The notes beneath the pieces are model-generated. The model was not told the DNA's origin. It saw nothing but the letters and a program-made list of their open reading frames with translations, and ran no database searches. Below, piece after piece: positions 1 through 64,000 of a DNA stretch of 64,000 nt; within the stretch, counting starts at the first letter, position 1, and each line of letters starts with the position of its first letter. The translations under genes were made by a program, and so were the position numbers. The stretch is taken from assembly GCF_004801285.1 (NCBI RefSeq), contig NZ_SSNY01000007.1, positions 62,001-126,000 of the forward strand, read 5' to 3'. This stretch comes from Ollibium composti. Its GTDB lineage: Bacteria > Pseudomonadota > Alphaproteobacteria > Rhizobiales > Rhizobiaceae.

Positions 1-1044
1 TTGCGGCGGTTCGCCGATGGCGACGGCCACTGTGGTCGAGAGAAGGCCAGGGACCGTGGCGCCGAGGTCGACTTCGACCTGATGAGATCCGTTCGCCAGC
101 GTTGCGGCCGCCGTCAGCAGGCCGAGCGCGCTGGCGTCGACCGGCAGGCCCGCCGGTCGCTGGCCAAGCCCGAGGCGGCCGACCGAGCCGAGGTCGATGA
201 CCTTGCTGAGGGGGATTTTCGCATCGACCGCCGAGCGGGCCGCAATGGCCTGCAAGGCGAGCTTGCCTGCTTGGCCGACTCCGCCGGTATTGGCGAGCGC
301 CGTTGCGATCTGCCCGACCGTGGCCTTGGATTGCAGCACGTCCGCATAGGTCGCCGCCGTCAGGTGCTGTTGCACGGCAAGCGTGTCGAGAAAGGAGAGC
401 GCGCTGACATCGGCAGCGGCCAAGGCGTTGTAGTCCATGACGCTGAGCGAGAGGCTTCCGCCGATCAGGCCGCCAAGAAGGGCGTTGAGGATACCGCCGT
501 CGACCTTGGCCAGTCGCGATCCGACGGAAAATGCGGCTTGCGCCCGCGTGCTGGCGATGGCGGTGGTCGAGATCGTCGGCGCGTCCATGATGGCGGAGCC
601 GAAGAACAGGGTGCCCTTCTTGCGCAGCGTCACCTTCACCGCATTGTAAGGCTGGGCCTCCGGCACGAAGCGGCTGGCTGCCGCGACCGCCGGGTCTGGC
701 GTATAGTGGCCGCGCACGACAGTTGCCATCGGTATATCGTCCTTGGAGGCGCTCGCGGGCTGGCCGCTACTTGCGCCCTGCACGACCGCGGACGGCAAGC
801 CATTGTCCGCGAACGTCGCAAGCACGGCCCCTTCGGCATTGCCGATATTGGCGGCGGCGGTGATGGCGGCAATGTCGACCAGCGACTGTGCTGCCCGGCG
901 TTCGGTGTAGAGCGAGCCTTCGTCGACGGCGAAGGCTGCCAGGGTGATCGCCAGGGGAGCGGTGATCGCCGTCATGACGGCGAAGTTGGCGCGCCTGTCG
1001 CAAACGAACCGGCGGATATCCCGAAGGATCGAGTGCTGATGCAT
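1..1044 (-). CDS. TadG-like Flp pilus assembly protein (partial, 3' end outside window)
   Basis: The minus strand is open from an ATG at 1044 to the left edge (348 codons), and the C-terminus is missing. The N-terminus reads MHQHSILRDIRRFVCDRRAN, followed by one hydrophobic segment (about residues 22-40) and then AVDEGSLYTERRAAQSLVDI. This is the TadE/TadG pattern of a short basic cytoplasmic tail, one anchor and 'lysogenized-column' style AAQ/D residues. The rest is Ala/Ser/Thr-rich and probably periplasmic. The start ATG overlaps the stop of the upstream tadE-like gene (TGATG), so the two are translationally coupled. TadG-family proteins are pseudopilin-like partners in the Tad pilus machine. 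Family assignment is by pattern; the TadG identity rather than a generic TadE/G member is an inference. Confidence 0.75.
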   Translation of the reverse strand, partial: MHQHSILRDIRRFVCDRRANFAVMTAITAPLAITLAAFAVDEGSLYTERRAAQSLVDIAAITAAANIGNAEGAVLATFADNGLPSAVVQGASSGQPASASKDDIPMATVVRGHYTPDPAVAAASRFVPEAQPYNAVKVTLRKKGTLFFGSAIMDAPTISTTAIASTRAQAAFSVGSRLAKVDGGILNALLGGLIGGSLSLSVMDYNALAAADVSALSFLDTLAVQQHLTAATYADVLQSKATVGQIATALANTGGVGQAGKLALQAIAARSAVDAKIPLSKVIDLGSVGRLGLGQRPAGLPVDASALGLLTAAATLANGSHQVEVDLGATVPGLLSTTVAVAIGEPPQ

Positions 1045-1457
1045 CACAGGCCCCCGATGCGGATGGTCGAGCGCTTGGCGATCGTCGTGCCGGGCAAGGG
1101 CAGGCCGCTGAGCAGATTCCAGATCGGCAGGTTGCGCGCGTCGTATTGCACCGCGACGACGAATTGGTCGGCATCGGCTGCACTGTCCTGCGCGGTGACC
1201 GAGAGGTTGCCCGGGTCGATGAACGGATAGCCGGCGGCATTGCGCTGAACGAACGCCGTCACCAGCGATTGCCGTTCGCTCTGATCCAGGCCGGACAGTG
1301 CGGTCCGGGCGGCATCGGCGGCAATCTGCTGGACCGAATGGCTTGCTCCGAAATAGATTCCATATGCAACCATTCCGAGTAAAATCAGGATGAAAATCGG
1401 TGACAGTATGGCGAATTCGATGGCCGACGTGGCCGTCCTGTCGTTTCGGAAGCGCAT
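1044..1457 (-). CDS. TadE-like pilus assembly pseudopilin
   Basis: The protein is 137 residues from the ATG at 1457. It starts MRFRNDRTATSAIEFAILSP and continues into a single strongly hydrophobic helix, then ASHSVQQIAADAARTALSGL. This is the classic TadE core: an Arg-rich tail, Ala-Ile-Glu-Phe before the membrane helix, and a helix-rich periplasmic part. An in-frame ATG at 1490 would add 11 residues; I prefer 1457 because TadE proteins normally begin just before the basic RxxR stretch. No strong Shine-Dalgarno sequence precedes either start. It is coupled to the downstream tadG-like gene by a TGATG overlap. Its role would be in assembly of Flp/Tad adhesive pili at the inner membrane. Confidence 0.8.
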   Translation of the reverse strand: MRFRNDRTATSAIEFAILSPIFILILLGMVAYGIYFGASHSVQQIAADAARTALSGLDQSERQSLVTAFVQRNAAGYPFIDPGNLSVTAQDSAADADQFVVAVQYDARNLPIWNLLSGLPLPGTTIAKRSTIRIGGL

Positions 1458-1778
1458 GAAACTGGAGCGGTAAAGAAAGGGATTGTGCATAATATCAGGA
1501 TGCGCCGGTGGCGTGTTGGAAGGCTGAACCGGGAATGCAACCTGGAATTGATTTTGAGTTGTATCGATAAGGTTGTGAGAAAGAACCAAGGCGGATGGAG
1601 GTGAGCTTGCCTTGCGTCAACTAACGAGGCTGTTGAAATAAGATTTCGTCGTGTCTAGTGTCCTGACACCAGCCGCGGCCAGGGACCGACGGCTCGCCAA
1701 CGAAACCGGGTGAACCGGTTCGGGGCGTCAACACTCGCAAGGCGTGTTTGAGGGGCGCACGCCGTTAGGGAGAACTTT
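1458..1778. promoter_or_regulatory. Divergent intergenic region between the tad genes and the peptide transporter
   Basis: This 321-bp gap separates tadE (minus) from the oppA-like gene (plus) and must hold both promoters. A good Shine-Dalgarno sequence (AGGGAGAA, 1766-1773) precedes the oppA ATG. A short inverted repeat TGTC-CT-GACA lies near 1659-1668. I see no hexamer pair convincing enough to call a promoter, and no small gene. Confidence 0.4.
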
Positions 1779-3371
1779 ATGCTGAAGACAATGCTCAAGG
1801 CGACCGTATTCGCCGCTACTCTGGCTGTTTCGGCCGGCGCGTTCCAGGCGCCGGCTTTCGCCGATGTGGTCTACAATCGCGGCAGTGCCGCCGAGCCCGA
1901 ATCGCTCGACCCGCACAAGACCTCGACCATCTATGAAGCCAACGTCCTGCGCGACCTGTTTCAGGGTCTCGTCATGCAGGACGAGAAGGCGAACGTCATT
2001 CCCGGCGCCGCCGAAAGCTGGACGGTTTCGGACGACGGTACAGTCTACACCTTCAAGCTGCGCAAGGACGGCATGTGGTCGGACGGCAGCCCCGTGACGG
2101 CGGAAGATTTCGTCTATGCTTTCCACCGGCTGGAAGATCCGGCGACCGGCGCCGAGTACGCTTCCATGCTCTACCCGATAAAGGGTGCCGAGGAGGTCAA
2201 CACCAAGAAGGGCAAACCCGAGGATATGGGCGTCAAGGCGATCGACGCCACGACGCTGGAAGTCACGCTCAAGGCGCCGACGCCCTATTTCCTCGAAATG
2301 CTGACCCACCAGGCGACCTATCCGGTCAGCAAGGCCTCCATCGACAAGCTCGGCGCCGATTGGGTCAAGGCTGGCAAGCTGGTTTCAAACGGCGCCTATA
2401 CACTGGCCGAGTGGGTGCCGAACGACCACATCAAGCTGGTCAAGAACCCGAAGTTCTGGGATGCGGACACCGTCAAGATCGACACGGTGAACTACATCCC
2501 GACCGAGGATCGTGCCTCGGCGATCAAGCGCTTCGAGGCCGGCGAACTTGACAGCTACGACGACCTGCCGACCGAGCAGCTGGCGGACCTCCAGGCCAAG
2601 TTCGGCGACCAGATCAAGGTCGGCCCCTATCTCGGCACCTATTACTACGCCATCAAGACCGACAAGGCGCCGTGGGACAATGTCGAGCTGCGCAACGCCA
2701 TCTCCATGGCCATCGACCGCGACTTCCTCGCCGAGAAGGTCTGGCAGAATTCCATGCTGCCCGGCTATTCCATGGTTCCGCCCGGTATCGAAGGCTACAC
2801 GCCGGCGTTGGCCAAATACGCCGACATGCCGCAGATCGACCGTGAGGACGAGGCCAAGAAGATTCTCGAGAAGCTCGGCTACACGCCCGAGCATCCGCTG
2901 AAGATGGAGATCCGCTACAACACCTCGGAGAACCACAAGAACACCGCCGTGGCCATCCAGGAGCAGTTGAAGCCGCTCGGCGTCGAGGTGACGTTGCTCA
3001 ACACCGACACCAAGACGCACTACAGCTTCCTGGAGCAGAAGGGCAACTACGACGTCGCCCGCGCCGGCTGGATCGCCGACTACAAGGACCCCGAGACCTT
3101 CCTCGGCATTTCGCGCAAGGCCAGCGGCAACAACTACTCCGACTTCGACAACGCTGACTTCGAGAAGGCCATGGACAAGGCCGCCGCTGCCGGCGGCAAT
3201 CCGCAGGAGCGCATGAAGGACCTCTCCGAGGCCGAGCGTGTGCTGGTCGACAATGTCGGCAACATCCCGCTTCTCTACTACAGCTACCACGACATCGTTT
3301 CGCCGAAGCTGCACGGCTTCGTCGACAACGTGATGGACGTCCATCCGTCCCGCTTCATCAGCAAGGACTGA
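1779..3371 (+). CDS. oppA: Periplasmic oligopeptide-binding protein of an ABC transporter
   Basis: A 530-residue protein with a Sec signal peptide (MLKTMLKATVFAATLAVSAG..., probable cleavage after AFA near residue 28). The mature part begins with the family 5 solute-binding signature YNRGSAAEPESLDPHK and later has FKLRKDGMWSDGSPVTAEDF and YSMVPPGIEGY, typical of OppA/MppA-type peptide receptors. It would capture oligopeptides in the periplasm and deliver them to the permease encoded just downstream. The start is supported by AGGGAGAA five bases before the ATG. It is followed by a hairpin (3381-3409) and then by the two permease genes and the double ATPase on the same strand. The exact substrate (oligopeptide, murein tripeptide or other) cannot be read from the sequence. 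Confidence 0.9.
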   Translation: MLKTMLKATVFAATLAVSAGAFQAPAFADVVYNRGSAAEPESLDPHKTSTIYEANVLRDLFQGLVMQDEKANVIPGAAESWTVSDDGTVYTFKLRKDGMWSDGSPVTAEDFVYAFHRLEDPATGAEYASMLYPIKGAEEVNTKKGKPEDMGVKAIDATTLEVTLKAPTPYFLEMLTHQATYPVSKASIDKLGADWVKAGKLVSNGAYTLAEWVPNDHIKLVKNPKFWDADTVKIDTVNYIPTEDRASAIKRFEAGELDSYDDLPTEQLADLQAKFGDQIKVGPYLGTYYYAIKTDKAPWDNVELRNAISMAIDRDFLAEKVWQNSMLPGYSMVPPGIEGYTPALAKYADMPQIDREDEAKKILEKLGYTPEHPLKMEIRYNTSENHKNTAVAIQEQLKPLGVEVTLLNTDTKTHYSFLEQKGNYDVARAGWIADYKDPETFLGISRKASGNNYSDFDNADFEKAMDKAAAAGGNPQERMKDLSEAERVLVDNVGNIPLLYYSYHDIVSPKLHGFVDNVMDVHPSRFISKD

Positions 3372-3380
3372 TTTAGTCAG

Positions 3381-3409
3381 CCGCCGTTCCCAAGTCGGGA
3401 GCGGCGGCC
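3381..3409 (+). promoter_or_regulatory. Intercistronic hairpin between oppA and oppB
   Basis: GCCGCCGTTCCC (3381-3392) pairs with GGGAGCGGCGGC (3398-3409) around a 5-base loop, with one G-U pair. No T-run follows, so it is a poor intrinsic terminator. Such hairpins commonly stabilise the binding-protein part of the mRNA so that it outnumbers the permease; that role is inferred here. Confidence 0.6.
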
Positions 3410-3433
3410 CCTTGCTCAAGCGGGGAGGGGACG

Positions 3434-4357
3434 GTGCTTCTCTACGTGTTCCGGCGGTTGCTGACCGCCATACCGACGCTGTTCGTCATCGTGACACTGG
3501 CGTTCTTCCTGATCAGGGTCGCGCCCGGCGGCCCGTTCAACCAGGAGCGGGGCCTGAGCCCCGAGATCAAGGCCAACCTGGAAGCCCAGTTCGGCCTCAA
3601 CGATCCGCTCTGGGTGCAATATCTCCACTACCTGAAGAACCTGGCGCACGGCGATTTCGGCCCGAGCTACAACCTGCCCGATTTCACCGTCGGCGAACTT
3701 TTCGCCAAGGGCCTGCCGATCTCGGTTCAGCTCGGTGCGTCCGCGCTCGTCCTTGCTTTGCTGCTCGGTTCGCTGCTCGGCACCGTGGCGGCGCTGAACC
3801 AGAACAAGGCGGGCGACTATTCGGTGATCGCGCTGGCCACCGCCGGTTCCACCATCCCCACCTTCGTCATCGCGCCGATCATCCAGCTCGTCTTCGGCCT
3901 GACATGGAGGCTGTTGCCGATCGGCGGCTGGGGAGACGGGGCGTTCGTCAACAAGATCGGACCGGTGCTCACGCTCGCCTTGCCGCAGATCGCCATCGTC
4001 GCGCGCCTGATGCGCGGCTCGATGATCGAATCGCTGCACTCGCACCATATCCGCACCGCCCGCGCGCTCGGCCTTTCCGACTGGTCGGTGGTCGTCAAGC
4101 ACGCGCTGCGCGGCGCCGTCCTGCCGATCGTCTCCTTCACCGGCCCGGCCGCCGCGGCACTTCTGACCGGCTCCATCATCGTCGAGACGATCTTCGCCAT
4201 TCCCGGCGTCGGGCGCTATTTCGTCGATGCAGCGCTGAACCGCGACTACACGCTGGTGATGGGCACGGTGGTAGTGATCGCCATCTTCACCATCGTCTTC
4301 AACCTCATCGTCGACATCATGTATGCCGTGGTCGATCCGAGGGTGCGCTATGACTGA
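3434..4357 (+). CDS. oppB: Peptide ABC transporter permease (OppB type)
   Basis: 307 residues from a GTG start, preceded by GGGGAGGGG. The N-terminus LYVFRRLLTAIPTLFVIVTL is the usual first membrane helix of OppB/DppB permeases. It is followed by the conserved periplasmic motif APGGPFNQERGLSPEIKANL and further helices. The cytoplasmic EAA loop is visible as RTARALGLSDWSVVVKHALR, which contacts the ATPase. The protein forms half of the membrane channel with the product of the next gene. Its 3' end overlaps the next start by 8 bp, so the two are co-translated. Confidence 0.9.
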   Translation: MLLYVFRRLLTAIPTLFVIVTLAFFLIRVAPGGPFNQERGLSPEIKANLEAQFGLNDPLWVQYLHYLKNLAHGDFGPSYNLPDFTVGELFAKGLPISVQLGASALVLALLLGSLLGTVAALNQNKAGDYSVIALATAGSTIPTFVIAPIIQLVFGLTWRLLPIGGWGDGAFVNKIGPVLTLALPQIAIVARLMRGSMIESLHSHHIRTARALGLSDWSVVVKHALRGAVLPIVSFTGPAAAALLTGSIIVETIFAIPGVGRYFVDAALNRDYTLVMGTVVVIAIFTIVFNLIVDIMYAVVDPRVRYD

Positions 4358-5474
4358 GGTCGCCGCCGCCGCTCCCGCCGCCATCGTCGGCCGATCGCTC
4401 TGGGGCGATGCCTGGGCGCGCCTGAAGGCGAACCGCGCCGCCATGGTCAGCCTGTGCTATCTCATCCTGATGGCGATCGTGTGCATAGCCGGCCCCTGGT
4501 TCGTGCCGCACAACTACACCACCATCTATTCCGACTATGTGCGAACGCCGCCGAGCTTCTCCGCCTATCCGAAGGCGGAGATGGTGCAGGGTGCGCTGGA
4601 CGACGTGCTGAAGCGCATGCGCGTCGATCTGAAGGATTGGAAGCTGGAGGACAGCCGCGCCGTCGTCACCGTCACCGCGACCCGGCCGATCGATGAGCGC
4701 TATCTGCGCTACATCGACCGCTCCGACACCTTCGACGACGCCAAGGTGGAAGCTAAATCGAATGACGGGCTGGAAATGACGTTCAGCGCCGCCGTCAGGC
4801 AGCAGTATTTCTTCTTCGGCACCGACAATGTCGGCCGCGACCTGCTGTCCCGCACCTTGATGGCGGGACGCATATCGCTGTCGATCGGCCTGCTCGCCGG
4901 CGTCGTCGCCGTCGTCATCGGCGTGCTTTACGGCTCGACTGCCGGCTTCATCGGCGGCAAGGTCGACGAGGTGATGATGCGCATCGTCGACGTGCTCTAT
5001 TCGCTGCCCTTCATCTTCTTCGTCATCATGCTGGTCGTCTTCTTCGGACGAAACTTCGTGCTGATGTTCCTCGCCGTCGGCGCGGTTCTGTGGCTCGATA
5101 TGGCGCGCATCGTGCGTGGGCAGGCGCTGTCGATCCGAAGGCAGGAATATGTCCAGGCAGCCGAGGCGCTGGGCGTCGGCGCGCGCGGCATCCTTTCGCG
5201 CCATGTCATCCCCAACCTGCTCGGCCCGGTGGTGATCTACATGACGCTGCTGGTGCCGCAGGTCATCATCCTGGAAAGCTTCCTGTCGTTCCTCGGCCTC
5301 GGCGTGCAGGAACCGATGACGAGCTGGGGCGTGCTGATCTCGACGGGTGCCAAGAACATCGGCACCGCCAACTGGCTGCTTCTGTTCCCGGCCTTCTTCC
5401 TCGTCTCGACGCTGTTCGCGCTGAACTTTGTCGGCGACGGCCTGCGCGACGCCCTCGACCCGAAGGATCGCTGA
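4350..5474 (+). CDS. oppC: Peptide ABC transporter permease (OppC type)
   Basis: 374 residues from ATG 4350 (MTEVAAAAPAAIVGRSLWGD). An in-frame ATG at 4323 lies inside oppB and is rejected. One helix near residues 30-50 is followed by an unusually long periplasmic insertion of about 110 residues, then FGTDNVGRDLLSRTLMAGRISL, the standard OppC entry into the permease core. The EAA loop is YVQAAEALGVGARGILSRHV. The insertion between helices 1 and 2 is larger than in DppC and resembles YejE/OppC-like variants of alphaproteobacteria. It pairs with the OppB-type permease to form the pore. Confidence 0.9.
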   Translation: MTEVAAAAPAAIVGRSLWGDAWARLKANRAAMVSLCYLILMAIVCIAGPWFVPHNYTTIYSDYVRTPPSFSAYPKAEMVQGALDDVLKRMRVDLKDWKLEDSRAVVTVTATRPIDERYLRYIDRSDTFDDAKVEAKSNDGLEMTFSAAVRQQYFFFGTDNVGRDLLSRTLMAGRISLSIGLLAGVVAVVIGVLYGSTAGFIGGKVDEVMMRIVDVLYSLPFIFFVIMLVVFFGRNFVLMFLAVGAVLWLDMARIVRGQALSIRRQEYVQAAEALGVGARGILSRHVIPNLLGPVVIYMTLLVPQVIILESFLSFLGLGVQEPMTSWGVLISTGAKNIGTANWLLLFPAFFLVSTLFALNFVGDGLRDALDPKDR

Positions 5475-5475
5475 G

Positions 5476-7095
5476 ATGACGGGACGCGAAACGATCCTCG
5501 ATGTCCGCGGCCTCCGGGTCCGCTTCCGTACCCTCGACGGAACGGTCGAGGCGGTGAAGGGCATCGACATCCATGTCGGCGCCGGCGAGACCGTCGCCGT
5601 CGTCGGCGAATCCGGCTCGGGCAAGAGCCAGACCATGATGGCCGCCATGCGCCTTCTCGCCTCCAACGGCGAAGCCAGCGGCACGGTCGACTATCGCGGC
5701 CGCAATCTCCTGGAACTCGGCAAGTCCGATCTCAACAAGGTGCGCGGCTCGAAGATCAGCATGATCTTCCAGGAGCCGATGACCTCGCTCGATCCGCTCT
5801 ACACCATCGGCAATCAGCTTATCGAGCCGATCCGCCGCCATCGCGGGCTGGGCGCCGCCGAGGCGCGCAAGGAAGCGCTCAAGCTTCTGCGCCTGGTCCG
5901 TATTCCCGACCCGGAACGGCGGATGAAATCCTATCCCTACGAAATGTCCGGCGGTCAGCGGCAGCGCGTCATGATCGCGATGGCGCTTGCCAACGACCCC
6001 GATATCCTGATCGCCGACGAGCCGACGACCGCGCTCGACGTCACCATCCAGGGCGAAATCCTGACCCTGCTGGCGGAACTGCAGCAGAAGCTTGGCATGG
6101 CGATCGTCTTCATCACCCACGATCTCGGCATCGTGCGCCGCTTCGCCGACCGCGTCTATGTCATGCGCTCCGGCGAGGTGGTGGAAGAGGGGGAAACCGA
6201 GGCACTGTTTTCAGCACCCCAGCACGACTACACCAAGATGCTTCTTGCGGCCGAACCGACGGGCAGCAAGGATCCGCCACCGCCCAATGCGCCGGTGCTT
6301 CTGGAAGGCCGCAACGTCGAGGTGACGTTCAGGATCGGCGGGGGCTTCCTGGCCGGCGAGCCGATGCTGCTCAGGGCCGTCGACCGCATCTCGGTGCGAC
6401 TGAAGCGCCGACAGACCATCGGTATCGTCGGGGAGTCGGGCTCGGGCAAATCGACCCTTGGCCGTGCTCTGCTCAGGCTGCTGCCGAGTGACGGCGTCAT
6501 CCGCTTCGACGACAAGGATATTTCCCATGCCGACCGGCAGGCGATGCGGCCGCTGCGGCGCGAACTGCAACTGGTCTTCCAGGACCCGTTCGGTTCGCTG
6601 TCGCCGCGCATGACAGTCGGTCAGGTCGTCACCGAAGGCCTGCTGGTCCACGAGCCTGAGCTTTCAGGCAGGCAGCGCGACCAGCGGGCTGTTGAAGCCT
6701 TGCGCGAGGTTGGAATCGATCCCAATGCCCGCAATCGCTACCCACACGAGTTTTCGGGCGGCCAGCGCCAGCGCATCGCCATCGCGCGCGCCATGATCCT
6801 GAAGCCCAAGGTGGTGGTGCTCGACGAGCCGACCTCGGCGCTCGACCGCTCGGTGCAGAAGCAGATCGTCGACCTGCTGCGCCAGCTTCAGGCGGAGCAC
6901 GATCTGTCCTATCTGTTCATCAGTCACGATCTCTCGGTGGTGCGCGCCATGGCCGACTACATCATCGTCATGCGGCAGGGAAAGATCGTCGAGGAAGGGC
7001 CGACGGAGGCGATCTTCGACCATCCGCAGGACACCTACACGCAGACCTTGATGGCCGCGGCCATCGACTCGACGCGCTTTCGCGCCAGCGCGTGA
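5476..7095 (+). CDS. Fused double ATP-binding protein of the peptide ABC transporter (OppD-OppF)
   Basis: 539 residues from ATG 5476, one base after the oppC stop. An upstream in-frame ATG at 5428 would lie inside oppC. The protein has two complete nucleotide-binding domains. The first has Walker A GESGSGKS (about 44-51), signature MSGGQRQR and Walker [13 protein letters not shown]. The second has Walker [10 protein letters not shown] (about 318-326), FSGGQRQR and [11 protein letters not shown]. Both are of the OppD/OppF family, as in YejF and GsiA, so one polypeptide supplies the two ATPases that normally come from separate genes. It powers the OppB/OppC channel and closes the operon. Confidence 0.92.
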
Positions 7096-7111
7096 AGGCA
7101 AGGTTTCGCAT

Positions 7112-7131
7112 GGACGCGTGACACGTCACGC
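7112..7131 (+). terminator. Perfect inverted repeat after the peptide transporter operon (candidate terminator)
   Basis: ACGCGTGAC (7112-7120) and GTCACGCGT (7123-7131) form a perfect 9-bp inverted repeat with a 2-base centre, 16 bp after the operon stop. The sequence after it (TCCGCATTCCTTTCTC) is only weakly T-rich. It could be a terminator or a protein-binding palindrome. Confidence 0.45.
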
Positions 7132-7178
7132 GTTCCGCATTCCTTTCTCAGGAAGGCGTTTTAACGCGCTGACCTGTC

Positions 7179-7204
7179 AAAGAAAAAGCCGCCTCAAGGG
7201 CGGC
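7179..7204 (-). terminator. Intrinsic terminator of tRNA-Pro
   Basis: Read on the minus strand, GCCGCC (7204-7199), loop CTTGA, GGCGGC (7193-7188) is followed by TTTTTCTTT (7187-7179). This is a textbook rho-independent terminator 8 bp beyond the encoded CCA end of the tRNA. Confidence 0.85.
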
Positions 7205-7212
7205 CTTCAGTC

Positions 7213-7289
7213 TGGTCGGAGTGGCAGGATTTGAACCTGCGACCCCCTCGTCCCGAACGAGGTGCGCTACCAGACTGCGCTACACTCCG
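7213..7289 (-). tRNA. tRNA-Pro (anticodon CGG)
   Basis: The 77-nt minus-strand sequence starts CGGAGTG and ends CACTCCG-A-CCA, giving a perfect 7-bp acceptor stem, discriminator A and a genomically encoded CCA. The anticodon stem is CCTCG/CGAGG with loop TTCGGGA, so positions 34-36 read CGG, decoding CCG proline codons. The T-arm is GCAGG-TTCAAAT-CCTGC. No integrase or element abuts its 3' end, so there is no sign that it serves as an integration site here. Confidence 0.97.
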
Positions 7290-7387
7290 TGGCCAGACGG
7301 CGGGCTTATAGCTGCCGTGCTGCTTTCCTGCAAGCACCAATGGCGACGATCATGGCGCAATTTGCGGCTTGCGTTGCAACCCTAACG

Positions 7388-7413
7388 GAAGATGAAGGTC
7401 ATTCTTCATCTTC
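7388..7413. repeat. Perfect 10-bp hairpin upstream of the guanylyltransferase gene
   Basis: GAAGATGAAG (7388-7397) and CTTCATCTTC (7404-7413) form a perfect stem with a 6-base loop, about 105 bp before the ATG at 7518. No T-run follows on either strand. It may form in the mRNA leader or be an operator; the function is unknown. Confidence 0.4.
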
Positions 7414-7517
7414 GGCTCTTCCGCTTCTGTCGTGGAGCGATATGGTCGGTCAGTCGGCTCTGGCGATGAGATTCGCTTTGCCGATCCGTATGGGCTACGG
7501 GGTGGGGTGGCAGTGGA

Positions 7518-9749
7518 ATGAACGAGCAGGTGGTCTGCTTTGTTCTGGCGGGAGGGGCCGGAACGCGGCTGTGGCCTTTGTCGAGGCCCGAAAAGCCAAA
7601 GCAATTCCATGATCTGTGTGGCGCCGGCACGATGCTGGCGCGGACGTTGCACCGGCTGAAAGGACGACCTGAAGGAGCGACTCCTCTCTTCGTGATCGCA
7701 GCCGAGCGACATGCGGCTCTGGTGCATCGGGAAGTCGCGGAAATCGACCTTGCCGGCGGAGTCCTGCTTGAGCAGAGAGGGCGCGACACGGCCGCCGCCG
7801 TGGCTCTGGCGACGCTTGAGACCCTCCGCACCTTCGATGATTCCCTCATGCTGATCGCTCCGTCGGACCATGAGATTTCGACCGTCGGCCAGTTCTGGGA
7901 AACCGTCGAGAGCGGCATTCCGGCCGCCAATGCCGGACGTGTGGTGCTGTTCGGCGTCGAACCGCAGCATGCGGACACCGGCTACGGCTATATCGAGGCC
8001 GGCGAGCGTCATGGCGACGTTTTCGGCGTGCGGCGCTTCATCGAGAAGCCGGGGAGGGAGACCGCGGAGCGCTTTGTGCGCGACGGCGGCTTTCTCTGGA
8101 ATGCCGGCATTTTCCTCTTCCATGCGGAAACCATGCGCCGAGCCTTTCAGGCTTTGCAGCCGGCGCTGTGGGCGGCGGTCGAACAGGCCTTTCAGGCTGC
8201 TACAGGCGAGAAGGCAGCGCCACGTCTTTCGATCGACTATGGGGATATTCCTGCCGTCTCGTTCGATCGCGCCATCATCGAACGGCTCGACAATTTGGCC
8301 TTGGTCCTGGCCAGATTTGCCTGGACCGACCTCGGCTCATGGGAAGCGCTTCTGGCCGCAGCCGGGCCGGACGAGAACGGCAATGTTTTTGCTGGCGACG
8401 TGGCCGCCATCGACTGTCGCGGCTCCTACCTCAGCAGCGAGGGTCGGCACCTCTCCGTTGCGGGCGCCGAGCATCTAGCCATCGTCTCGACGCCGGACGC
8501 GGTATTCGTCGCGCCGGTAGGCCGCAAGCATGAGATGGGTCGGGCTGCCGATAGCGTGAGATATCAAGGCCTGCTTCCGGAGCCGACGCGGACGGAATTG
8601 ATCGGCACACAGCGCTGGGGGCATTGGCGGCCGCGCGTTCGACGCTGGTTGTTCGAGCAGGCACTGCCGCTTTGGGCGAACGTCGGCCCGGACAGGCGCC
8701 ATGGCGGTTTTTACGAGGCCATCGGCTTCGATGGCGATGCGCTGGACAAGCCGAAGCGCATGCGCACCATGGCCAGACAGGTCTACGCCTTTGCCGCTGC
8801 GCGACGGTATGGCTGGGACGGTCCGGCCGATCAGTTGATCGACCAGGGTCTTGCCTTCATCTCTCGTCAGGGCAGGACCGCCGCAGGCGGCTGGGTGCGC
8901 GCGCTCGATGCCGACGGCACGGTCCTGGATCCGGTGGAGGACAGTTACGACCAAGCCTGCGTGCTGCTGGCGCTCGCCGAGGCGCATCGGTGTGGCCATC
9001 CCGGTGCGCTCGCGCTGTGTCATGAGACACTCGTTGCCCTCGACGTCAAACTACGGACTGCCGGGTCGTTCGGCTATCTGGATGCCTCGGACGCCGATCC
9101 CGCCCGCCGGCGCTCCAACCCGCATATGCACCTGCTGGAGGCCTTTCTGGGCTGGCACGAAGCGACCGGCGACGGCGGGTTTCTCACGCGGGCAGAGGAG
9201 GTGATCGATCTTTTCGCATCGTGCTTCTTCGACCCGGAAAACTGGACGCTGGGCGAATGCTCGGATGCCGGCCGGACGCCAGCCAACAGGATCGGTGAGT
9301 TCGAGCCGGGTCACCATTTCGAATGGGCGTGGCTGATCGTGGATTTCGTGCGCCGAGCGGGGCGACCCGATCTGGTCGCCTTTGCCCGTAAGCTTTATGC
9401 CACGGCCGTCGCCAACGGCGTCAACCGCGCCACCGGCCTTGCTTTGGGTCGCGTTTCGACAAGCGGCGTGCCGCTCGATCCGGTATCGCGCAGCTGGCCG
9501 CAGGCGGAGGCGATCAAAGCTGCCATCGCGCTGGATTCAGCCGGCGGAGCGGACTTGAAGCCTGAGATCGAGGAGCGCGTCGGCCGCCTGTTCGCATGGC
9601 ATCTCGATCCGGCTCCCGCTGGCCTTTGGATCGACCGCATCGGACCGGACGGCGAGCCGCTGGCATCCGAGGTGCCGGCCAGCATCCTCTATCATCTGGT
9701 CAGCGCCCTGACCGCCTATCTGGATTACAGCGCGGACGCTGCTCAATAG
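7518..9749 (+). CDS. Bifunctional mannose-1-phosphate guanylyltransferase / AGE-family isomerase
   Basis: 743 residues with two clear parts. Residues 1-350 are a sugar nucleotidyltransferase: [20 protein letters not shown] (GTP/metal site), [21 protein letters not shown] and WNAGIF, the signatures of GDP-mannose pyrophosphorylase. It would make GDP-mannose from mannose-1-phosphate. Residues 370-743 resemble the N-acylglucosamine 2-epimerase (AGE) alpha/alpha-barrel family, with [40 protein letters not shown] and [12 protein letters not shown]-like domains in such proteins often act as mannose/mannose-6-phosphate isomerases. Type II enzymes such as AlgA/ManC fuse a cupin isomerase instead, so an AGE barrel apparently replaces it. 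The likely pathway is GDP-mannose supply for surface polysaccharide. The 3' end overlaps the convergent betB gene by 50 bp. Confidence 0.82.
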
Positions 9750-11205
9750 GGCTAGCGACGTCGCCCGTCTCCACATAGACGGTCTTGATCTGAGAATAGT
9801 GCTCCAGCGCCGCCAGCGAGTTCTCGCGGCCGATGCCGGATTGCTTGGTGCCGCCGAAGGGGATTTCCACCGGTGTCAGGTTGTAGGCGTTGATCCAGCA
9901 GGTGCCGGCCTGCAATTCGGAAATCACGCGGTGGGCGCGCGGCAGGTCGCGCGTGAAAACGCCGGCGGCAAGGCCGAATTCGGTGGCGTTGGCACGTTCT
10001 ATCACTTCGTCTTCATGGTCGAAGGAGAGCACGCTCATCACCGGCCCGAAGATCTCCTCGCGCGCGATGCGCATGGAATCCGTCACGCCGGTAAACACGG
10101 TCGGCTCGACGAAAAAGCCGCCTTCGAATCCTTGCAGGCTCGGAACGCCGCCGCCGCAGGCGAGCGTTGCACCTTCTTCCAGGCCGATGCCGATATAGGA
10201 GACGACCTTGTCGTGCTGCGCCTTGTTGACCAGCGGTCCCATCTGCGTGTCGGGGGCGAGCGGATCGCCGAGGCGGATTTTCTTGACACGTTCGACCAGC
10301 CGCTCCACGAAGCGGTCGTGAATGCCTTTCTGCACGAAGACCCGGGTGCCGTTGGAGCAGACCTGGCCGGCGGAATAGAAATTGCCCAGCATGGCGCCGC
10401 CGATGGCGTTTTCGATATCGGCGTCGTCGAAGACGATCAGTGGCGACTTGCCGCCGAGTTCCATCGTCGCGTGCTTCATCTTCGAGCCGGCGAGCGCCAG
10501 CACCCGGCGGCCGGTCGGCACCGAGCCGGTGACGGACACCTTGGCCGTCACCTCATGCTCGACCAGGGCGGCGCCGACGTCGCCATAGCCTTGCACGACG
10601 TTGAACAGCCCGTCCGGCAGGCCGGCCTCGGTGTAGATCTCGGCCAGCGCCAGTGCCGACAGCGGCGTGTTTTCGGACGGCTTGAAGACCATCGCGTTGC
10701 CCATCGCGAGCGCCGGGGCGGATTTCCAGCCGGCGATCTGGATCGGATAGTTCCAGGCGCCGATGCCGACGCAGACGCCCAGCGCCTCGCGCCGCGTGTA
10801 GGCGAACGGGCCGCCGAGATCGACGAATTCGCCGTTGAAGGCGGCAACCGCGCCGCCGAGATATTCCAGGCAGTCGGCGGCGGAAGGGGCGTCGGCCACC
10901 AGCGTCTCTTGCATCGGCTTGCCGGTGTCGAGCGTCTCCAGCCGCGCCAGTTCCTCGTTGCGGGCGCGCAATATGTCTGCAGCGCGGCGCAGGATGCGGC
11001 CGCGCTCCACCGGCTTCAGGCGCGCCCATGCCGGCTGCGCCGCGCGCGCTGCCTCGATGGCCAGTTCAATGATGTTGCGCGTCGCCGAATGCAGGCTGGC
11101 GATCACCTCGCCGGTGGCCGGGTAGGTGACCGGCAGCGCCGTGCCCTGCTCGTCGTCGACATAGCGGCCGTTGATGTGGTGCGAGGCTTTTGGCTGGGCT
11201 TTCAT
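9700..11205 (-). CDS. betB: Betaine aldehyde dehydrogenase
   Basis: 501 residues from ATG 11205 ([20 protein letters not shown]), with GGAGA nearby as Shine-Dalgarno; a longer reading from 11289 is rejected. It is an NAD(P)-dependent aldehyde dehydrogenase of the BetB type. [18 protein letters not shown] lies in the cofactor region, [12 protein letters not shown] carries the catalytic Glu, [12 protein letters not shown] carries the nucleophilic Cys, and the end has [20 protein letters not shown]. It oxidises betaine aldehyde to glycine betaine, the osmoprotectant. BetB proteins usually end soon after the VYVE-GDV motif; here about 15 extra Arg/Pro-rich residues follow, encoded antisense to the end of the convergent guanylyltransferase gene. 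It is the last gene of the betICAB operon. Confidence 0.95.
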
Positions 11206-11246
11206 GAGACAGTCTCCATGACGTCGGCGCTGCCCCCCACCCTTAC

Positions 11247-11272
11247 CCTCTCCCCGCAAGAACGGGGAGAGG
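11247..11272. repeat. Perfect palindrome between betA and betB (rhizobial-type intergenic repeat)
   Basis: CCTCTCCCCG (11247-11256) and CGGGGAGAGG (11263-11272) form a perfect 10-bp stem around CAAGAA. The flanks (CCCCCACCCTTAC before, CGGATGAGG after) look like the short C/T-rich mosaic repeats scattered between genes in Mesorhizobium-like genomes. It lies in the betA-betB spacer and could form an mRNA hairpin. Confidence 0.6.
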
Positions 11273-11301
11273 CGGATGAGGAGTGGCACTGTCCGCGCAA
11301 G

Positions 11302-12963
11302 TTATCGGTCGCTTTCGCGCCACCTTGGATTGATCCATGGTTCCTGGTTCGACGGTGCGAGCGGCGTGCGGCCGAGGATATGGTCGGCGGCCTTCTCACC
11401 GGTCATGATCGACGGCGCGTTGAGGTTGCCGTTGGTGACGCGCGGGAAGATGGAGGAATCCGCCACGCGCAGCCCTTCCACACCGATCACCCGGCATTCG
11501 GGATCGACCACGCTCGTCCTGTCGTCGGCGCGGCCCATGCGGCAGGTGCCACAGGGATGCAGCGCGCTTTCGGCATGGTCGCGGATGAAGGCATCGAGGT
11601 CCTCGTCGCTCTGCACATGGCTGCCGGGCGAAATCTCCCTGCCGCGATAGGCGTCGAAGGCGGCCTGCCCGAAGATTTCGCGGGTGAGCCGGATGCAGTG
11701 GCGGAACTCGGTCCAGTCGTCCGGATGCGCCATGTAGTTGAAACGGATGACTGGCTTCGCCCAGGGTTCGGGCGAACGAAGCGTGACGCTGCCGCGCGAC
11801 TTGGACCGCATCGGCCCGACATGCGCCTGGAAGCCATGCGTTTTGGCGACGGCCTTGCCGTCGTAGCGCACTGCCGCCGGGATGAAATGGTACTGGATAT
11901 CGGGATAATCGATGCCGGCGGCCGAGCGCACGAAGGCGGCGGCCTCGAAATGGTTGGTGGCGCCGAGCCCGTTCTTGAAGAACAGCCAGCGCGCGCCGAT
12001 CAGCGCCTTGGAAAAGGGATTCAGGACCGAGTTCAGCGTGATCGGCTGGGTCGATTCCTGCTGGATGTAGAGTTCGAGGTGGTCCTGCAGGTTGGCGCCG
12101 ACGCCGGGGCGATCGGCGATCACCTCGATGCCGTTTTCCCTGAGATGCGCGGCCGGGCCGATGCCCGACAGCATCAGGATCTTCGGCGAGTTGATGGACG
12201 AGGCAGCGACGACGACTTCGCGTCTTGCCTTAACGAGTTGAATCTTTCTGTGAGCCTCGATCTCGACGCCGACGGCGCGTTGATTCTCGATCACCACGCG
12301 CCGGGCGAAGCCCTTGACCAGACTCAGGTTCTGGCGTTTGAGCGCAGGCCTCAGATAGGCGTTGGCGGTGGACCAGCGGCGACCGTTGTGGATGGTCTGC
12401 TCCATCGGCCCGAAACCTTCCTGCTTGGCGCCGTTGTAGTCGTCGGTCAGTTCGAAGCCGGCCTGCCTTCCGGCCTCGATGAAGGCGGCGTAGAGCGGAT
12501 TGCGGCGCTGGCCACGCTGGACGTGCAGCGGGCCGTCTGTGCCGCGCCAGCCGTCTTCGCCGCCGTGCGAATGCTCCATGCGCTTGAAGTAGGGCAGCAC
12601 GTCGGCATAACTCCAGCCGGCCGCGCCCTGTTCGGCCCAATGGTCGAAGTCGTGCGCATGGCCGCGCACATAGACCATGCCGTTGATGGAAGAGGAGCCG
12701 CCCAGCACCTTGCCGCGCGGGGTGGCGAGCACGCGGCCGCCCAGATGCGGTTCCGGCTCGCTGGCAAAGCCCCAGTCGTAGAGCGGCATGTTGAGCGGGA
12801 TCGAGAGCGCCGAAGGCATCTGGATGAGCGGCCCGGCATCCGTGCCGCCGTATTCGATGACGATGACGGAATGCCTGCCGTCTTCGGACAGGCGATAAGC
12901 CATGGCCGAGCCGGCCGAGCCCGAGCCGATGATGACGAAATCCGCTTCGGCGAGAACGTCCAT
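11302..12963 (-). CDS. betA: Choline dehydrogenase (GMC flavoprotein)
   Basis: 553 residues, a full-length GMC oxidoreductase. The FAD-binding dinucleotide fold is at the N-terminus ([20 protein letters not shown], residues 8-27). GMC signature 1 is [20 protein letters not shown] (about 84-103), signature 2 is [16 protein letters not shown], and the end has HPCGTCRMG and the conserved [20 protein letters not shown]. It oxidises choline to betaine aldehyde, feeding BetB; it is usually membrane-associated and passes electrons to the respiratory chain. It starts one base after the betC stop codon, so the genes are tightly coupled. The C-terminal tail past HILGR is a little longer than usual and probably unimportant. 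Confidence 0.95.
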
Positions 12964-12964
12964 G

Positions 12965-14491
12965 CTACTCGCCCCGCGGGAAACGTTTGCTCTCCTCGAG
13001 CGTGTCGAGGTTCATATGGTTGCGCATGTAGCGCTCTGACGCCTTTTGCAGCGGCTGGAATTCCCACGGGAAGTAGGCGCCGTTGCGCAGCGCCGGATAG
13101 ACCACCCAGCGGCGTGCCTGGCTGGCGCGTACGGCGGCGTCGAAGCCGGCCATGTCCCAGCGCGCGCGAACCTTCTCCATGAAGCTTTCGACCAGCGCCG
13201 CATGGGCCGGATCGGCGGCAAGATTGGTCAGTTCGTGCCGATCGGCTTCGAGGTCGAAAAGCTGCGGCGGGTCGAGCTCGCAGTGGACGAACTTGTAACG
13301 GCCTTCGCGGATACCGACCAGCGGCGCATAGCTGCCCTCGGCGGCATATTCCATCAGCACCGGCGCTTCGCGCGTCCCGCCGTCGAGCAGCGGCCTCAGC
13401 GACTGGCCGTCGGTCCACGGCATGATCGCCTCGATATCGATGCCGGCGAGGTCGCACAGCGTCGGCGTCACGTCGAGGTTCGACACCGGCTTATCGATCC
13501 GCCCGGCCGATATGCCCCTGCCGGCGATCATCAGCGGCACGCGCGCCGCGCCCTCGAAGAAGCACATCTTGAACCACAGGCCGCGCTCGCCCAGCATGTC
13601 GCCGTGGTCGGAGCAGAACAGGACGATGGTGTCGTCCAGCATCCGCGTGCGTTCCAGCACCGAGACCAGTTCACCCACCTTGTCGTCGAGATAGGAGATG
13701 TTGGCGAAATAGCCGCGCCGTGCGCGCCGGACCTGCTCGGGCCTGATGTCGAAGCTGTCGTAGTCGCTCGCCTTGTAGAGCCGCTGCGAATGCGGGTCCT
13801 GGCTTTCATAGGGGATGAAGCCGACCTCCGGCTCCAGCGCCGGGCAGTCCTCGTAGAGGTCCCAGTATTGGCGCCGGGCAACATACGGGTCATGCGGATG
13901 GGTGAAGGAGACGGTCAGGCACCACGGCCTGCGCGCGGTATCGTCGGAGGCGCGCGACAGGTCGTAGAGCTTCTGCACGGCGTGGAAGGCGACTTCGTCG
14001 TCGTATTCCATCTGGTTGGTGATTTCGGCGACGCCCGCGCCGGTGACGGAACCGAGGTTGTGATACCACCAGTCGATGCGCTCGCCCGGCTTGCGATAGT
14101 CCGGCGTCCAGCCGAAGTCGGCCGGGTAGATGTCGGTGGTCAGCCGCTCCTCGAAGCCGTGCAACTGGTCCGGCCCGACGAAATGCATCTTGCCCGACAG
14201 GCAGGTGTGGTAGCCGGCGGCGCGCAGATGATGCGCGAAGGTGGGCACGGAGGAGGGGAATTCGGCGGCGTTGTCGTAGACGCCGGTGCGCGACGGCAGT
14301 TGTCCGCTCATGAAGGATGCGCGGCCGGGCGCGCAAAGCGGCGAGGCGGTGTAGTTGTTGGAAAACCGCGCCGAGCGCGCCGCCAGCGCCTTGAGATGCG
14401 GCGCATGCAGGAAGTCTGCCGGCCCGTCCGGGAACAGGGTCCCGTTGAGCTGGTCGACCATGACGATGAGGATATTCGGCTTGGCGGTCAT
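12965..14491 (-). CDS. betC: Choline-sulfatase
   Basis: 508 residues from ATG 14491 ([20 protein letters not shown]); the open frame extends further upstream but that part overlaps betI. It is a type I sulfatase: metal-binding Asp in VMVDQ, and C53 in the motif C-A-P-G-R followed by [13 protein letters not shown], which should be converted to formylglycine by a maturase. [16 protein letters not shown] supplies the second metal site. It hydrolyses choline-O-sulfate to choline and sulfate in the cytoplasm, giving substrate to BetA. The ATG overlaps the betI stop by 4 bp. The gene order betI-betC-betA-betB differs slightly from betICBA in Sinorhizobium. Confidence 0.95.
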
Positions 14492-15081
14492 GCGCGGGGT
14501 GCCTGTTTGGCCAGCATGGCGTCGACATAATCTTCGACCAGCGAAATCGCGCTGGCAGGGTTCGGCAGGCCGTCGCGCAGCGCGCGGCGGATGTAGAGGC
14601 CGTCGATCATCGCCGCGATCGCCTCGGCCATGCGTTCGGCTTGCTTGCGCGGCACGAGCGGGAGAAGGCCGCTCATCAGATTGGAATGCAGCCGCCGCGC
14701 ATAGACGCTGAGCAGACGGCGCAGCGGCAGCGAGTTCTGCGCTTCGACATAGAAGGCGAGCCACGCATGCACCGTTTCCTCGCGGAACTGGCTGGCGTTG
14801 AAGTTGACGGCGGCGATGGCCGACAGCCGCTGGCGCGGTGCCGTCGCCTTGCGAAGTGCTGCCACGCTGTCGCGGCCGAGATCGGCCAGCAACTGTCGCA
14901 TCGTGGCGAGCAGCAGTTCTTCCTTCGGGCCGAAGTAGTGGTGCGCCAGCGCTGACGACACGCCGGCGCGTTCGGCGATTTCCGACACGGTGACGTTGAG
15001 CGAGCCGCGTTCGCCGATCGCCGAAATCGTGGCGTCGATCAGCGCCTTGCGGCGCACCGGTTCCATTCCGAGCTTTGGCAT
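14488..15081 (-). CDS. betI: TetR-family repressor of the choline operon
   Basis: 197 residues. The N-terminal helix-turn-helix reads [20 protein letters not shown] (about residues 32-51), with [20 protein letters not shown] before it, as in BetI. The C-terminal part fits the BetI ligand domain ([30 protein letters not shown] and [20 protein letters not shown]). BetI represses its own operon and is released by choline. It is the first gene of the minus-strand operon and shares an ATGA overlap with betC. A matching A+T-rich operator candidate lies 31 bp upstream (15112-15129). Confidence 0.95.
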
Positions 15082-15111
15082 GGCGATCCTCCCACCGTCA
15101 GTTTATTTTTT

Positions 15112-15129
15112 ATTGACTCATCAATCAAT
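15112..15129. promoter_or_regulatory. Candidate BetI operator
   Basis: ATTGACTCATCAATCAAT contains the inverted repeat ATTGA-N8-TCAAT, in an A/T-rich patch (TTTATTTTTTATTGACTCA) within an otherwise GC-rich region just upstream of betI. Known BetI sites are ATTGA...TCAAT palindromes of this kind. It lies in the divergent spacer with the thiolase gene, so it could affect both. Confidence 0.65.
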
Positions 15130-15261
15130 AACCCATCGGCGGTGGCTCAATCGATTCAATCACCTTCGCATGTGCGAAATCACTTTACGCGGCTGCGAAG
15201 GTGGTTCAGATTTGAACAAAGACACGCCGCAGCCCCATAAGACGCGGCGAAGGAGGCAGTC

Positions 15262-16428
15262 ATGACCGCATGCATCGTCGGCTGGGCGCATTCCCGCTTC
15301 GGTAAGCTGGAAGGCGAGACGCTGGAGGGCCTGATCACCAAGGTGGCAGCCGAAGCGCTGGAGCACGCCGGCGTCGGGCCGGACGACGTGGACGAAATCG
15401 TGCTCGGCCATTTCAACGCCGGTTTTTCGCCTCAGGATTTCACCGCCAGTCTCGTGCTGCAAACCGATGATCGCTTGCGCTTCAAGCCGGCGACACGGGT
15501 GGAGAATGCGTGTGCGACGGGATCGGCCGCGGTGCGGCAGGGTATCCGTTCCATTGACGCCAAGGCGGCCCGCGTGGTTCTGGTGGTCGGTGCCGAGCAG
15601 ATGACCACGACGCCCGGTCCGGAGATCGGCAAGAACCTCCTGAAAGCCTCCTACCTGCCGGAGGACGGCGACACACCGGCGGGTTTCGCCGGCGTCTTCG
15701 GCAAGATCGCGCAGGCCTATTTCCAGCGCTACGGCGACCAGTCGGACGCGCTTGCGATGATCGCGGCAAAGAATCACAGGAACGGCGTCGACAATCCCTA
15801 TGCGCAGATGCGCAAGGATTTCGGCTATGATTTCTGCCGCCATGAGAGCGAGAAGAATCCCTTCGTCGCAGGCCCACTGAAGCGTACGGATTGCTCGCTG
15901 GTATCGGACGGTGCGGCGGCGCTTGTGCTGACCGATTCGACGACGGCGCTCGGCATGCGCCGCGCCGTCGCCTTCCGCGCCAATGAGCATGTGCAGGACT
16001 TTTTGCCCATGTCGAAGCGTGACATCCTGTTGTTCGAAGGCTGCGAGGAAGCCTGGGGCCGGGCGCTGAAGAAGGCCGGCGTGACGCTGGGCGACCTCTC
16101 TTTCGTCGAGACGCATGACTGCTTCACCATCGCCGAACTGATCGAATACGAGGCGATGGGGCTCGTTAAACGCGGCGAGGGCGCAAAACTCGCCATGGAA
16201 GGTTACACCGCCAAGGACGGCAGGCTGCCAGTCAATCCCTCGGGCGGCCTGAAGTCGAAAGGCCATCCGATCGGCGCCACCGGCGTTTCCATGCATGTGC
16301 TCACCGCCATGCAACTGACGGGCGAGGCCGGCGGCATTCAGGTTCCGGGCGCCAAACTCGGCGGCATCTTCAACATGGGCGGTGCGGCGGTGGCGAACTA
16401 CGTCTCCATTCTGGACCGGATCAGATAG
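15262..16428 (+). CDS. Thiolase-family acyl-CoA acetyltransferase
   Basis: 388 residues with a good Shine-Dalgarno (GGAGG) before the ATG. The active-site Cys is C84 in ATRVENACATGSAAVRQGI. The C-terminus has VNPSGGLKSKGHPIGATGVS, with the conserved His of the GHP motif, and near it FVETHDCFTIAELIEYEAMG, a feature of the SCP-x/SCP2-type thiolase subgroup rather than classic PhbA. It would cleave or form a carbon-carbon bond on acyl-CoA. The substrate cannot be read from the sequence. It is transcribed divergently from betI across a 180-bp spacer with the BetI-like operator, so a link to choline/betaine metabolism is possible but unproven. Confidence 0.85.
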   Translation: MTACIVGWAHSRFGKLEGETLEGLITKVAAEALEHAGVGPDDVDEIVLGHFNAGFSPQDFTASLVLQTDDRLRFKPATRVENACATGSAAVRQGIRSIDAKAARVVLVVGAEQMTTTPGPEIGKNLLKASYLPEDGDTPAGFAGVFGKIAQAYFQRYGDQSDALAMIAAKNHRNGVDNPYAQMRKDFGYDFCRHESEKNPFVAGPLKRTDCSLVSDGAAALVLTDSTTALGMRRAVAFRANEHVQDFLPMSKRDILLFEGCEEAWGRALKKAGVTLGDLSFVETHDCFTIAELIEYEAMGLVKRGEGAKLAMEGYTAKDGRLPVNPSGGLKSKGHPIGATGVSMHVLTAMQLTGEAGGIQVPGAKLGGIFNMGGAAVANYVSILDRIR

Positions 16429-16440
16429 GCCAGGACTGCG

Positions 16441-17016
16441 GTGCCGGACCATAGGGCCGGTTCCTCCGGAACGGTTTTGCCGTTCTTCACCATCGGCCAT
16501 TCGACCCGCACGATCCCGGAATTCGTCGACCTCCTGCGGGTCGCTGGGGTGGAGATGGTGGCCGATATTCGCACCGTGCCGCGCTCGCGCACCAATCCGC
16601 AATACAACAAGGACGTGCTAGGCGAGAACCTCGCTCCCTATCAGATCGGCTACGAGCATATTGCCGAGCTCGGCGGGCTGCGCGGAAAGGCAGGCGATGT
16701 TCCCGAGACGACCAACGCCTTCTGGGTCAACCGGAGTTTTCATAACTACGCCGACTATGCGCTGGGCGAACGCTTCCACACCGGCCTTGAGGCGCTCGTC
16801 GCGCTCGGTCGACGGCGGCGAACGGCGATGATGTGCTCGGAGGCCGTCTGGTGGCGCTGCCATCGCCGCATCGTCGCGGACTACCTTCTGTGCGGCGGCG
16901 AGACGGTCTTTCATCTCATGGGCGACGACCGTATGGAGCCGGCCACCATGACGCCGGGCGCCCGCTGCCAGTCGCCGGACCGGCTTGTCTATCCAGCCGA
17001 ACCGTTGCAGGAATAA
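16441..17016 (+). CDS. DUF488 domain protein
   Basis: 191 residues from a GTG at 16441, 12 bp after the thiolase stop. DUF488 features are plain: FFTIGHSTRTIPEFVDLLR, VADIRTVPRSRTNPQYN, and a conserved Cys/His segment MMCSEAVWWRCHRRIVADYL. The family is small and cytosolic; no biochemical function is firmly established. It is likely co-transcribed with the thiolase upstream and the asparaginase downstream. The first roughly 10 residues are poorly conserved in type, so a later start is possible. Confidence 0.85.
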   Translation: MPDHRAGSSGTVLPFFTIGHSTRTIPEFVDLLRVAGVEMVADIRTVPRSRTNPQYNKDVLGENLAPYQIGYEHIAELGGLRGKAGDVPETTNAFWVNRSFHNYADYALGERFHTGLEALVALGRRRRTAMMCSEAVWWRCHRRIVADYLLCGGETVFHLMGDDRMEPATMTPGARCQSPDRLVYPAEPLQE

Positions 17017-17046
17017 GTCTCCGAATTCCATTCCCGGGCATCAACG

Positions 17047-18051
17047 ATGACAAACCCTGTTCTGGTCGAAGTGACCCGCGGCAATGTGGTCGAGAGCGCC
17101 CATCGCGGCGCGGTGGCCGTCTATGAGGCGGACGGCAAGCCGCTGCTGGAGATCGGCGACACCGCACGCCCTGTCTTCCCGCGCTCCGCCGTCAAGGCGA
17201 TCCAGGCGCTGCCCTTCGTCGAAAGCGGCGCGGCGGACGCCTACGGTTTCGGCGAGAAGGAACTGGCGCTTTCCTGTGCTTCCCATTCCGGCGAGCCGGA
17301 GCATGTCGAACTGGCGCGCTCCATGCTGGCAAAGGCCGGCCTAGACGAAACCGCGCTGGAATGCGGCACTCATTGGCCCTCGAATCACGAGGCGACGATT
17401 GCGCTCGCCCGGTCCGGCGGCTCGCCCGGCGCGCTGCACAACAACTGCTCCGGCAAGCATTCGGGATTTCTCTGCACCTGCCGGCATCTCGGTATCGATC
17501 ATCGCGGCTATGTCGCGGCCGGCCATCCTGAGCAGGAGATGGTGCGCGAGGCGATGGAGAGCGTTACCGGCGCCGTCCACGATGCCGAGCATCGCGGCAC
17601 GGACGGCTGCTCCATCCCGACCTATGCCGTGCCGCTGCGCAGCTACGCCCTCGGCTTCGCCCGCATGGTGACGGGAAAGGGCCTGCCGCCCGAGCGCGCG
17701 AAGGCAGCGCAACGGCTGCTCAAGGCCTGCATGGCCGAACCCTTTCTGGTCGCCGGCACCGACCGCGCCGACGTCGCGCTGATGCAGGCCGCGCCCGGCC
17801 GTATCTTCGTCAAGACCGGTGCGGAGGGCGTCTACTGTGCCGCCGTGCCGGAACTGGGCGTGGGTATTTCACTGAAATGCGACGATGGTGCCAGCCGCGG
17901 CGCAGAAGTGATGGTCGCGGCGGTACTGAGCAAATTGCTCAAGACCGACGGGACACTGGCGGCGAAGCTGACGGAACTCGCCAATCCGGCCTTGGAAAAT
18001 CGCAAGGGCCTGAAGGTCGGCGCATTGCGTCCTGCCGGGGCGCTCGCCTGA
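17047..18051 (+). CDS. L-asparaginase II of the rhizobial (AnsA/ReAV-like) class
   Basis: 334 residues. It belongs to the asparaginase class described from Rhizobium etli, unrelated to E. coli AnsA/B. S47-x-x-K50 in RSAVKAIQALPF matches the Ser-Lys tandem of that enzyme, and C135/K138 in NNCSGKHSGFLC match its metal-site residues. Other conserved stretches are CASHSGEPEHV and GTDGCSIPTYAVPLR. It would hydrolyse asparagine to aspartate and ammonia in the cytosol. It follows the DUF488 gene by 30 bp and converges on the Tat-exported repeat protein gene. Residue correspondences are from memory of the R. etli enzyme. Confidence 0.88.
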   Translation: MTNPVLVEVTRGNVVESAHRGAVAVYEADGKPLLEIGDTARPVFPRSAVKAIQALPFVESGAADAYGFGEKELALSCASHSGEPEHVELARSMLAKAGLDETALECGTHWPSNHEATIALARSGGSPGALHNNCSGKHSGFLCTCRHLGIDHRGYVAAGHPEQEMVREAMESVTGAVHDAEHRGTDGCSIPTYAVPLRSYALGFARMVTGKGLPPERAKAAQRLLKACMAEPFLVAGTDRADVALMQAAPGRIFVKTGAEGVYCAAVPELGVGISLKCDDGASRGAEVMVAAVLSKLLKTDGTLAAKLTELANPALENRKGLKVGALRPAGALA

Positions 18052-18063
18052 GGCTCCCAGTCG

Positions 18064-19440
18064 TCAACTCACATGGTTGCGCTCGACCGTGAGGTGCGCG
18101 TAGCCGGCATTGCCCAGCATCGCTAGGTCGCCGGTCACCGGGTCTGCCCAGCGCTGGCCGATGATGGCGCCATGCTGGGCGCCATCGATGACATTGTCCG
18201 AAATGATGGCCGAACCGGCGCCCTCGACGACGCTGACGACGATGCCCGTACCGGCCTTGCGGATAACGTTGCCGCTGGCGAGGACGTTGCGCAGGAAGGG
18301 TCCCCAGCCGAGTTGCAGGCCGGAAAGCGGTGCGTTCTCGACGACGTTTCCGGTGACGGTGGTGTCGGCCTCGACGCTGATGCCGGTGCCGAAGCCGCCG
18401 TTTTCGGCAGGGTAGGGGCCGACGGTCGAAAGGTTGCGCACGATGTTGCCCGAACACACCGCCATGCGGCCGCCCTCGTTGAAATTGACGATGGAGATGC
18501 CGTTGGCCGCGCCGTCGACGATGTTGTTGCCGATGACTGCGCCCTCGAAGGAAAACTCCGAATAAAGGCCCGTTTCTCCGGACCGCAGGCAGGTGTTGCC
18601 GTTGATCTGGATGTTGCTGGCGCTGTTGGCGCGAATGGCGGAGAAGGCGCAATCCGAGACGAGGTTGCCTGAAACGACGACGTTGGCGGCGCGGAAGGCG
18701 TTGATGCCGTTGCCGTTCTGCCCGGTACCGCCATTGCGCGCGCCGATGCGCTCGACGCGGTTGCCGGTCACCATCGTCCCGTCTTCTGCCGCCTGCCAGC
18801 GATGCACGAGGATGCCGCCATTGGTGCAGTCCGAAATGGTGTTGCCGGAAATGGTCAGCCCGGCCGCCTCGACCGACCAGATGCCGGCATCGGCGGCGCC
18901 GGATACGGTCGTCCGCTCTATGCGACCGGCTGCCCGCTCCAATGCCAGCCCGTTCTTGGCGCTGCCGGTGACGCTGCATTTGTCGACAGCAAGGAAAGCG
19001 GCACCGCGCAGGTCCAGCAGGCCTTCCGTATAGTCGGCCAGCCATTGATTGGTGCCGTCCAGCACCAGCCCGGTGAGTTCGAGGTGATCGAGCCGCTCGC
19101 CGCGCATGAAATGGCCGCCACCGCCATAGACGATGCGCGTGGCGCCCGGCACGCCGGAAAGGCGCACGCGGCCGGGCAGCGAAAGATTGGACACGACATA
19201 GGTGCCGGCAGGCAGGAAGATCGGCTGGTCACGCTTGGCCGCATCATGCAGCATGCGCGAGAATGCCTTGCTCTGGTCGTCGGACGTGCCGGGCCGCACG
19301 CCCAGATCCGTGGCGCTGATCGAGCCGCGCAAAGACGCGGTTTCGATCGTGCCAAGGCTCTTTGCCGCCGCCCGGGCAAGCGGAAAGCCGGTTGCCGCAA
19401 GGCTGGCGCAACCGGCAAGCAGGGCACGTCTGTTCAACAT
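18064..19440 (-). CDS. Tat-exported parallel beta-helix repeat protein (TIGR03808 type)
   Basis: 458 residues from ATG 19440 (MLNRRALLAGCASLAATGFP); the longer open frame upstream is not supported. The N-terminus is a twin-arginine signal, and GC near residue 11 may also allow lipidation. Residues 50-110 contain LGVRPGTSDDQSKAFSRML and IFLPAGTYVVSNLSLPGRVR, typical of pectate-lyase-like beta-helix proteins. The rest is a string of parallel beta-helix turns built on I-S-G-N-x-I-x-x-C/A (for example LTISGNTISDCTNGGILV, VVSGNLVSDCAFSAIRAN). It is exported folded to the periplasm. The catalytic activity, if any, is unknown. It is convergent with the asparaginase gene. Confidence 0.8.
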   Translation of the reverse strand: MLNRRALLAGCASLAATGFPLARAAAKSLGTIETASLRGSISATDLGVRPGTSDDQSKAFSRMLHDAAKRDQPIFLPAGTYVVSNLSLPGRVRLSGVPGATRIVYGGGGHFMRGERLDHLELTGLVLDGTNQWLADYTEGLLDLRGAAFLAVDKCSVTGSAKNGLALERAAGRIERTTVSGAADAGIWSVEAAGLTISGNTISDCTNGGILVHRWQAAEDGTMVTGNRVERIGARNGGTGQNGNGINAFRAANVVVSGNLVSDCAFSAIRANSASNIQINGNTCLRSGETGLYSEFSFEGAVIGNNIVDGAANGISIVNFNEGGRMAVCSGNIVRNLSTVGPYPAENGGFGTGISVEADTTVTGNVVENAPLSGLQLGWGPFLRNVLASGNVIRKAGTGIVVSVVEGAGSAIISDNVIDGAQHGAIIGQRWADPVTGDLAMLGNAGYAHLTVERNHVS

Positions 19441-19545
19441 TGGCACAGTTTCCGGCGATTTGTCTTGGCGGCGCAGGAAACGTGCCAGCTTCGGCCTTTC
19501 CCGGCATGGCTTGTGGCGGATCGAGGGACGGCCTAAGCTCCTGCC

Positions 19546-20019
19546 ATGAGCAGAGCCTTCACCCGCGAAGAAGACAACGAGGCTATTGCCGACATCGGCG
19601 AACGGCCGATCTCCCCGCACCGCAACCTGGTGACGGAGCGCGGGCTGGCGCAGATTGAAGCCGAACTGGAAAGGCTGCGCAAGGAACTCGGCAAGGGCGA
19701 GCGGCAGGAAGACCGGGAACGTCTGGCCACGGCCTCGCGTGACCTGCGCTACTGGACGGCTCGTCGAGAAAGTGCCGAACTGTCCGTGCCTGAAGCAGAT
19801 AGCGACGTGGTGCGTTTCGGCATGGGCGTCACGCTGGAAGGTGAAGACGGCGGCAAGGTGCATTGGAAGATCGTCGGCGAGGACGAGGCCGATCCGGCCA
19901 AAGGCTCGATCTCGCACGTTTCGCCGATGGCCCAGGCGCTGTTCGGCAAAGGCACCGGCGACCTCGTCACCGTCAACGGCAAGGAATGGGAAATCGTCAA
20001 GCTGACGACGAGGGAGTGA
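19546..20019 (+). CDS. GreA/GreB-family transcription elongation factor
   Basis: 157 residues. The N-terminal half is a charged coiled coil (TERGLAQIEAELERLRKELGKGERQEDRERLA) as in Gre factors. The C-terminal FKBP-like half has VVRFGMGVTLEGEDGGKVHW, DPAKGSISHVSPMAQALFGK and GDLVTVNGKEWEIVKL, matching the GreA/B globular domain. It should bind the RNA polymerase secondary channel and stimulate cleavage of backtracked RNA. It is shorter and more divergent than housekeeping GreA, so it is probably a second paralogue. Its stop lies 2 bp from the convergent toxin gene's stop. Confidence 0.82.
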   Translation: MSRAFTREEDNEAIADIGERPISPHRNLVTERGLAQIEAELERLRKELGKGERQEDRERLATASRDLRYWTARRESAELSVPEADSDVVRFGMGVTLEGEDGGKVHWKIVGEDEADPAKGSISHVSPMAQALFGKGTGDLVTVNGKEWEIVKLTTRE

Positions 20020-20021
20020 GC

Positions 20022-20411
20022 TTACAGCTTTATCGGCACAGCGTGGTCCCGGAAGAATGCCGTGGCGCCGGGCTCGTCAATTTCGCCGGCGGCTATTCCC
20101 ATTGTGAACGTATAAAGCTCGGCGTCGTTCGCCGTTAGCCCATAGCCGTTCAGCAGCAGGAAAGCACCCGCAGCGACAATCGCCGTGCGTTTATTCCCGT
20201 CAACGAAGGCGTGGTTGCGCGCAAGTCCGTAGACATAGGCGGCAGCGAGTTCATGAGCGGTAGGCGTGCCGTAAGTCGCCCTATTCTCGGGGCGGGCGAG
20301 GGCGGACTCCAAGATATTTGCGTCCCGCAAACCAACTGCGCCCCCGTGTCGACGTAGTTGTTCAGCATGGAAGGCCTCGACAACGGCCCGCGTCAGAAAC
20401 TCCCAGCTCAT
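20022..20411 (-). CDS. doc: Doc-type (Fic fold) toxin of a toxin-antitoxin pair
   Basis: 129 residues, the usual length of death-on-curing toxins. The Fic/Doc motif H-A-F-V-D-G-N-K-R-T (residues 67-76) is intact. P1 Doc uses this site to phosphorylate EF-Tu, halting translation. The N-terminus WEFLTRAVVEAFHAEQLRRH and YVYGLARNHAF also fit the family. The start overlaps the antitoxin stop by 4 bp (ATGA), the standard TA arrangement. The partner is an AbrB/MazE-like protein instead of the Phd protein of P1, a known recombination of modules. Confidence 0.9.
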   Translation of the reverse strand: MSWEFLTRAVVEAFHAEQLRRHGGAVGLRDANILESALARPENRATYGTPTAHELAAAYVYGLARNHAFVDGNKRTAIVAAGAFLLLNGYGLTANDAELYTFTMGIAAGEIDEPGATAFFRDHAVPIKL

Positions 20412-20629
20412 TCTGCGAGTTTCTGAAGCGCGACCTTGTATTTGTCCATGACCTCACGTGCGGCCGCCATCTGCCGCTCGAAAGTATTGTCGACCGGCGT
20501 CAGAGATAGGCCGTTCTTCGTTTCGGCCACTTCCAACGTATCTCCGGCACGCAGATTCAGGCGCTCGAGGATTTCCTTGGGCAGGATGATTCCTTCGGAA
20601 TTGCCGATCTTGCGAATGGTCGTATTCAT
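20408..20629 (-). CDS. AbrB/MazE-type antitoxin
   Basis: 73 residues from ATG 20629 (MNTTIRKIGNSEGIILPKEI); an ATG at 20656 would lie inside the operator repeats and is less likely. The first 45 residues are a swapped-hairpin SpoVT/AbrB domain (IRKIGNSEGIILPKEILERLNLRAGDTLEV), which binds DNA as a dimer. The C-terminal tail (TFERQMAAAREVMDKYKVAL) should be the toxin-binding helix. It would neutralise the Doc toxin and autorepress through the repeats at 20645-20701. Confidence 0.9.
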   Translation of the reverse strand: MNTTIRKIGNSEGIILPKEILERLNLRAGDTLEVAETKNGLSLTPVDNTFERQMAAAREVMDKYKVALQKLAE

Positions 20630-20644
20630 GACACCGATCTCACG

Positions 20645-20701
20645 TTGTAACGGCAATTATAACGGTAAGCGCCAAATGTTGCGACGATGATTATAACGGC
20701 A
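20645..20701. promoter_or_regulatory. Triple direct repeat: toxin-antitoxin promoter/operator
   Basis: Three 11-bp copies of TTRTAACGGYA occur at 20645-20655, 20657-20667 and 20691-20701, with starts 12 and 34 bp apart (about one and three helical turns). On the minus strand two of them contain TATAA(T), so they overlap a likely -10 box for the antitoxin gene (ATG at 20629). This is a good candidate autoregulatory operator. The last copy touches the stop codon of the methylmalonyl-CoA mutase gene. Confidence 0.7.
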
Positions 20702-22824
<2,123 letters not shown>

Positions 22825-22828
<4 letters not shown>

Positions 22829-24264
22829 GGCGTCTCACTCATCTGCTGATCGAGACGCATGGGCACCATGGCCTCGCAGAACACCACGCCGTCGTTCGGG
22901 GCGGCATGCTTTTCGGCGCGGAGCGTTTCGACCGGCGATTCGCCATGCAACGGATGCAAGGTGGTGCCGACGATGGGGCGGCCGCCCGCCCGCTGGGCCT
23001 CGGCGCGGCTTTCTCGCGCGGCTTTCACCCGCGTCTGGATGTGACCGTCGCGCAGGCTGGCAAGAACGCCGCCCTCGGCGTCAATGCGCTGGAACTCCTC
23101 CCATGCGGCTTCGCACAGGCTCTCGGTCAGCGCCTCGATGCCGCCCGAGCCGGCGGCGGGGTCGGCGACGAAGCCGATATGGCTCTCGCGCGCCATGACA
23201 AGCTGCGTGTTGCGGGCGACGCGGCGGGCAAAGCCGGCCGGCAGGCCGTGCGCGATCGTATGCGGCAGGATCGAGATCGAATCGGCACCGCCCGTGGCGG
23301 CGGCGAAGCAGGCGATCGTGTTGCGCAGGATGTTGGTTTCCGGGTCCTTCGCCGTCGTCATCCGATAGGACGTCTCGGCATGGACCTCGGCTGCGGATGC
23401 CGGAATGGAGCAGACCTCCTGGATGCGCGCCCACAGGCGCCGCAACGCCCTGATCTTGGCCATGGACAGGAACTGGTTCTGGTCCACCGACAGGGCGAAA
23501 CCGATATGCGGCGCGGCATAGACGAGCGCCTGGCGCGCCTCCTCGAACAGCTTGAGGTGAGAGACAGCAGAGGCGAGCATGATGCCCAGTTCCTGCGCTT
23601 CAGTCGCCCCCGCGTTGTGGAAGACGCGCCCATCCGCCTCCAGCAGAATGCCGGGGACGCCGAGCGCGAAGAAGTGCGCCAGTGACTGCGGCATCGACGC
23701 CTGCAACGCCTCGATCGACATGCGCAGCCGCCCGGTGCCCGCGAAGATCGCCGCCGGATCGATGCCGAAGGAGAGGCTGAGCTTGGAGGGATCGGCGCGC
23801 CGCTTCGTCAGCACCGCCACCAGTTCGTCCGCCATGGCGCGGCTGACGGGATGGACGTCGACCCGCAGATGAACCTGATTGAGGGATACTTGGGCGAGTA
23901 CGCGCTCGAGTGTCTGCGGTGTGCCGGGCAGGCCGTAGCCGAAAGCGTTCGGCGCCCCCTCGAAGACGAGAGACAGGCCGGTGGCGCCCTGCGCGAGGTC
24001 CTCGCTCGCCTGCGCGATGGCGCGGTCCACATCAGGGTCGTCGATACGCTGGCTGACGATCCACGGTTGTGCCGGATTGTTACGCAGGCAGGGTGCTGCA
24101 TCGACCGCCCGGCCATAAAGCGGTTCGACGCGAATGCCGTCGTCGGTGTGGGAAACCAGCCGGTCCTCGAAGGAGGCGCCGGCCAACGCTTTTTCGGCAA
24201 GCGCCAGCCAGCGCTGCCGCTCCGTGTTCTGCCCATCTATATCGATCGAGGCCTCGGCGCTCAT
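22825..24264 (-). CDS. mutA: Methylmalonyl-CoA mutase small subunit (B12-binding domain absent)
   Basis: 479 residues. It aligns by eye with the barrel domain of mutases ([80 protein letters not shown]). It ends near [20 protein letters not shown] without any D-x-H-x-x-G cobalamin domain. MutA subunits of heterodimeric mutases are non-catalytic but usually longer (roughly 600+ residues), keeping a degenerate C-terminal domain. Here that domain is gone. It is translated first and coupled to the large subunit by an ATGA overlap, so a heterodimer is likely. Confidence 0.85.
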
Positions 24265-24447
24265 CCGTTCTTCCTGTCTGCCGGCCGCACCAGCCTGGAC
24301 GGCACCACTCTACGGTTCCTGTTACCATATCGCAATGCAACCAAGGCACCGAAGGTTGCACCCATGCCTTTGATTTTCACACGAGCGTCAGTATACCCTG
24401 CGGCAAATCGCCGGCCTTGAGCGGCGGCACGGCAGAAGGGCCAATAG

Positions 24448-25989
24448 ATGGCGCAAGACACGGGCATTTTCCTGGGCGCGAGCCGCAAGCCGGACGACAG
24501 CTACCAGAAGCCCGAGGAACTGCTGCTGCGCTACGGCAACCGGCACGGCCTCGTCACAGGCGCGACCGGCACCGGCAAGACCGTCAGCTTGCAGATAATG
24601 GCGGAAGGCTTTTCGAACGCCGGCGTGCCGGTGTTCTGTGCCGACGTAAAGGGCGACCTGTCCGGCATCGCCATGATGGGCACGGCGCAGGATTTCCTTC
24701 TCAAGCGCGCCAGCGAAATCAGGCTCGATCCGTACGAATTCCAGGAATTCCCGGTCATTTTCTGGGACCTGTTCGGCGAACAGGGCCATCCCATCCGCGC
24801 CACCGTCTCGGAAATGGGACCACTACTGCTGTCGCGGCTGATGAACCTCACCGAGGCGCAGGAAGGCGTCATGAACATCGCCTTCCGCATCGCCGATGAG
24901 GAAGGTCTGCTGCTGCTCGACATGAAGGACTTGCAGGCATTGCTGGCCAACATCGCCGGGCGTGCCGACGAGATTGGCGCACGCTACGGCAACGTCACCA
25001 AGCAGTCGGTCGGCGCCATCCAGCGCTCGTTGCTGATTCTGGAACAGCAGGGCGGGGCAAATTTCTTCGGCGAGCCGGCGCTGCGCATTTCCGATCTCAT
25101 GCGCACCACGCGCGACGGCCGTGGTGCCATCAGCGTGCTGGCCGCCGACAAGCTGATGATGAACCCGCGGCTCTACGCCACCTTCCTGCTGTGGCTGATG
25201 TCGGAACTGTTCGAGGTGCTGCCTGAGGTTGGTGATCCGGACAAGCCGCGGTTGGTCTTTTTCTTCGACGAGGCGCACCTTCTGTTCGACGATGCGCCGA
25301 AGGCGCTGATCGACCGCGTCGAGCAGGTCGTTCGGCTGATTCGCTCGAAGGGCGTCGGCGTCTATTTCGTCACCCAGAATCCGCTCGACGTGCCGGAAAC
25401 GGTCCTGGCGCAGCTCGGCAACCGGGTGCAGCACGCGCTGCGCGCCTATACGCCGCGCGAGCAGAAGGCGGTGCGCACTGCCGCCGACACCTTCCGGCCC
25501 AATCCGGATTTCGATTGCGCCACGGCCATCACCCAGCTCGGCACCGGCGAGGCGCTGGTTTCCACGCTTCAGGAAAAAGGCGTGCCCTCGATGGTGCAAC
25601 GCACGCTGATCAGGCCGCCGTCCTCGCGGCTCGGGCCGATCACGCCGCAGGAGCGGCAAAAGGTGATCGCCGCCAGTCCCGTGGCCGGGCAATATGACGA
25701 GACGATCGACCGCGAATCGGCCTTCGAGATGCTGCAGAAGAAGGCTTCCGAAGCGCAGGCGGCCGAACAGAAGGCGCGGGAGAGCGGCGGCTCGCGCTGG
25801 ACCTTGCCGGATTTCGACGGTGGCGGTTCCGCGCCGGCTCCGTCCCAGCCTCGCCGCCCTGCGCCACGCCCGTCGAACCGCCAGACCGTCACCGAGGCCG
25901 CCATCAAGTCGGTGGTGCGCTCGGTCGGCTCTTCGCTTGGCCGCGCCATCGTACGCGGCATTCTGGGCAGCCTGTCGCGCGGCCGCTAA
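24448..25989 (+). CDS. HerA-like (DUF853/YjgR) ATPase
   Basis: 513 residues. The Walker A motif is [16 protein letters not shown] (about residues 34-49). The Walker B region is [20 protein letters not shown], followed by [20 protein letters not shown] (arginine-finger/sensor region). This is the DUF853 family of HerA/FtsK-superfamily ATPases, E. coli YjgR type, whose role is not settled. The C-terminus is a low-complexity Pro/Ala/Ser linker and then a basic amphipathic tail ([20 protein letters not shown]). It is a single gene, divergent from mutA across 183 bp. Confidence 0.88.
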
Positions 25990-26028
25990 CAGGGCTGAGG
26001 CGCCGGCGTATCCGGCGCCGCCATCAGA

Positions 26029-26829
26029 TCAATAGGCGGGGCCGAGCAGTTCGGCGTCCTGCGGCACCCCGGCATCGATGGGGATGGCGCGTCTGGAAGA
26101 CGTCGCCGCGATCGCCGATTCGGCGTTGGGCGTCACGATCACCGTCGCCTTGCCGGGCACCCGGCCGTAGAGATCGATGATGTCCTGGTTCATCAGCCGC
26201 ACGCAGCCGGAAGAGACGGACTTGCCGATGGACGTCCATTCGGGCGAGCCGTGCAGACGGTAGAGCGTGTCCTGGCCGTTCTGGAACAGGTAGAGCGCGC
26301 GCGCGCCCAGCGGATTTTTCAGCCCGCCCGGCATGCCGCCGTTGTCGGCGCTGTATTTCCTGAGTTCCGGCTGGCGGGCGATCATCTCCTCCGGCGGCGT
26401 CCACTTCGGCCATTTCTGCTTCCATTGCACCACGGCATTGCCGGACCATTCGAAGCCGGCGCGTCCAAGTCCGACACCGTAGCGAATCGCCTGGCCGCCC
26501 GGCCGCACCAGGTAGAGAAAGTGGCTCGTTGTATCGACCACGATGGTCCCGGGCTTCTGGCCGGTCGGGTCGTCGACGATCTGTCGCAGGAATTGCGGGT
26601 CGATCTTCTGGTAGGGAACCGCCGGAATCTGGAACCCTTCGTCCTCGATTGGGCCGTACATGGTCGCATAATCAGGCAGGTCCGGCTCACGCGGCAACTG
26701 TGGCTGTGGCGGCGGTTGCGAGCCGACGGTCGTGCATCCCGCCAGCGCTACCGAGGCTGCGCCGAGCGCTGCCGTGCCAAGAAAGCCGCGGCGCGTCATC
26801 GCAGGCGGGGCAAAAATCGTCTTGAGCAT
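26029..26829 (-). CDS. L,D-transpeptidase (YkuD domain) lipoprotein
   Basis: 266 residues from ATG 26829. The N-terminus (MTRRGFLGTAALGAASVALAGC after a short lead) combines a twin-arginine pattern with a lipobox (L-A-G-C), so it is probably exported and lipid-anchored. The YkuD domain has TIVVDTTSHFLYLVRPGGQA at its start and the catalytic motif HGSPEWTSIGKSVSSGCVRL, with nucleophile C209 and the upstream His. It would form 3-3 peptidoglycan cross-links or attach proteins to peptidoglycan. Rhizobia carry many such paralogues. It is divergent from the aminotransferase gene. Confidence 0.9.
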   Translation of the reverse strand: MLKTIFAPPAMTRRGFLGTAALGAASVALAGCTTVGSQPPPQPQLPREPDLPDYATMYGPIEDEGFQIPAVPYQKIDPQFLRQIVDDPTGQKPGTIVVDTTSHFLYLVRPGGQAIRYGVGLGRAGFEWSGNAVVQWKQKWPKWTPPEEMIARQPELRKYSADNGGMPGGLKNPLGARALYLFQNGQDTLYRLHGSPEWTSIGKSVSSGCVRLMNQDIIDLYGRVPGKATVIVTPNAESAIAATSSRRAIPIDAGVPQDAELLGPAY

Positions 26830-27149
26830 GGTGGCCTTTCCGAATTCCGGGTCGAAGAGAATATGAGCCGACCCCGCTCCTTCCTCATCACATGAGAGGC
26901 GGCGATAAGTCTTGCCGATTTTGGCCAGAAGGTGGGCAAGCCGGCGATCAAAGCCGTTTTGCGCCGCAAAGAGGCCGTGACTGTGGCCGATCCGCAACGC
27001 TCGCGCCAAAGTGAGGTGTGCAATGGCCAGGAACCATCGGCAGTCAGCCGAAAGCTTGCGCCGCTTGTCCCAACGATTCCACGGCCTTGCCGGTTGACGC
27101 GGACGGCCAAGCGCCTTCCAATGTGCGCCAACGCGAACGGGATGAAGCG
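26830..27149. other. Divergent spacer between the L,D-transpeptidase and aminotransferase genes
   Basis: 320 bp that must hold both promoters. Short open stretches exist on both strands, but none has a convincing ribosome binding site or composition. I see no RNA gene, strong hairpin or clear promoter hexamers. Confidence 0.4.
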
Positions 27150-28028
27150 ATGACCCTGGCAACAGCCGCGCAGACGACGACCTGGACCTATGTGGATGGC
27201 GATTGGCACGAAGGGAACGTGGCGATCATCGGGCCGCGTAGCCATGCCATGTGGCTCGGCTCGACCGTTTTCGACGGCGCCCGCTGGTTCGAGGGTGTCG
27301 CGCCGGACCTCGACCTTCACGCAAGGCGGGTGAACGCCTCGGCCGTTGCGCTCGGTCTGGCGCCGACCATGTCGCCGGAGGAAATCGTCGGCCTGACTTG
27401 GGACGGGCTGAAGAAGTTCGACGGCAAGACGGCGGTCTATATCCGGCCGATGTACTGGGCCGAGCACGGCGGCTATATGGGCGTACCGGCCGACCCGGAC
27501 TCGACGCGGTTCTGCCTGTGCCTCTATGAAGCGCCGATGATTGCGCCGAGCGGCTTTTCCGTCACGGTCTCGCCCTTCCGCCGGCCCACCATCGAGACGA
27601 TGCCGACCAATGCCAAGGCCGGCTGCCTCTATCCCAACAACGGCCGCGCCATCATGGAGGCCAAGGGGCGCGGCTTCGACAATGCGCTGGTGCTGGACAT
27701 GCTGGGCAACGTCGCCGAGACGGGATCGTCCAACATTTTCCTGGTCAAGGACGGCCATGTCCTGACGCCGGCGGCCAACGGCACCTTCCTGTCCGGCATC
27801 ACCCGCGCCCGCACCATGGCGCTGCTCGGCGATTACGGCTTCCGCGCCATCGAAAAGACGCTCACGGTGCGTGATTTCCTCGAGGCCGATGAAATCTTCT
27901 CCACCGGCAATCATTCCAAGGTCGTGCCGATCACCCGCATCGAAAACCGCGACCTGCAGCCCGGCCCCGTCGCCAAGAAGGCGCGCGAGCTTTATTGGGA
28001 ATGGGCGCATTCGACTTCCGCCGGATGA
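27150..28028 (+). CDS. ilvE: Branched-chain amino acid aminotransferase
   Basis: 292 residues from ATG 27150 (MTLATAAQTTTWTYVDGDWH); an upstream in-frame start at 27018 lacks support. It is a class IV PLP aminotransferase: GSTVFDGARWFEG near the start, the PLP lysine in TMPTNAKAGCLYPNN, and the cofactor-binding NVAETGSSNIFLVKDG with GITRARTMALL. It would transfer amino groups between glutamate and the keto acids of Leu, Ile and Val. Class IV also contains D-amino acid aminotransferase and aminodeoxychorismate lyase, but the overall pattern and length fit BCAT best. Confidence 0.87.
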   Translation: MTLATAAQTTTWTYVDGDWHEGNVAIIGPRSHAMWLGSTVFDGARWFEGVAPDLDLHARRVNASAVALGLAPTMSPEEIVGLTWDGLKKFDGKTAVYIRPMYWAEHGGYMGVPADPDSTRFCLCLYEAPMIAPSGFSVTVSPFRRPTIETMPTNAKAGCLYPNNGRAIMEAKGRGFDNALVLDMLGNVAETGSSNIFLVKDGHVLTPAANGTFLSGITRARTMALLGDYGFRAIEKTLTVRDFLEADEIFSTGNHSKVVPITRIENRDLQPGPVAKKARELYWEWAHSTSAG

Positions 28029-28091
28029 CCGGATAAAACGCAATCGCGCACCGGCCCGGCGTTGTCCCCGGCCGTAGCCGACCTATCTTTC

Positions 28092-28114
28092 TCCGGTAGA
28101 CACCGGATTTTTTT
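28092..28114 (+). terminator. Terminator-shaped hairpin in the sodB leader (ilvE terminator or attenuator)
   Basis: TCCGGT (28092-28097), loop AGAC, ACCGGA (28102-28107) and seven Ts (28108-28114) run directly into the sodB Shine-Dalgarno GAGGAG (28115-28120). It may end the ilvE transcript. Since only 13 bp separate the T-run from the sodB ATG, transcription of sodB must pass through it. Confidence 0.65.
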
Positions 28115-28127
28115 GAGGAGTAGCACC

Positions 28128-28730
28128 ATGGCTTTTGAACTGCCCGCCCTTCCGTACGACTACGAGGCTTTGCAGCCGTATATGTCGAAGGAGACGCTGG
28201 AGTATCACCACGACAAGCACCACAAGGCCTATGTCGACAACGGCAACAAGCTGGCCGCAGAAGCCGGGATGGGTGACCTGTCGGTGGAGGAGGTCGTCAA
28301 GCAGTCGTTCGGCAAGAACGCCGGCCTGTTCAACAACGCCGCCCAGCACTACAACCACATCCACTTCTGGAAGTGGATGAAGAAGGGCGGCGGCGGCAAC
28401 AAGCTGCCGGGCGCGCTGCAGAAGGCGGTCGATTCCGACCTTGGCGGCTACGACAAGTTCAAGGCCGACTTCATCGCCGCCGGCACCACGCAGTTCGGCT
28501 CCGGCTGGGCCTGGCTGTTGGTCAAGGACGGCAAGCTTGCCATCTCCAAGACGCCGAACGGCGAGAACCCGCTGGTTCACGGCGCGAGCCCGATCCTCGG
28601 CGTCGACGTATGGGAGCACTCCTATTACATCGACTATCGCAACGCCCGGCCGAAATACCTCGAAGCCTTCGTGGACAATCTCATCAACTGGGATCATGTC
28701 CTCGAGCTCTACGAAAAGGCGCGTGGCTGA
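28128..28730 (+). CDS. sodB: Superoxide dismutase, Fe-type (possibly cambialistic)
   Basis: 200 residues. Metal ligands are in place: H27 (LEYHHDKHHKAY), H77 (AAQHYNHIHFW), D160 and H164 (DVWEHSYYIDY). Q73 in the AAQ context is the position used by iron enzymes; Mn enzymes have Gly there and a Gln later. It dismutates superoxide in the cytoplasm. The start is fixed by GAGGAG 8 bp before the ATG. A perfect terminator follows. The terminator-like hairpin just upstream of the ribosome binding site is unusual (see findings). Confidence 0.95.
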   Translation: MAFELPALPYDYEALQPYMSKETLEYHHDKHHKAYVDNGNKLAAEAGMGDLSVEEVVKQSFGKNAGLFNNAAQHYNHIHFWKWMKKGGGGNKLPGALQKAVDSDLGGYDKFKADFIAAGTTQFGSGWAWLLVKDGKLAISKTPNGENPLVHGASPILGVDVWEHSYYIDYRNARPKYLEAFVDNLINWDHVLELYEKARG

Positions 28731-28740
28731 TCGCACAGGA

Positions 28741-28772
28741 AAGCCCCGGCAAGTCCGGGGCTTTTTCTTTTC
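28741..28772 (+). terminator. Intrinsic terminator of sodB
   Basis: AAGCCCCGG (28741-28749), loop CAAGT, CCGGGGCTT (28755-28763), then a T-rich run TTTCTTTTC. It lies 11 bp after the sodB stop. Confidence 0.93.
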
Positions 28773-28892
28773 AGGCATCGGGAAGACGAAAATTCACGCT
28801 CGCGTGAAAGTGGCGGGAATTTCAGGGTACAGTCTTTCGTTGACGTCTGGGGCCGGATACGGTCCTCAACCGTCAACTGTGGAGCCTCCTGA

Positions 28893-29333
28893 ATGAGAAA
28901 GCTTGTCATCGCCATCTCCATGCTCGCCTTCACCGGCGCCGCAGCGTCCGCCGATCCCATTGCGGACAGGCAGGCGCTGATGAAGGAACGCGGCAAGCTC
29001 GTCGGCACCTTGTCCAAGGTGGTGAAGGGCGAGCAGGCCTTCGACGCAGCCGCCGTCCTCGATGCGTTGAAGGGGTTGGAGGCGAATGCCGAGAAATTCG
29101 ACACCGAGGCGCTGTTCCCTGTCGGCAGCGAGCAGGGCCGCGACACCACCGCCGCGCCGAAGATCTGGGAAGACAAGGCGGGGTTCAACGCCGCCGAAGA
29201 CAAGTTCCTCGCAGACGTCAAGGCGGCGGTTGCTGCTCCTCCTGCCGATGTAGACGCCCTCAAGGGGCCGTTCGGCACCATTGCCAAGGATTGCGGCGCC
29301 TGCCACCAGACCTATCGCATCAAGAAGGGCTGA
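28893..29333 (+). CDS. Cytochrome c' family (class II c-type cytochrome)
   Basis: 146 residues with a Sec signal (MRKLVIAISMLAFTGAAASA, cleavage before DPIADR). The body is four-helix-like, and the single haem motif C-G-A-C-H lies close to the C-terminus (KDCGACHQTYRIKKG), which is diagnostic of class II cytochromes (cytochrome c', c-556). It acts in the periplasm; members bind NO or carry electrons. It is followed after 8 bp by a second cytochrome gene, so the two are co-transcribed. Haem attachment would rely on the Ccm system also encoded in this window. Confidence 0.92.
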   Translation: MRKLVIAISMLAFTGAAASADPIADRQALMKERGKLVGTLSKVVKGEQAFDAAAVLDALKGLEANAEKFDTEALFPVGSEQGRDTTAAPKIWEDKAGFNAAEDKFLADVKAAVAAPPADVDALKGPFGTIAKDCGACHQTYRIKKG

Positions 29334-29341
29334 CCTTCCCT

Positions 29342-30289
29342 ATGGGTCGGGCCGGCAAGCTTCTCGGCGCCGTCGTGATCCTCGGCGCCGCCGCCGCGGT
29401 CGCCGGCTGGTTCCTGTCGGCGCCCGTCAGACTGGACGCCGACACGATCGCCAAGCTGGGCGCAGGCGATGCGGCCAAGGGCAAGCGAATCTTCTTCGCC
29501 GGTGGTTGCGCCTCCTGCCACGCCGGAGCGAAAGCGGAAGGCGATGCCCGGTTCGAGCTTGCCGGCGGCGTTGAACTGAAAACGGCGTTCGGCACCTTCG
29601 TCGCTCCGAATATCTCGCAGGACACGAGGGACGGCATTGGCGCGTGGTCGATGGAGGATTTCGCCAACGCCATGCTGAAGGGCGTTTCGCCCTCCGGCGA
29701 GCATCTCTACCCGGCTTTCCCCTATGCGTCCTATGCCCGCATGAAGCCGTCGGACGTGGCCGATCTCTATGCCTTCATGAAGACGCTGCCTGCTGTTTCC
29801 GGCAAGGCACCCGGCCATCAACTATCTTTTCCCTTCAACATCCGGCGCGGCATTGGCTTGTGGAAGCTCGCCTACCTCGATGACAGGCCGGTGATCGACC
29901 TGCCGGCCGACGCCCCTGAGGCGGTCGTCGCCGGGCGCTACCTTGTGGAAGGACCGGGCCATTGCGGCGAATGCCACACGCCGCGCGAGTTTGCCGGCGG
30001 GCCGAAGAAGGCTGAATGGCTGGCCGGCGCTGTCGCCGCCGAGGGTGACGGCATTGCGCCCAACATTACTTCGGGCGAGGGCGGTATCGGCGACTGGTCG
30101 GCCGAAGACATCGCATCCTATCTTGAAAACGGGCTGACGCCCGATTTCGATTCGGTCGGGGGCGCGATGGTCGAGGTGCAGCAGAATATGGCCGAACTGC
30201 CTGCGGAGGATCGGGCGGCGATCGCCGCCTATCTGAAGGCCATCCCACCGCACCCCAACGGCTATCCGCCGCGCAAGCCGCAAGGCTGA
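29342..30289 (+). CDS. Di-haem class I c-type cytochrome
   Basis: 315 residues from ATG 29342. An uncleaved or signal-like helix is at residues 6-25 (LLGAVVILGAAAAVAGWFLS), followed by two class I cytochrome c domains: CASCH near residue 58 and CGECH near residue 208. Each has a downstream Met-containing segment (YARMKPSDVADLYAFMKTLP; EDRAAIAAYLKAIP). It resembles the cytochrome subunits of membrane dehydrogenases (alcohol/gluconate dehydrogenase type). No dehydrogenase lies beside it; it pairs with the cytochrome c' upstream. It converges on the oligopeptidase gene with a 4-bp gap. Confidence 0.87.
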   Translation: MGRAGKLLGAVVILGAAAAVAGWFLSAPVRLDADTIAKLGAGDAAKGKRIFFAGGCASCHAGAKAEGDARFELAGGVELKTAFGTFVAPNISQDTRDGIGAWSMEDFANAMLKGVSPSGEHLYPAFPYASYARMKPSDVADLYAFMKTLPAVSGKAPGHQLSFPFNIRRGIGLWKLAYLDDRPVIDLPADAPEAVVAGRYLVEGPGHCGECHTPREFAGGPKKAEWLAGAVAAEGDGIAPNITSGEGGIGDWSAEDIASYLENGLTPDFDSVGGAMVEVQQNMAELPAEDRAAIAAYLKAIPPHPNGYPPRKPQG

Positions 30290-30293
30290 GGAA

Positions 30294-32411
30294 TCAGCCC
30301 AACGGCCTGGCCTCCATGCGGCCTGTTACCTTGAGCGCGAAGGCGTAGGTGAAAGCGATTTCCTCCAGCCGCGAGAATCGGCCGGATGCGCCGGCATGGC
30401 CCGATTCCATGTTGATCTTGAACAGCACCGGATTGTCGCCCGTCTTGCGCTCGCGCAACCGCGCCACCCATTTCGCGGGCTCCCAATAGGTGACGCGCGG
30501 ATCGGTCAGGCCGGCGACGGCCAGGATAGGCGGATAGGCAAGTGCGGCCACGTTGTCATAGGGCGAATAGCCGGCGATCAGGCGGTAGTCGGCTTCCGAC
30601 TGGATCGGATTGCCCCATTCGGGCCATTCCGGCGGCGTCAGCGGCAGCGTGGCGTCCAGCATCGTCGCCAGCACGTCGACGAAGGGAACTTCCGCGACGA
30701 TGCCGCCGAAGGCCTCCGGCGCCATGTTGGCAATGGCGCCCATGAGCATGCCGCCGGCTGAGCCGCCCTGCGCCACGATCCTGTCGTGCGCCGTATAGCC
30801 GGTTCCGACGAGATGCCGGGCGGCGGCGATGAAGTCCGTGAAAGTGTTGGTTTTCCTGGATCGCTTGCCGTCTTCGTACCAGCCATAGCCCTTGTCCTTG
30901 CCGCCGCGCACATGCGCGATCGCATAGACGAAGCCGCGGTCGACCAGCGACAGGCAGTTGGTGTTGAAGGCGGCCGGGATGGTGATTCCATAGGCGCCGT
31001 AGCCGTAGAGCAGGCAGGGCGCCGAACCGTCGAGCGGCGTATCCTTGTGATAGATCAGCGAAACGGGAACCAGTTCACCGTCCTCGGCCGGCGTCATCAG
31101 CCGGCGCGTGACGTAGCGATCCGGGTCGTGCCCGGAGGGCACCTCTTGCGTCTTGAGCAGGGTGCGCTCGCGCGTGCGCATATCGTAGTCGAAGACCTGC
31201 GCCGGCGTCGTCATCGACGAATAGGTGAAGCGCATCACCTCGGTGTCGTATTCGTAGGACCCCGACAGGCCGAGCGAATAGGCTTCCTCGTCGAAGGCGA
31301 TCATGTGCTCGGCGCCGCTCGCCCTCTCTCGCACCACGATGCGCGGCAGGCCGTCCTTGCGCTCCAGCCGCACAAGATGGTCCTTGAAGCCGATGACGGA
31401 CAGGATCAGCCGGCCCGGCTCGTGCGCCACCAGTTCGCGCCAGTTGGCGCGCGCAGGATCATCGACCGGCGCCGTCATGATCTTGAAATCCTCAGCGCCA
31501 TCGGCGTTGGTCAGGATGAAGAAGACGTCGCCGCCGTCCTCAAGGTCGTATTGCAGGCCGGTTTCGCGCCCTGCCACCAGCTTCGGCTCGGCGAGCGGAT
31601 CATCCGAGCGCAGCAGCCTGTATTCCGACGTCTCGTGATCGTTGATGGCGATCAGGATCCAGCGGTTGTCGCGCGTGCCGCCGACATTCATGAAGAAGCC
31701 GGGGTCCGCTTCCTCATAGACAAGGTGATCGTCCTGCCCGGCGCTGCCCAGCCTGTGGAACAGCAGTTTCGACGGGCGGTGGTTGGCATCGAGCCGCGCA
31801 TAGAAGAACCCGTCATTGTCCTTCGCCCAGACGCCGGAGCCGCCGCTGTCGGCGACGCTGTCCGCCAGGTCCTGTCCGCTCGCCAGATCGCGCACGCGAA
31901 GCGTGAAGAATTCCGAGCCCTTGTCGTCATACGCCCAAAGCAGCCTGGCATGGTCCGACGAATGGTCGATGCCGCCGAGGCGGAAATAGGGCTTGCCGGC
32001 CGCTTCCACGTCCCCGTCGAGAAGGATGTGCTCGGTGCCGCCGTCACGGGGCGTGCGGAAATAACGCGGCTGCTCGCCGCCGAGCTTGAAGGAAGAGCCA
32101 TAGGCGTAAGGCCCGTCCTTCATCGGCACGGACGAATCGTCTTCCTTGATGCGCCCCTTCATTTCGGAAAACAGCACTTTCTGAAGATCTGCCGTATCGG
32201 CCATCATGGCGGATTGATAGGCATTCTCGGCTTCCAGATGGGCGCGGATTTCCGGATCGAGCCGGGAAGGGTCGCGAAATACGTCCTGCCAGTTGTCCGC
32301 GCGCATCCAGGCATAGTCGTCCGTTTGGGTGATACCATGGTGCGTCTGCGAAACCGGACGCTTCTGTGCCTGCGGGGCGGCTGCTTGCGGAAAGACGGAC
32401 TTGCGGGACAT
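30294..32411 (-). CDS. ptrB: Oligopeptidase B (protease II, S9A)
   Basis: 705 residues from ATG 32411. The N-terminal beta-propeller includes HHGITQTDDYAWMRADNWQD and GTEHILLDGD. The C-terminal alpha/beta-hydrolase has nucleophile S551 in GGSAGGMLMG, the Asp in LTDPRVTYWEPAKW, and the His in ESGHAGASGR. The stretch YGYGAYGITIPAAFNTNCLS is typical of the family. It cleaves short peptides after basic residues in the cytoplasm and cannot attack folded proteins. It is a single gene reading leftwards, 402 bp from mucR. Confidence 0.93.
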   Translation of the reverse strand: MSRKSVFPQAAAPQAQKRPVSQTHHGITQTDDYAWMRADNWQDVFRDPSRLDPEIRAHLEAENAYQSAMMADTADLQKVLFSEMKGRIKEDDSSVPMKDGPYAYGSSFKLGGEQPRYFRTPRDGGTEHILLDGDVEAAGKPYFRLGGIDHSSDHARLLWAYDDKGSEFFTLRVRDLASGQDLADSVADSGGSGVWAKDNDGFFYARLDANHRPSKLLFHRLGSAGQDDHLVYEEADPGFFMNVGGTRDNRWILIAINDHETSEYRLLRSDDPLAEPKLVAGRETGLQYDLEDGGDVFFILTNADGAEDFKIMTAPVDDPARANWRELVAHEPGRLILSVIGFKDHLVRLERKDGLPRIVVRERASGAEHMIAFDEEAYSLGLSGSYEYDTEVMRFTYSSMTTPAQVFDYDMRTRERTLLKTQEVPSGHDPDRYVTRRLMTPAEDGELVPVSLIYHKDTPLDGSAPCLLYGYGAYGITIPAAFNTNCLSLVDRGFVYAIAHVRGGKDKGYGWYEDGKRSRKTNTFTDFIAAARHLVGTGYTAHDRIVAQGGSAGGMLMGAIANMAPEAFGGIVAEVPFVDVLATMLDATLPLTPPEWPEWGNPIQSEADYRLIAGYSPYDNVAALAYPPILAVAGLTDPRVTYWEPAKWVARLRERKTGDNPVLFKINMESGHAGASGRFSRLEEIAFTYAFALKVTGRMEARPLG

Positions 32412-32813
32412 GGCAATTCGCTGTGCTGGTTCGGTTGAGCATCGAATGAACACGCCTCGGCGCCTTGTTCAAGGCCCGGCGTCGAAGCACAGGGCGAGTG
32501 CGACGGATTTCCAGGCATTGCCGGCTGGCGGGATCGGAGGCGGTTGTATTTGGTGACCTGCGCTCTATCACGCTGGTTGAATAAGCCGCCAAGTCGAGAC
32601 GCGGCGTTATATTAGGGAGCCAAGAACGAATACGCTTGGAAATATTGGCTATACGACCCTGTCTATAATTCTCTAGATCAATTGACTTGTCAGATCATCC
32701 GGTTCATGAAAGGGCCGTACTGTGGGTCGTAAGGCCTTTATCCTGCGACATGAAAATAGCCCGACGATGGACGAACGGGCAGAAAAACACACTCACGTTG
32801 GGACCCTATAGAG
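32412..32813. promoter_or_regulatory. Divergent regulatory region upstream of mucR
   Basis: 402 bp between ptrB and mucR. It contains an A/T-rich core (32610-32690), rare in this window, with a perfect -10-like TATAAT at 32664-32669 on the plus strand and CGTTATATTAGGG nearby. MucR/Ros proteins bind A/T-rich DNA and often autoregulate, so this is a plausible self-control region. No convincing -35 at standard spacing and no small gene were found. A promoter here would give a leader of about 140 nt. Confidence 0.45.
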
Positions 32814-33239
32814 ATGGATATCGCCGAAACACCTCCTCGAAACAGCGACATGCTGATCGAATTGACCGCCGACGTCGTGGCGGCCTATGTCAGCAACAAT
32901 CCCGTTCCGGCGGCAGAATTGCCGAACCTGATCGCCGATGTTCATGCCGCTCTGGGGCGCGTCGGCACCAGCAGCGAGCCGCCGGTGGCCGATAAGCAGA
33001 AGCCGGCCGTCAATCCGAAGCGGTCGGTGCATGACGACTATATCGTCTGTCTCGAGGACGGGAAGAAGTTCAAGTCGCTCAAGCGGCACCTGATGACTCA
33101 TTACGATATGACGCCGGACCAGTATCGCGAGAAGTGGGGCCTGGACCCGAGCTATCCGATGGTGGCGCCCAACTACGCGGCGGCCCGCTCGCAACTGGCC
33201 AAGAAGATGGGCCTGGGACGCAAGCGCAAAGGCAGATAG
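32814..33239 (+). CDS. mucR: MucR/Ros-family transcriptional regulator
   Basis: 141 residues, typical length. The prokaryotic zinc finger is [21 protein letters not shown]79, D82 (replacing the second Cys, as in many MucR proteins), H92 and H96. The flanking basic tail is [14 protein letters not shown]. The N-terminal part ([20 protein letters not shown]) is the oligomerisation region. MucR proteins are H-NS-like regulators that bind A/T-rich targets and control exopolysaccharide, motility and cell-cycle genes in rhizobia and Brucella. It ends in a strong terminator. Rhizobia have several paralogues, so equivalence to mucR itself is not certain. Confidence 0.9.
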
Positions 33240-33281
33240 CCACGCGGTTCCGCCTGCCCGCTTGTCGGGCCTTGTTATCGA

Positions 33282-33650
33282 TCACGGCGCCTTCGGGCGC
33301 CGTTTTCGTTTGCCTGTCCATCTTCTGATCGCGCCATCCGCCCTGTTTCGGCACGAGGCGCTCCTGGCCGGGCGCCCGCACAGCCGATCGAGAACCTGCT
33401 TCAGGGCTATGTGCCGGTTGAGGTCGTAACCCCAGTGCCGACGCATCCCTTTCAGCCGTTCGCGCTCGATCAGGCGCTCGATGTGACGGATCAGCCTGGT
33501 TCGGCTTTCAGGCGATGCTGCGAAAGTATCGGCGATGTCGATGCCGCACAGCAGGCTGAGCGCCACCCGTTGTCGTGCCTGATCCTCTTCTTCGGTTTTC
33601 GTCCTGCCGAAGGCTTTCGCCTCCTCTTCCAGTCGTCCCATGCCCGCCAT
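33282..33650 (-). CDS. Small conserved-looking hypothetical protein
   Basis: 122 residues, not recognised as a named family. The sequence is strongly charged and helical: MAGMGRLEEEAKAFGRTKTE, then QARQRVALSLLCGIDIADTF, RTRLIRHIERLIERERLKGM and RRHWGYDLNRHIALKQVLDR. It ends in a very basic tail (RRWTGKRKRRPKAP). The amphipathic middle and codon pattern look like a real protein, probably cytoplasmic and possibly nucleic-acid binding. Its final codons are read through the mucR terminator hairpin on the opposite strand. It is divergent from the DnaA-like gene at 33847. No function is assigned. Confidence 0.6.
   Translation of the reverse strand: MAGMGRLEEEAKAFGRTKTEEEDQARQRVALSLLCGIDIADTFAASPESRTRLIRHIERLIERERLKGMRRHWGYDLNRHIALKQVLDRLCGRPARSASCRNRADGAIRRWTGKRKRRPKAP
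33284..33311 (+). terminator. Intrinsic terminator of mucR with UUCG tetraloop
   Basis: CGGCGCC (33285-33291), loop TTCG (33292-33295), GGCGCCG (33296-33302), extended by an A-T pair, then TTTTCGTTT. A UUCG loop on a GC stem is exceptionally stable. The hairpin DNA also encodes the C-terminus of the minus-strand gene 33282-33650. Confidence 0.9.
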
Positions 33651-33818
33651 CCCGTTCAGCCAGGCGTCAACTATCGGAGCGGTAGTGGAAGCGGGGATAT
33701 CGGCGATGCCGGAATTCCGTGGGAAGAAATAAAGCTTATTTGTAACAAAGGCTTAGAGCGCACCGCGCCGAATAAATGTTCTCTCTATGTTCACATGAAG
33801 GCTGTCAGGAAATATAAA

Positions 33819-33846
33819 GGAACTTATTCCTAATGGAGGAAGTTCC
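33819..33846 (+). promoter_or_regulatory. Hairpin burying the Shine-Dalgarno of the gafY-like gene
   Basis: GGAACTT (33819-33825) pairs perfectly with AAGTTCC (33840-33846); inside, TCC (33828-33830) pairs with GGA (33835-33837) around TAAT. The Shine-Dalgarno GGAGGA (33835-33840) lies inside the stem and the GTG start follows immediately at 33847. It could act as a translational switch or RNA thermometer. Confidence 0.6.
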
Positions 33847-34266
33847 GTGCATTCGACGCCTTCGATCCTTCGTCAAGAGCCGCCGGTTGAAAGGCTTCCC
33901 GACCGTGCTGCCCCCGATGGGTTCCATCCGACGTCCAAGCGGCGGGATGAAGTGGCGATCGAGATGTGCGAATGCCTGATCGACATCGCCGCGGCCTTCT
34001 TTTCCGTATCCAGCAAGGAACTGCGCAGCGCCGGCCGCAATTCCATGACCGCATCGCGCGTCCGCCAGATTGCCATGTATGTCGCCCATGTGGTGCTCAG
34101 GCTGACGCAGGCCGAGGTCGGCCGGGGCTTCGGTCGTGACCGCACCACGGTCGCGCACGCCTGCCAGGTGATCGAGGACATGCGCGACGACCTGGAATTC
34201 GACCGCGTCGTGCTGACGCTGGAACGGATCGCGCACGCGGCTTTCCGCAGCCGGCTGGATATCTGA
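33847..34266 (+). CDS. DnaA domain IV-like HTH protein; candidate GTA activator GafY
   Basis: 139 residues from GTG 33847. The C-terminal half is a DnaA domain IV-type helix-turn-helix: ASRVRQIAMYVAHVVLRLTQ, then VGRGFGRDRTTVAHACQVIE, close to the DnaA box-binding signature. No AAA+ ATPase domain is present, so it is not an initiator. Split homologues of the Rhodobacter GTA activator GafA occur in Caulobacter as GafY (DnaA-like DNA-binding part) and GafZ (RNA polymerase-interacting part). This gene, with the DUF6456 gene 18 bp downstream, has exactly that arrangement, in a genome with a GTA cluster 10 kb away. The family call is firm; the GafY role is inferred. Confidence 0.75.
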   Translation: MHSTPSILRQEPPVERLPDRAAPDGFHPTSKRRDEVAIEMCECLIDIAAAFFSVSSKELRSAGRNSMTASRVRQIAMYVAHVVLRLTQAEVGRGFGRDRTTVAHACQVIEDMRDDLEFDRVVLTLERIAHAAFRSRLDI

Positions 34267-34284
34267 GCCTCGGGACCTTCAATC

Positions 34285-35082
34285 ATGCAGCATGCAACTT
34301 CCACGCCGGACGCGGGCCGGCGCGTCTTGCGCTTTCTGTCACCCGGGCCGGCATCGATGCGGCCGGCGGCGAGCGGGACGAAACTGTTGCTCGAGGCCGG
34401 CGAACGCGGCGCCATCGCCGTGGCCGGCGATCTCATCGATCTTCTGGCGTCTCGCGGCGTCGTTGTGCGGGCTTCGCACACCGTCGGCCTGTCGGATGAA
34501 GGCCATGCCCTTGCCAAGCGGTTGCTGGCCATGCGCTCCGCAGAGCGGCAGCGCGATATCGGCGTCGTGGTTCTTCAAGGAGAGCCGGATGCGCCGGCTG
34601 TTCTGGCAAACCTGTCGGAATCGCCGCTGGGCCAGCTCGCCCGACGCCGTGCCAAGGACGGCACGCCGTTCCTGACACCGGAGGAGTACCGGGCCGGCGA
34701 GCGGTTGCGTGTCGACTATACGCGCGGCCGGATCATGCAGAGACTGGGTGCCAACTGGATCGCCAGCGTCTCTTCGGGTAAGCGCGGCGGTGCAGGCGGC
34801 ATGGCCGACCTGACGGACGCGGCCCTTGCCGCGCGGCAGCGGGTTGAGAAGGCCATAGCCGCGGTCGGACCCGAACTGTCAGGCGTGCTGATCGACGTCT
34901 GCTGCTTCCTGAAAGGGCTGGAACTGGTCGAAAGCGAACGTGGCTGGCCGGTCCGCTCTGCCAAGATCGTCCTCAAGACCGCGCTCGCCGCGCTCGGGCG
35001 CCACTATTGTCCGCCGAAGCAAACGAGCCGGCCGCAGACCTTGCACTGGGGAACGCCAGACTACCGGCCGACGATAGACTGA
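34285..35082 (+). CDS. DUF6456 protein; candidate GTA activator/antiterminator GafZ
   Basis: 265 residues. The C-terminal about 110 residues (FLTPEEYRAGERLRVDYTRG, LTDAALAARQRVEKAIAAVG, LSGVLIDVCCFLKGLELVES, GWPVRSAKIVLKTALAALGR) are the DUF6456 domain, which resembles the C-terminal part of GafA. The N-terminal half has a winged-helix-like stretch around DLIDLLASRGVVVRASHTVG. In Caulobacter the equivalent GafZ associates with RNA polymerase and allows read-through of terminators in the GTA cluster. It is translated from the same transcript as the DnaA-like gene. The role here is inferred from domain and synteny. Confidence 0.72.
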   Translation: MQHATSTPDAGRRVLRFLSPGPASMRPAASGTKLLLEAGERGAIAVAGDLIDLLASRGVVVRASHTVGLSDEGHALAKRLLAMRSAERQRDIGVVVLQGEPDAPAVLANLSESPLGQLARRRAKDGTPFLTPEEYRAGERLRVDYTRGRIMQRLGANWIASVSSGKRGGAGGMADLTDAALAARQRVEKAIAAVGPELSGVLIDVCCFLKGLELVESERGWPVRSAKIVLKTALAALGRHYCPPKQTSRPQTLHWGTPDYRPTID

Positions 35083-35095
35083 CGGCGGTTCGTGC

Positions 35096-35524
35096 TCAGG
35101 CAGTCTGCCGGAGTGCTGCTTCCGCGTCGCGCCGGATGCGCTTGACCATGGAGCGCAGGCCGTTGGCGCGCTGCGGTGAAAGATGTTCGTCGAGCCCGAG
35201 CGCCTTCAACGTCGCTTCGGCGTCGGTTGACAGGATCTCGCTGGCTTTTCGCCCGGAAAACAGCGCCAGCATGATGGCGACGAGACCGCGCACGATATGG
35301 GCGTCGGAATCGCCCTGGAACGTCAGCGGTGGATTGTCGCCGGAGCCGGTCTCCGTCGTCAGCCAGACCTGGCTGACGCAGCCCGGTACCTTGTTGGCCG
35401 GTGTACGCTCGGCCTCGGGGAAGGACGGCAGCGCCTCGCCGAGTTCGATCACATAGCGATAGCGGTCCTCCCAGGCATCGAGCAGGGAGAAATCGTCGTG
35501 GATCGTCTGGATCGTAATGGCCAT
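35096..35524 (-). CDS. sufE: SufE-family sulfur acceptor protein
   Basis: 142 residues. The sulfur-accepting Cys is C49 in ANKVPGCVSQVWL, the family signature, with DSDAHIVRGLVAIMLALFSG and GLDEHLSPQRANGLRSMVKR downstream. SufE takes persulfide from SufS and passes it to the SufBCD scaffold for Fe-S cluster assembly in the cytosol. It converges on the DUF6456 gene with a 13-bp gap. No suf operon is nearby, as is common for a second rhizobial SufE. Confidence 0.92.
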   Translation of the reverse strand: MAITIQTIHDDFSLLDAWEDRYRYVIELGEALPSFPEAERTPANKVPGCVSQVWLTTETGSGDNPPLTFQGDSDAHIVRGLVAIMLALFSGRKASEILSTDAEATLKALGLDEHLSPQRANGLRSMVKRIRRDAEAALRQTA

Positions 35525-35643
35525 TGCCCGGATATAGTGAGGCGGCTGCGCCGCGTCACGGAAAAAGAAAACGCCGCAGGCGCCGAGAGGGGAGGCGGCC
35601 TGCGACGGCGCTGCCCTGAAGCCAGGGCCCGCAGCGGAAATTG

Positions 35644-35970
35644 TCAGTTCTTTGCCGGTACGCTGCCGGTGACGGTTTTCGCGTCCAGCGTAGCTGCCTG
35701 TTGGGCGGTGTCGTCGTCCAGCATCTCGGCTGCGATCCGCGCCGTTTCCATGGCGCGGACGGTGATCGTGTGCATGGCGGACTTGCCTGTCGCGCAGACG
35801 TCGGGCTTGCGCTCGCAGATTGCCGCGATGTCGCCGACGGCGTCGCGGGCGGCGACCAGCGCCTGCAGCGGCCCGACGCTCGGCTGCCCGGCTTCATCCG
35901 AGCCCGTGCCCAGCGGCAGCGCCAGAAGCACCAGTGAAAACCAGAATGCGGCCCTGATCAGAAAACCCAT
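35644..35970 (-). CDS. DUF5330 small exported protein
   Basis: 108 residues. A Sec signal or anchor is at the N-terminus (MGFLIRAAFWFSLVLLALPL), followed by AGQPSVGPLQALVAARDAVG and IAAICERKPDVCATGKSAMH, with two cysteines that could form a disulfide in the periplasm. This matches the rhizobial DUF5330 family, of unknown function. It is a single gene facing left, upstream of sufE. Confidence 0.75.
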   Translation of the reverse strand: MGFLIRAAFWFSLVLLALPLGTGSDEAGQPSVGPLQALVAARDAVGDIAAICERKPDVCATGKSAMHTITVRAMETARIAAEMLDDDTAQQAATLDAKTVTGSVPAKN

Positions 35971-36431
35971 GTGACTGCCCTCTCGTTGTGACGGGACGCA
36001 CGGCTATCGGTGCGGCCTCCTGATTGGTCCCCATGATGACATGGACACACGAAAAGGCGTTTGACCGGCGCGCGACAATTTTCTTCAAATTTTATCGAAC
36101 CGGGAAACCCCGCCTTTACCCCTTTCTCGCCGATCCTTGCTCAAGGACATTTATTTACTTAAAAGTAACCATATAAGATACTGATTATATTGATAAAATT
36201 ATAGATCGCACAGTCGCGCTTGCGCATTGTCGTGGTGGCAGCGGGCAAAGGGGCGGCTAACCTGCCATTTACTATGGCGGCAATCGGTCGGGCTTTTGCC
36301 GATCGCCGTGCCGATATTTGCCGGGATGGCCGGGCTCGGTGGTCCGGCCTTATCGTTTCTTTAAAGGCTGGATGCGAGTTTCGGATTAACCAAAAGCGAT
36401 CTGCAAAGCAGACAGATGCGAGTGCGTTGCG
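35971..36431. promoter_or_regulatory. A/T-rich divergent spacer upstream of the histidine kinase
   Basis: 461 bp without a supported gene. The core (about 36085-36210) is markedly A/T-rich for this genome. It contains the inverted repeat TTACTT-AA-AAGTAA (36155-36168) and TTGATAAAATTATAG-like promoter-type sequence. It probably holds promoters for DUF5330 (left) and the kinase (right). A short open stretch at 36220-36435 has no coding character. Confidence 0.45.
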
Positions 36432-38219
36432 TTGAGTTCCTTGCCGACCCGAATCGTTGACTTGTGCAACGCGATGGCCGCGGGTTGCGAGCGGCTCGTT
36501 CATCCTTGCGTCGCGGGCGAGCCGCAGCGCCGTACCCAACGGCGCTTCATCGGCGTGACGATGGCCGCGCCTTTTCTTGCAGCGGGCGCGGCAGTCACAT
36601 TGAGCGCCGCACGCCTCGGCGCCGACATGGCGCTCCTTGCCATCTTCGCCACGTTCGGCACCTGCTGGTTTGTTGCCCTGCTGGTTTCGTCCAGCGGGAG
36701 CCTGGCGCTGCCGTCGAAGTTGGCCGCGGGCGCGGCGAGCATCGGCCTGGCCTGCCTGATTGCCCTTGCCGGCGGTCTGGCTTCGCCGGTCGCCCTCTTG
36801 GCTCTGGCGCTGCCGATAGAAGCGGCCTGGGTGTTCGGCACGCGCCGCGCAGTGATTGGCGCGGCCGTGGCCGCCGCAATCGCTATTGTGTTGCAATTCG
36901 CTCTCGCGCCGCTCCTGCCGTTGGCTGCGGCTTCTCCCGCTGCATGGCATTGGCTGATCCCGATTGCCTGGGGGCTGTCGCTGGTTCCGCGCATGGCGCA
37001 TTTCGACCTTGGCCGTGACGCCGGACATCCTGCCGAAACGTCGCTGGAGGACGTCATCGACGCGGTGGTCCTGCGCTTTGCGCGTACGGGTGAGGTTCTG
37101 GAGGCATCGACCAAGGCAGAGCCGTTGCTGGGATTGTCGCCGGACCTGCTGGCGGGGAACGGCCTGTTCGACAGGGTGCATATCGCCGACCGGGTGGCCT
37201 ATCTCAGTGCGCTGGCGGACCTGCGCGAGGGCGCGGACCTGCGCAGGCTGGAACTGCGCCTTCGCATGCCGCGCGCTGCAACGGACGGGCACGGCGACCA
37301 GTATCGGCCCTTCGCGCTGGACCTTATGCGAGCCGGAGATTCGGACACGTTCGTTGCCCTTTTGCGCGCCAATGGTGAGCTTGCAGGGCTCCGTGACGAG
37401 CTGGCCGCCGCCCGGGAGGCTGCCGCCGGCGCCGATGTGGCGAAGGGCCGCTTCCTCGCCGCCGTCAGCCACGAACTGCGCACGCCGCTCAACGCCATCC
37501 TCGGTTTTTCCGACATGCTGCTGCATGAGATGTTCGGACCCTTCAAGGACGAGCGCCAGAAGGAATATGTCGGGCTGGTGCGCGAATCGGGCCAGCATCT
37601 CCTCGATGTGGTGACCTCCATCCTCGACGTGTCGCGCATCGAGGCCGGCACCTATCGGGTCCAGCCGGAGCCGTTCCGCTTCGCCGATGCCGTGGAGATG
37701 TGCCAGTCGATGATGCGCCATCAGGCAGGCTCCAAGGACATCGCGTTGGATGCCAATCTTGCGGCGGACCTGGGCGAGATCAACGCCGACCGCCGCGCCG
37801 TCCAGCAGATCCTCATCAACCTCGTTTCCAACGCGGTGAAGTTCACGCCCGCCGGCGGCAGCGTCACCGTCGATGCCCGGCGCGTCGGCTCGCGCCTGCA
37901 TTTTGCGGTCAGCGATACCGGCATCGGCATCGCCGAGCACGATCTTGCCAGCCTCGGCAAGCCGTTCATGCAGATACAGAACGACTATACGCGCCGCTTC
38001 GAGGGCACCGGTCTCGGCCTGTCGCTGGTGAAGGGTCTTGTCGCGTTGCACGAGGGCACGATGTCGATCGAGAGCGCGCCGGGGGAGGGCACCAAGGTTT
38101 CGATCAGCCTGCCGCTGGATGGGCCGAAGCAGGCAGCCGACGAGCCTGTCGTCCTGCCGATGCCGGCAAGGACGGAAAAGAGGGACGATTCTCATGGCAC
38201 GCTCCGCAAGACCGCCTAA
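36432..38219 (+). CDS. Membrane sensor histidine kinase
   Basis: 595 residues if the TTG at 36432 is the start; an ATG at 36474 is an alternative, and neither has a strong Shine-Dalgarno. Residues about 40-185 form five to six membrane helices. A PAS-like segment follows (LEDVIDAVVLRFARTGEVLE), then HisKA with H347 in AAVSHELRTPLNAILGFSDM and the HATPase boxes INLVSNAVKFTPAGG, DTGIGIAEHDLASLGKPFMQ and GTGLGLSLVKGLVALHEGTM. It resembles DivL/PleC-like cell-cycle kinases of alphaproteobacteria in its catalytic part. No response regulator gene is adjacent. The 3' end overlaps the next gene by 26 bp. Confidence 0.85.
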   Translation: MSSLPTRIVDLCNAMAAGCERLVHPCVAGEPQRRTQRRFIGVTMAAPFLAAGAAVTLSAARLGADMALLAIFATFGTCWFVALLVSSSGSLALPSKLAAGAASIGLACLIALAGGLASPVALLALALPIEAAWVFGTRRAVIGAAVAAAIAIVLQFALAPLLPLAAASPAAWHWLIPIAWGLSLVPRMAHFDLGRDAGHPAETSLEDVIDAVVLRFARTGEVLEASTKAEPLLGLSPDLLAGNGLFDRVHIADRVAYLSALADLREGADLRRLELRLRMPRAATDGHGDQYRPFALDLMRAGDSDTFVALLRANGELAGLRDELAAAREAAAGADVAKGRFLAAVSHELRTPLNAILGFSDMLLHEMFGPFKDERQKEYVGLVRESGQHLLDVVTSILDVSRIEAGTYRVQPEPFRFADAVEMCQSMMRHQAGSKDIALDANLAADLGEINADRRAVQQILINLVSNAVKFTPAGGSVTVDARRVGSRLHFAVSDTGIGIAEHDLASLGKPFMQIQNDYTRRFEGTGLGLSLVKGLVALHEGTMSIESAPGEGTKVSISLPLDGPKQAADEPVVLPMPARTEKRDDSHGTLRKTA

Positions 38220-38967
38220 GCGGGCTCCCCGCAGGCGGCGCAGCGCCTTCGGCAGCAGTGCCGTCGCGTTGGGTAGCCTTGTGGCGGCCAATCCCGTTCT
38301 GGTGGGCGGCTCGACCGCCTTCCTGGTGACGCTGTTCTACGTCTCGGCCAACGCCCTTTGGTATCAGCCGTTTCCGCATACGGGCGCCTTCTTCGCCACC
38401 CGTAGCATCGGCAGTTTTCCGAGCATGGTGCCGGACGAGCCGGAGACGACGATCAACATCGTGCGGCCGGCCCCGTCGCCGGTTGCCGCTTCCGCGCCCA
38501 AGAGCGATCCGGTGGTCGAGCAGGTCCAGGGCATATTGAAGACCCTCGGTTTCTATGGCGGGACGGTCGACGGGCTCCAGGGGCCGAACACGCAAAAGGC
38601 GATCGATGCCTATCGCCAGAAAGTCGGGCTCGCCAGCGGCGGGATCGACGATGCACTCCTGGAACAGCTCGGCGCGGCGCCCACCACGGCTTCCGTGCCG
38701 CATCCGACGCCGCGCGATCCGGCAGCTTCCGCGCCGCCCGCGCCGGCAGCAACGACTGCGCCCGCACCCCAGGGCGACGCGCGCATCATCAAGATACAGG
38801 CGGGGCTCAAGGCCTTCGGCAACGACGGCATCAAGCTGGACGGCATGGTCGGCGCCCAGACGAAAGCCGCCATCAAGGAATTCCAGGCGCTGTTCGGTTT
38901 GCCCGAGACGGGGGAGCCCGACGAGGTCGTCTACAACAAGATGCGCGAGATCGGCCTGACCAACTGA
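38194..38967 (+). CDS. Membrane-anchored protein with two peptidoglycan-binding domains
   Basis: 257 residues from ATG 38194 (MARSARPPKRAPRRRRSAFG). A basic tail precedes one membrane helix (about residues 30-52), then a Pro-rich linker. There are two PG_binding_1 repeats: VEQVQGILKTLGFYGGTVDG followed by LQGPNTQKAIDAYRQKVGL, and IIKIQAGLKAFGNDGIKLDG with AQTKAAIKEFQALFGL. It should bind peptidoglycan in the periplasm while anchored in the inner membrane. It overlaps the sensor kinase gene by 26 bp, so kinase and wall-binding protein are co-translated and may share a pathway. Confidence 0.85.
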   Translation: MARSARPPKRAPRRRRSAFGSSAVALGSLVAANPVLVGGSTAFLVTLFYVSANALWYQPFPHTGAFFATRSIGSFPSMVPDEPETTINIVRPAPSPVAASAPKSDPVVEQVQGILKTLGFYGGTVDGLQGPNTQKAIDAYRQKVGLASGGIDDALLEQLGAAPTTASVPHPTPRDPAASAPPAPAATTAPAPQGDARIIKIQAGLKAFGNDGIKLDGMVGAQTKAAIKEFQALFGLPETGEPDEVVYNKMREIGLTN

Positions 38968-39034
38968 CGGCGCCTTTCCACTCGCAGGCTGCATGCGATG
39001 CGGCTATGAAAAGCCGCGAAGCCGGAGTCTCATT

Positions 39035-39382
39035 ATGCGGGTTACCACCGATCTTTGGGTATCGGCGCTGATACGCCGGGTTTTCGGCGGCGGCGGCTTT
39101 GCCGCCGTTATGAGCAAGGGTGCGCCCGAAGCGGGTGCGGTTTTCGTTCTGACCAGGGACAGACTGGGCACGGTGCAACTATTCGGCCCCGCACCGCAAA
39201 CCAGTTACGACCAGGCCCGTCCCGACGAGCGCTTGTTCGTTCGTCTCGGCGACGGTGAGGACCAGGACGCGCTCCAGGCGCGGCTGGAGCGGGAGCGGAA
39301 ATTCGATTCCGACATCTGGGTTGTTGAGATCGAGGCCGGGTCCGTGCCGGTGGAGCAGTTGCTGAACGTCAGCCTGCCTTGA
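39035..39382 (+). CDS. DUF1491 protein
   Basis: 115 residues from ATG 39035 (MRVTTDLWVSALIRRVFGGG). Family features are FAAVMSKGAPEAGAVFVLTR, RPDERLFVRLGDGEDQDALQ and RERKFDSDIWVVEIEAG. This is a small cytosolic alphaproteobacterial family with no known activity. It overlaps the convergent DUF2336 gene by 14 bp. Confidence 0.85.
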   Translation: MRVTTDLWVSALIRRVFGGGGFAAVMSKGAPEAGAVFVLTRDRLGTVQLFGPAPQTSYDQARPDERLFVRLGDGEDQDALQARLERERKFDSDIWVVEIEAGSVPVEQLLNVSLP

Positions 39383-40436
39383 ACCTTGCGGCAGGCCGCT
39401 CTGGCGCCGCAGGCGTATCGGAGTTGGCTCTCGCGCGCCTCGCTTCGATGATCGCCTGCGAGGCGGCCTCCGCCTTCCATTCGCGCACCTGCTCCGCTGC
39501 GGCTTCGCGGTGCAGCAGCCGGTAACGGTCGAGGAACAGCCGGATCGCCTGCGGATGCGGGAAATGTGAGGGGAAGATCGCCACGGCGATCAGGAAGGCT
39601 CTGTCTTCGCCGATGTCCAGCGCCCGCAGTGCCGTCAGCAAGGCGGAATAGTCCGCCACCGACATGCGCGCCCTCACCATGGCGAAGTCGATATCGAGCG
39701 CGTCCGCCAGCGCGGTCTGGAAGAACACGGCATTGCCGGTCAGCGCCGTTTCGCGCAGCTTGGCGTAGGTGCCTGATCTGGCCGAAGGATTGAGCGAACC
39801 CTCGGCGGCCGCTTTGTCGGCCAGCATGATCGAGCGCAGTCTTTGCCTCGTCTCCTCAGCCGCTTGTCCGCGAGGCTTTTGATCGACTTTCGCCGGCACG
39901 GCAGTCTCGGCTTCCGGCGCTTCTGCGGGAGGTGAAGCGGCTTTCACCAGCGTCGGCCTTTCCAGCGCATGGATAAGATCGGCAATGGTCGGATTGAGGT
40001 CCCTGCGCCGCGCGATGGCGCGCGCATGCGGCAGGCCGTGACGGCCGATGAGGGCGATCAGGTCGATATCGGTCAGCGCCAGCGAGCGGATCAGCAACGG
40101 GGCGGCGACGTCGACGGGCGCGTCGCACAACCGGCGTACGAGTGCGGCGGGCGGATAGGCACATTCGCACAGTGCTGCGGCGGCGAAGCGGAGACCCTCG
40201 CTGGACACGCCGTCGAAAAGCGGGAGCGTCAGGTCCTCGATCTGCGCGATCTCGCGCCGCGAGGGTCGGGGCAGGCAGCAGAAGGCGGAGATCGCCGCAC
40301 GGAACAGACGCTCGGCCTTTCCTGCTTCTGTCCGCGCCGCAATGTGACGGAAATCCGAAGAAGACACGAGATACGCCTTACGCCAGTCCACACTGTCCGT
40401 CGCATCGGCCTTCGACCACTTCGCGCGACGGAACAT
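39369..40436 (-). CDS. DUF2336 protein
   Basis: 355 residues, largely alpha-helical HEAT-like repeats. It has LFDGVSSEGLRFAAAALCEC, PLLIRSLALTDIDLIALIGR and GLPHARAIARRRDLNPTIAD, the repeat core of DUF2336, then a Pro/Ala linker and a second helical domain with EETRQRLRSIMLADKAAAEG. The function is unknown; the family is typical of alphaproteobacteria. It is a single gene convergent with the DUF1491 gene. Confidence 0.83.
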   Translation of the reverse strand: MFRRAKWSKADATDSVDWRKAYLVSSSDFRHIAARTEAGKAERLFRAAISAFCCLPRPSRREIAQIEDLTLPLFDGVSSEGLRFAAAALCECAYPPAALVRRLCDAPVDVAAPLLIRSLALTDIDLIALIGRHGLPHARAIARRRDLNPTIADLIHALERPTLVKAASPPAEAPEAETAVPAKVDQKPRGQAAEETRQRLRSIMLADKAAAEGSLNPSARSGTYAKLRETALTGNAVFFQTALADALDIDFAMVRARMSVADYSALLTALRALDIGEDRAFLIAVAIFPSHFPHPQAIRLFLDRYRLLHREAAAEQVREWKAEAASQAIIEARRARANSDTPAAPERPAARFKAG

Positions 40437-40546
40437 CGGTCAAATTAGCGGCGATCCGTTAGCGTTCCGTTAACCCTCTGGTGGCCTTATCAAGAGATGG
40501 AGGCGTTGCGTTGTGCTCCGGGGCAACCGAGAGGAATACGCGAACC

Positions 40547-40723
40547 ATGGGCAGGATACTGTCTTTCACGCCGCGAACGGCGGCGACGAACCGGCCGCCG
40601 CTGACCGTTACGACGCCGGCAGCCGTCATCATCTTCCCCGGCGTGCGCTACGAGCCGCAATCGGGCGGTGGGCCGTCCGATCCGGCGAGGCCGCCGCTGA
40701 ACAAGCCCGCGCCGCGGCACTGA
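40547..40723 (+). CDS. Small hypothetical protein (58 aa)
   Basis: 58 residues from ATG 40547, with GAGGAA about 8-9 bp upstream. The sequence MGRILSFTPRTAATNRPPLT continues to VTTPAAVIIFPGVRYEPQSG and a Pro/Asp-rich end. It has no membrane helix or known motif. Small proteins of this style recur in Mesorhizobium-like genomes, so it is probably real; function unknown. Confidence 0.55.
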   Translation: MGRILSFTPRTAATNRPPLTVTTPAAVIIFPGVRYEPQSGGGPSDPARPPLNKPAPRH

Positions 40724-40736
40724 ACCGTCGAAGCGG

Positions 40737-41291
40737 TCAGTCCTCAAGGGTTTCGGGATCGCAGGTGGCGCCGTTGAGGAAGCGGTCGACGGTCGGCTTC
40801 CAGCTCGCGTCCGGCACGAAGGCGCGGACGACGACGATGCCTTCGCCGATGGGCGACTCGACGAAGATGGAGCCGGCATAGTCTTCCGGCAGTTGCTTGC
40901 GCACCTCGATCATCTGTGCGGGCGTCAGCACGACGGTATCCAGCTTGCCGCCGGTCGCGCTGTGGTCGTTGAAGCTGTAGATGTTGTGGCCGTTGCGGTC
41001 GTAGATCGAAACGGACCAGAAGGGCACCTGGCCCGGCGCGGTCACCTGCACCATGCCGTCGTTGAGGTCGAACCTGCAGGCGGCGGCGAAGAACAGCGGG
41101 TCCACGGACTTGACGACGGGCGGCCCGCCGGCCTCGGCGTCGAAGCGCGTCATGCGGTAGAGGTCGGATGCCATGGCGAGCCGCGACCACGCGTCCCGTT
41201 CGGAAAAATCAGGCACCAGAAGCAGTACGGCGATATGAACGATGCCGGCGCCGAACAGGCCGAGCAGGACGGCGTAGATGACCTTACGCAT
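40737..41291 (-). CDS. DUF1254-type membrane-anchored protein
   Basis: 184 residues. An N-terminal membrane helix (VIYAVLLGLFGAGIVHIAVL) is followed by a DUF1254-like periplasmic domain: RMTRFDAEAGGPPVVKSVDP, FWSVSIYDRNGHNIYSFNDH and DYAGSIFVESPIGEGIVVVR. It overlaps the DUF1214 gene upstream by 8 bp. DUF1254 and DUF1214 are usually halves of one larger protein; in rhizobia they are split into two membrane-anchored genes like these. Function unknown. Confidence 0.83.
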   Translation of the reverse strand: MRKVIYAVLLGLFGAGIVHIAVLLLVPDFSERDAWSRLAMASDLYRMTRFDAEAGGPPVVKSVDPLFFAAACRFDLNDGMVQVTAPGQVPFWSVSIYDRNGHNIYSFNDHSATGGKLDTVVLTPAQMIEVRKQLPEDYAGSIFVESPIGEGIVVVRAFVPDASWKPTVDRFLNGATCDPETLED

Positions 41292-41868
41292 CGCATCGGC
41301 CCTTCACGATGCCAGGCAGCGTCACGTCGGACAGTCCGGTGCTGTTGGCGATCGGCGTGTCGTAGAAGGTCAGCACGAAATAGAGGGTTCCGGCGCCGTT
41401 GACGAGGAGCCAGTTGCCGGGAGCGGGGCGGCTGGACACCGAGATGCTGGCGGAATTATCCGTCTGGCGCAGGACCTCGTAGGAATGCAGCGCAGCCGGC
41501 CTTGCCTTGCCCGTGGCGATGACGTCCAGCGACTGGTCGGCGGCGTAGAGCGTCCAGAAGCGCGCGGTCGGGAACGCGCCTGCGATGGTGTAGGCGCACT
41601 CCCGCCGCAGTTTCCGGCCGGCCGAATCGCTTTCGGCGACGAAGGCGAGTCCTTCTGCCCGTCCGAGTGCCAATACCCCTTCCCTGGCGATGCGCGCCTG
41701 CGAATACGGGTCGGCGTTCGGCGTGCCTATATCGGGGAAGGCCGTCCACGGGCCGATGCGGATGGCGCCGACGCCGCTTTGCGCATGAAGCGCATACCAG
41801 ACGCTGCCGCCGCCGAGACCGACGGCGATGGCGACCGCCAGAAGCGTCAGGAGTGCGTTCTTCAGCAT
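41284..41868 (-). CDS. DUF1214-type membrane-anchored protein
   Basis: 194 residues from ATG 41868 (MLKNALLTLLAVAIAVGLGG); an in-frame ATG at 41901 would add 11 residues. One N-terminal helix is followed by a DUF1214 domain: IRIGPWTAFPDIGTPNADPY, LGRAEGLAFVAESDSAGRKL, FWTLYAADQSLDVI and SSRPAPGNWLLVNGAGTLYF. It is coupled to the DUF1254 gene downstream by an 8-bp overlap, and the two products probably form one periplasmic unit. Confidence 0.85.
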   Translation of the reverse strand: MLKNALLTLLAVAIAVGLGGGSVWYALHAQSGVGAIRIGPWTAFPDIGTPNADPYSQARIAREGVLALGRAEGLAFVAESDSAGRKLRRECAYTIAGAFPTARFWTLYAADQSLDVIATGKARPAALHSYEVLRQTDNSASISVSSRPAPGNWLLVNGAGTLYFVLTFYDTPIANSTGLSDVTLPGIVKGRCDA

Positions 41869-41983
41869 GGGGAACGGCTCGGAGGACACGAAAGATGCCA
41901 TGCCGCAATATCGTGACGCGGGCCGCGCTGGCAAGCGCCGGGCAGTTCGCCATCCGTGCAGCCGGGCCTGGGCGGATGCGAAG

Positions 41984-44140
41984 TCAAAGCGCCGACAGTG
42001 TTTCCGGCTCGGCGGCCATGGCGAGTGGCGGTGCCGCCTGGAAAAGCCGTGTCAGCTCGCGCAGCATCTGCGTGGTGCGGCTGGACAATACCGGCGGCCG
42101 CTCGGCCGCGGCCTTTGCGGCATCCGCTTCCGCCTGTTTCTTTTGCGCTTCCTCGGCCTTGGCCGCGACTGCGTCGTCGACGAAGGGGTGATCGATGCCG
42201 GGGATCGGCTTCAGGTCGATGTTCTGGTGCGCGTAGGCCATCAGCCTTTGCCAGACCATCGCCGGCAGCGATCCGCCGGTCATGTTACGGGTTTGGCTGA
42301 AGTCGTCGTTGCCCATCCACACGGCGGCCGTGTAGTTGCCTGTGAAGCCGACGTACCAGGCATCGCGATAGGATTGCGTGGTGCCCGTCTTGCCACCCGA
42401 GACGATGCCGGGCAGGGCGGCGCGGCGGGCCGTGCCGATCACCGGCACCTGCGTCAGCATGGCGTTCATCGAGCGCAACGCCTGCTCCGACAGCACGCGG
42501 TGCGGCGGTGGCGCATCCTTGGCGAAGTCGTAGACGACCTCGCCGGTGTGGGTGACCAGCTGCGTGATTCCGTGGCGGGTGCCGACAACTCCGTTCTGCG
42601 CGAACACGCTGTAGCCGGTGGCCTGGTCCATCACCGTCTCTCCCGATGTGCCGAGCACCGTTGTCTTGAAGCGTTCGATTGGCGCCTCCACCCCCATGGC
42701 CTTGGCCATATCGACGATGGCGTTGATACCCAGGTGATCCTTTGCAAGCCTGACCGGCACAGTGTTGATCGACTTCACGAAGGCGGTCAGCAGGGTGACG
42801 TTGCCGGAGAAGCCGCCGCCATAGTTGTGCGGTGCCCAGCCGCCCCAGCTGATTGGACCGCCGGAAACGATTGATTCGGGCTTGAAGCCATTTTCCATGG
42901 CGGTGGCATAGACATAGGGCTTGAAGGACGAGCCGGTCTGCCGCAGCGCCTTGGTCGCGCGGTTGAACTGGCTGGCTCCGTAGTCGCGGCCGCCGACGAT
43001 GGCCCGCACGGCGCCGTTGGTCTCGATGACGACGATCGCGCCTTCGCTGACGTGGTAATCCTTGCCGTATTGCCTGAGGTGGAATTCCAGGGATTCCTCC
43101 GCCGCGTTCTGGAGGTTGGCGTCGAAGGTGGTATGCGCCACCAGCGAGTGGGTGCCGGGAGGCGCCAGGCGTTTGACCTCGTCGAAGGCCCAGTCGAGGA
43201 AATAATCGGGACTCTTGCGCTCGCCGCGGTCGACGACGTCGGCGGGGTGGATGCGTGCCTGCAGCACCTGGCCCTCGGTCATGAAGCCGCTGTCGACCAG
43301 GTTGTTCAGCACGACGTTGGCACGGGCGCGCGCCGCCGGCAGGTTGATGTGCGGCGCGTATTTCGTCGGTGCCTTGAACAGGCCGGCCAGCATCGCCGCT
43401 TCGGCGAGGCTCAGATCCTTGACGCTCTTGCCGAAATAGAAATCCGCCGCCGCCTCGATGCCGAAGGTGCCGCCGCCCATGTAGGAGCGGTCGAGGTAGA
43501 GTTGCAGAATCTCCTTCTTGGAGAGATTGGCCTCCAGCCACAGTGACAGAAAGGCTTCCTTGATCTTGCGGTCCAGTGTGCGCTCGTTGGAGAGGAACAG
43601 GTTCTTGGCGAGCTGCTGGGTAATACTCGATCCGCCTTGCACGACCGAATTTGCGCGCATGTTCTCGGTCAAGGCGCGGACGAGGCCGAACACGTCGATG
43701 CCGTAGTGCTCGAAGAAGCGCCGGTCCTCCGTCGCCAGCACCGCCTTGATGACGTGATCCGGCATCTGGTCGACCGGCACCGAATCGCGCTGGATGATGC
43801 CGCGCTGGCCGATCTCGTTGCCGTAGCGGTCGAGGAAGGTGACGGCGAAATCGTCCTGGGCTTTCCAGTCGCCCTTCGTCACCTGGAAGGCGGGCAGTGC
43901 GAGCGCCAGCATGACCACCGCGCCGCCCGCACCCATGGTGAAGCCTTCGCTGAGCAGTTCGATGAGGGCGCGCCGCCATCCCTTGAGGCGGAAGCGCCGC
44001 GAGAGGATCGTCGCCGCTTCCCAGAACTCGCCAGCCTTGAAGCGGATCTCGTAGAGCGAGGAATCGAGCCAGGCATCAACCGCCAGCAGCCACGCGGCTA
44101 CGGGGCCTCTTTTCCTGCGTGGTTTGATGGGGTCGACCAT
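41984..44140 (-). CDS. mrcA: Penicillin-binding protein 1A-family bifunctional PG synthase
   Basis: 718 residues from ATG 44140 (MVDPIKPRRKRGPVAAWLLA); the frame stays open far upstream through GTA genes, which is a shadow. There is a cytoplasmic basic tail and one membrane helix near residues 70-92. The GT51 transglycosylase domain has AVLATEDRRFFEHYGIDVFG and QGGSSITQQLAKNLFLSNER. The transpeptidase domain has the Ser of GSSFKPYVYATA (SxxK), the S-I-N triad and KTGTTQSYRD. The C-terminus is an Ala/Glu/Lys-rich coil. It polymerises and cross-links peptidoglycan. It is divergent from the GTA cluster. Confidence 0.94.
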   Translation of the reverse strand: MVDPIKPRRKRGPVAAWLLAVDAWLDSSLYEIRFKAGEFWEAATILSRRFRLKGWRRALIELLSEGFTMGAGGAVVMLALALPAFQVTKGDWKAQDDFAVTFLDRYGNEIGQRGIIQRDSVPVDQMPDHVIKAVLATEDRRFFEHYGIDVFGLVRALTENMRANSVVQGGSSITQQLAKNLFLSNERTLDRKIKEAFLSLWLEANLSKKEILQLYLDRSYMGGGTFGIEAAADFYFGKSVKDLSLAEAAMLAGLFKAPTKYAPHINLPAARARANVVLNNLVDSGFMTEGQVLQARIHPADVVDRGERKSPDYFLDWAFDEVKRLAPPGTHSLVAHTTFDANLQNAAEESLEFHLRQYGKDYHVSEGAIVVIETNGAVRAIVGGRDYGASQFNRATKALRQTGSSFKPYVYATAMENGFKPESIVSGGPISWGGWAPHNYGGGFSGNVTLLTAFVKSINTVPVRLAKDHLGINAIVDMAKAMGVEAPIERFKTTVLGTSGETVMDQATGYSVFAQNGVVGTRHGITQLVTHTGEVVYDFAKDAPPPHRVLSEQALRSMNAMLTQVPVIGTARRAALPGIVSGGKTGTTQSYRDAWYVGFTGNYTAAVWMGNDDFSQTRNMTGGSLPAMVWQRLMAYAHQNIDLKPIPGIDHPFVDDAVAAKAEEAQKKQAEADAAKAAAERPPVLSSRTTQMLRELTRLFQAAPPLAMAAEPETLSAL

Positions 44141-44476
44141 GTGGCTTCCGCAATCCCTCGCCGGCAGATTGAAAACGCTTGCGGGCGATTTCAGGGCGGT
44201 AAGGCCTGCTCCTTTTCCCCGATTTCCACGACGCCGACAAGGGACAACCGATAGCTGGGTCTGGCTTCGCTGAAAAGACGGTAAAAAAGATAGGAATTTA
44301 TTCTTGACACCGTGACGCTGGTCTGGTAGGGTTTCGCTATCGTCACAAAAGTGTGGGCAGCGGCAGCCGGACAGCGAAAGCGGTCGGTTATGGCTCGATG
44401 TTTGCCGGAAGCGGGGGCCGCTGGCTTTCCTCCGTCCGCCGCCCGCTCGTCCTCGTCCGAACATGGGAAAGATTTG
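44141..44476. other. Divergent spacer between mrcA and the GTA cluster
   Basis: 336 bp. It contains the GTA promoter candidate (44304-44332), an A/T-rich stretch just before it (GTAAAAAAGATAGGAATTTA, 44281-44300) that could bind IHF-like proteins, and a GC-rich leader of about 145 nt up to the terminase start. In-frame upstream starts for the small terminase (44351, 44390) lie here but lack Shine-Dalgarno sequences. Confidence 0.5.
44304..44332 (+). promoter_or_regulatory. Candidate promoter of the GTA cluster
   Basis: TTGACA (44304-44309), a spacer of exactly 17 bp, then TAGGGT (44327-44332). The -35 is perfect and the -10 is weak, as expected of an activator-dependent sigma-70 promoter. 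In Caulobacter, GafY with IHF activates the corresponding promoter. A GafY-like protein is encoded at 33847-34266. Confidence 0.6.
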
Positions 44477-44974
44477 ATGGCTGCTTCGTCGGCGGTTGCC
44501 CGGCACCGTGCCCAGCGCGCAGTTGTCGAAGGCACGGATATTTCGCTTGAGCGGATCGCCGAGGCGTGCGGGCGCTCGCCCGACGGGCTGAGGGTGCAGG
44601 CCGAACGCGAAGGATGGGCTCTGCGCTCCGGTTCCGGACAGGACGTGGCCGCGCGTGTGCGGCAGGTGGCCGGCCAGCTTCTCGGCCGGCTGGAGGCGCT
44701 GGGAAGCGGCGCCGGCGAGGGAGGAAAGGGGATCAGCAAGGCCGAGATCGACGGCATCATTGCCATGGTGCGCGGCCTCGACAAGATCGGCGAAATCATG
44801 CGGCCCGACGAGGCTGCCAAAGAGAACCAGATCGGATCGGATGAAGACGTGGCCGCCGTGCTCCAGCTCATTAACGACAGAATTATCGAGCTTGCCCGTG
44901 AACTCGCAGCTTCCCTGGTTGCGGAAAGTCGGGGAGCGAAGGATCTGGTCGATCCGCAACGAGTGGTTCCGTAG
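44477..44974 (+). CDS. GTA small terminase subunit (TerS, orfg1)
   Basis: 165 residues from ATG 44477 (MAASSAVARHRAQRAVVEGT), with GGGAAAG upstream. An N-terminal HTH-like element (ISLERIAEACGRSPDGLRVQ followed by AEREGW) is typical of small terminases. The middle is coiled coil (VRQVAGQLLGRLEALGSGAG) and the C-terminus is helical (DEDVAAVLQLINDRIIELAR). In RcGTA the equivalent protein supports unspecific packaging of cell DNA. It is the first gene after the promoter candidate and overlaps the large terminase gene. Confidence 0.75.
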   Translation: MAASSAVARHRAQRAVVEGTDISLERIAEACGRSPDGLRVQAEREGWALRSGSGQDVAARVRQVAGQLLGRLEALGSGAGEGGKGISKAEIDGIIAMVRGLDKIGEIMRPDEAAKENQIGSDEDVAAVLQLINDRIIELARELAASLVAESRGAKDLVDPQRVVP

Positions 44975-46181
44975 CGCACGTCTGGCGCAATACCCGCTGC
45001 TGGGATCGCCCGAGACGTGGTTGCTGCTCGGCGGGCGCGGCGCCGGCAAGACGCGAACCGGCGCGGAATGGATCAACGGGCTGGCGCGTTCCATACCGCC
45101 CTTCGCTGGCCACAAGCATTTTCGTCTGGCGCTGGTCGGCGAGACGCTGGCCGATGTGCGCGACGTGATGATCGAGGGCATTTCGGGCATCGCCACGATT
45201 TCGCGGCGGGAGCGGCCGCGCTTCGAGGCGAGCCGCCGCAGGCTCGTCTGGAAGGACGGGCAGGTGGCGCTGATGTTCTCGTCCGAGGATCCGGAAAGCC
45301 TGCGCGGCCACCAGTTCGAGGCGGCTTGGTGCGACGAGGTGGCCAAGTGGCGACATGCCGAGGACTGCTTCGACATGCTGCAATTCGGTCTCCGGCTCGG
45401 TGAGCGTCCGTTGCAATTGCTGACGACGACGCCGCGCCCGACCCGGTTGCTGAAGCGCCTGCTGGCGGACCCGATGGTCGTCAAGACCCATATGACCACG
45501 CAGGACAACAGCGCCAACCTGGCCGCCGGCTTCCTCGCCGCCGTGGAGCGGCGCTATGCTGGCAGCGTGCTCGGCCGGCAGGAGCTGGGTGGTGAGTTGA
45601 TCGAGGACCGCGCCGATGCGCTGTGGTCGCGCGGCCTGCTCGAAACGGCGATTGTCTCGACGCCTCGCGAACTGAAGCGCATCGTCGTGGCGGTCGATCC
45701 GCCGGCCAGTTCGCGCAAGACGTCCGACGCCTGCGGCATCGTCGCCGCCGGGTTGGACGGCGAGGGCAGGGCGGTCGTGCTCGCCGACGCGACACTGCGC
45801 GGCGCCCAGCCGCAGCGCTGGGCCTCGCAGGCCGTAGCCTTGTTTCATTCGCTGCGGGCCGATCGCCTGCTGGTCGAGGTCAACCAGGGCGGCGAGATGG
45901 CCTCGGCCGTGATCCGCACCGTCGATCCGGCCGTGCCGGTCAAGGCGGTCAGGGCGCGGCGCGGCAAGTGGCTTAGGGCCGAGCCGGTCGCAGCCCTCTA
46001 CCACCAGGGCAGGGTGCTCCATGCCGGCCGCTTCGCCGAACTGGAGGACGAGATGTGCGATTTCGGCCCGGACGGGCTGTCGAACGGCCACTCGCCGGAC
46101 CGGGTGGACGCGCTGGTGTGGGCGGTGACGGAACTGATGCCGGACCACGCGGCCGAGCCGCGGATACGTGAACTTCGCTGA
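44898..46181 (+). CDS. GTA large terminase / DNA packaging ATPase (TerL, orfg2)
   Basis: About 427 residues from GTG 44898; an in-frame ATG at 44841 would give 446. Neither has a clear Shine-Dalgarno, so the start is uncertain. The ATPase has Walker A LLLGGRGAGKTRTGAEW and Walker B-like FEAAWCDEVAKW, then the coupling motif LLTTTPRPTRLL. The nuclease part has VAVDPPASSRKTSDACGIVA, EVNQGGEMASAVIRTV and SPDRVDALVWAVTELM, with acidic residues in place. It would drive DNA into the prohead and cut it at headful. The gene is intact, although the capsid it should fill is missing here. Confidence 0.9.
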   Translation: MNSQLPWLRKVGERRIWSIRNEWFRSARLAQYPLLGSPETWLLLGGRGAGKTRTGAEWINGLARSIPPFAGHKHFRLALVGETLADVRDVMIEGISGIATISRRERPRFEASRRRLVWKDGQVALMFSSEDPESLRGHQFEAAWCDEVAKWRHAEDCFDMLQFGLRLGERPLQLLTTTPRPTRLLKRLLADPMVVKTHMTTQDNSANLAAGFLAAVERRYAGSVLGRQELGGELIEDRADALWSRGLLETAIVSTPRELKRIVVAVDPPASSRKTSDACGIVAAGLDGEGRAVVLADATLRGAQPQRWASQAVALFHSLRADRLLVEVNQGGEMASAVIRTVDPAVPVKAVRARRGKWLRAEPVAALYHQGRVLHAGRFAELEDEMCDFGPDGLSNGHSPDRVDALVWAVTELMPDHAAEPRIRELR

Positions 46182-46192
46182 CAGGATGGGAT

Positions 46193-47374
46193 ATGGCTTG
46201 GACATGGCCTTGGCCCCGCAAGGGGAACGGCGCCGGTGTGCGCGTGGAAACGAAGGGCGGCGCCCCAGGCGGTTTCATCGCCTTCCAGGCGCAGGCCGAG
46301 GCGCGCTGGACGCGCCGCGACTATGCCGCGCTGGCGCGCGAAGGGTTCATGAGGAACCCGATCGTCCACCGCTCGGTGCGGCTGATCGCCGAAACCGCAT
46401 CGGCGATCCCGTGGCTGCTCTATGAGGGGGCGGCGGAGATCGAGGAGCACCCGTTGCTGAAACTGCTCGGCCAGCCGAACCAGCGGCAGGCCGGCGCGAC
46501 GTTCTTCGAGGCGCTGTACGGCCACCTTCTGCTCGCCGGCAACGCCTATGTCGAGCTGATCGAGGCGGGTGGCGATGCGCGCGAACTGCATCTCCTGCGC
46601 CCCGATCGGGTCACGGTGGAAACGGACGCAACCGGTTGGCCGGTGGCGCTCGATCATCGCGAAGGGTCGGTGCACCGCAAGATGCTGCTCGGCGCCGGCG
46701 AGGGGGGCGGAGCGCTGCATCTGAGGCTCTTTCACCCGCTCGATGACCACTACGGTTTTCCGCCGCTGGAAGCGGCCCTGATGGCGCTCGACACGCATAA
46801 CGCCGCAGGCACCTGGAACAAGGCGCTGCTCGATAATTCGGCGCGGCCCTCCGGCGCGCTGGTCTATGCGCCGAAGGACGGCGGCAACCTGAGCGACGAA
46901 CAGTTCGACCGGCTGAAAGCGGAACTGGAGGAAGGTTATTCCGGCGCCCGCAGGGCGGGACGGCCGCTGCTTCTGGAAGGTGGACTGGACTGGAAGGCGA
47001 TGGCGCTGTCGCCGAAGGACATGGACTTCATCGAGGCGAAGCATTCGGCCAGCCGCGATATCGCGCTTTCCTTCGGCGTGCCGCCGATGCTGCTCGGCAT
47101 TCCCGGCGACAACACCTACGCCAATTATCAGGAAGCCAACCGCGCCTTCTACCGGCTGACCGTACTGCCACTGGTGGCGCGCACCGCCAAGGAACTGTCG
47201 GCCTGGCTGGCCGGGCCGTTCGGCGAAGGCTTGCGTCTCTGGTACGACGCCGACCGCATCGAAGGCCTGTCCAGCGAGCGCGATGCGCTGTGGAAGCGCG
47301 TCGATGCGGCCTCCTTCCTCACCGAGGACGAGAAGCGCGAGGCGGTCGGCTACCAGCCGCGCGGTCTCGGCTGA
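46193..47374 (+). CDS. GTA/HK97-type portal protein (orfg3)
   Basis: 393 residues, the expected length for GTA portals. It has FMRNPIVHRSVRLIAETASA, EALYGHLLLAGNAYVELIEA, FHPLDDHYGFPPLEAALMAL and the C-terminal HSASRDIALSFGVPPMLLGI followed by PGDNTYANYQEANRAFYR, all standard in HK97 gp3-family portals. It forms the dodecameric ring for DNA entry and tail attachment. The ATG is 12 bp after the terminase stop. It is intact. Confidence 0.93.
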   Translation: MAWTWPWPRKGNGAGVRVETKGGAPGGFIAFQAQAEARWTRRDYAALAREGFMRNPIVHRSVRLIAETASAIPWLLYEGAAEIEEHPLLKLLGQPNQRQAGATFFEALYGHLLLAGNAYVELIEAGGDARELHLLRPDRVTVETDATGWPVALDHREGSVHRKMLLGAGEGGGALHLRLFHPLDDHYGFPPLEAALMALDTHNAAGTWNKALLDNSARPSGALVYAPKDGGNLSDEQFDRLKAELEEGYSGARRAGRPLLLEGGLDWKAMALSPKDMDFIEAKHSASRDIALSFGVPPMLLGIPGDNTYANYQEANRAFYRLTVLPLVARTAKELSAWLAGPFGEGLRLWYDADRIEGLSSERDALWKRVDAASFLTEDEKREAVGYQPRGLG

Positions 47375-47391
47375 ATTACGGACCCAGGATC

Positions 47392-47745
47392 ATGAACGAT
47401 ATGTCTCAAACGGCCTGGCTGTGGCTGGCCAAGGCCGGCGGCGCCGTCGCCGGTTCCGCAATCTCGCTCGCCTACATGCTACCGCATGGCAGGCGCGAGG
47501 CAGCCGCGCGCTTCGCAGTCGGCGTCGTGTGCGGAATGGTGTTCGGCGGCACGGCCGGCCTCAAGGTGGCGTCCAAACTCGAGATCGAGACAGCGATTGG
47601 CCCGACGGAGCTCATGCTGATGGGATCCGCAGTGGCGAGCCTGTGCGCCTGGTGGGCGCTCGGCTTCGTCGTGCGTGCCTTCCAGCAGAACGGGATAGGA
47701 AGCCTCTTTGGCAAGAAAAATCAGGAGAATGCCGATGATCGGTGA
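47392..47745 (+). CDS. DUF6107 small membrane protein of the GTA head module (g3.5 position)
   Basis: 117 residues. It has three probable membrane helices (LAKAGGAVAGSAISLAYMLP; RFAVGVVCGMVFGGTAGLKV; ELMLMGSAVASLCAWWALGF). It sits between portal and protease, where RcGTA has the unexplained gene g3.5. A holin-like or scaffolding role has been imagined for such proteins, but nothing is shown. Its stop overlaps the start of the prohead protease remnant by 11 bp. Confidence 0.75.
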   Translation: MNDMSQTAWLWLAKAGGAVAGSAISLAYMLPHGRREAAARFAVGVVCGMVFGGTAGLKVASKLEIETAIGPTELMLMGSAVASLCAWWALGFVVRAFQQNGIGSLFGKKNQENADDR

Positions 47746-48023
47746 GGTGCGGCCGACCGAACGCAAGTTCGTCGATCTGGTGCTCGACAAGGTTGGCGCG
47801 GACGGCACGTTCTCCGGATATGCCCGATATCGGCGCCGACGCCACACCGATCGCCTTCGGTGATTTCGGCCGTGGTTATCTGGTCGTCGACCGTGCGGGT
47901 GTGAGGGTGCTGCGCGACCCGTACTCCGCCAAGCCCTATGTGCTGTTCTACACGACCAAGCGCGTCGGCGGCGGCGTGCAGGACTTCGACGCCATCAAGC
48001 TCCTGAAGTTCGGCACTGCCTGA
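47735..48023 (+). pseudogene. Deletion scar: prohead protease start fused out of frame to major capsid protein end (orfg4-orfg5)
   Basis: A Shine-Dalgarno (AGGAGA, 47723-47728) and ATG at 47735 begin a GTA prohead protease: MIGEVRPTERKFVDLVLDKV then GADGTFSGYA, the usual start of the family. After codon 30 the match stops and the frame ends at a TGA (47861-47863). From 47820, in the +1 frame, the DNA encodes the last 67 residues of an HK97-type GTA major capsid protein: MPDIGADATPIAFGDFGRGY, LVVDRAGVRVLRDPYSAKPY, then KRVGGGVQDFDAIKLLKF. The protease catalytic residues and about five sixths of the capsid are absent. From usual family lengths (about 190 and 390-400 residues), roughly 1.5 kb is missing. 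No in-frame fusion protein can be made without a frameshift. Confidence 0.9.
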
Positions 48024-48029
48024 GTGCTT

Positions 48030-48106
48030 CTCCCGTCCCTTTCTGAGCGGGGCGGGAGTCGATGGCGGCTCCGGTGTTTCCTCCCCGCCGGAGCCGCTTT
48101 TCCTTT
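48030..48106 (+). terminator. Tandem hairpins with intrinsic terminator after the capsid remnant
   Basis: Hairpin 1: CTCCCGTCCC (48030-48039) with GGGGCGGGAG (48049-48058). Hairpin 2: GCGGCTCCGG (48065-48074) with CCGGAGCCGC (48088-48097), a perfect 10-bp stem, followed by TTTTCCTTT (48098-48106). Hairpin 2 has the form of a rho-independent terminator inside the GTA operon, 18 bp before the connector gene. Confidence 0.8.
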
Positions 48107-48124
48107 CTCCATGAAGGCTGACGC

Positions 48125-48694
48125 ATGACGCTTATCCGCACCGTAGATCCGGTCGCCGAACCGGTGACATTGGCCGAGGCAAAGGCCCATCTGCGCATCG
48201 ATCACACCGACGACGACGAACTGCTCGCCGGCCTTGTCCGCGCCGCCCGACAGGAGGTCGAGCGCAGCACCGGCATGGCGCTGCTTTTGCAAAGCTGGCG
48301 GCTCGTCCTCGACGATTTGCCCGAGAGCGGCTGCGCGCTCGTCAGGATCCATCCGCTGCGCGAAGTGCAGTCCGTCACAGCCTTCGGCAGCGAAGGCGAG
48401 GGGACGATCATAGACCCTGCCACCTATCAGGTCGATGCCGTGTCGCGGCCGGCGCGCATCCATTTCAACGCCTCCGTCGCGCCGCTGCGCGCGATGAACG
48501 GGCTGGAGATCGACTTCACCGCCGGCTTCGGCGAGGCAGGTACCGACGTGCCCGATCCGCTGAAGCGGGCGATCCTGCTTTTGGTTGCGCACTGGTACGA
48601 ATTACGCGCCGGCTACGGCCCGGCCGACCAGCCCGTTTCCTATCCCGCCGGCTTCGACCGCATCGTCGCCGGCTATCGCGCGGGGCGGCTGTGA
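48125..48694 (+). CDS. GTA head-tail connector protein (orfg6)
   Basis: 189 residues. The N-terminal VAEPVTLAEAKAHLRIDHTD with DDDELLAGLVRAARQEVERS is the phage gp6/QLRG-type connector domain. The middle has VRIHPLREVQSVTAFGSEGE, and the end has DVPDPLKRAILLLVAHWYEL. It sits on the portal and starts the neck of the particle. Expression depends on reading through the terminator just upstream. The stop overlaps the next ATG (TGATG). Confidence 0.9.
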   Translation: MTLIRTVDPVAEPVTLAEAKAHLRIDHTDDDELLAGLVRAARQEVERSTGMALLLQSWRLVLDDLPESGCALVRIHPLREVQSVTAFGSEGEGTIIDPATYQVDAVSRPARIHFNASVAPLRAMNGLEIDFTAGFGEAGTDVPDPLKRAILLLVAHWYELRAGYGPADQPVSYPAGFDRIVAGYRAGRL

Positions 48695-49029
48695 TGGGGA
48701 AAACCTTTGTCGATCCCGGCGCGCTGCGCACCCGGCTGGTGCTTCAGACGGTGACGGCCGTGCCGGACGATCTCGGCGGGTTTGCCGAAAACTGGAGCGA
48801 CGTTGCCACCGTCTTTGCCCGCATCGAGCCGGTCTCGGCCGACAGTCGGTTCGGCGCCGGTCAGACGCTGGAGGCGGTGACGCACTGCATCACCTTGCGT
48901 CATCGCGGCGATGTCGAAGCCGACATGCGCCTTGCCGGCGGTGGCCGCTTCTTCCTGATCGTCACCGCGCACGATCCCGACGAGAGCGGCCGCTACCTTT
49001 TGTGCCGGACGCGGGAGACGACCATATGA
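48694..49029 (+). CDS. GTA head closure / stopper protein (orfg7)
   Basis: 111 residues from ATG 48694; a GTG two bases earlier in phase (48691) is possible. It is a phage head-tail joining family: LRTRLVLQTVTAVPDDLGGF then AENWSDVATVFARIEPVSAD, ending GRFFLIVTAHDPDESGRYLL. It closes the neck below the connector. It is translationally coupled to its neighbour on both sides. Confidence 0.88.
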   Translation: MGKTFVDPGALRTRLVLQTVTAVPDDLGGFAENWSDVATVFARIEPVSADSRFGAGQTLEAVTHCITLRHRGDVEADMRLAGGGRFFLIVTAHDPDESGRYLLCRTRETTI

Positions 49030-49214
49030 AGGTGACGATGGCGATGACGCTCGACGGCCTCGTGCGCGCTTTGCGCTGGAAGGCGCTCGATCTGGCCGAA
49101 CAGGCCGAGCGTGGCACCCTTTCGGCAAGGCAGGCGCCGATGGAAAGGCGGAACTCCGCCCGGATAACGGAATTCCGCGGCAAGGAGGATGGCGATGATC
49201 GCGGCCGCGGCTGA
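49026..49214 (+). CDS. Small unknown gene within the GTA cluster (62 aa)
   Basis: 62 residues from ATG 49026 (overlapping the orfg7 stop) to TGA 49214 (overlapping the orfg8 start by 20 bp). Sequence: MKVTMAMTLDGLVRALRWKA then LDLAEQAERGTLSARQAPME and a charged tail. The first 30 residues are an amphipathic helix. The tight overlaps on both sides suggest a real gene; I do not recognise the family. RcGTA has no obvious equivalent that I can name. Confidence 0.55.
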   Translation: MKVTMAMTLDGLVRALRWKALDLAEQAERGTLSARQAPMERRNSARITEFRGKEDGDDRGRG

Positions 49215-49602
49215 TCTTCAGAAGGCGATCTTTTCCGCGCTGGGTGCGGAGAGCGCGCTGACGGCGCTGCTCGGCGGCGCCAAGGTGTTCGACCGGGCAC
49301 CGGCAAACGTCCGCTTTCCCTACGTGACGTTCGGCATGACCGGCATTTACGACTGGAGCACCGCCACCGAAAAAGGTGCCGAACAGCTTTTCACCCTGCA
49401 CGTCTGGTCGAAGACCCAGGGCAAGAAGGAAACGCTGGATATCATGGAAGCCATCCGGGCGCGGCTGGAGGAGCCGCTTGCGCTGGAGGCCCATCGCCTG
49501 GTCGCCCTGCGGCTGGACTATTCGGAGGCGCGCTATGACGAGGATCTGCTGATCCATCACGGCTTGCTGCGCTTCCGCGCCATGATCGAGGACGACGCCT
49601 GA
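49195..49602 (+). CDS. GTA tail terminator, DUF3168 (orfg8)
   Basis: 135 residues from ATG 49195. An ATG at 49189 is too close to the AAGGAGG (49182-49188), which fits 49195. DUF3168 features: DLQKAIFSALGAESALTALL, KVFDRAPANVRFPYVTFGMT, FTLHVWSKTQGKKETLDIME. It caps the end of the tail tube where it meets the neck. Confidence 0.9.
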   Translation: MIAAAADLQKAIFSALGAESALTALLGGAKVFDRAPANVRFPYVTFGMTGIYDWSTATEKGAEQLFTLHVWSKTQGKKETLDIMEAIRARLEEPLALEAHRLVALRLDYSEARYDEDLLIHHGLLRFRAMIEDDA

Positions 49603-49650
49603 GCGCGTCCGGTCCGATCCCATAATCGACAGCACAATCAGGAGGCCTGC

Positions 49651-50067
49651 ATGGGCGCGCAGAAGGGCAAGGACCTTCTTCTCAAACTCGATTCCACCGG
49701 CGAAGGCAGTTTCGTCACCGTCGCCGGCCTGCGGTCGAAACGTGTCGCCTTCAACAGCGAGACGGTGGACGTCACCGATGCGGATTCGGCCGGACGCTGG
49801 CGCGAACTGCTCGCCGGCAGCGGTGTGCAGCGCGCTGCCGTCAGCGGTTCGGGCATCTTCAAGGACGCCCAGTCCGACGCGCTGATCCGCTCGAAATTCT
49901 TCGCCGGGGAAATCGCCACGTGGCAGATGGCGATTCCGGATTTCGGTATCGTCTCCGGCCCGTTCCAGATCACCTCCCTGGAATATTCCGGCGCGCATGA
50001 CGGCGAGGTCACCTTCGAAATGGCGCTGGAGTCGGCGGGCGCCATCAGCTTCGCGGTGGTAGCATGA
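49651..50067 (+). CDS. GTA major tail (tube) protein (orfg9)
   Basis: 138 residues with GGAGG upstream. TP901-1-type major tail features: GKDLLLKLDSTGEGSFVTVA, RSKRVAFNSETVDVTDADSA, ELLAGSGVQRAAVSGSGIFK, and EYSGAHDGEVTFEMALESAG. It stacks to form the tail tube. The stop overlaps the next start by 4 bp (ATGA). It is intact. Confidence 0.92.
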   Translation: MGAQKGKDLLLKLDSTGEGSFVTVAGLRSKRVAFNSETVDVTDADSAGRWRELLAGSGVQRAAVSGSGIFKDAQSDALIRSKFFAGEIATWQMAIPDFGIVSGPFQITSLEYSGAHDGEVTFEMALESAGAISFAVVA

Positions 50068-50405
50068 GCGCGAACCGGCGACGCGGCGAGATTTCGGCGG
50101 AACTCGACGGCAGGCCGCACCGGCTGTGCCTGACGCTCGGTGCGCTGGCCGAACTGGAGGCAACCTATGCGGCCGACGACCTGACCGCCTTGGTCGAGCG
50201 TTTCTCGGCCGGGCGGCTGTCAGCGCTCGACATGATGCGCGTCATTGGCGCCGGCCTGCGTGGCGCCGGCGAGGACATCGCGGATGAAGAGGTCGGTGCC
50301 ATGCAGTGCGAAAACGGTGCCGCCGGTTTTGCGGCGATCGTGTCGGAGCTGTTGATGGCGACCTTCGGTTCCGCCGGTGGACAGGCTCCGACGCCAAACC
50401 CTTAG
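50064..50405 (+). CDS. GTA gp10-family tail assembly chaperone (orfg10)
   Basis: 113 residues: RGEISAELDGRPHRLCLTLG, ALAELEATYAADDLTALVER and LSALDMMRVIGAGLRGAGED are the GTA_gp10 family. These proteins act like the first part of the lambda gpG/gpT chaperone pair, which guide tape-measure folding. In many phages the pair is made by frameshifting; here the second part is a separate downstream gene (50450-50626). Confidence 0.88.
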   Translation: MSANRRRGEISAELDGRPHRLCLTLGALAELEATYAADDLTALVERFSAGRLSALDMMRVIGAGLRGAGEDIADEEVGAMQCENGAAGFAAIVSELLMATFGSAGGQAPTPNP

Positions 50406-50449
50406 ACGCAGCAGCGGGCGAGAGACTGGCCTTTCCGTGGGAGGAGGCG

Positions 50450-50626
50450 ATGGCCGTCGGTTTCGGCCTGCTGCGGCTTTCGCCGGAGGTGTTCTGGGCG
50501 ATGACGCCGGTCGAATTCGGCCATGCCGTGCGCGTCCGCTCGCCTGGACGCGGCCCGGTTCCCTTGCGTGCCGATCTGGTCGCGCTGATGCGTGCCTTCC
50601 CCGATCGTTCTGAAAAGGAGGCCTGA
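50450..50626 (+). CDS. GTA tail assembly chaperone, TIGR02216/rcc01693 type (orfg10.1)
   Basis: 58 residues from ATG 50450, with GGAGG at 50440-50444: MAVGFGLLRLSPEVFWAMTP then VEFGHAVRVRSPGRGPVPLR. This matches the short phage TIGR02216 family. The same frame is open upstream to a GTG at 50306, and the residues just before the ATG (LAFPWEEA) also look conserved, so translation may begin earlier (for example CTG 50426) or enter from orfg10 by frameshift. It probably works with orfg10 in tail assembly. Confidence 0.72.
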   Translation: MAVGFGLLRLSPEVFWAMTPVEFGHAVRVRSPGRGPVPLRADLVALMRAFPDRSEKEA

Positions 50627-50628
50627 TC

Positions 50629-51204
50629 TTGGCCGAAGACGTAACCGTTTCCGTCCGCGCCGATACATCGCCATTCGAGGCTGCGCTGGCGGATCTCGGC
50701 AAACTCTCCGAGAGCTTCGGCACCCAGATGGCCGGTGCGATGAAAGGGGCCGTCGTCAGCGGCAGGGAGTTCGACGATGTACTGCGCCGCATCGGGCTCA
50801 ACCTGGCGGGGTTGGCATTGAAGCAGGGGCTGCAACCACTGCAGTCGCTGGCCGGCTCGCTGTTCTCAGGCCTCATCGGCGGGTTGTCGGGCATCCTGCC
50901 CTTCGCCAAGGGCGGCGTGCCCGGCCACGTCGTGCCGTTCGCCGGCGGCGGCGTTGTGTCGGCGCCGACCTATTTCCCGCTTGGCGGCAATCTCGGCCTG
51001 ATGGGCGAGGCGGGATCGGAGGCGATCCTACCCCTGCGCCGCGGCGCCGACGGCAGCCTCGGCGTCGCCGCCGCCGGAGCGGCGGCACCGGTCAATGTCG
51101 TCTTCAACGTCACTGCGCAGGACGCGGCCTCCTTCCGCAAGTCCGAGGCACAGATCACCGGCATGCTGGCGCGCGCCGTCTCGCGCGGCACCCGAACCTT
51201 TTGA
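50629..51204 (+). CDS. GTA tape measure protein (orfg11)
   Basis: 191 residues from a TTG start with AAGGAGG 7 bp upstream. It has DVTVSVRADTSPFEAALADL at the start, a hydrophobic middle, LPFAKGGVPGHVVPFAGGGV and FPLGGNLGLMGEAGSEAILP, the conserved C-terminal motif of phage tape measure proteins. It is very short, as in other GTAs, implying a short tail. It follows the orfg10.1 stop by 2 bp. Confidence 0.88.
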   Translation: MAEDVTVSVRADTSPFEAALADLGKLSESFGTQMAGAMKGAVVSGREFDDVLRRIGLNLAGLALKQGLQPLQSLAGSLFSGLIGGLSGILPFAKGGVPGHVVPFAGGGVVSAPTYFPLGGNLGLMGEAGSEAILPLRRGADGSLGVAAAGAAAPVNVVFNVTAQDAASFRKSEAQITGMLARAVSRGTRTF

Positions 51205-51212
51205 GGCTATTC

Positions 51213-51863
51213 GTGACCGAACTTTCCAGCTTCCATGACGTGCTGTTTCCGCTCGGTGTCTCTTTCGGGGCGACGGGCGGACCGGAGCGGCGCAACGAGA
51301 TCGTCACGCTGACGTCCGGTCGCGAGAAACGCAATGCGCGCTTTTCGCAGTCGCGGCACTACTATGACGCCGGCACCGGTGTGCGCTCGCTCGACGATTT
51401 GCATGAGGTGATCGACTTCTTCGAGGCGCGGCGCGGTTCCCTGCACGCCTTCCGCTTCCGCGACCCGTTCGACATGAAATCCTGCCGGCCGGACGGTGCG
51501 CCATCCGCGCTCGACCAGGTGATTGGCGTGGGGGATGGTGCGACCGACCGCTTCGCGCTGGTCAAGGTCTACGGCATCGGTGACGACGCCTATCGCCGTC
51601 TCGTCACGAAACCGCGCCCGGCAACCCTCAGGATTGCCGTGGCGACCGTTGTGCAGGATGCGCCGTCCGCGTTCAGCTTCGACGCAGCGACCGGAGAGAT
51701 CGTCTTTGCGCAGGAGCATGTTCCGGCGGCCGGGACGGTCATTACCGCAGGCTACGAATTCGACGTGCCGGTGCGCTTCGACACCGAACGCCTTTCCATC
51801 AACCTGAAGGCCTTCAAGGCGGGACAGATCCCCTCCATTCCCTTGGTCGAGGTGCCGTTGTGA
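51213..51863 (+). CDS. GTA distal tail protein, DUF2460 (orfg12)
   Basis: 216 residues from GTG 51213. DUF2460/TIGR02217 features: FHDVLFPLGVSFGATGGPER, EIVTLTSGREKRNARFSQSR, LHEVIDFFEARRGSLHAFRF and the C-terminal EFDVPVRFDTERLSINLKAF. It forms the ring joining tail tube and baseplate hub. The stop overlaps the next GTG start by 4 bp. Confidence 0.92.
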   Translation: MTELSSFHDVLFPLGVSFGATGGPERRNEIVTLTSGREKRNARFSQSRHYYDAGTGVRSLDDLHEVIDFFEARRGSLHAFRFRDPFDMKSCRPDGAPSALDQVIGVGDGATDRFALVKVYGIGDDAYRRLVTKPRPATLRIAVATVVQDAPSAFSFDAATGEIVFAQEHVPAAGTVITAGYEFDVPVRFDTERLSINLKAFKAGQIPSIPLVEVPL

Positions 51864-52750
51864 CGGCTTACCCTGCTGCGCTTGCCGCGCATTTCTCGCG
51901 TGAGGTCACGACGGTCTGTCATTGCTGGCGCCTGGCCCGCAAGGACGGGGTCGTTGCGGGTTTTACCGATCATGACCGCAGGTTGATGGTCGGTGGCCTG
52001 GCCTTCGAGCCGGAAACCGGCTTTTCCGCCAGCGAGGCGCGCGACACGCTGGGCCTTGCGGTCGATACGGTCGACGTCGAGGGCGCTCTTTCGTCCGACC
52101 GTATCCGCGACGAGGATATCGCCGCCGGCCTCTACGACGGCGCCAGGGTGGAAACGCTTCTGGTCAACTGGCGCCAGCCTGTGGATTTCGTGGTGATCCG
52201 CACGGCCATCATCGGCAAAATCACGCGCAGCGACGAGCGCTTCGTTGCCGAGCTGGAAAGTCTCGTGACGGCGCTCGACCAGCCGAACGGGCGCTATGTC
52301 ACGCGCTCCTGCGATGCGGAACTCGGCGATGCGCGCTGCGGCTTCCTGCTTGCCCAGCCGGGTTTCACCGCAGCCGGTAGCGTCGTCGCGACCGGCGCCT
52401 CGGAGACGATGCAGGTCGCCGGCCTCGACGCTCACGAGTCCGGCTGGTTCTCGTCCGGCACGCTGACATGGACGAGTGGTGCGCGGGCGGGATGGGTCGA
52501 GCGCATCGTCGCCCATCGCAAGACGGAAAACGGAACCGTGTTCGTCCTGTTGCCGATTGTTGGTCCCGCCATCGAGGCCGGAGATGCCTTTTCGGTGACG
52601 GCCGGTTGCGACAAAAATTTTGCGACGTGCAAGGCGAAATTCGGCAATGCGCTGAATTTTCGCGGCTTTCCGCATCTGCCCGGCAACGATGCGGCCTATT
52701 CCTACGTGACCGACGGCGGAGCATTCGATGGCGGACCGGTCGTCCCATAG
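51860..52750 (+). CDS. GTA baseplate hub protein, DUF2163 (orfg13)
   Basis: 296 residues from GTG 51860. DUF2163/TIGR02218 features: EVTTVCHCWRLARKDGVVAG, GFTDHDRRLMVGGLAFEPET, YVTRSCDAELGDARCGF and the Cys-rich GCDKNFATCKAKFGNALNFR. The equivalent RcGTA hub protein carries an iron-sulfur cluster, and the paired cysteines needed are present here. It overlaps the next gene by 23 bp. Confidence 0.92.
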   Translation: MTAYPAALAAHFSREVTTVCHCWRLARKDGVVAGFTDHDRRLMVGGLAFEPETGFSASEARDTLGLAVDTVDVEGALSSDRIRDEDIAAGLYDGARVETLLVNWRQPVDFVVIRTAIIGKITRSDERFVAELESLVTALDQPNGRYVTRSCDAELGDARCGFLLAQPGFTAAGSVVATGASETMQVAGLDAHESGWFSSGTLTWTSGARAGWVERIVAHRKTENGTVFVLLPIVGPAIEAGDAFSVTAGCDKNFATCKAKFGNALNFRGFPHLPGNDAAYSYVTDGGAFDGGPVVP

Positions 52751-53195
52751 AATGGCAGGCGACAGTCCGCTGGCAGAGGCGATCGTCGCCGAGGCGCTGG
52801 CCTGGGTCGGCACGCCCTACCGGCATCAGGGTTGCCGCAAGGGTGTAGGCTGCGACTGTCTTGGGCTGGTGCGCGGTGTATGGCAGGCAGTCTACGGCCG
52901 GGAACTCGAACACCCCGGCGTCTACGCCGCCGATTGGTCGGAAGGCGGCGAGGGCGATCGGCTGGCCAGCGCGGCGCGCCGGCATTTCCGTGAAAAAGAC
53001 ATGGCGGATCTCGCGGCGGGAGACCTGCTGCTGTTTCGCTGGCGGCCGCATTGGCCGGCCCGGCATGTCGGCATAGCCGTGGGCACGGACGGTTTCGTCC
53101 ATGCCTATGAAGGAGCGGCCGCCGTCGTGCGGTCGCCGCTCGTTCCGCAATGGCGCCGCCGCATCGCGGCGGTGTTCGCCTTTCCAGATAGCTGA
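52728..53195 (+). CDS. GTA NlpC/P60 cell-wall peptidase (orfg14)
   Basis: 155 residues from ATG 52728, or 147 from ATG 52752. The NlpC/P60 fold is complete: AEALAWVGTPYRHQGCRKGV, catalytic C44 in GCDCLGLVRG, and H113 in ARHVGIAVG. It would sit in the hub and cut peptidoglycan of the recipient cell during DNA entry. It is intact and tightly packed between orfg13 and orfg15. Confidence 0.92.
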   Translation: MADRSSHRMAGDSPLAEAIVAEALAWVGTPYRHQGCRKGVGCDCLGLVRGVWQAVYGRELEHPGVYAADWSEGGEGDRLASAARRHFREKDMADLAAGDLLLFRWRPHWPARHVGIAVGTDGFVHAYEGAAAVVRSPLVPQWRRRIAAVFAFPDS

Positions 53196-53210
53196 CGTCC
53201 GGGAGCCTCG

Positions 53211-56200
53211 ATGGCGACTATTCTTCTGCAAGCGGCGGGTGCCTATCTCGGTGGCCTGCTCGGTCCTGTCGGCACGGCCATTGGCACTGCTGCCGGCGCT
53301 CTGGCCGGCTATGCCGTCGACCGGGCGCTGATCAACGGCACCAACCGCATCGAGGGACCTCGTCTCAGCGGCGCGCGTCCGTTCACCGCCGAGGAGGGCG
53401 TGGCGCTGCCGCGTCTCTACGGCACGGCGCGGCTTGGCGGCATCCTGATCTGGGCGACACGTTTCGAAGAGAGCAAGGCGACCCGGCGGCAGGGCAAGCT
53501 CGGCCCCAAGGTCACCGAATATTCCTACCACGCCAATGTCGCCTTCGCGCTATGCGAGGGTCAGATCGCCGGCATCCGCCGCATCTGGGCGGACGGTCGC
53601 GAGATCGATCGCGAGACGGTCGAGCTGCGCGTCTATCAGGGTACGGCTGAGCAACCGGCCGATCCGCTGATCGAGGCCAAGCAGGGGGCCGGCAATACGC
53701 CCGCCTATCGGGACGTCGCTTACGTCGTGCTCGACAGGTTGCCGATCGGCGACTACGGCAATCGTGTTCCGCAGATGCAGTTCGAGATCATCCGTCCGGT
53801 GGGCGAACTCCATCGCTCCGTGCGCGCCGTCGCGCTGCTTCCGGGCGCCATCGAATACGGCCTGTCGCCGGCCCTCGTCAGTCGGCAGCATCGTCCCGGC
53901 GAAGAGGATGCGGTGAACCGCAATGTCCTGTTTGCCGGGACCGATATCGCCGCCTCGCTCGACGAGTTGCAGGCGACGTGTCCCAACCTCGAGCATGTGG
54001 CGCTCATCGTTACCTGGTTCGGCGACGATCTGAGGGCAGGACACTGCCGTATCCGCCCGGCCGTGACGACCGCTAGCGGCAGCGGCTTGTCCAGCGATTG
54101 GGTCGTGTCCGGCGTCCAGCGCGCCGATGCGCCAGTCGTTTCCCGGCATGACGGCGGCGCAGCCTATGGTGGCACGCCGTCCGACCGCAGTGTGATCGAC
54201 GCCATTGCCGAGATCAAGGCGCGCGGACTGGGCGTCACGCTCTACCCCTTCCTGATGATGGACATACCTGATGGCAACGGCTTGCCCGATCCCTATGGAC
54301 GGCCTGCACAGCCGAGCTATCCCTGGCGCGGCCGCATCACGGCGGAACCCGCCCCCCTGCTGCCCGGCAGTGCGGACCGGACTGCTGCGGCTCGCGCCCA
54401 GGTCGACGCATTTTGCGGCGCGGCGCTGCCCGGCCAGTTTTTCGTGTCCGGCGATACGGTCATGTTTGCCGGATCGGCCAGCGACTGGGGATACCGCCGG
54501 CTGATCCTCCACTATGCCCATCTGGCCGCGCGCGCGGGCGGCGTCGATGCTTTTCTGATCGGCAGCGAACTGCGCGGGTTGACGACATTGCGCGACCAGG
54601 CGGATGCTTTTCCCTTCGTCGAGCAACTTTGTGCGCTGGCGGCGGATGCCCGGACGGTGCTCGGGGCCGGAACGCGTATCACTTATGGCGCCGACTGGAG
54701 CGAGTATTTCGGCCACCATCCGGCCGACGGCAGCGGCGACGTCTTTTTCCATCTCGATGCGCTGTGGGCGCATCCTGCCATCGATGCGGTCGGCATCGAC
54801 AACTATATGCCGCTGTCCGACTGGCGCGACGCCGACTATGCCGGCGGCAATCCGGACGGCTTCGCAAGTCCCTACGATCCGGCGGGCCTTGCCGGCGCCA
54901 TTGCCGGCGGCGAGGGCTTCGACTGGTACTATCCCGACGTCGCTGCGCGCGATGCCCGAGCCCGCGTGCCGATCACGGACGGCGCTTACGGCAAGCCGTG
55001 GACCTATCGCTACAAGGATATTGTGGGCTGGTGGTCAAACCGGCATTTCGACCGTGTCGGTGGGATCGAGAAAGCGTCTCCGACCGCCTGGGTGCCGCAG
55101 GCCAAGCCGATATGGATGACGGAATTGGGCTGTCCGGCGGTCGACAAGGGACCGAACCAGCCGAATGTCTTTCCAGATCCGAAATCGGCCGAGAACGGCA
55201 TGCCTTATTTCTCGGGCGGCGGCCGCTCGGACGCTGCCCAACATCGTTTCCTGGAAGCGCATGCCCGCCACTGGGATGTCGCCGCCGTCGGTTTCGACGA
55301 TGCGGCCAATCCGCTTTCATCCGTCTATGGCGGTCGCATGGTGGACTTCTCACGCATCTACCTCTGGGCCTGGGATGCCAGACCCTTTCCCGCCTTTCCG
55401 CTGCGCGGCGACCTATGGAGCGACGGCGCGAACTGGAACCGCGGCCATTGGCTGAACGGCCGCATCGCCAATCCGGCTTTGGGCGACCTTGTCAACGCGA
55501 TTCTCGCGGACCATGGACAGCCTACGGCCGACACCGGCGCTGTGACCGGCTCCGTCGCCGGTTATGTGGTCGATGATCCCACCTCCGCGCGCGCTGCGCT
55601 GGAACCGCTGCTCGACCTGTTCGGTCTTGTCGTGGCGCAAGGGGCCGACCGGCTGGTGCTGCGGCAGACAGGCGCTTCCGGCACCGCTGCTCTGGCGGTA
55701 AGCGAATTCGTCGCGGTGTCGGACGGGCCGGTGATCGAGACCAAGCGCGAGCCTGAGCACAATCTGCCGGCCGAAGCGATCCTGACTTTCCGCGATCCGC
55801 TCGGCGAATACCAAGCGGCGTCGGTCCGCAGCGTTCGGCTTGGCGCGCCGGGGAGTCGGCAACACGCGCTCTCCTTCCCCGGCGTGCTGGAGGCCGGCCA
55901 GGCCCGAGCCCTGCTTGACGATTGGCTGAAGCGCACCTGGTACGGCCGCGAGACGACCAGCTTTTCCCTGCCGCAGCCGCAGGTCGATGTGGCTCCCGGC
56001 ACCATCGTCACGGTCGCGGCATCCGGCAATCCTTCCGAGTTCATCGTCACCGAGGTCGAGGACGGTCTGGTCCGCAAGGTCTCGGCCCGACAGATCACAC
56101 GCGGTGCCCCGGCGGTTTGGTCGGGCGCGCTGCCCTCGGTAAGTGTGAGCGCGCCGGCGATTGTCGGGCAACCGCACGTCCTCTTCCTGGATCTGCCGGC

Positions 56201-57107
56201 AGCGGTGGGAAGCGGTGCGCCGCAGGACCAGTTTCGTGTGGCCGCCTGGCAAAAGCCGTGGCGCAGTCAGGCGATTTTCGTCGCTCCCGAAGAGACCGGT
56301 TTCACGGCTCGCGCGCTCGTGACAAAGCGCGCGAGCCTCGGCCGCCTGACGGCCGCTCTGGGTTCCGGCTTTGCCGGGAGGATCGACCGTGCCGGCTCGC
56401 TTTTCGTCGAACTGTTCGATACCGGGATTGCCAGCATCAGCCGTCTCCAGCTGTTGAACGGCGCCAATGCGGCGTCCATCCGTTCGGCGACCGGCGCATG
56501 GGAAATCCTGCAATTCGAAGCCGCCGAGGAGGTGGCGCCGCAGGTCTGGAAGCTGTCCGGTTTGCTGCGTGGCCAGCTTGGCACGACCGACGCCATGGCC
56601 GCAGGTGCACCGGCAGGCGCCGATTTTGTAGTTCTGGACGATGCGGTAACGCCGGCTGGCCTGCTGGCAGGCGAGGTGGGCCTGTCGCTGAACTGGCGTG
56701 CCGGGCCGTCTTCCCTGGATTTCTCCACCGACAATTTCGTCCAGACCGCCCAGGTTGGCGGCGTACGCGCGCTACTGCCCTACGCGCCCGTTCATCTCAG
56801 GGCGAAGCGCAACGACGGCGACGTCATGCTGTCCTGGATCCGGTGCGGCCGCATCGACGCGGACCAATGGGAAGGCAGCGAAGTGCCGCTGGGCGAGGAG
56901 AGCGAGCAGTATCGAGTGGAAATCGCGCCTGTGGGCGGCCCGGTGATCCGGATGGTGGACGTGGCGGAATCGCGCTGGATCTACGACGCCGCCGCGATCG
57001 CGAGCGATTTCGGCGGCCTGCCGGCGGCTATCGACCTGACGGTTCGACAGCTTGGCACTTCGATCGGCTGGGGCCTGCCTGCCAGCCGTCGTCTGGCGCT
57101 CGTCTGA
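53211..57107 (+). CDS. GTA host-specificity ('megatron') protein (orfg15)
   Basis: 1298 residues, full length for the family. The N-terminus has a glycine-rich hydrophobic segment (YLGGLLGPVGTAIGTAAGAL). The TIM-barrel-like GTA_TIM domain lies around residues 430-740 (TRITYGADWSEYFGHHPADG; DALWAHPAIDAVGIDNYMPL; WMTELGCPAVDKGPNQPN). It is followed by the phage tail-3 and Rcc01698-type C-terminal domains (GLLRGQLGTTDAMAAG; VHLRAKRNDGDVMLSWIRCG). It forms the central spike and fibre base that contacts recipient cells. A reading frame of this length with no stop is strong evidence that the tail module has not decayed. Confidence 0.93.
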   Translation: MATILLQAAGAYLGGLLGPVGTAIGTAAGALAGYAVDRALINGTNRIEGPRLSGARPFTAEEGVALPRLYGTARLGGILIWATRFEESKATRRQGKLGPKVTEYSYHANVAFALCEGQIAGIRRIWADGREIDRETVELRVYQGTAEQPADPLIEAKQGAGNTPAYRDVAYVVLDRLPIGDYGNRVPQMQFEIIRPVGELHRSVRAVALLPGAIEYGLSPALVSRQHRPGEEDAVNRNVLFAGTDIAASLDELQATCPNLEHVALIVTWFGDDLRAGHCRIRPAVTTASGSGLSSDWVVSGVQRADAPVVSRHDGGAAYGGTPSDRSVIDAIAEIKARGLGVTLYPFLMMDIPDGNGLPDPYGRPAQPSYPWRGRITAEPAPLLPGSADRTAAARAQVDAFCGAALPGQFFVSGDTVMFAGSASDWGYRRLILHYAHLAARAGGVDAFLIGSELRGLTTLRDQADAFPFVEQLCALAADARTVLGAGTRITYGADWSEYFGHHPADGSGDVFFHLDALWAHPAIDAVGIDNYMPLSDWRDADYAGGNPDGFASPYDPAGLAGAIAGGEGFDWYYPDVAARDARARVPITDGAYGKPWTYRYKDIVGWWSNRHFDRVGGIEKASPTAWVPQAKPIWMTELGCPAVDKGPNQPNVFPDPKSAENGMPYFSGGGRSDAAQHRFLEAHARHWDVAAVGFDDAANPLSSVYGGRMVDFSRIYLWAWDARPFPAFPLRGDLWSDGANWNRGHWLNGRIANPALGDLVNAILADHGQPTADTGAVTGSVAGYVVDDPTSARAALEPLLDLFGLVVAQGADRLVLRQTGASGTAALAVSEFVAVSDGPVIETKREPEHNLPAEAILTFRDPLGEYQAASVRSVRLGAPGSRQHALSFPGVLEAGQARALLDDWLKRTWYGRETTSFSLPQPQVDVAPGTIVTVAASGNPSEFIVTEVEDGLVRKVSARQITRGAPAVWSGALPSVSVSAPAIVGQPHVLFLDLPAAVGSGAPQDQFRVAAWQKPWRSQAIFVAPEETGFTARALVTKRASLGRLTAALGSGFAGRIDRAGSLFVELFDTGIASISRLQLLNGANAASIRSATGAWEILQFEAAEEVAPQVWKLSGLLRGQLGTTDAMAAGAPAGADFVVLDDAVTPAGLLAGEVGLSLNWRAGPSSLDFSTDNFVQTAQVGGVRALLPYAPVHLRAKRNDGDVMLSWIRCGRIDADQWEGSEVPLGEESEQYRVEIAPVGGPVIRMVDVAESRWIYDAAAIASDFGGLPAAIDLTVRQLGTSIGWGLPASRRLALV

Positions 57108-57141
57108 GCGACCGCACTTTTCTCAACGAAAGGACCCTGCC

Positions 57142-57348
57142 ATGACCATTAGCAAACCCTGGTATCTGTCCCGCACCATATGGGCGTCCATCGTGACAGT
57201 CCTGACCGGCGCCGCAGGCCTTACCGGCTTACCCATCGACGGCGTCGACGGACAGGCGCTGACCGAAACGCTGCTTCAGATCGTCAGCGCCGTGTCGGGA
57301 CTGGTGGCTATCTTTGGCCGGTTGTCGGCGAAGGCGAGGATAGGCTAG
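57142..57348 (+). CDS. Small phage-type membrane protein, holin-like
   Basis: 68 residues from ATG 57142. It has MTISKPWYLSRTIWASIVTV, a helix through LTGAAGLTGLPIDG, then TLLQIVSAVSGLVAIFGRLS. This two-helix shape, starting with W-Y-L-S-R-T-I-W-A, recurs beside phage and prophage lysis genes in alphaproteobacteria. It lies 34 bp after orfg15 and before the terminator, so it belongs to the GTA operon. A holin function is plausible but not shown; no endolysin gene is adjacent except the orfg14 peptidase. Confidence 0.65.
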   Translation: MTISKPWYLSRTIWASIVTVLTGAAGLTGLPIDGVDGQALTETLLQIVSAVSGLVAIFGRLSAKARIG

Positions 57349-57364
57349 TGTAGGCGCAGGGGAG

Positions 57365-57389
57365 GCCGGGCAATGTTGCGCCCGGCTTT
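57365..57389 (+). terminator. Candidate terminator at the end of the GTA cluster
   Basis: GCCGGGC (57365-57371), an 8-base loop, GCCCGGC (57380-57386), then TTT. The stem is strong and the T-run short, 16 bp after the last GTA-cluster gene. Confidence 0.6.
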
Positions 57390-57473
57390 GTGGGACGTGA
57401 TTTCAAGGCGGGTGCTTTGCGGGCGTTGCTGTGTTCATTCCATGTTCAGCACGGGTATATTAGAACGCTCGCC

Positions 57474-57773
57474 ATGAAACGGCTGACCTCCCTTTTCGGA
57501 ACTGTCGCGCTGGCCTTATGTGCCGGAGCCTTGTTCCTTGCGCAAGCCAGCGCCCTGCCGGTCGCCGTGCCGCATTATGTCGATCCGATGCAGACGGTGG
57601 CCGCCGACTGTTACGCGGTGGGCCAGCAGGTGGCCGCGCAGAATGGCGGGACGCTCGCCAAGGCGTCGTCGGCCACGCGAGGCGGGCAGGCGGTCTGCGT
57701 GATCGTGGTGCTCGTGCCGGGCAAGGAAGGCGAACGTCCGCGCCGGGCCGAGATCGTCGTGCCGCAAGGCTGA
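57474..57773 (+). CDS. feuN: Small exported protein, candidate FeuN
   Basis: 99 residues from ATG 57474 with a Sec signal (MKRLTSLFGTVALALCAGAL, cleavage near ASA). The mature part has CYAVGQQVAAQNGGTLAKAS, RGGQAVCVIVVLVPGKEGER, with two Cys and a compact beta-rich PepSY-like pattern. In Sinorhizobium meliloti a small periplasmic protein, FeuN, is encoded directly upstream of feuPQ and restrains the FeuQ kinase. Position, size class and signal peptide match; sequence identity was not checked. Confidence 0.7.
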   Translation: MKRLTSLFGTVALALCAGALFLAQASALPVAVPHYVDPMQTVAADCYAVGQQVAAQNGGTLAKASSATRGGQAVCVIVVLVPGKEGERPRRAEIVVPQG

Positions 57774-57850
57774 GCCGCAAGGCTCGGACCTCGTTTCCCA
57801 AGGTTTTGGAATCGCCTTATATCTGGTGTCTGGCGGGCAGAAAGGACACG

Positions 57851-58516
57851 ATGCGCGTACTCGTCGTCGAGGATGACAAGGAACTCAACAGGCAGGTTTC
57901 CGACGCCTTGTCGGATGCCGGCTATGTCGTCGACCGGGCCTATGACGGCGAGGAGGGGCATTTCCTCGGCGATACCGAACCCTACGATGCCGTTGTGCTG
58001 GATATCGGCCTGCCGCAGATGGACGGCATCAGCGTGGTCGAGCGCTGGCGGCGCGACGGCCGCAAGATGCCGGTGCTCATCCTGACGGCGCGCGATCGCT
58101 GGAGCGACAAGGTCGCCGGTATCGACGCTGGCGCGGACGACTACGTCGCCAAGCCATTTCACATCGAAGAAGTGCTTGCCCGCCTGCGCGCGCTGATCCG
58201 CCGTGCTGCCGGCCATGCCTCCTCGGAACTGACCTGCGGCCCGCTGCGCCTCGACACGAAGGCATCCAAGGCCGACATCGATGGCGTGCCGCTGAAATTG
58301 ACGTCGCACGAATTCCGCTTGCTCGCCTATCTGATGCACCACATGGGCGAAGTTGTCTCGCGAACGGAACTGGTCGAGCATCTCTACGATCAGGATTTCG
58401 ATCGCGATTCCAACACGATCGAGGTTTTCGTCGGCCGCCTGCGCAAGAAGATGGGCATAGACCTCATCGAGACGGTGCGCGGCATGGGTTATCGCATGCG
58501 CGAGACGGAGGCTTGA
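57851..58516 (+). CDS. feuP: OmpR-family response regulator FeuP
   Basis: 221 residues. The receiver domain has MRVLVVEDDKELNRQVSDAL, phospho-acceptor D51 in AVVLDIGLPQMDG, the conserved Thr (LILTARD) and Lys (VAKPFH). The C-terminal winged helix has KLTSHEFRLLAYLMHHMGEV, SRTELVEHLYDQDFDRDSNT and ETVRGMGYRM, as in PhoP/FeuP. In S. meliloti FeuP controls cyclic beta-glucan export (ndvA) and other genes under low osmolarity. The kinase gene follows after 46 bp. Confidence 0.88.
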   Translation: MRVLVVEDDKELNRQVSDALSDAGYVVDRAYDGEEGHFLGDTEPYDAVVLDIGLPQMDGISVVERWRRDGRKMPVLILTARDRWSDKVAGIDAGADDYVAKPFHIEEVLARLRALIRRAAGHASSELTCGPLRLDTKASKADIDGVPLKLTSHEFRLLAYLMHHMGEVVSRTELVEHLYDQDFDRDSNTIEVFVGRLRKKMGIDLIETVRGMGYRMRETEA

Positions 58517-58562
58517 GGCGGAACCGCTCCTGACCAGACCTCGTGCCGGACTGGCGCCGACT

Positions 58563-59939
58563 GTGCGTTTCTGGCTGCGCTCGCTGACTTTCAGGGTCGT
58601 CGCCTTCTCAACCGTATGGGCGATCCTGACGCTGGTCATCATCTTCACGCTCATCACCACGCTTTACCGCCAGACGAGTGAACGGGGCTTCGAGAGCCTC
58701 CTATCGGCCCACCTGTTCAATCTCATCGGCTCCGTCGGAATCTCGGATGCGGGCAATCTTACCGGCTCGCCGGACCTTGGCGATTTGAGATTCTCCCAAC
58801 CGAAATCCGGCTGGTACTGGTCTGTCGAGCCCGCGTCGCCGGGGGTGAGCGGCACCTTGCGATCGTTTTCGCTGACCCAGTCTATTCCCTCGCCGAGCGT
58901 CGCCGAGGTGCCGTTCAATTCCGCCTTCCAGCGTAAATACACGACGAAAGGCCTGAACGGCGAGGAACTGGAAGTGTTCGAGAGCGAATTCGTGCTCGAC
59001 GCCAAGAACCGCGCGGCCCGCTTTCGGGTCATGGGCAACCGCAGTGAACTCGAAACCGAGATCGCCACGTTCCAGCGGCGCCTGCTGACCTACCTGTCCA
59101 TGTTCGGCGTCGGCATGATCGCTATCAACGCGATCGCCATCGTGCTCGGACTTCAGCCGCTACGCCGGGTCAGGAACGCGCTGGCCATGGTGCGCGAGGG
59201 AACCGCGCGTCGGCTGGACGGTCGCTTTCCGACCGAGATCGAACCGCTGGCCAACGAAACCAATGCCTTGATCGAGAACAACAAGCGCATCGTCGAGCGA
59301 TCGCGCACGCAGGTGGGCAATCTCGCCCATTCCCTCAAGACACCGCTGGCGGTGCTGCTGAACGAAGGCCGCGCCCTTGGCGATGCGCGTGGCCAGTTGA
59401 TCGTCGACCAGGCTGCGTCGATGCAGAAGCAGGTCGAGCACTATCTGCAGCGTGCCCGCATGGCCGCCCAGCGCGACAGCGTCGTCTACCGGACCCCCGT
59501 CGGGCAACTGGTGCAGCGGCTGGGCCGGGTCGTGCAGAAGCTCAATGCCCAGATCGCCGTTTCCTGGACGCTCCCGACCGAGGAGGTGATCTTCGCCGGT
59601 GAGCGCGAGGATCTCGAAGAGATATTGGGTAACCTGCTCGAAAACGCCGCCAAATGGGCGAAGAGCAAGGTGGCGATCGTCGTTAGCCCTGCCTTGCAGG
59701 CGGCAGACGGTATGGAATTGTTCGCGATCGCCATCGAGGACGACGGGCCTGGTATACCGGCGGACAAGGCGCGCGAGGCTCTCAAGCGCGGCAAGCGGTT
59801 GGACGAGACCAAGCCGGGCACGGGCCTGGGGCTTGCCATTGTCGCCGATCTCGTCAACGAGTATGGGGGCGAGTTGGCGCTTGAGCAGTCCGCCATGGGC
59901 GGCCTGAGAGCCGTGGTCAGGTTGCGGAGCCTGCAATGA
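58563..59939 (+). CDS. feuQ: Sensor histidine kinase FeuQ
   Basis: 458 residues from GTG 58563. There are two membrane helices (about 13-35 and 174-197) flanking a periplasmic domain of about 140 residues, then a HAMP segment (LQPLRRVRNALAMVREGTAR). The dimerisation domain has H256 in VGNLAHSLKTPLAVLLNEGR, the PhoQ-like variant with Ser-Leu-Lys-Thr-Pro. The ATPase has LGNLLENAAKWAKSKV, EDDGPGIP and KPGTGLGLAIVADLVNEYGG. It would phosphorylate FeuP in response to an envelope signal, modulated by FeuN. Confidence 0.88.
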   Translation: MRFWLRSLTFRVVAFSTVWAILTLVIIFTLITTLYRQTSERGFESLLSAHLFNLIGSVGISDAGNLTGSPDLGDLRFSQPKSGWYWSVEPASPGVSGTLRSFSLTQSIPSPSVAEVPFNSAFQRKYTTKGLNGEELEVFESEFVLDAKNRAARFRVMGNRSELETEIATFQRRLLTYLSMFGVGMIAINAIAIVLGLQPLRRVRNALAMVREGTARRLDGRFPTEIEPLANETNALIENNKRIVERSRTQVGNLAHSLKTPLAVLLNEGRALGDARGQLIVDQAASMQKQVEHYLQRARMAAQRDSVVYRTPVGQLVQRLGRVVQKLNAQIAVSWTLPTEEVIFAGEREDLEEILGNLLENAAKWAKSKVAIVVSPALQAADGMELFAIAIEDDGPGIPADKAREALKRGKRLDETKPGTGLGLAIVADLVNEYGGELALEQSAMGGLRAVVRLRSLQ

Positions 59940-60036
59940 TCGCCGGGAGGAGCCTTGTGGGTAGCCCAATTTCGGCCAAATATTGGCACTACCGCGGCGC
60001 TGAAGCGTGGGACGGCGCCTTGGAAACCGGTGTGGC

Positions 60037-60468
60037 ATGAGAATTCGTTTGTTTCTGGTTTCTGGCCTTCTTGCCGGCATTGCCGGGTGCAGCACTACTG
60101 GCTCGAACCAGGGCTCGGGTGTGTTCGCTGCGAACGCGGCCGGCGGCAAGGTTTCCTCGTCGGTCATTGCGGCCATGGGCGGCGGCCTCGTCAATGGTTC
60201 CATCGGCGCCGGCCTGAGCGCCGGGGAGAAGCGCAATGCGCTTGAGGCTGAATACAAGGCGCTGGAATACACGGCGAGCGGGCAGACGGTGGGCTGGAAG
60301 GGCGATCAGGCGAGCCATTACGGCGAAGTCGTCGCTGCGCAGCCTTATCGCGTTGGTTCTCAGGACTGTCGCCAATATGCCCAGACCGTCCATGCCGGTG
60401 GCGGCGGCTTGACCGCGCGCGGAACGGCCTGTCGCAATGCCGATGGAAGCTGGTCGCTACTGAACTGA
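60037..60468 (+). CDS. RT0821/Lpp0805-type surface lipoprotein (17-kDa antigen-like)
   Basis: 143 residues. It has a lipoprotein signal with lipobox L-A-G-I-A-G-C (about residues 12-18), then a Gly-rich zipper (VIAAMGGGLVNGSIGAGLSA), EKRNALEAEYKALEYTASGQ and the conserved end RQYAQTVHAGGGGLTARGTA with CRNADGSWSLLN. This is the RT0821/Lpp0805 family related to the rickettsial 17-kDa antigen, an outer-membrane lipoprotein. It stands between feuQ and ccmI. Confidence 0.87.
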   Translation: MRIRLFLVSGLLAGIAGCSTTGSNQGSGVFAANAAGGKVSSSVIAAMGGGLVNGSIGAGLSAGEKRNALEAEYKALEYTASGQTVGWKGDQASHYGEVVAAQPYRVGSQDCRQYAQTVHAGGGGLTARGTACRNADGSWSLLN

Positions 60469-60574
60469 ACCGCATCGCATCGGCCATGACGGGAAGCGAT
60501 CGGCCGGGATTCGGCCAAAGCGTCGCAGGACGCTGTAGTTGGCAGATCGTGGCCGCGCGTTTATTTGGGATGCC

Positions 60575-61705
60575 ATGCTCTTTTGGATCATCGCCGCCGC
60601 CTTGACGCTGGCCGCCAGCCTGTCGGTGCTGCTGCCGCTGGCCGGCGGAGCTTCGCGCCGTCTGGCTGGCTCAAGCCCCGATGTGGCGGTGTATCGCGAC
60701 CAACTCGCGGAACTCGATCGCGATCTCGGCCGAGGCTTGATCCAGTCCACCGAAGCCGAGCAGGCGCGGGCCGAGATTGGCCGTCGTCTCCTGCGTGCCG
60801 ATGCAGCCGCCTCCGATGCCGGCATGGCTCGATCGAACGGAGCCGCACTCAGGGTCATCTCGGCGGCGGCCGTACTTGCCATCCCGCTGGTCAGTTGGGG
60901 CGTTTATGGGATGCTCGGTTCGCCCGATCTGCCGTCGCAACCGCTGGCAGAGCGGATGGCTAAAAATCCGGCGGACAGCTCGGTGGACGAACTGGTGGCG
61001 CGTGCGGAGGCGCATCTGGCGGCCGATCCTTCCGATGGCAAGGGATGGAACGTGCTGGCCCCGATCTATCTCCGCCTGCAGCGCTTTTCGGACGCCGTGA
61101 CGGCATACCGCAACGCCATCCGCCTCGAAGGGTCGACGGCGGCGCGCCAGGCAGGCTTGGGCGAAGCATTGACTTATGTCTCGAACGGCATCGTTTCGGC
61201 CGAGGCGCAGGCCGCTTTCGAGGCGGCGCTGATGCTTGATCCCATGAATCCCAAGGCCGGCTTCTATCTCGCGATGGCCGCTTCGCAGGAAGGTCGCACG
61301 GAAGACGCCAAGGCCAGCTGGCAGCGGATGCTGGCCGCGTTGCCGGCAGATTCGCCGTGGCGCCGCGCCGCACAGGAAGCCCTGGCGGAAGCGGACGGTC
61401 GGCAGGCGCCTTCCGCCGGCGACGGCCCCTCGCAGCAGGACATGGCGGCAGCGCAAGCCATGTCGCCGCAGGATCGTGCTGCCATGATCGAGACGATGGT
61501 GGCAAGCCTAGATGAAAAATTGCGCCGCGATCCGCAAGACGCGGACGGCTGGATGCGGCTTGTTCGTTCCTATGTCGTTCTGGGCAAGACGGATCAGGCA
61601 CGCGATGCGCTGACGCGCGGCCTTGCCGCCCTCGGAGCCGACAGCGACGCCGCGAAGAAAGTGTCCGCTTTTGCCGCGACGCTCGGACTGGCGGCGACGG
61701 AGTAG
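60575..61705 (+). CDS. ccmI: Cytochrome c maturation protein CcmI (CycH)
   Basis: 376 residues from ATG 60575. The first membrane helix (MLFWIIAAALTLAASLSVLL) is followed by the cytoplasmic leucine-zipper-like loop (DVAVYRDQLAELDRDLGRGL, SEIGRRLL type), a second helix (AALRVISAAAVLAIPLVSWG) and TPR repeats (WNVLAPIYLRLQRFSDAVTA; AAFEAALMLDPMNPKAGFYL). CcmI chaperones apocytochrome c and delivers it to CcmF/CcmH. It is the first gene of ccmI-ccmE-ccmF, with a 3-bp gap to ccmE. Confidence 0.93.
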   Translation: MLFWIIAAALTLAASLSVLLPLAGGASRRLAGSSPDVAVYRDQLAELDRDLGRGLIQSTEAEQARAEIGRRLLRADAAASDAGMARSNGAALRVISAAAVLAIPLVSWGVYGMLGSPDLPSQPLAERMAKNPADSSVDELVARAEAHLAADPSDGKGWNVLAPIYLRLQRFSDAVTAYRNAIRLEGSTAARQAGLGEALTYVSNGIVSAEAQAAFEAALMLDPMNPKAGFYLAMAASQEGRTEDAKASWQRMLAALPADSPWRRAAQEALAEADGRQAPSAGDGPSQQDMAAAQAMSPQDRAAMIETMVASLDEKLRRDPQDADGWMRLVRSYVVLGKTDQARDALTRGLAALGADSDAAKKVSAFAATLGLAATE

Positions 61706-61708
61706 GCC

Positions 61709-62152
61709 ATGACACGCAAGCAGAAGCGGCTGTCGGTGATCGTGGGAGGGTTGGTATTCCTCGCCGCGGCGACGGGACTGACCTTCTATGCATTGGGGCA
61801 GAAGGCCTCCTACTTCTACATGCCTGCCGATCTTGCCACCGCTACCGTCCAGCCCGGACAGCGCATTCGCCTGGGCGGGCTCGTCGAGAAGGGCAGCATC
61901 GTGCGCGGCCAGGGGGCCACTGTCGCTTTCGCGGTGACCGACCACGAAAAATCCGTCAAGGTGACCTACACCGGCATCCTGCCCGACCTCTTTCGGGAAG
62001 AGCAGGGCGTCATAACCGAGGGTACTTTCGGTCCGGATGGGACTTTCGTCGCCGACAGCGTGCTCGCCAAGCATGACGAACGCTATATGCCGAAGGAAGT
62101 CGCCGACGGGTTGAAGGCCAAGGGTGTCTGGGTCGAGAGTGAGAGCCAGTAG
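61709..62152 (+). CDS. ccmE: Haem chaperone CcmE (CycJ)
   Basis: 147 residues. It has an N-terminal anchor ([20 protein letters not shown]), then the OB-fold: [60 protein letters not shown]. The haem-binding end is [18 protein letters not shown], with the covalent His and the adjacent Tyr. CcmE carries haem from CcmC to CcmF in the periplasm. It would serve the cytochromes encoded at 28893-30289, among others. Confidence 0.95.
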
Positions 62153-62157
62153 CGGCC

Positions 62158-64000
62158 ATGGTTGAAATCGGACATTTCGCGCTCGTTCTGGCCCTCGCGC
62201 TGGCTTTGGTGCAGATGATCGTGCCGCTCGTCGGTGCGCGCGTCGGCAGCCAGCCGATGATGGCGGTTGCCGGCCCGGTCACGGTAACCGGCTTCGCGCT
62301 GACGGCGCTGTCCTTCACGGCGTTGGCGATCGCCTATGCGCGGTCCGATTTTTCGGTCGCCAATGTTTGGGAGAATTCGCACTCCCTTCAACCGCTCATC
62401 TACAAGATCACCGGCACCTGGGGAAACCACGAAGGTTCCATGCTTTTGTGGGTTCTCATCCTCACCTTTTTCGGCGCGCTGGTCGCCGTCTTCGGTACCA
62501 ACCTGCCCGCCACACTAAAGGCGAACGTGTTGGCCGTGCAGGGCGCCATCGGTACCGCTTTCTTCCTGTTCATCCTCGTCACCTCCAACCCGTTCGCACG
62601 GCTTTCGCCGGCGCCGGTCGAGGGGCGCGATCTCAACCCGATCCTGCAGGATTTCGGCCTCGCGGTTCACCCGCCGCTGCTCTATCTCGGCTATGTCGGC
62701 TTTTCCGTCTGCTTCTCCTTTTCGGTCGCAGCCCTCATCGAGGGGCGCATCGACGCCGCCTGGGCGCGCTGGGTGCGTCCGTGGACGCTCGTGGCCTGGA
62801 TTTTCCTGACCGGCGGTATCGCGGTGGGCTCCTACTGGGCCTACTACGAGCTCGGTTGGGGCGGCTTCTGGTTCTGGGATCCGGTCGAGAACGCCTCCTT
62901 CATGCCGTGGCTGGCCGGCACCGCGCTGCTGCATTCGGCCATCGTCATGGAAAAGCGTTCCGCCCTGAAGATCTGGACGCTGCTTCTGGCCATCCTCACC
63001 TTCTCGCTGTCGCTGCTCGGGACCTTTCTGGTGCGGTCGGGCGTGCTCACCTCTGTCCATGCCTTCGCCACCGATCCGACGCGCGGCGTCTTTATCCTGG
63101 CGATACTGATGCTGTTCATCGGCGGCTCGCTGGCGCTGTTTGCGCTGCGTGCTTCCACCTTGGCGGCCGGCGGCCTGTTCCAGCCGATTTCCCGGGAAGG
63201 CGCGCTGGTGCTCAACAACCTGTTCCTGACGACAGCCACCGCGACCGTGCTGATCGGCACGGTCTATCCGCTCGCCGTCGAGGCGCTTTCGGCCGACAAG
63301 ATTTCGGTCGGCGCCCCCTTCTTCAACATGACTTTCACCCCTCTCATGGTCCCGCTGCTGCTTCTGGTGCCGTTCGGCCCGCTGCTAGCCTGGAAGCGCG
63401 GCGATGTCCTGGCCGCCGCACAGCGCCTTATGGTCGCCTTCGCGGCGGCATTGCTGGCGGCGCTGGTGACGTTGATCTTCATCGACGGCGCCTCCGTACT
63501 GGCCGCGCTGGGTGACGGTCTGGCTTTCTGGCTGATTTGCGGCGCGCTCACCGACCTCGCCGTCAAGGCCGGCGTCGGCAACGTCGCATTGAACGTCTCG
63601 GCGCGGCGGTTGGTCGGCCTTCCCCGCTCGATCTTCGGCACGGCTATTGCTCATCTCGGCCTTGGGCTGACGCTGCTCGGCATGGTCGGGACGCTGTGCT
63701 TCGGGGCGGAGCGGATCTTGTCCATGCACGCTGGCGAGACGGTCGAGATCGCCGGCCGCGCCTTGCGTTTCGATGGACTGTACCCGGCGCCCGGACCGAA
63801 CTACACCGAACAGAACGGACGCTTCGTCCTCCTGAATGCGGCCGGCGCGGCCTCCGGTGAGGTCACGTCCTCGAAACGGTTCTATCCCGTGAGGCAGATG
63901 ACCACGACGGAAGCTGGAATCAGGACCTTAGGTTTCAGCCAGCTCTATATTTCGCTCGGCGACGAAGGCGCAGACGGTTCCGTGGTCGTGCGCATCTGGT
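62158..64000 (+). CDS. ccmF: Cytochrome c haem lyase subunit CcmF (CycK), partial
   Basis: 614 residues are visible from ATG 62158; the 3' end lies beyond the window. It is a polytopic membrane protein with the CcmF/haem handling signature ENASFMPWLAGTALLHS preceded by the Trp-rich WGGFWFWDPV (WWD domain). Flanking His residues occur in GLAVHPPLLYLGYVGFSVCF and RSGVLTSVHAFATDPTRG. With CcmH it attaches haem from CcmE to apocytochromes. It follows ccmE by 5 bp. CcmF proteins are about 650-660 residues, so only the last part is missing. Confidence 0.95.
   Translation, partial: MVEIGHFALVLALALALVQMIVPLVGARVGSQPMMAVAGPVTVTGFALTALSFTALAIAYARSDFSVANVWENSHSLQPLIYKITGTWGNHEGSMLLWVLILTFFGALVAVFGTNLPATLKANVLAVQGAIGTAFFLFILVTSNPFARLSPAPVEGRDLNPILQDFGLAVHPPLLYLGYVGFSVCFSFSVAALIEGRIDAAWARWVRPWTLVAWIFLTGGIAVGSYWAYYELGWGGFWFWDPVENASFMPWLAGTALLHSAIVMEKRSALKIWTLLLAILTFSLSLLGTFLVRSGVLTSVHAFATDPTRGVFILAILMLFIGGSLALFALRASTLAAGGLFQPISREGALVLNNLFLTTATATVLIGTVYPLAVEALSADKISVGAPFFNMTFTPLMVPLLLLVPFGPLLAWKRGDVLAAAQRLMVAFAAALLAALVTLIFIDGASVLAALGDGLAFWLICGALTDLAVKAGVGNVALNVSARRLVGLPRSIFGTAIAHLGLGLTLLGMVGTLCFGAERILSMHAGETVEIAGRALRFDGLYPAPGPNYTEQNGRFVLLNAAGAASGEVTSSKRFYPVRQMTTTEAGIRTLGFSQLYISLGDEGADGSVVVRIW

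Follow-up and report, generated by a model that had tools for sequence, protein, structure and literature searches.

An RcGTA-like gene cluster without most of its protease and capsid genes, most likely after one recent short-repeat deletion

Relation to described GTA and tailocin systems

F-type tailocins are tail-only particles that stem from siphovirus-like gene sets. The cluster that we analyzed here shares with them a siphovirus-like tail gene set and has no capsid gene, but its packaging, portal, and connector genes are open, so that it does not retain tail genes alone, as a tailocin set stripped of the genes for head and packaging would. In gene content and order, from the terminase to a megatron with a GTA_TIM domain, it resembles the RcGTA-like clusters of the Rhizobiales branch, from which it differs in that its protease and major capsid genes are fragments. 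A third point of comparison is given by pseudogenized GTA clusters, which the accessible text of PMC10883770 interprets as recent "cheater" lineages. Like the clusters described there, the present one is otherwise whole and carries one lesion that disables an essential structural gene, while intact homologs are found alongside in near relatives. The likeness is to the general description in that text, not to its individual cases, and the lesion is resolved here to one 1,654-bp deletion at a short repeat. The locus is thus an instance of GTA pseudogenization as already described in general terms in the accessible text of that paper (PMC10883770). Our literature search returned no paper title on a headless GTA cluster, and the accessible portions of PMC9836097, PMC11409702, and PMC6821227 add nothing on this lesion.

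The window, i.e., the whole stretch of 64,000 nucleotides that was analyzed, comprises positions 62001 to 126000 of contig C7 in the genome of a relative of Mesorhizobium (referred to as G000 here; 4.65 Mb in a 36-contig draft, rated 99.97% complete), and the RcGTA-like head-tail cluster spans 44.4 to 57.1 kb of it. All of its genes lie on the + strand, and the names g1 to g15 follow the RcGTA order. The cluster opens with a putative small terminase, g1 (44480 to 44974), which is so called by position, is open with 86% amino acid identity to its counterpart in genome G120, and has no Pfam or PHROG match. It is followed by the large terminase g2 (44952 to 46181; PF03237 and PF17289; dN/dS of 0.11 to G120), the portal g3 (46193 to 47374; PF04860, E value of 2.9e-84; dN/dS of 0.05), and the DUF6107 gene g3.5 (47392 to 47745; PF19602), which overlaps the start of the protease gene. 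Beyond the remnants of g4 and g5 come the head-tail connector g6 (48125 to 48694; PF05135, phrog_442 head-tail adaptor) and the head completion protein g7 (48691 to 49029; PF05521), and then the tail terminator g8 (49189 to 49602; PF11367, phrog_176), the tail tube protein g9 (49651 to 50067; PF06199), g10 with the next tail chaperone genes (50064 to 50626; two tail chaperones, PF11836 and PF09550), and the short tape measure protein g11 (50629 to 51204; phrog_32885, E value of 5.2e-17). Genes g12 (DUF2460), g13 (hub), and g14 (NlpC/P60 peptidase) occupy 51213 to 53195 (PF09343, PF09931, PF09356, and PF00877) and precede the megatron g15 with its GTA_TIM domain (53211 to 57107; PF13547, E value of 2e-141). 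Just 3' of g15 lies a small holin-like gene (57139 to 57348; a weak match to the holin family phrog_34682, E value of 7.8e-5), which is open; G120 and other relatives conserve it as well.

Terminase, portal, head-tail joining, and tail genes therefore stand in GTA order together with the GTA_TIM megatron, as expected of an RcGTA-like cluster, and the gene order is co-linear with that of genomes G120, G060, G011, and G062, and with that of G030 up to the end of the G030 stretch. An earlier sequence-only reading of this DNA had held that the remaining structural genes are open, and indeed the other GTA genes that were examined contain no internal stop. From the large terminase to the megatron, the exceptions are g4 and g5: neither the prohead protease gene nor the HK97-type major capsid gene is intact, the former being left with 30 of 227 codons and the latter with 67 of 420.

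The junction between the protease and capsid genes

The g4 remnant (47735 to 47863, + strand) retains the native ATG of the prohead protease gene and 30 native codons, MIGEVRPTERKFVDLVLDKVGADGTFSGYA, up to position 47824, after which 12 out-of-frame codons lead to a stop; the encoded peptide has 42 amino acids. The g5 remnant (47820 to 48023, + strand), translated as MPDIGADATP...KLLKFGTA*, consists of the final 67 major capsid codons with the native stop and is contained in a 93-amino-acid open reading frame (47742 to 48023) that matches the Pfam model Phage_capsid at profile positions 210 to 280 of 280 (E value of 4.8e-20). The sequence-only reading, which had 30 protease codons from 47735 running into the final 67 capsid codons in another frame and had considered the protease start and the capsid stop retained, proved correct to the base, with the native ATG at 47735 and the native stop ending at 48023.

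That reading had also called for a comparison with close relatives that have the locus intact, and near relatives do retain g4 and g5. We compared the window with L032, a Mesorhizobium sp. metagenome-assembled genome (MAG) that is the top portal match among the best 80 of 515 named contigs and whose locus gives the same alignment to the window as that of G120, and with L205, an IMG/VR metagenome contig with 94 to 95% DNA identity to the window over 45021 to 53019; a further contig, L285, is 99.4% identical to L205 across their overlap. In L032 and L205, g4 (227 amino acids) and g5 (420 amino acids) are both open at this locus. Relative to L032/G120 as well as to L205, exactly 1,654 bp are absent from the window: the alignment breaks off at a repeat in g4 and resumes at one in g5, 1,654 bp farther on in both relatives. 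The loss covers most of the protease gene and five-sixths of the capsid gene, and given that 1,654 equals 3 × 551 + 1, the reading frame is lost. The missing stretch is bounded by an 8-of-9 direct repeat, GG[C/A]TATGCC, with an exact run of TATGCC. L205 has GGCTATGCC in g4 and GGATATGCC in g5, while the window has one copy, GGATATGCC, at the unstranded junction (47816 to 47824). Among 200,000 random breakpoint pairs drawn in L205, a shared run of at least 6 bases has a frequency of 0.37%, and an 8-of-9 match one of 0.04%. One short-repeat deletion accounts exactly for the junction, so that the earlier proposal of a single deletion removing the head module stands; its size, put at about 1.5 kb, has to be raised to 1,654 bp, and the ATGCC-type microhomology that it suggested is present in the more precise form of an exact TATGCC within the 8-of-9 match.

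We consider it very likely that this cluster, which lacks 1,654 bp and has the start of g4 out of frame with the end of g5, was shaped by one recent short-repeat deletion that would stop the formation of DNA-filled particles. The two repeat copies, GGCTATGCC of g4 and GGATATGCC of g5, may have been brought together by strand slippage or by end joining. An artifact, with g4 and g5 intact in the strain and the sequence collapsed or chimeric at the short repeat, is improbable. It would be compatible with a 36-contig draft assembly, assessed here at the level of contigs, and with a junction carried by a single record, but the junction lies at ∼109.8 kb of a contig of 268,848 bp, well away from either end, and capsid and protease models did not locate the missing piece at any other place in the genome. 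Moreover, a repeat of 6 to 9 bp is too short to mislead an assembler, which counts against an artifact.

Distribution among relatives and age of the deletion

A portal match with an E value of 1e-30 or better is present in 11 of the 146 genus genomes, G000 included, and reaches at least 75% identity in 10 of those 11 (the portal of G064 is in two pieces). Nine of these 10 also have a capsid match with at least 81% identity over at least 410 of 420 residues, the exception being G000. Among the named contigs retrieved by their portal (the best 80 of 515), 4 end before the end of the capsid gene, and 73 of the 76 assessable ones have a full open capsid gene; those without it are L086, L106, and L089. 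In L089, the capsid is split across several frames. L086 (Mesorhizobium sp. MAG ACE_PRO30, 7170 to 9620) keeps the portal, a piece of g7, g8, and the last third of g15, with nothing recognizable between the portal end and the g7 piece or between g8 and the remaining third of g15. The losses include protease and capsid as well as most of the tail genes, and the contig is a more advanced case of parallel decay. In L106 (Phyllobacterium myrsinacearum AN3, 8140 to 10720), capsid residues 8 to 375 abut the end of g15, and L109, a record under that species name, has its capsid in full and a connector. The lesions in L086, L106, and L089 indicate that structural-gene loss recurs in this GTA family.

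Other peculiarities of layout were seen along the way. In L108 (Phyllobacterium sp. KW56, 8006 to 9724), the gap from protease to capsid is ∼1.7 kb and the locus has no connector match, and in L037, L043, L053, L059, L061, and L068 the portal and protease genes are 1.5 to 3.5 kb apart, which suggests extra genes in this slot. Many IMG/VR contigs of 14 to 16 kb (e.g., L127, L132, L138, and L141) are chromosomal GTA clusters listed as viral. Since L094 (JAHREI010000009.1), titled Bacillus subtilis strain SK6B4, contains a Rhizobiales-type GTA cluster, this record is probably mislabeled or contaminated.

As for the junction itself, no other genome spanning it was found among the 146 genus genomes or among 61 family genomes (cutoff of 1e-60), and the exact 35-base junction pattern has no match in viral_contigs, in a search that may omit records very near the window. 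The 42-amino-acid junction peptide has one entry in the protein database, from the window's own contig, a weak indication given that small open reading frames often go uncalled. Within the databases and genomes searched, the exact 1,654-bp deletion is seen only in this genome. Short capsid fragments as such are more common: 1,529 of 1,542 protein-database candidates pass, many of the 120 listed lie on short contigs, and other truncated GTA capsids may be present among the fragments on long contigs.

The constraint on the remaining GTA genes is ordinary, with a dN/dS of 0.137 for the cluster versus G120 (18 rows) and of 0.03 to 0.25 for neighboring non-GTA open reading frames (n = 17; from 28 rows, 6 were GTA genes and 5 were dropped, 4 for stops in the aligned relative and 1 as antisense within the GTA). 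The capsid remnant shows 2 amino acid and 14 silent codon differences from G120 in 66 codons, is identical to L205 at 66 of 67 residues, and equals the last 67 residues of P0123, an intact 420-amino-acid capsid from another Mesorhizobium MAG. Three tests for relaxation disagree, and their p values, where low, lie near 0.05. With four outgroups, the window branch has a ratio of amino acid to silent changes of 74:116 and the G120 branch one of 86:84, a deficit in the window (p = 0.03). With G120 as outgroup, the ratio is 65:140 on the window branch versus 37:132 on the L205 branch, a mild excess in the window (p = 0.036) that would fit ∼10% (upper limit, ∼25%) of the window branch without constraint; this test covers the GTA genes alone, and a metagenome consensus may hide rare variants. 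Against the L285 branch, for g12 to g14 and the first half of g15, with part of g11 left out, the values of 37:75 versus 24:71 do not differ significantly (p = 0.28). The deletion is likely young relative to the split from L205, and it is likely a lineage-specific loss of function that shows GTA decay at an early point. Relative to G120, silent divergence is mostly 0.2 to 0.4 in g1 to g9 (44480 to 50067) and 0.45 to 0.74 in g10 to g15 (50064 to 57107), as would be expected had recombination replaced one portion of the cluster; no comparable step was seen versus L205.

The same branch comparison bears on another explanation of the locus, in which the head was lost and the tail was retained by selection as a tailocin-like particle. 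We regard this as highly unlikely, and give just as little credence to its extended form, in which a GTA would be turning into a headless tail machine whose tail, together with peptidase, megatron, and holin-like gene, is selected, released, and acts on kin. The tail genes are indeed all open, and the excess of amino acid changes versus L205 is nominally larger in the head genes (24:55 versus 13:64, p = 0.06) than in the tail genes (38:83 versus 23:65, p = 0.44), but the difference between the head and tail ratios is not significant (z = 1.0), and the terminase and portal genes as well as those for the connector and head completion are open too, which fits mere recency. In this cluster, known from its genes alone, there is no sign of release, killing, or long-term headless upkeep, and a search of paper titles found none on tail-only reuse of a GTA.

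Predicted consequences and significance

The need for the capsid gene in a GTA is supported by Caulobacter, where, according to the accessible text of PMC9632790, the GTA-dependent gain in survival disappeared when the terminase, the portal, or the major capsid gene was deleted. With the capsid and protease genes lost, the present cluster is predicted to yield no DNA-carrying particles: a cell with neither capsid subunit nor maturation protease would form no head and would package nothing, while terminase, portal, connector, and tail proteins would perhaps still be made. The sequence-only reading had named a second capsid and protease in the genome as what would overturn this prediction. A profile search of G000 with PF05065 (Phage_capsid) matched the g5 remnant as its single hit and one with PF04586 (S78 protease) gave no match, whereas each model found matches in 4 of 14 control genomes; likewise, the intact capsid protein of L032 as a query in G000 recovered the remnant alone, at residues 350 to 420 (12 of 21 candidates scored). 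Complementation of the cluster by a capsid and protease encoded elsewhere, with particles still being made, is thus extremely unlikely: G120, G061, and G062 do hold further capsids of the same family, 34 to 47% identical to the GTA capsid, but G000 showed none in these searches, which covered those two families and the one query in a draft genome with gaps.

Under the preferred reading of one recent deletion, the lineage would be at an early stage of GTA loss and could still receive DNA from producing relatives, i.e., be at a "cheater" stage. Lysis would perhaps still follow induction of the cluster. Given that the holin-like gene is open and that, in the accessible text of PMC6209664, the R. 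capsulatus lysis genes lie outside the main GTA cluster, loss of the head alone may not spare the lysis cost, which would make this lineage an imperfect cheater. We also considered whether a GH108 endolysin could mark GTA lysis. It occurs in 4 of 8 genomes and is absent in G000, but at two of the four loci (L121 and L124) the surrounding open reading frames look phage-like, and it was set aside as uninformative.

The molecular event itself is ordinary, and the interest of the locus, which is moderate, lies in the natural test pair that it offers, with a sharply defined lesion. The long persistence of GTAs, even though modeling favors nonproducers, is presented as an open question in the accessible text of PMC6209664. 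A natural genome without a head module and an intact sister population (L205 and L285, 94 to 95% DNA identity) would form a ready-made pair, which could be used to ask what producers gain, whether cells that lose the head are freed from the cost of lysis, and whether tails have any effect by themselves.
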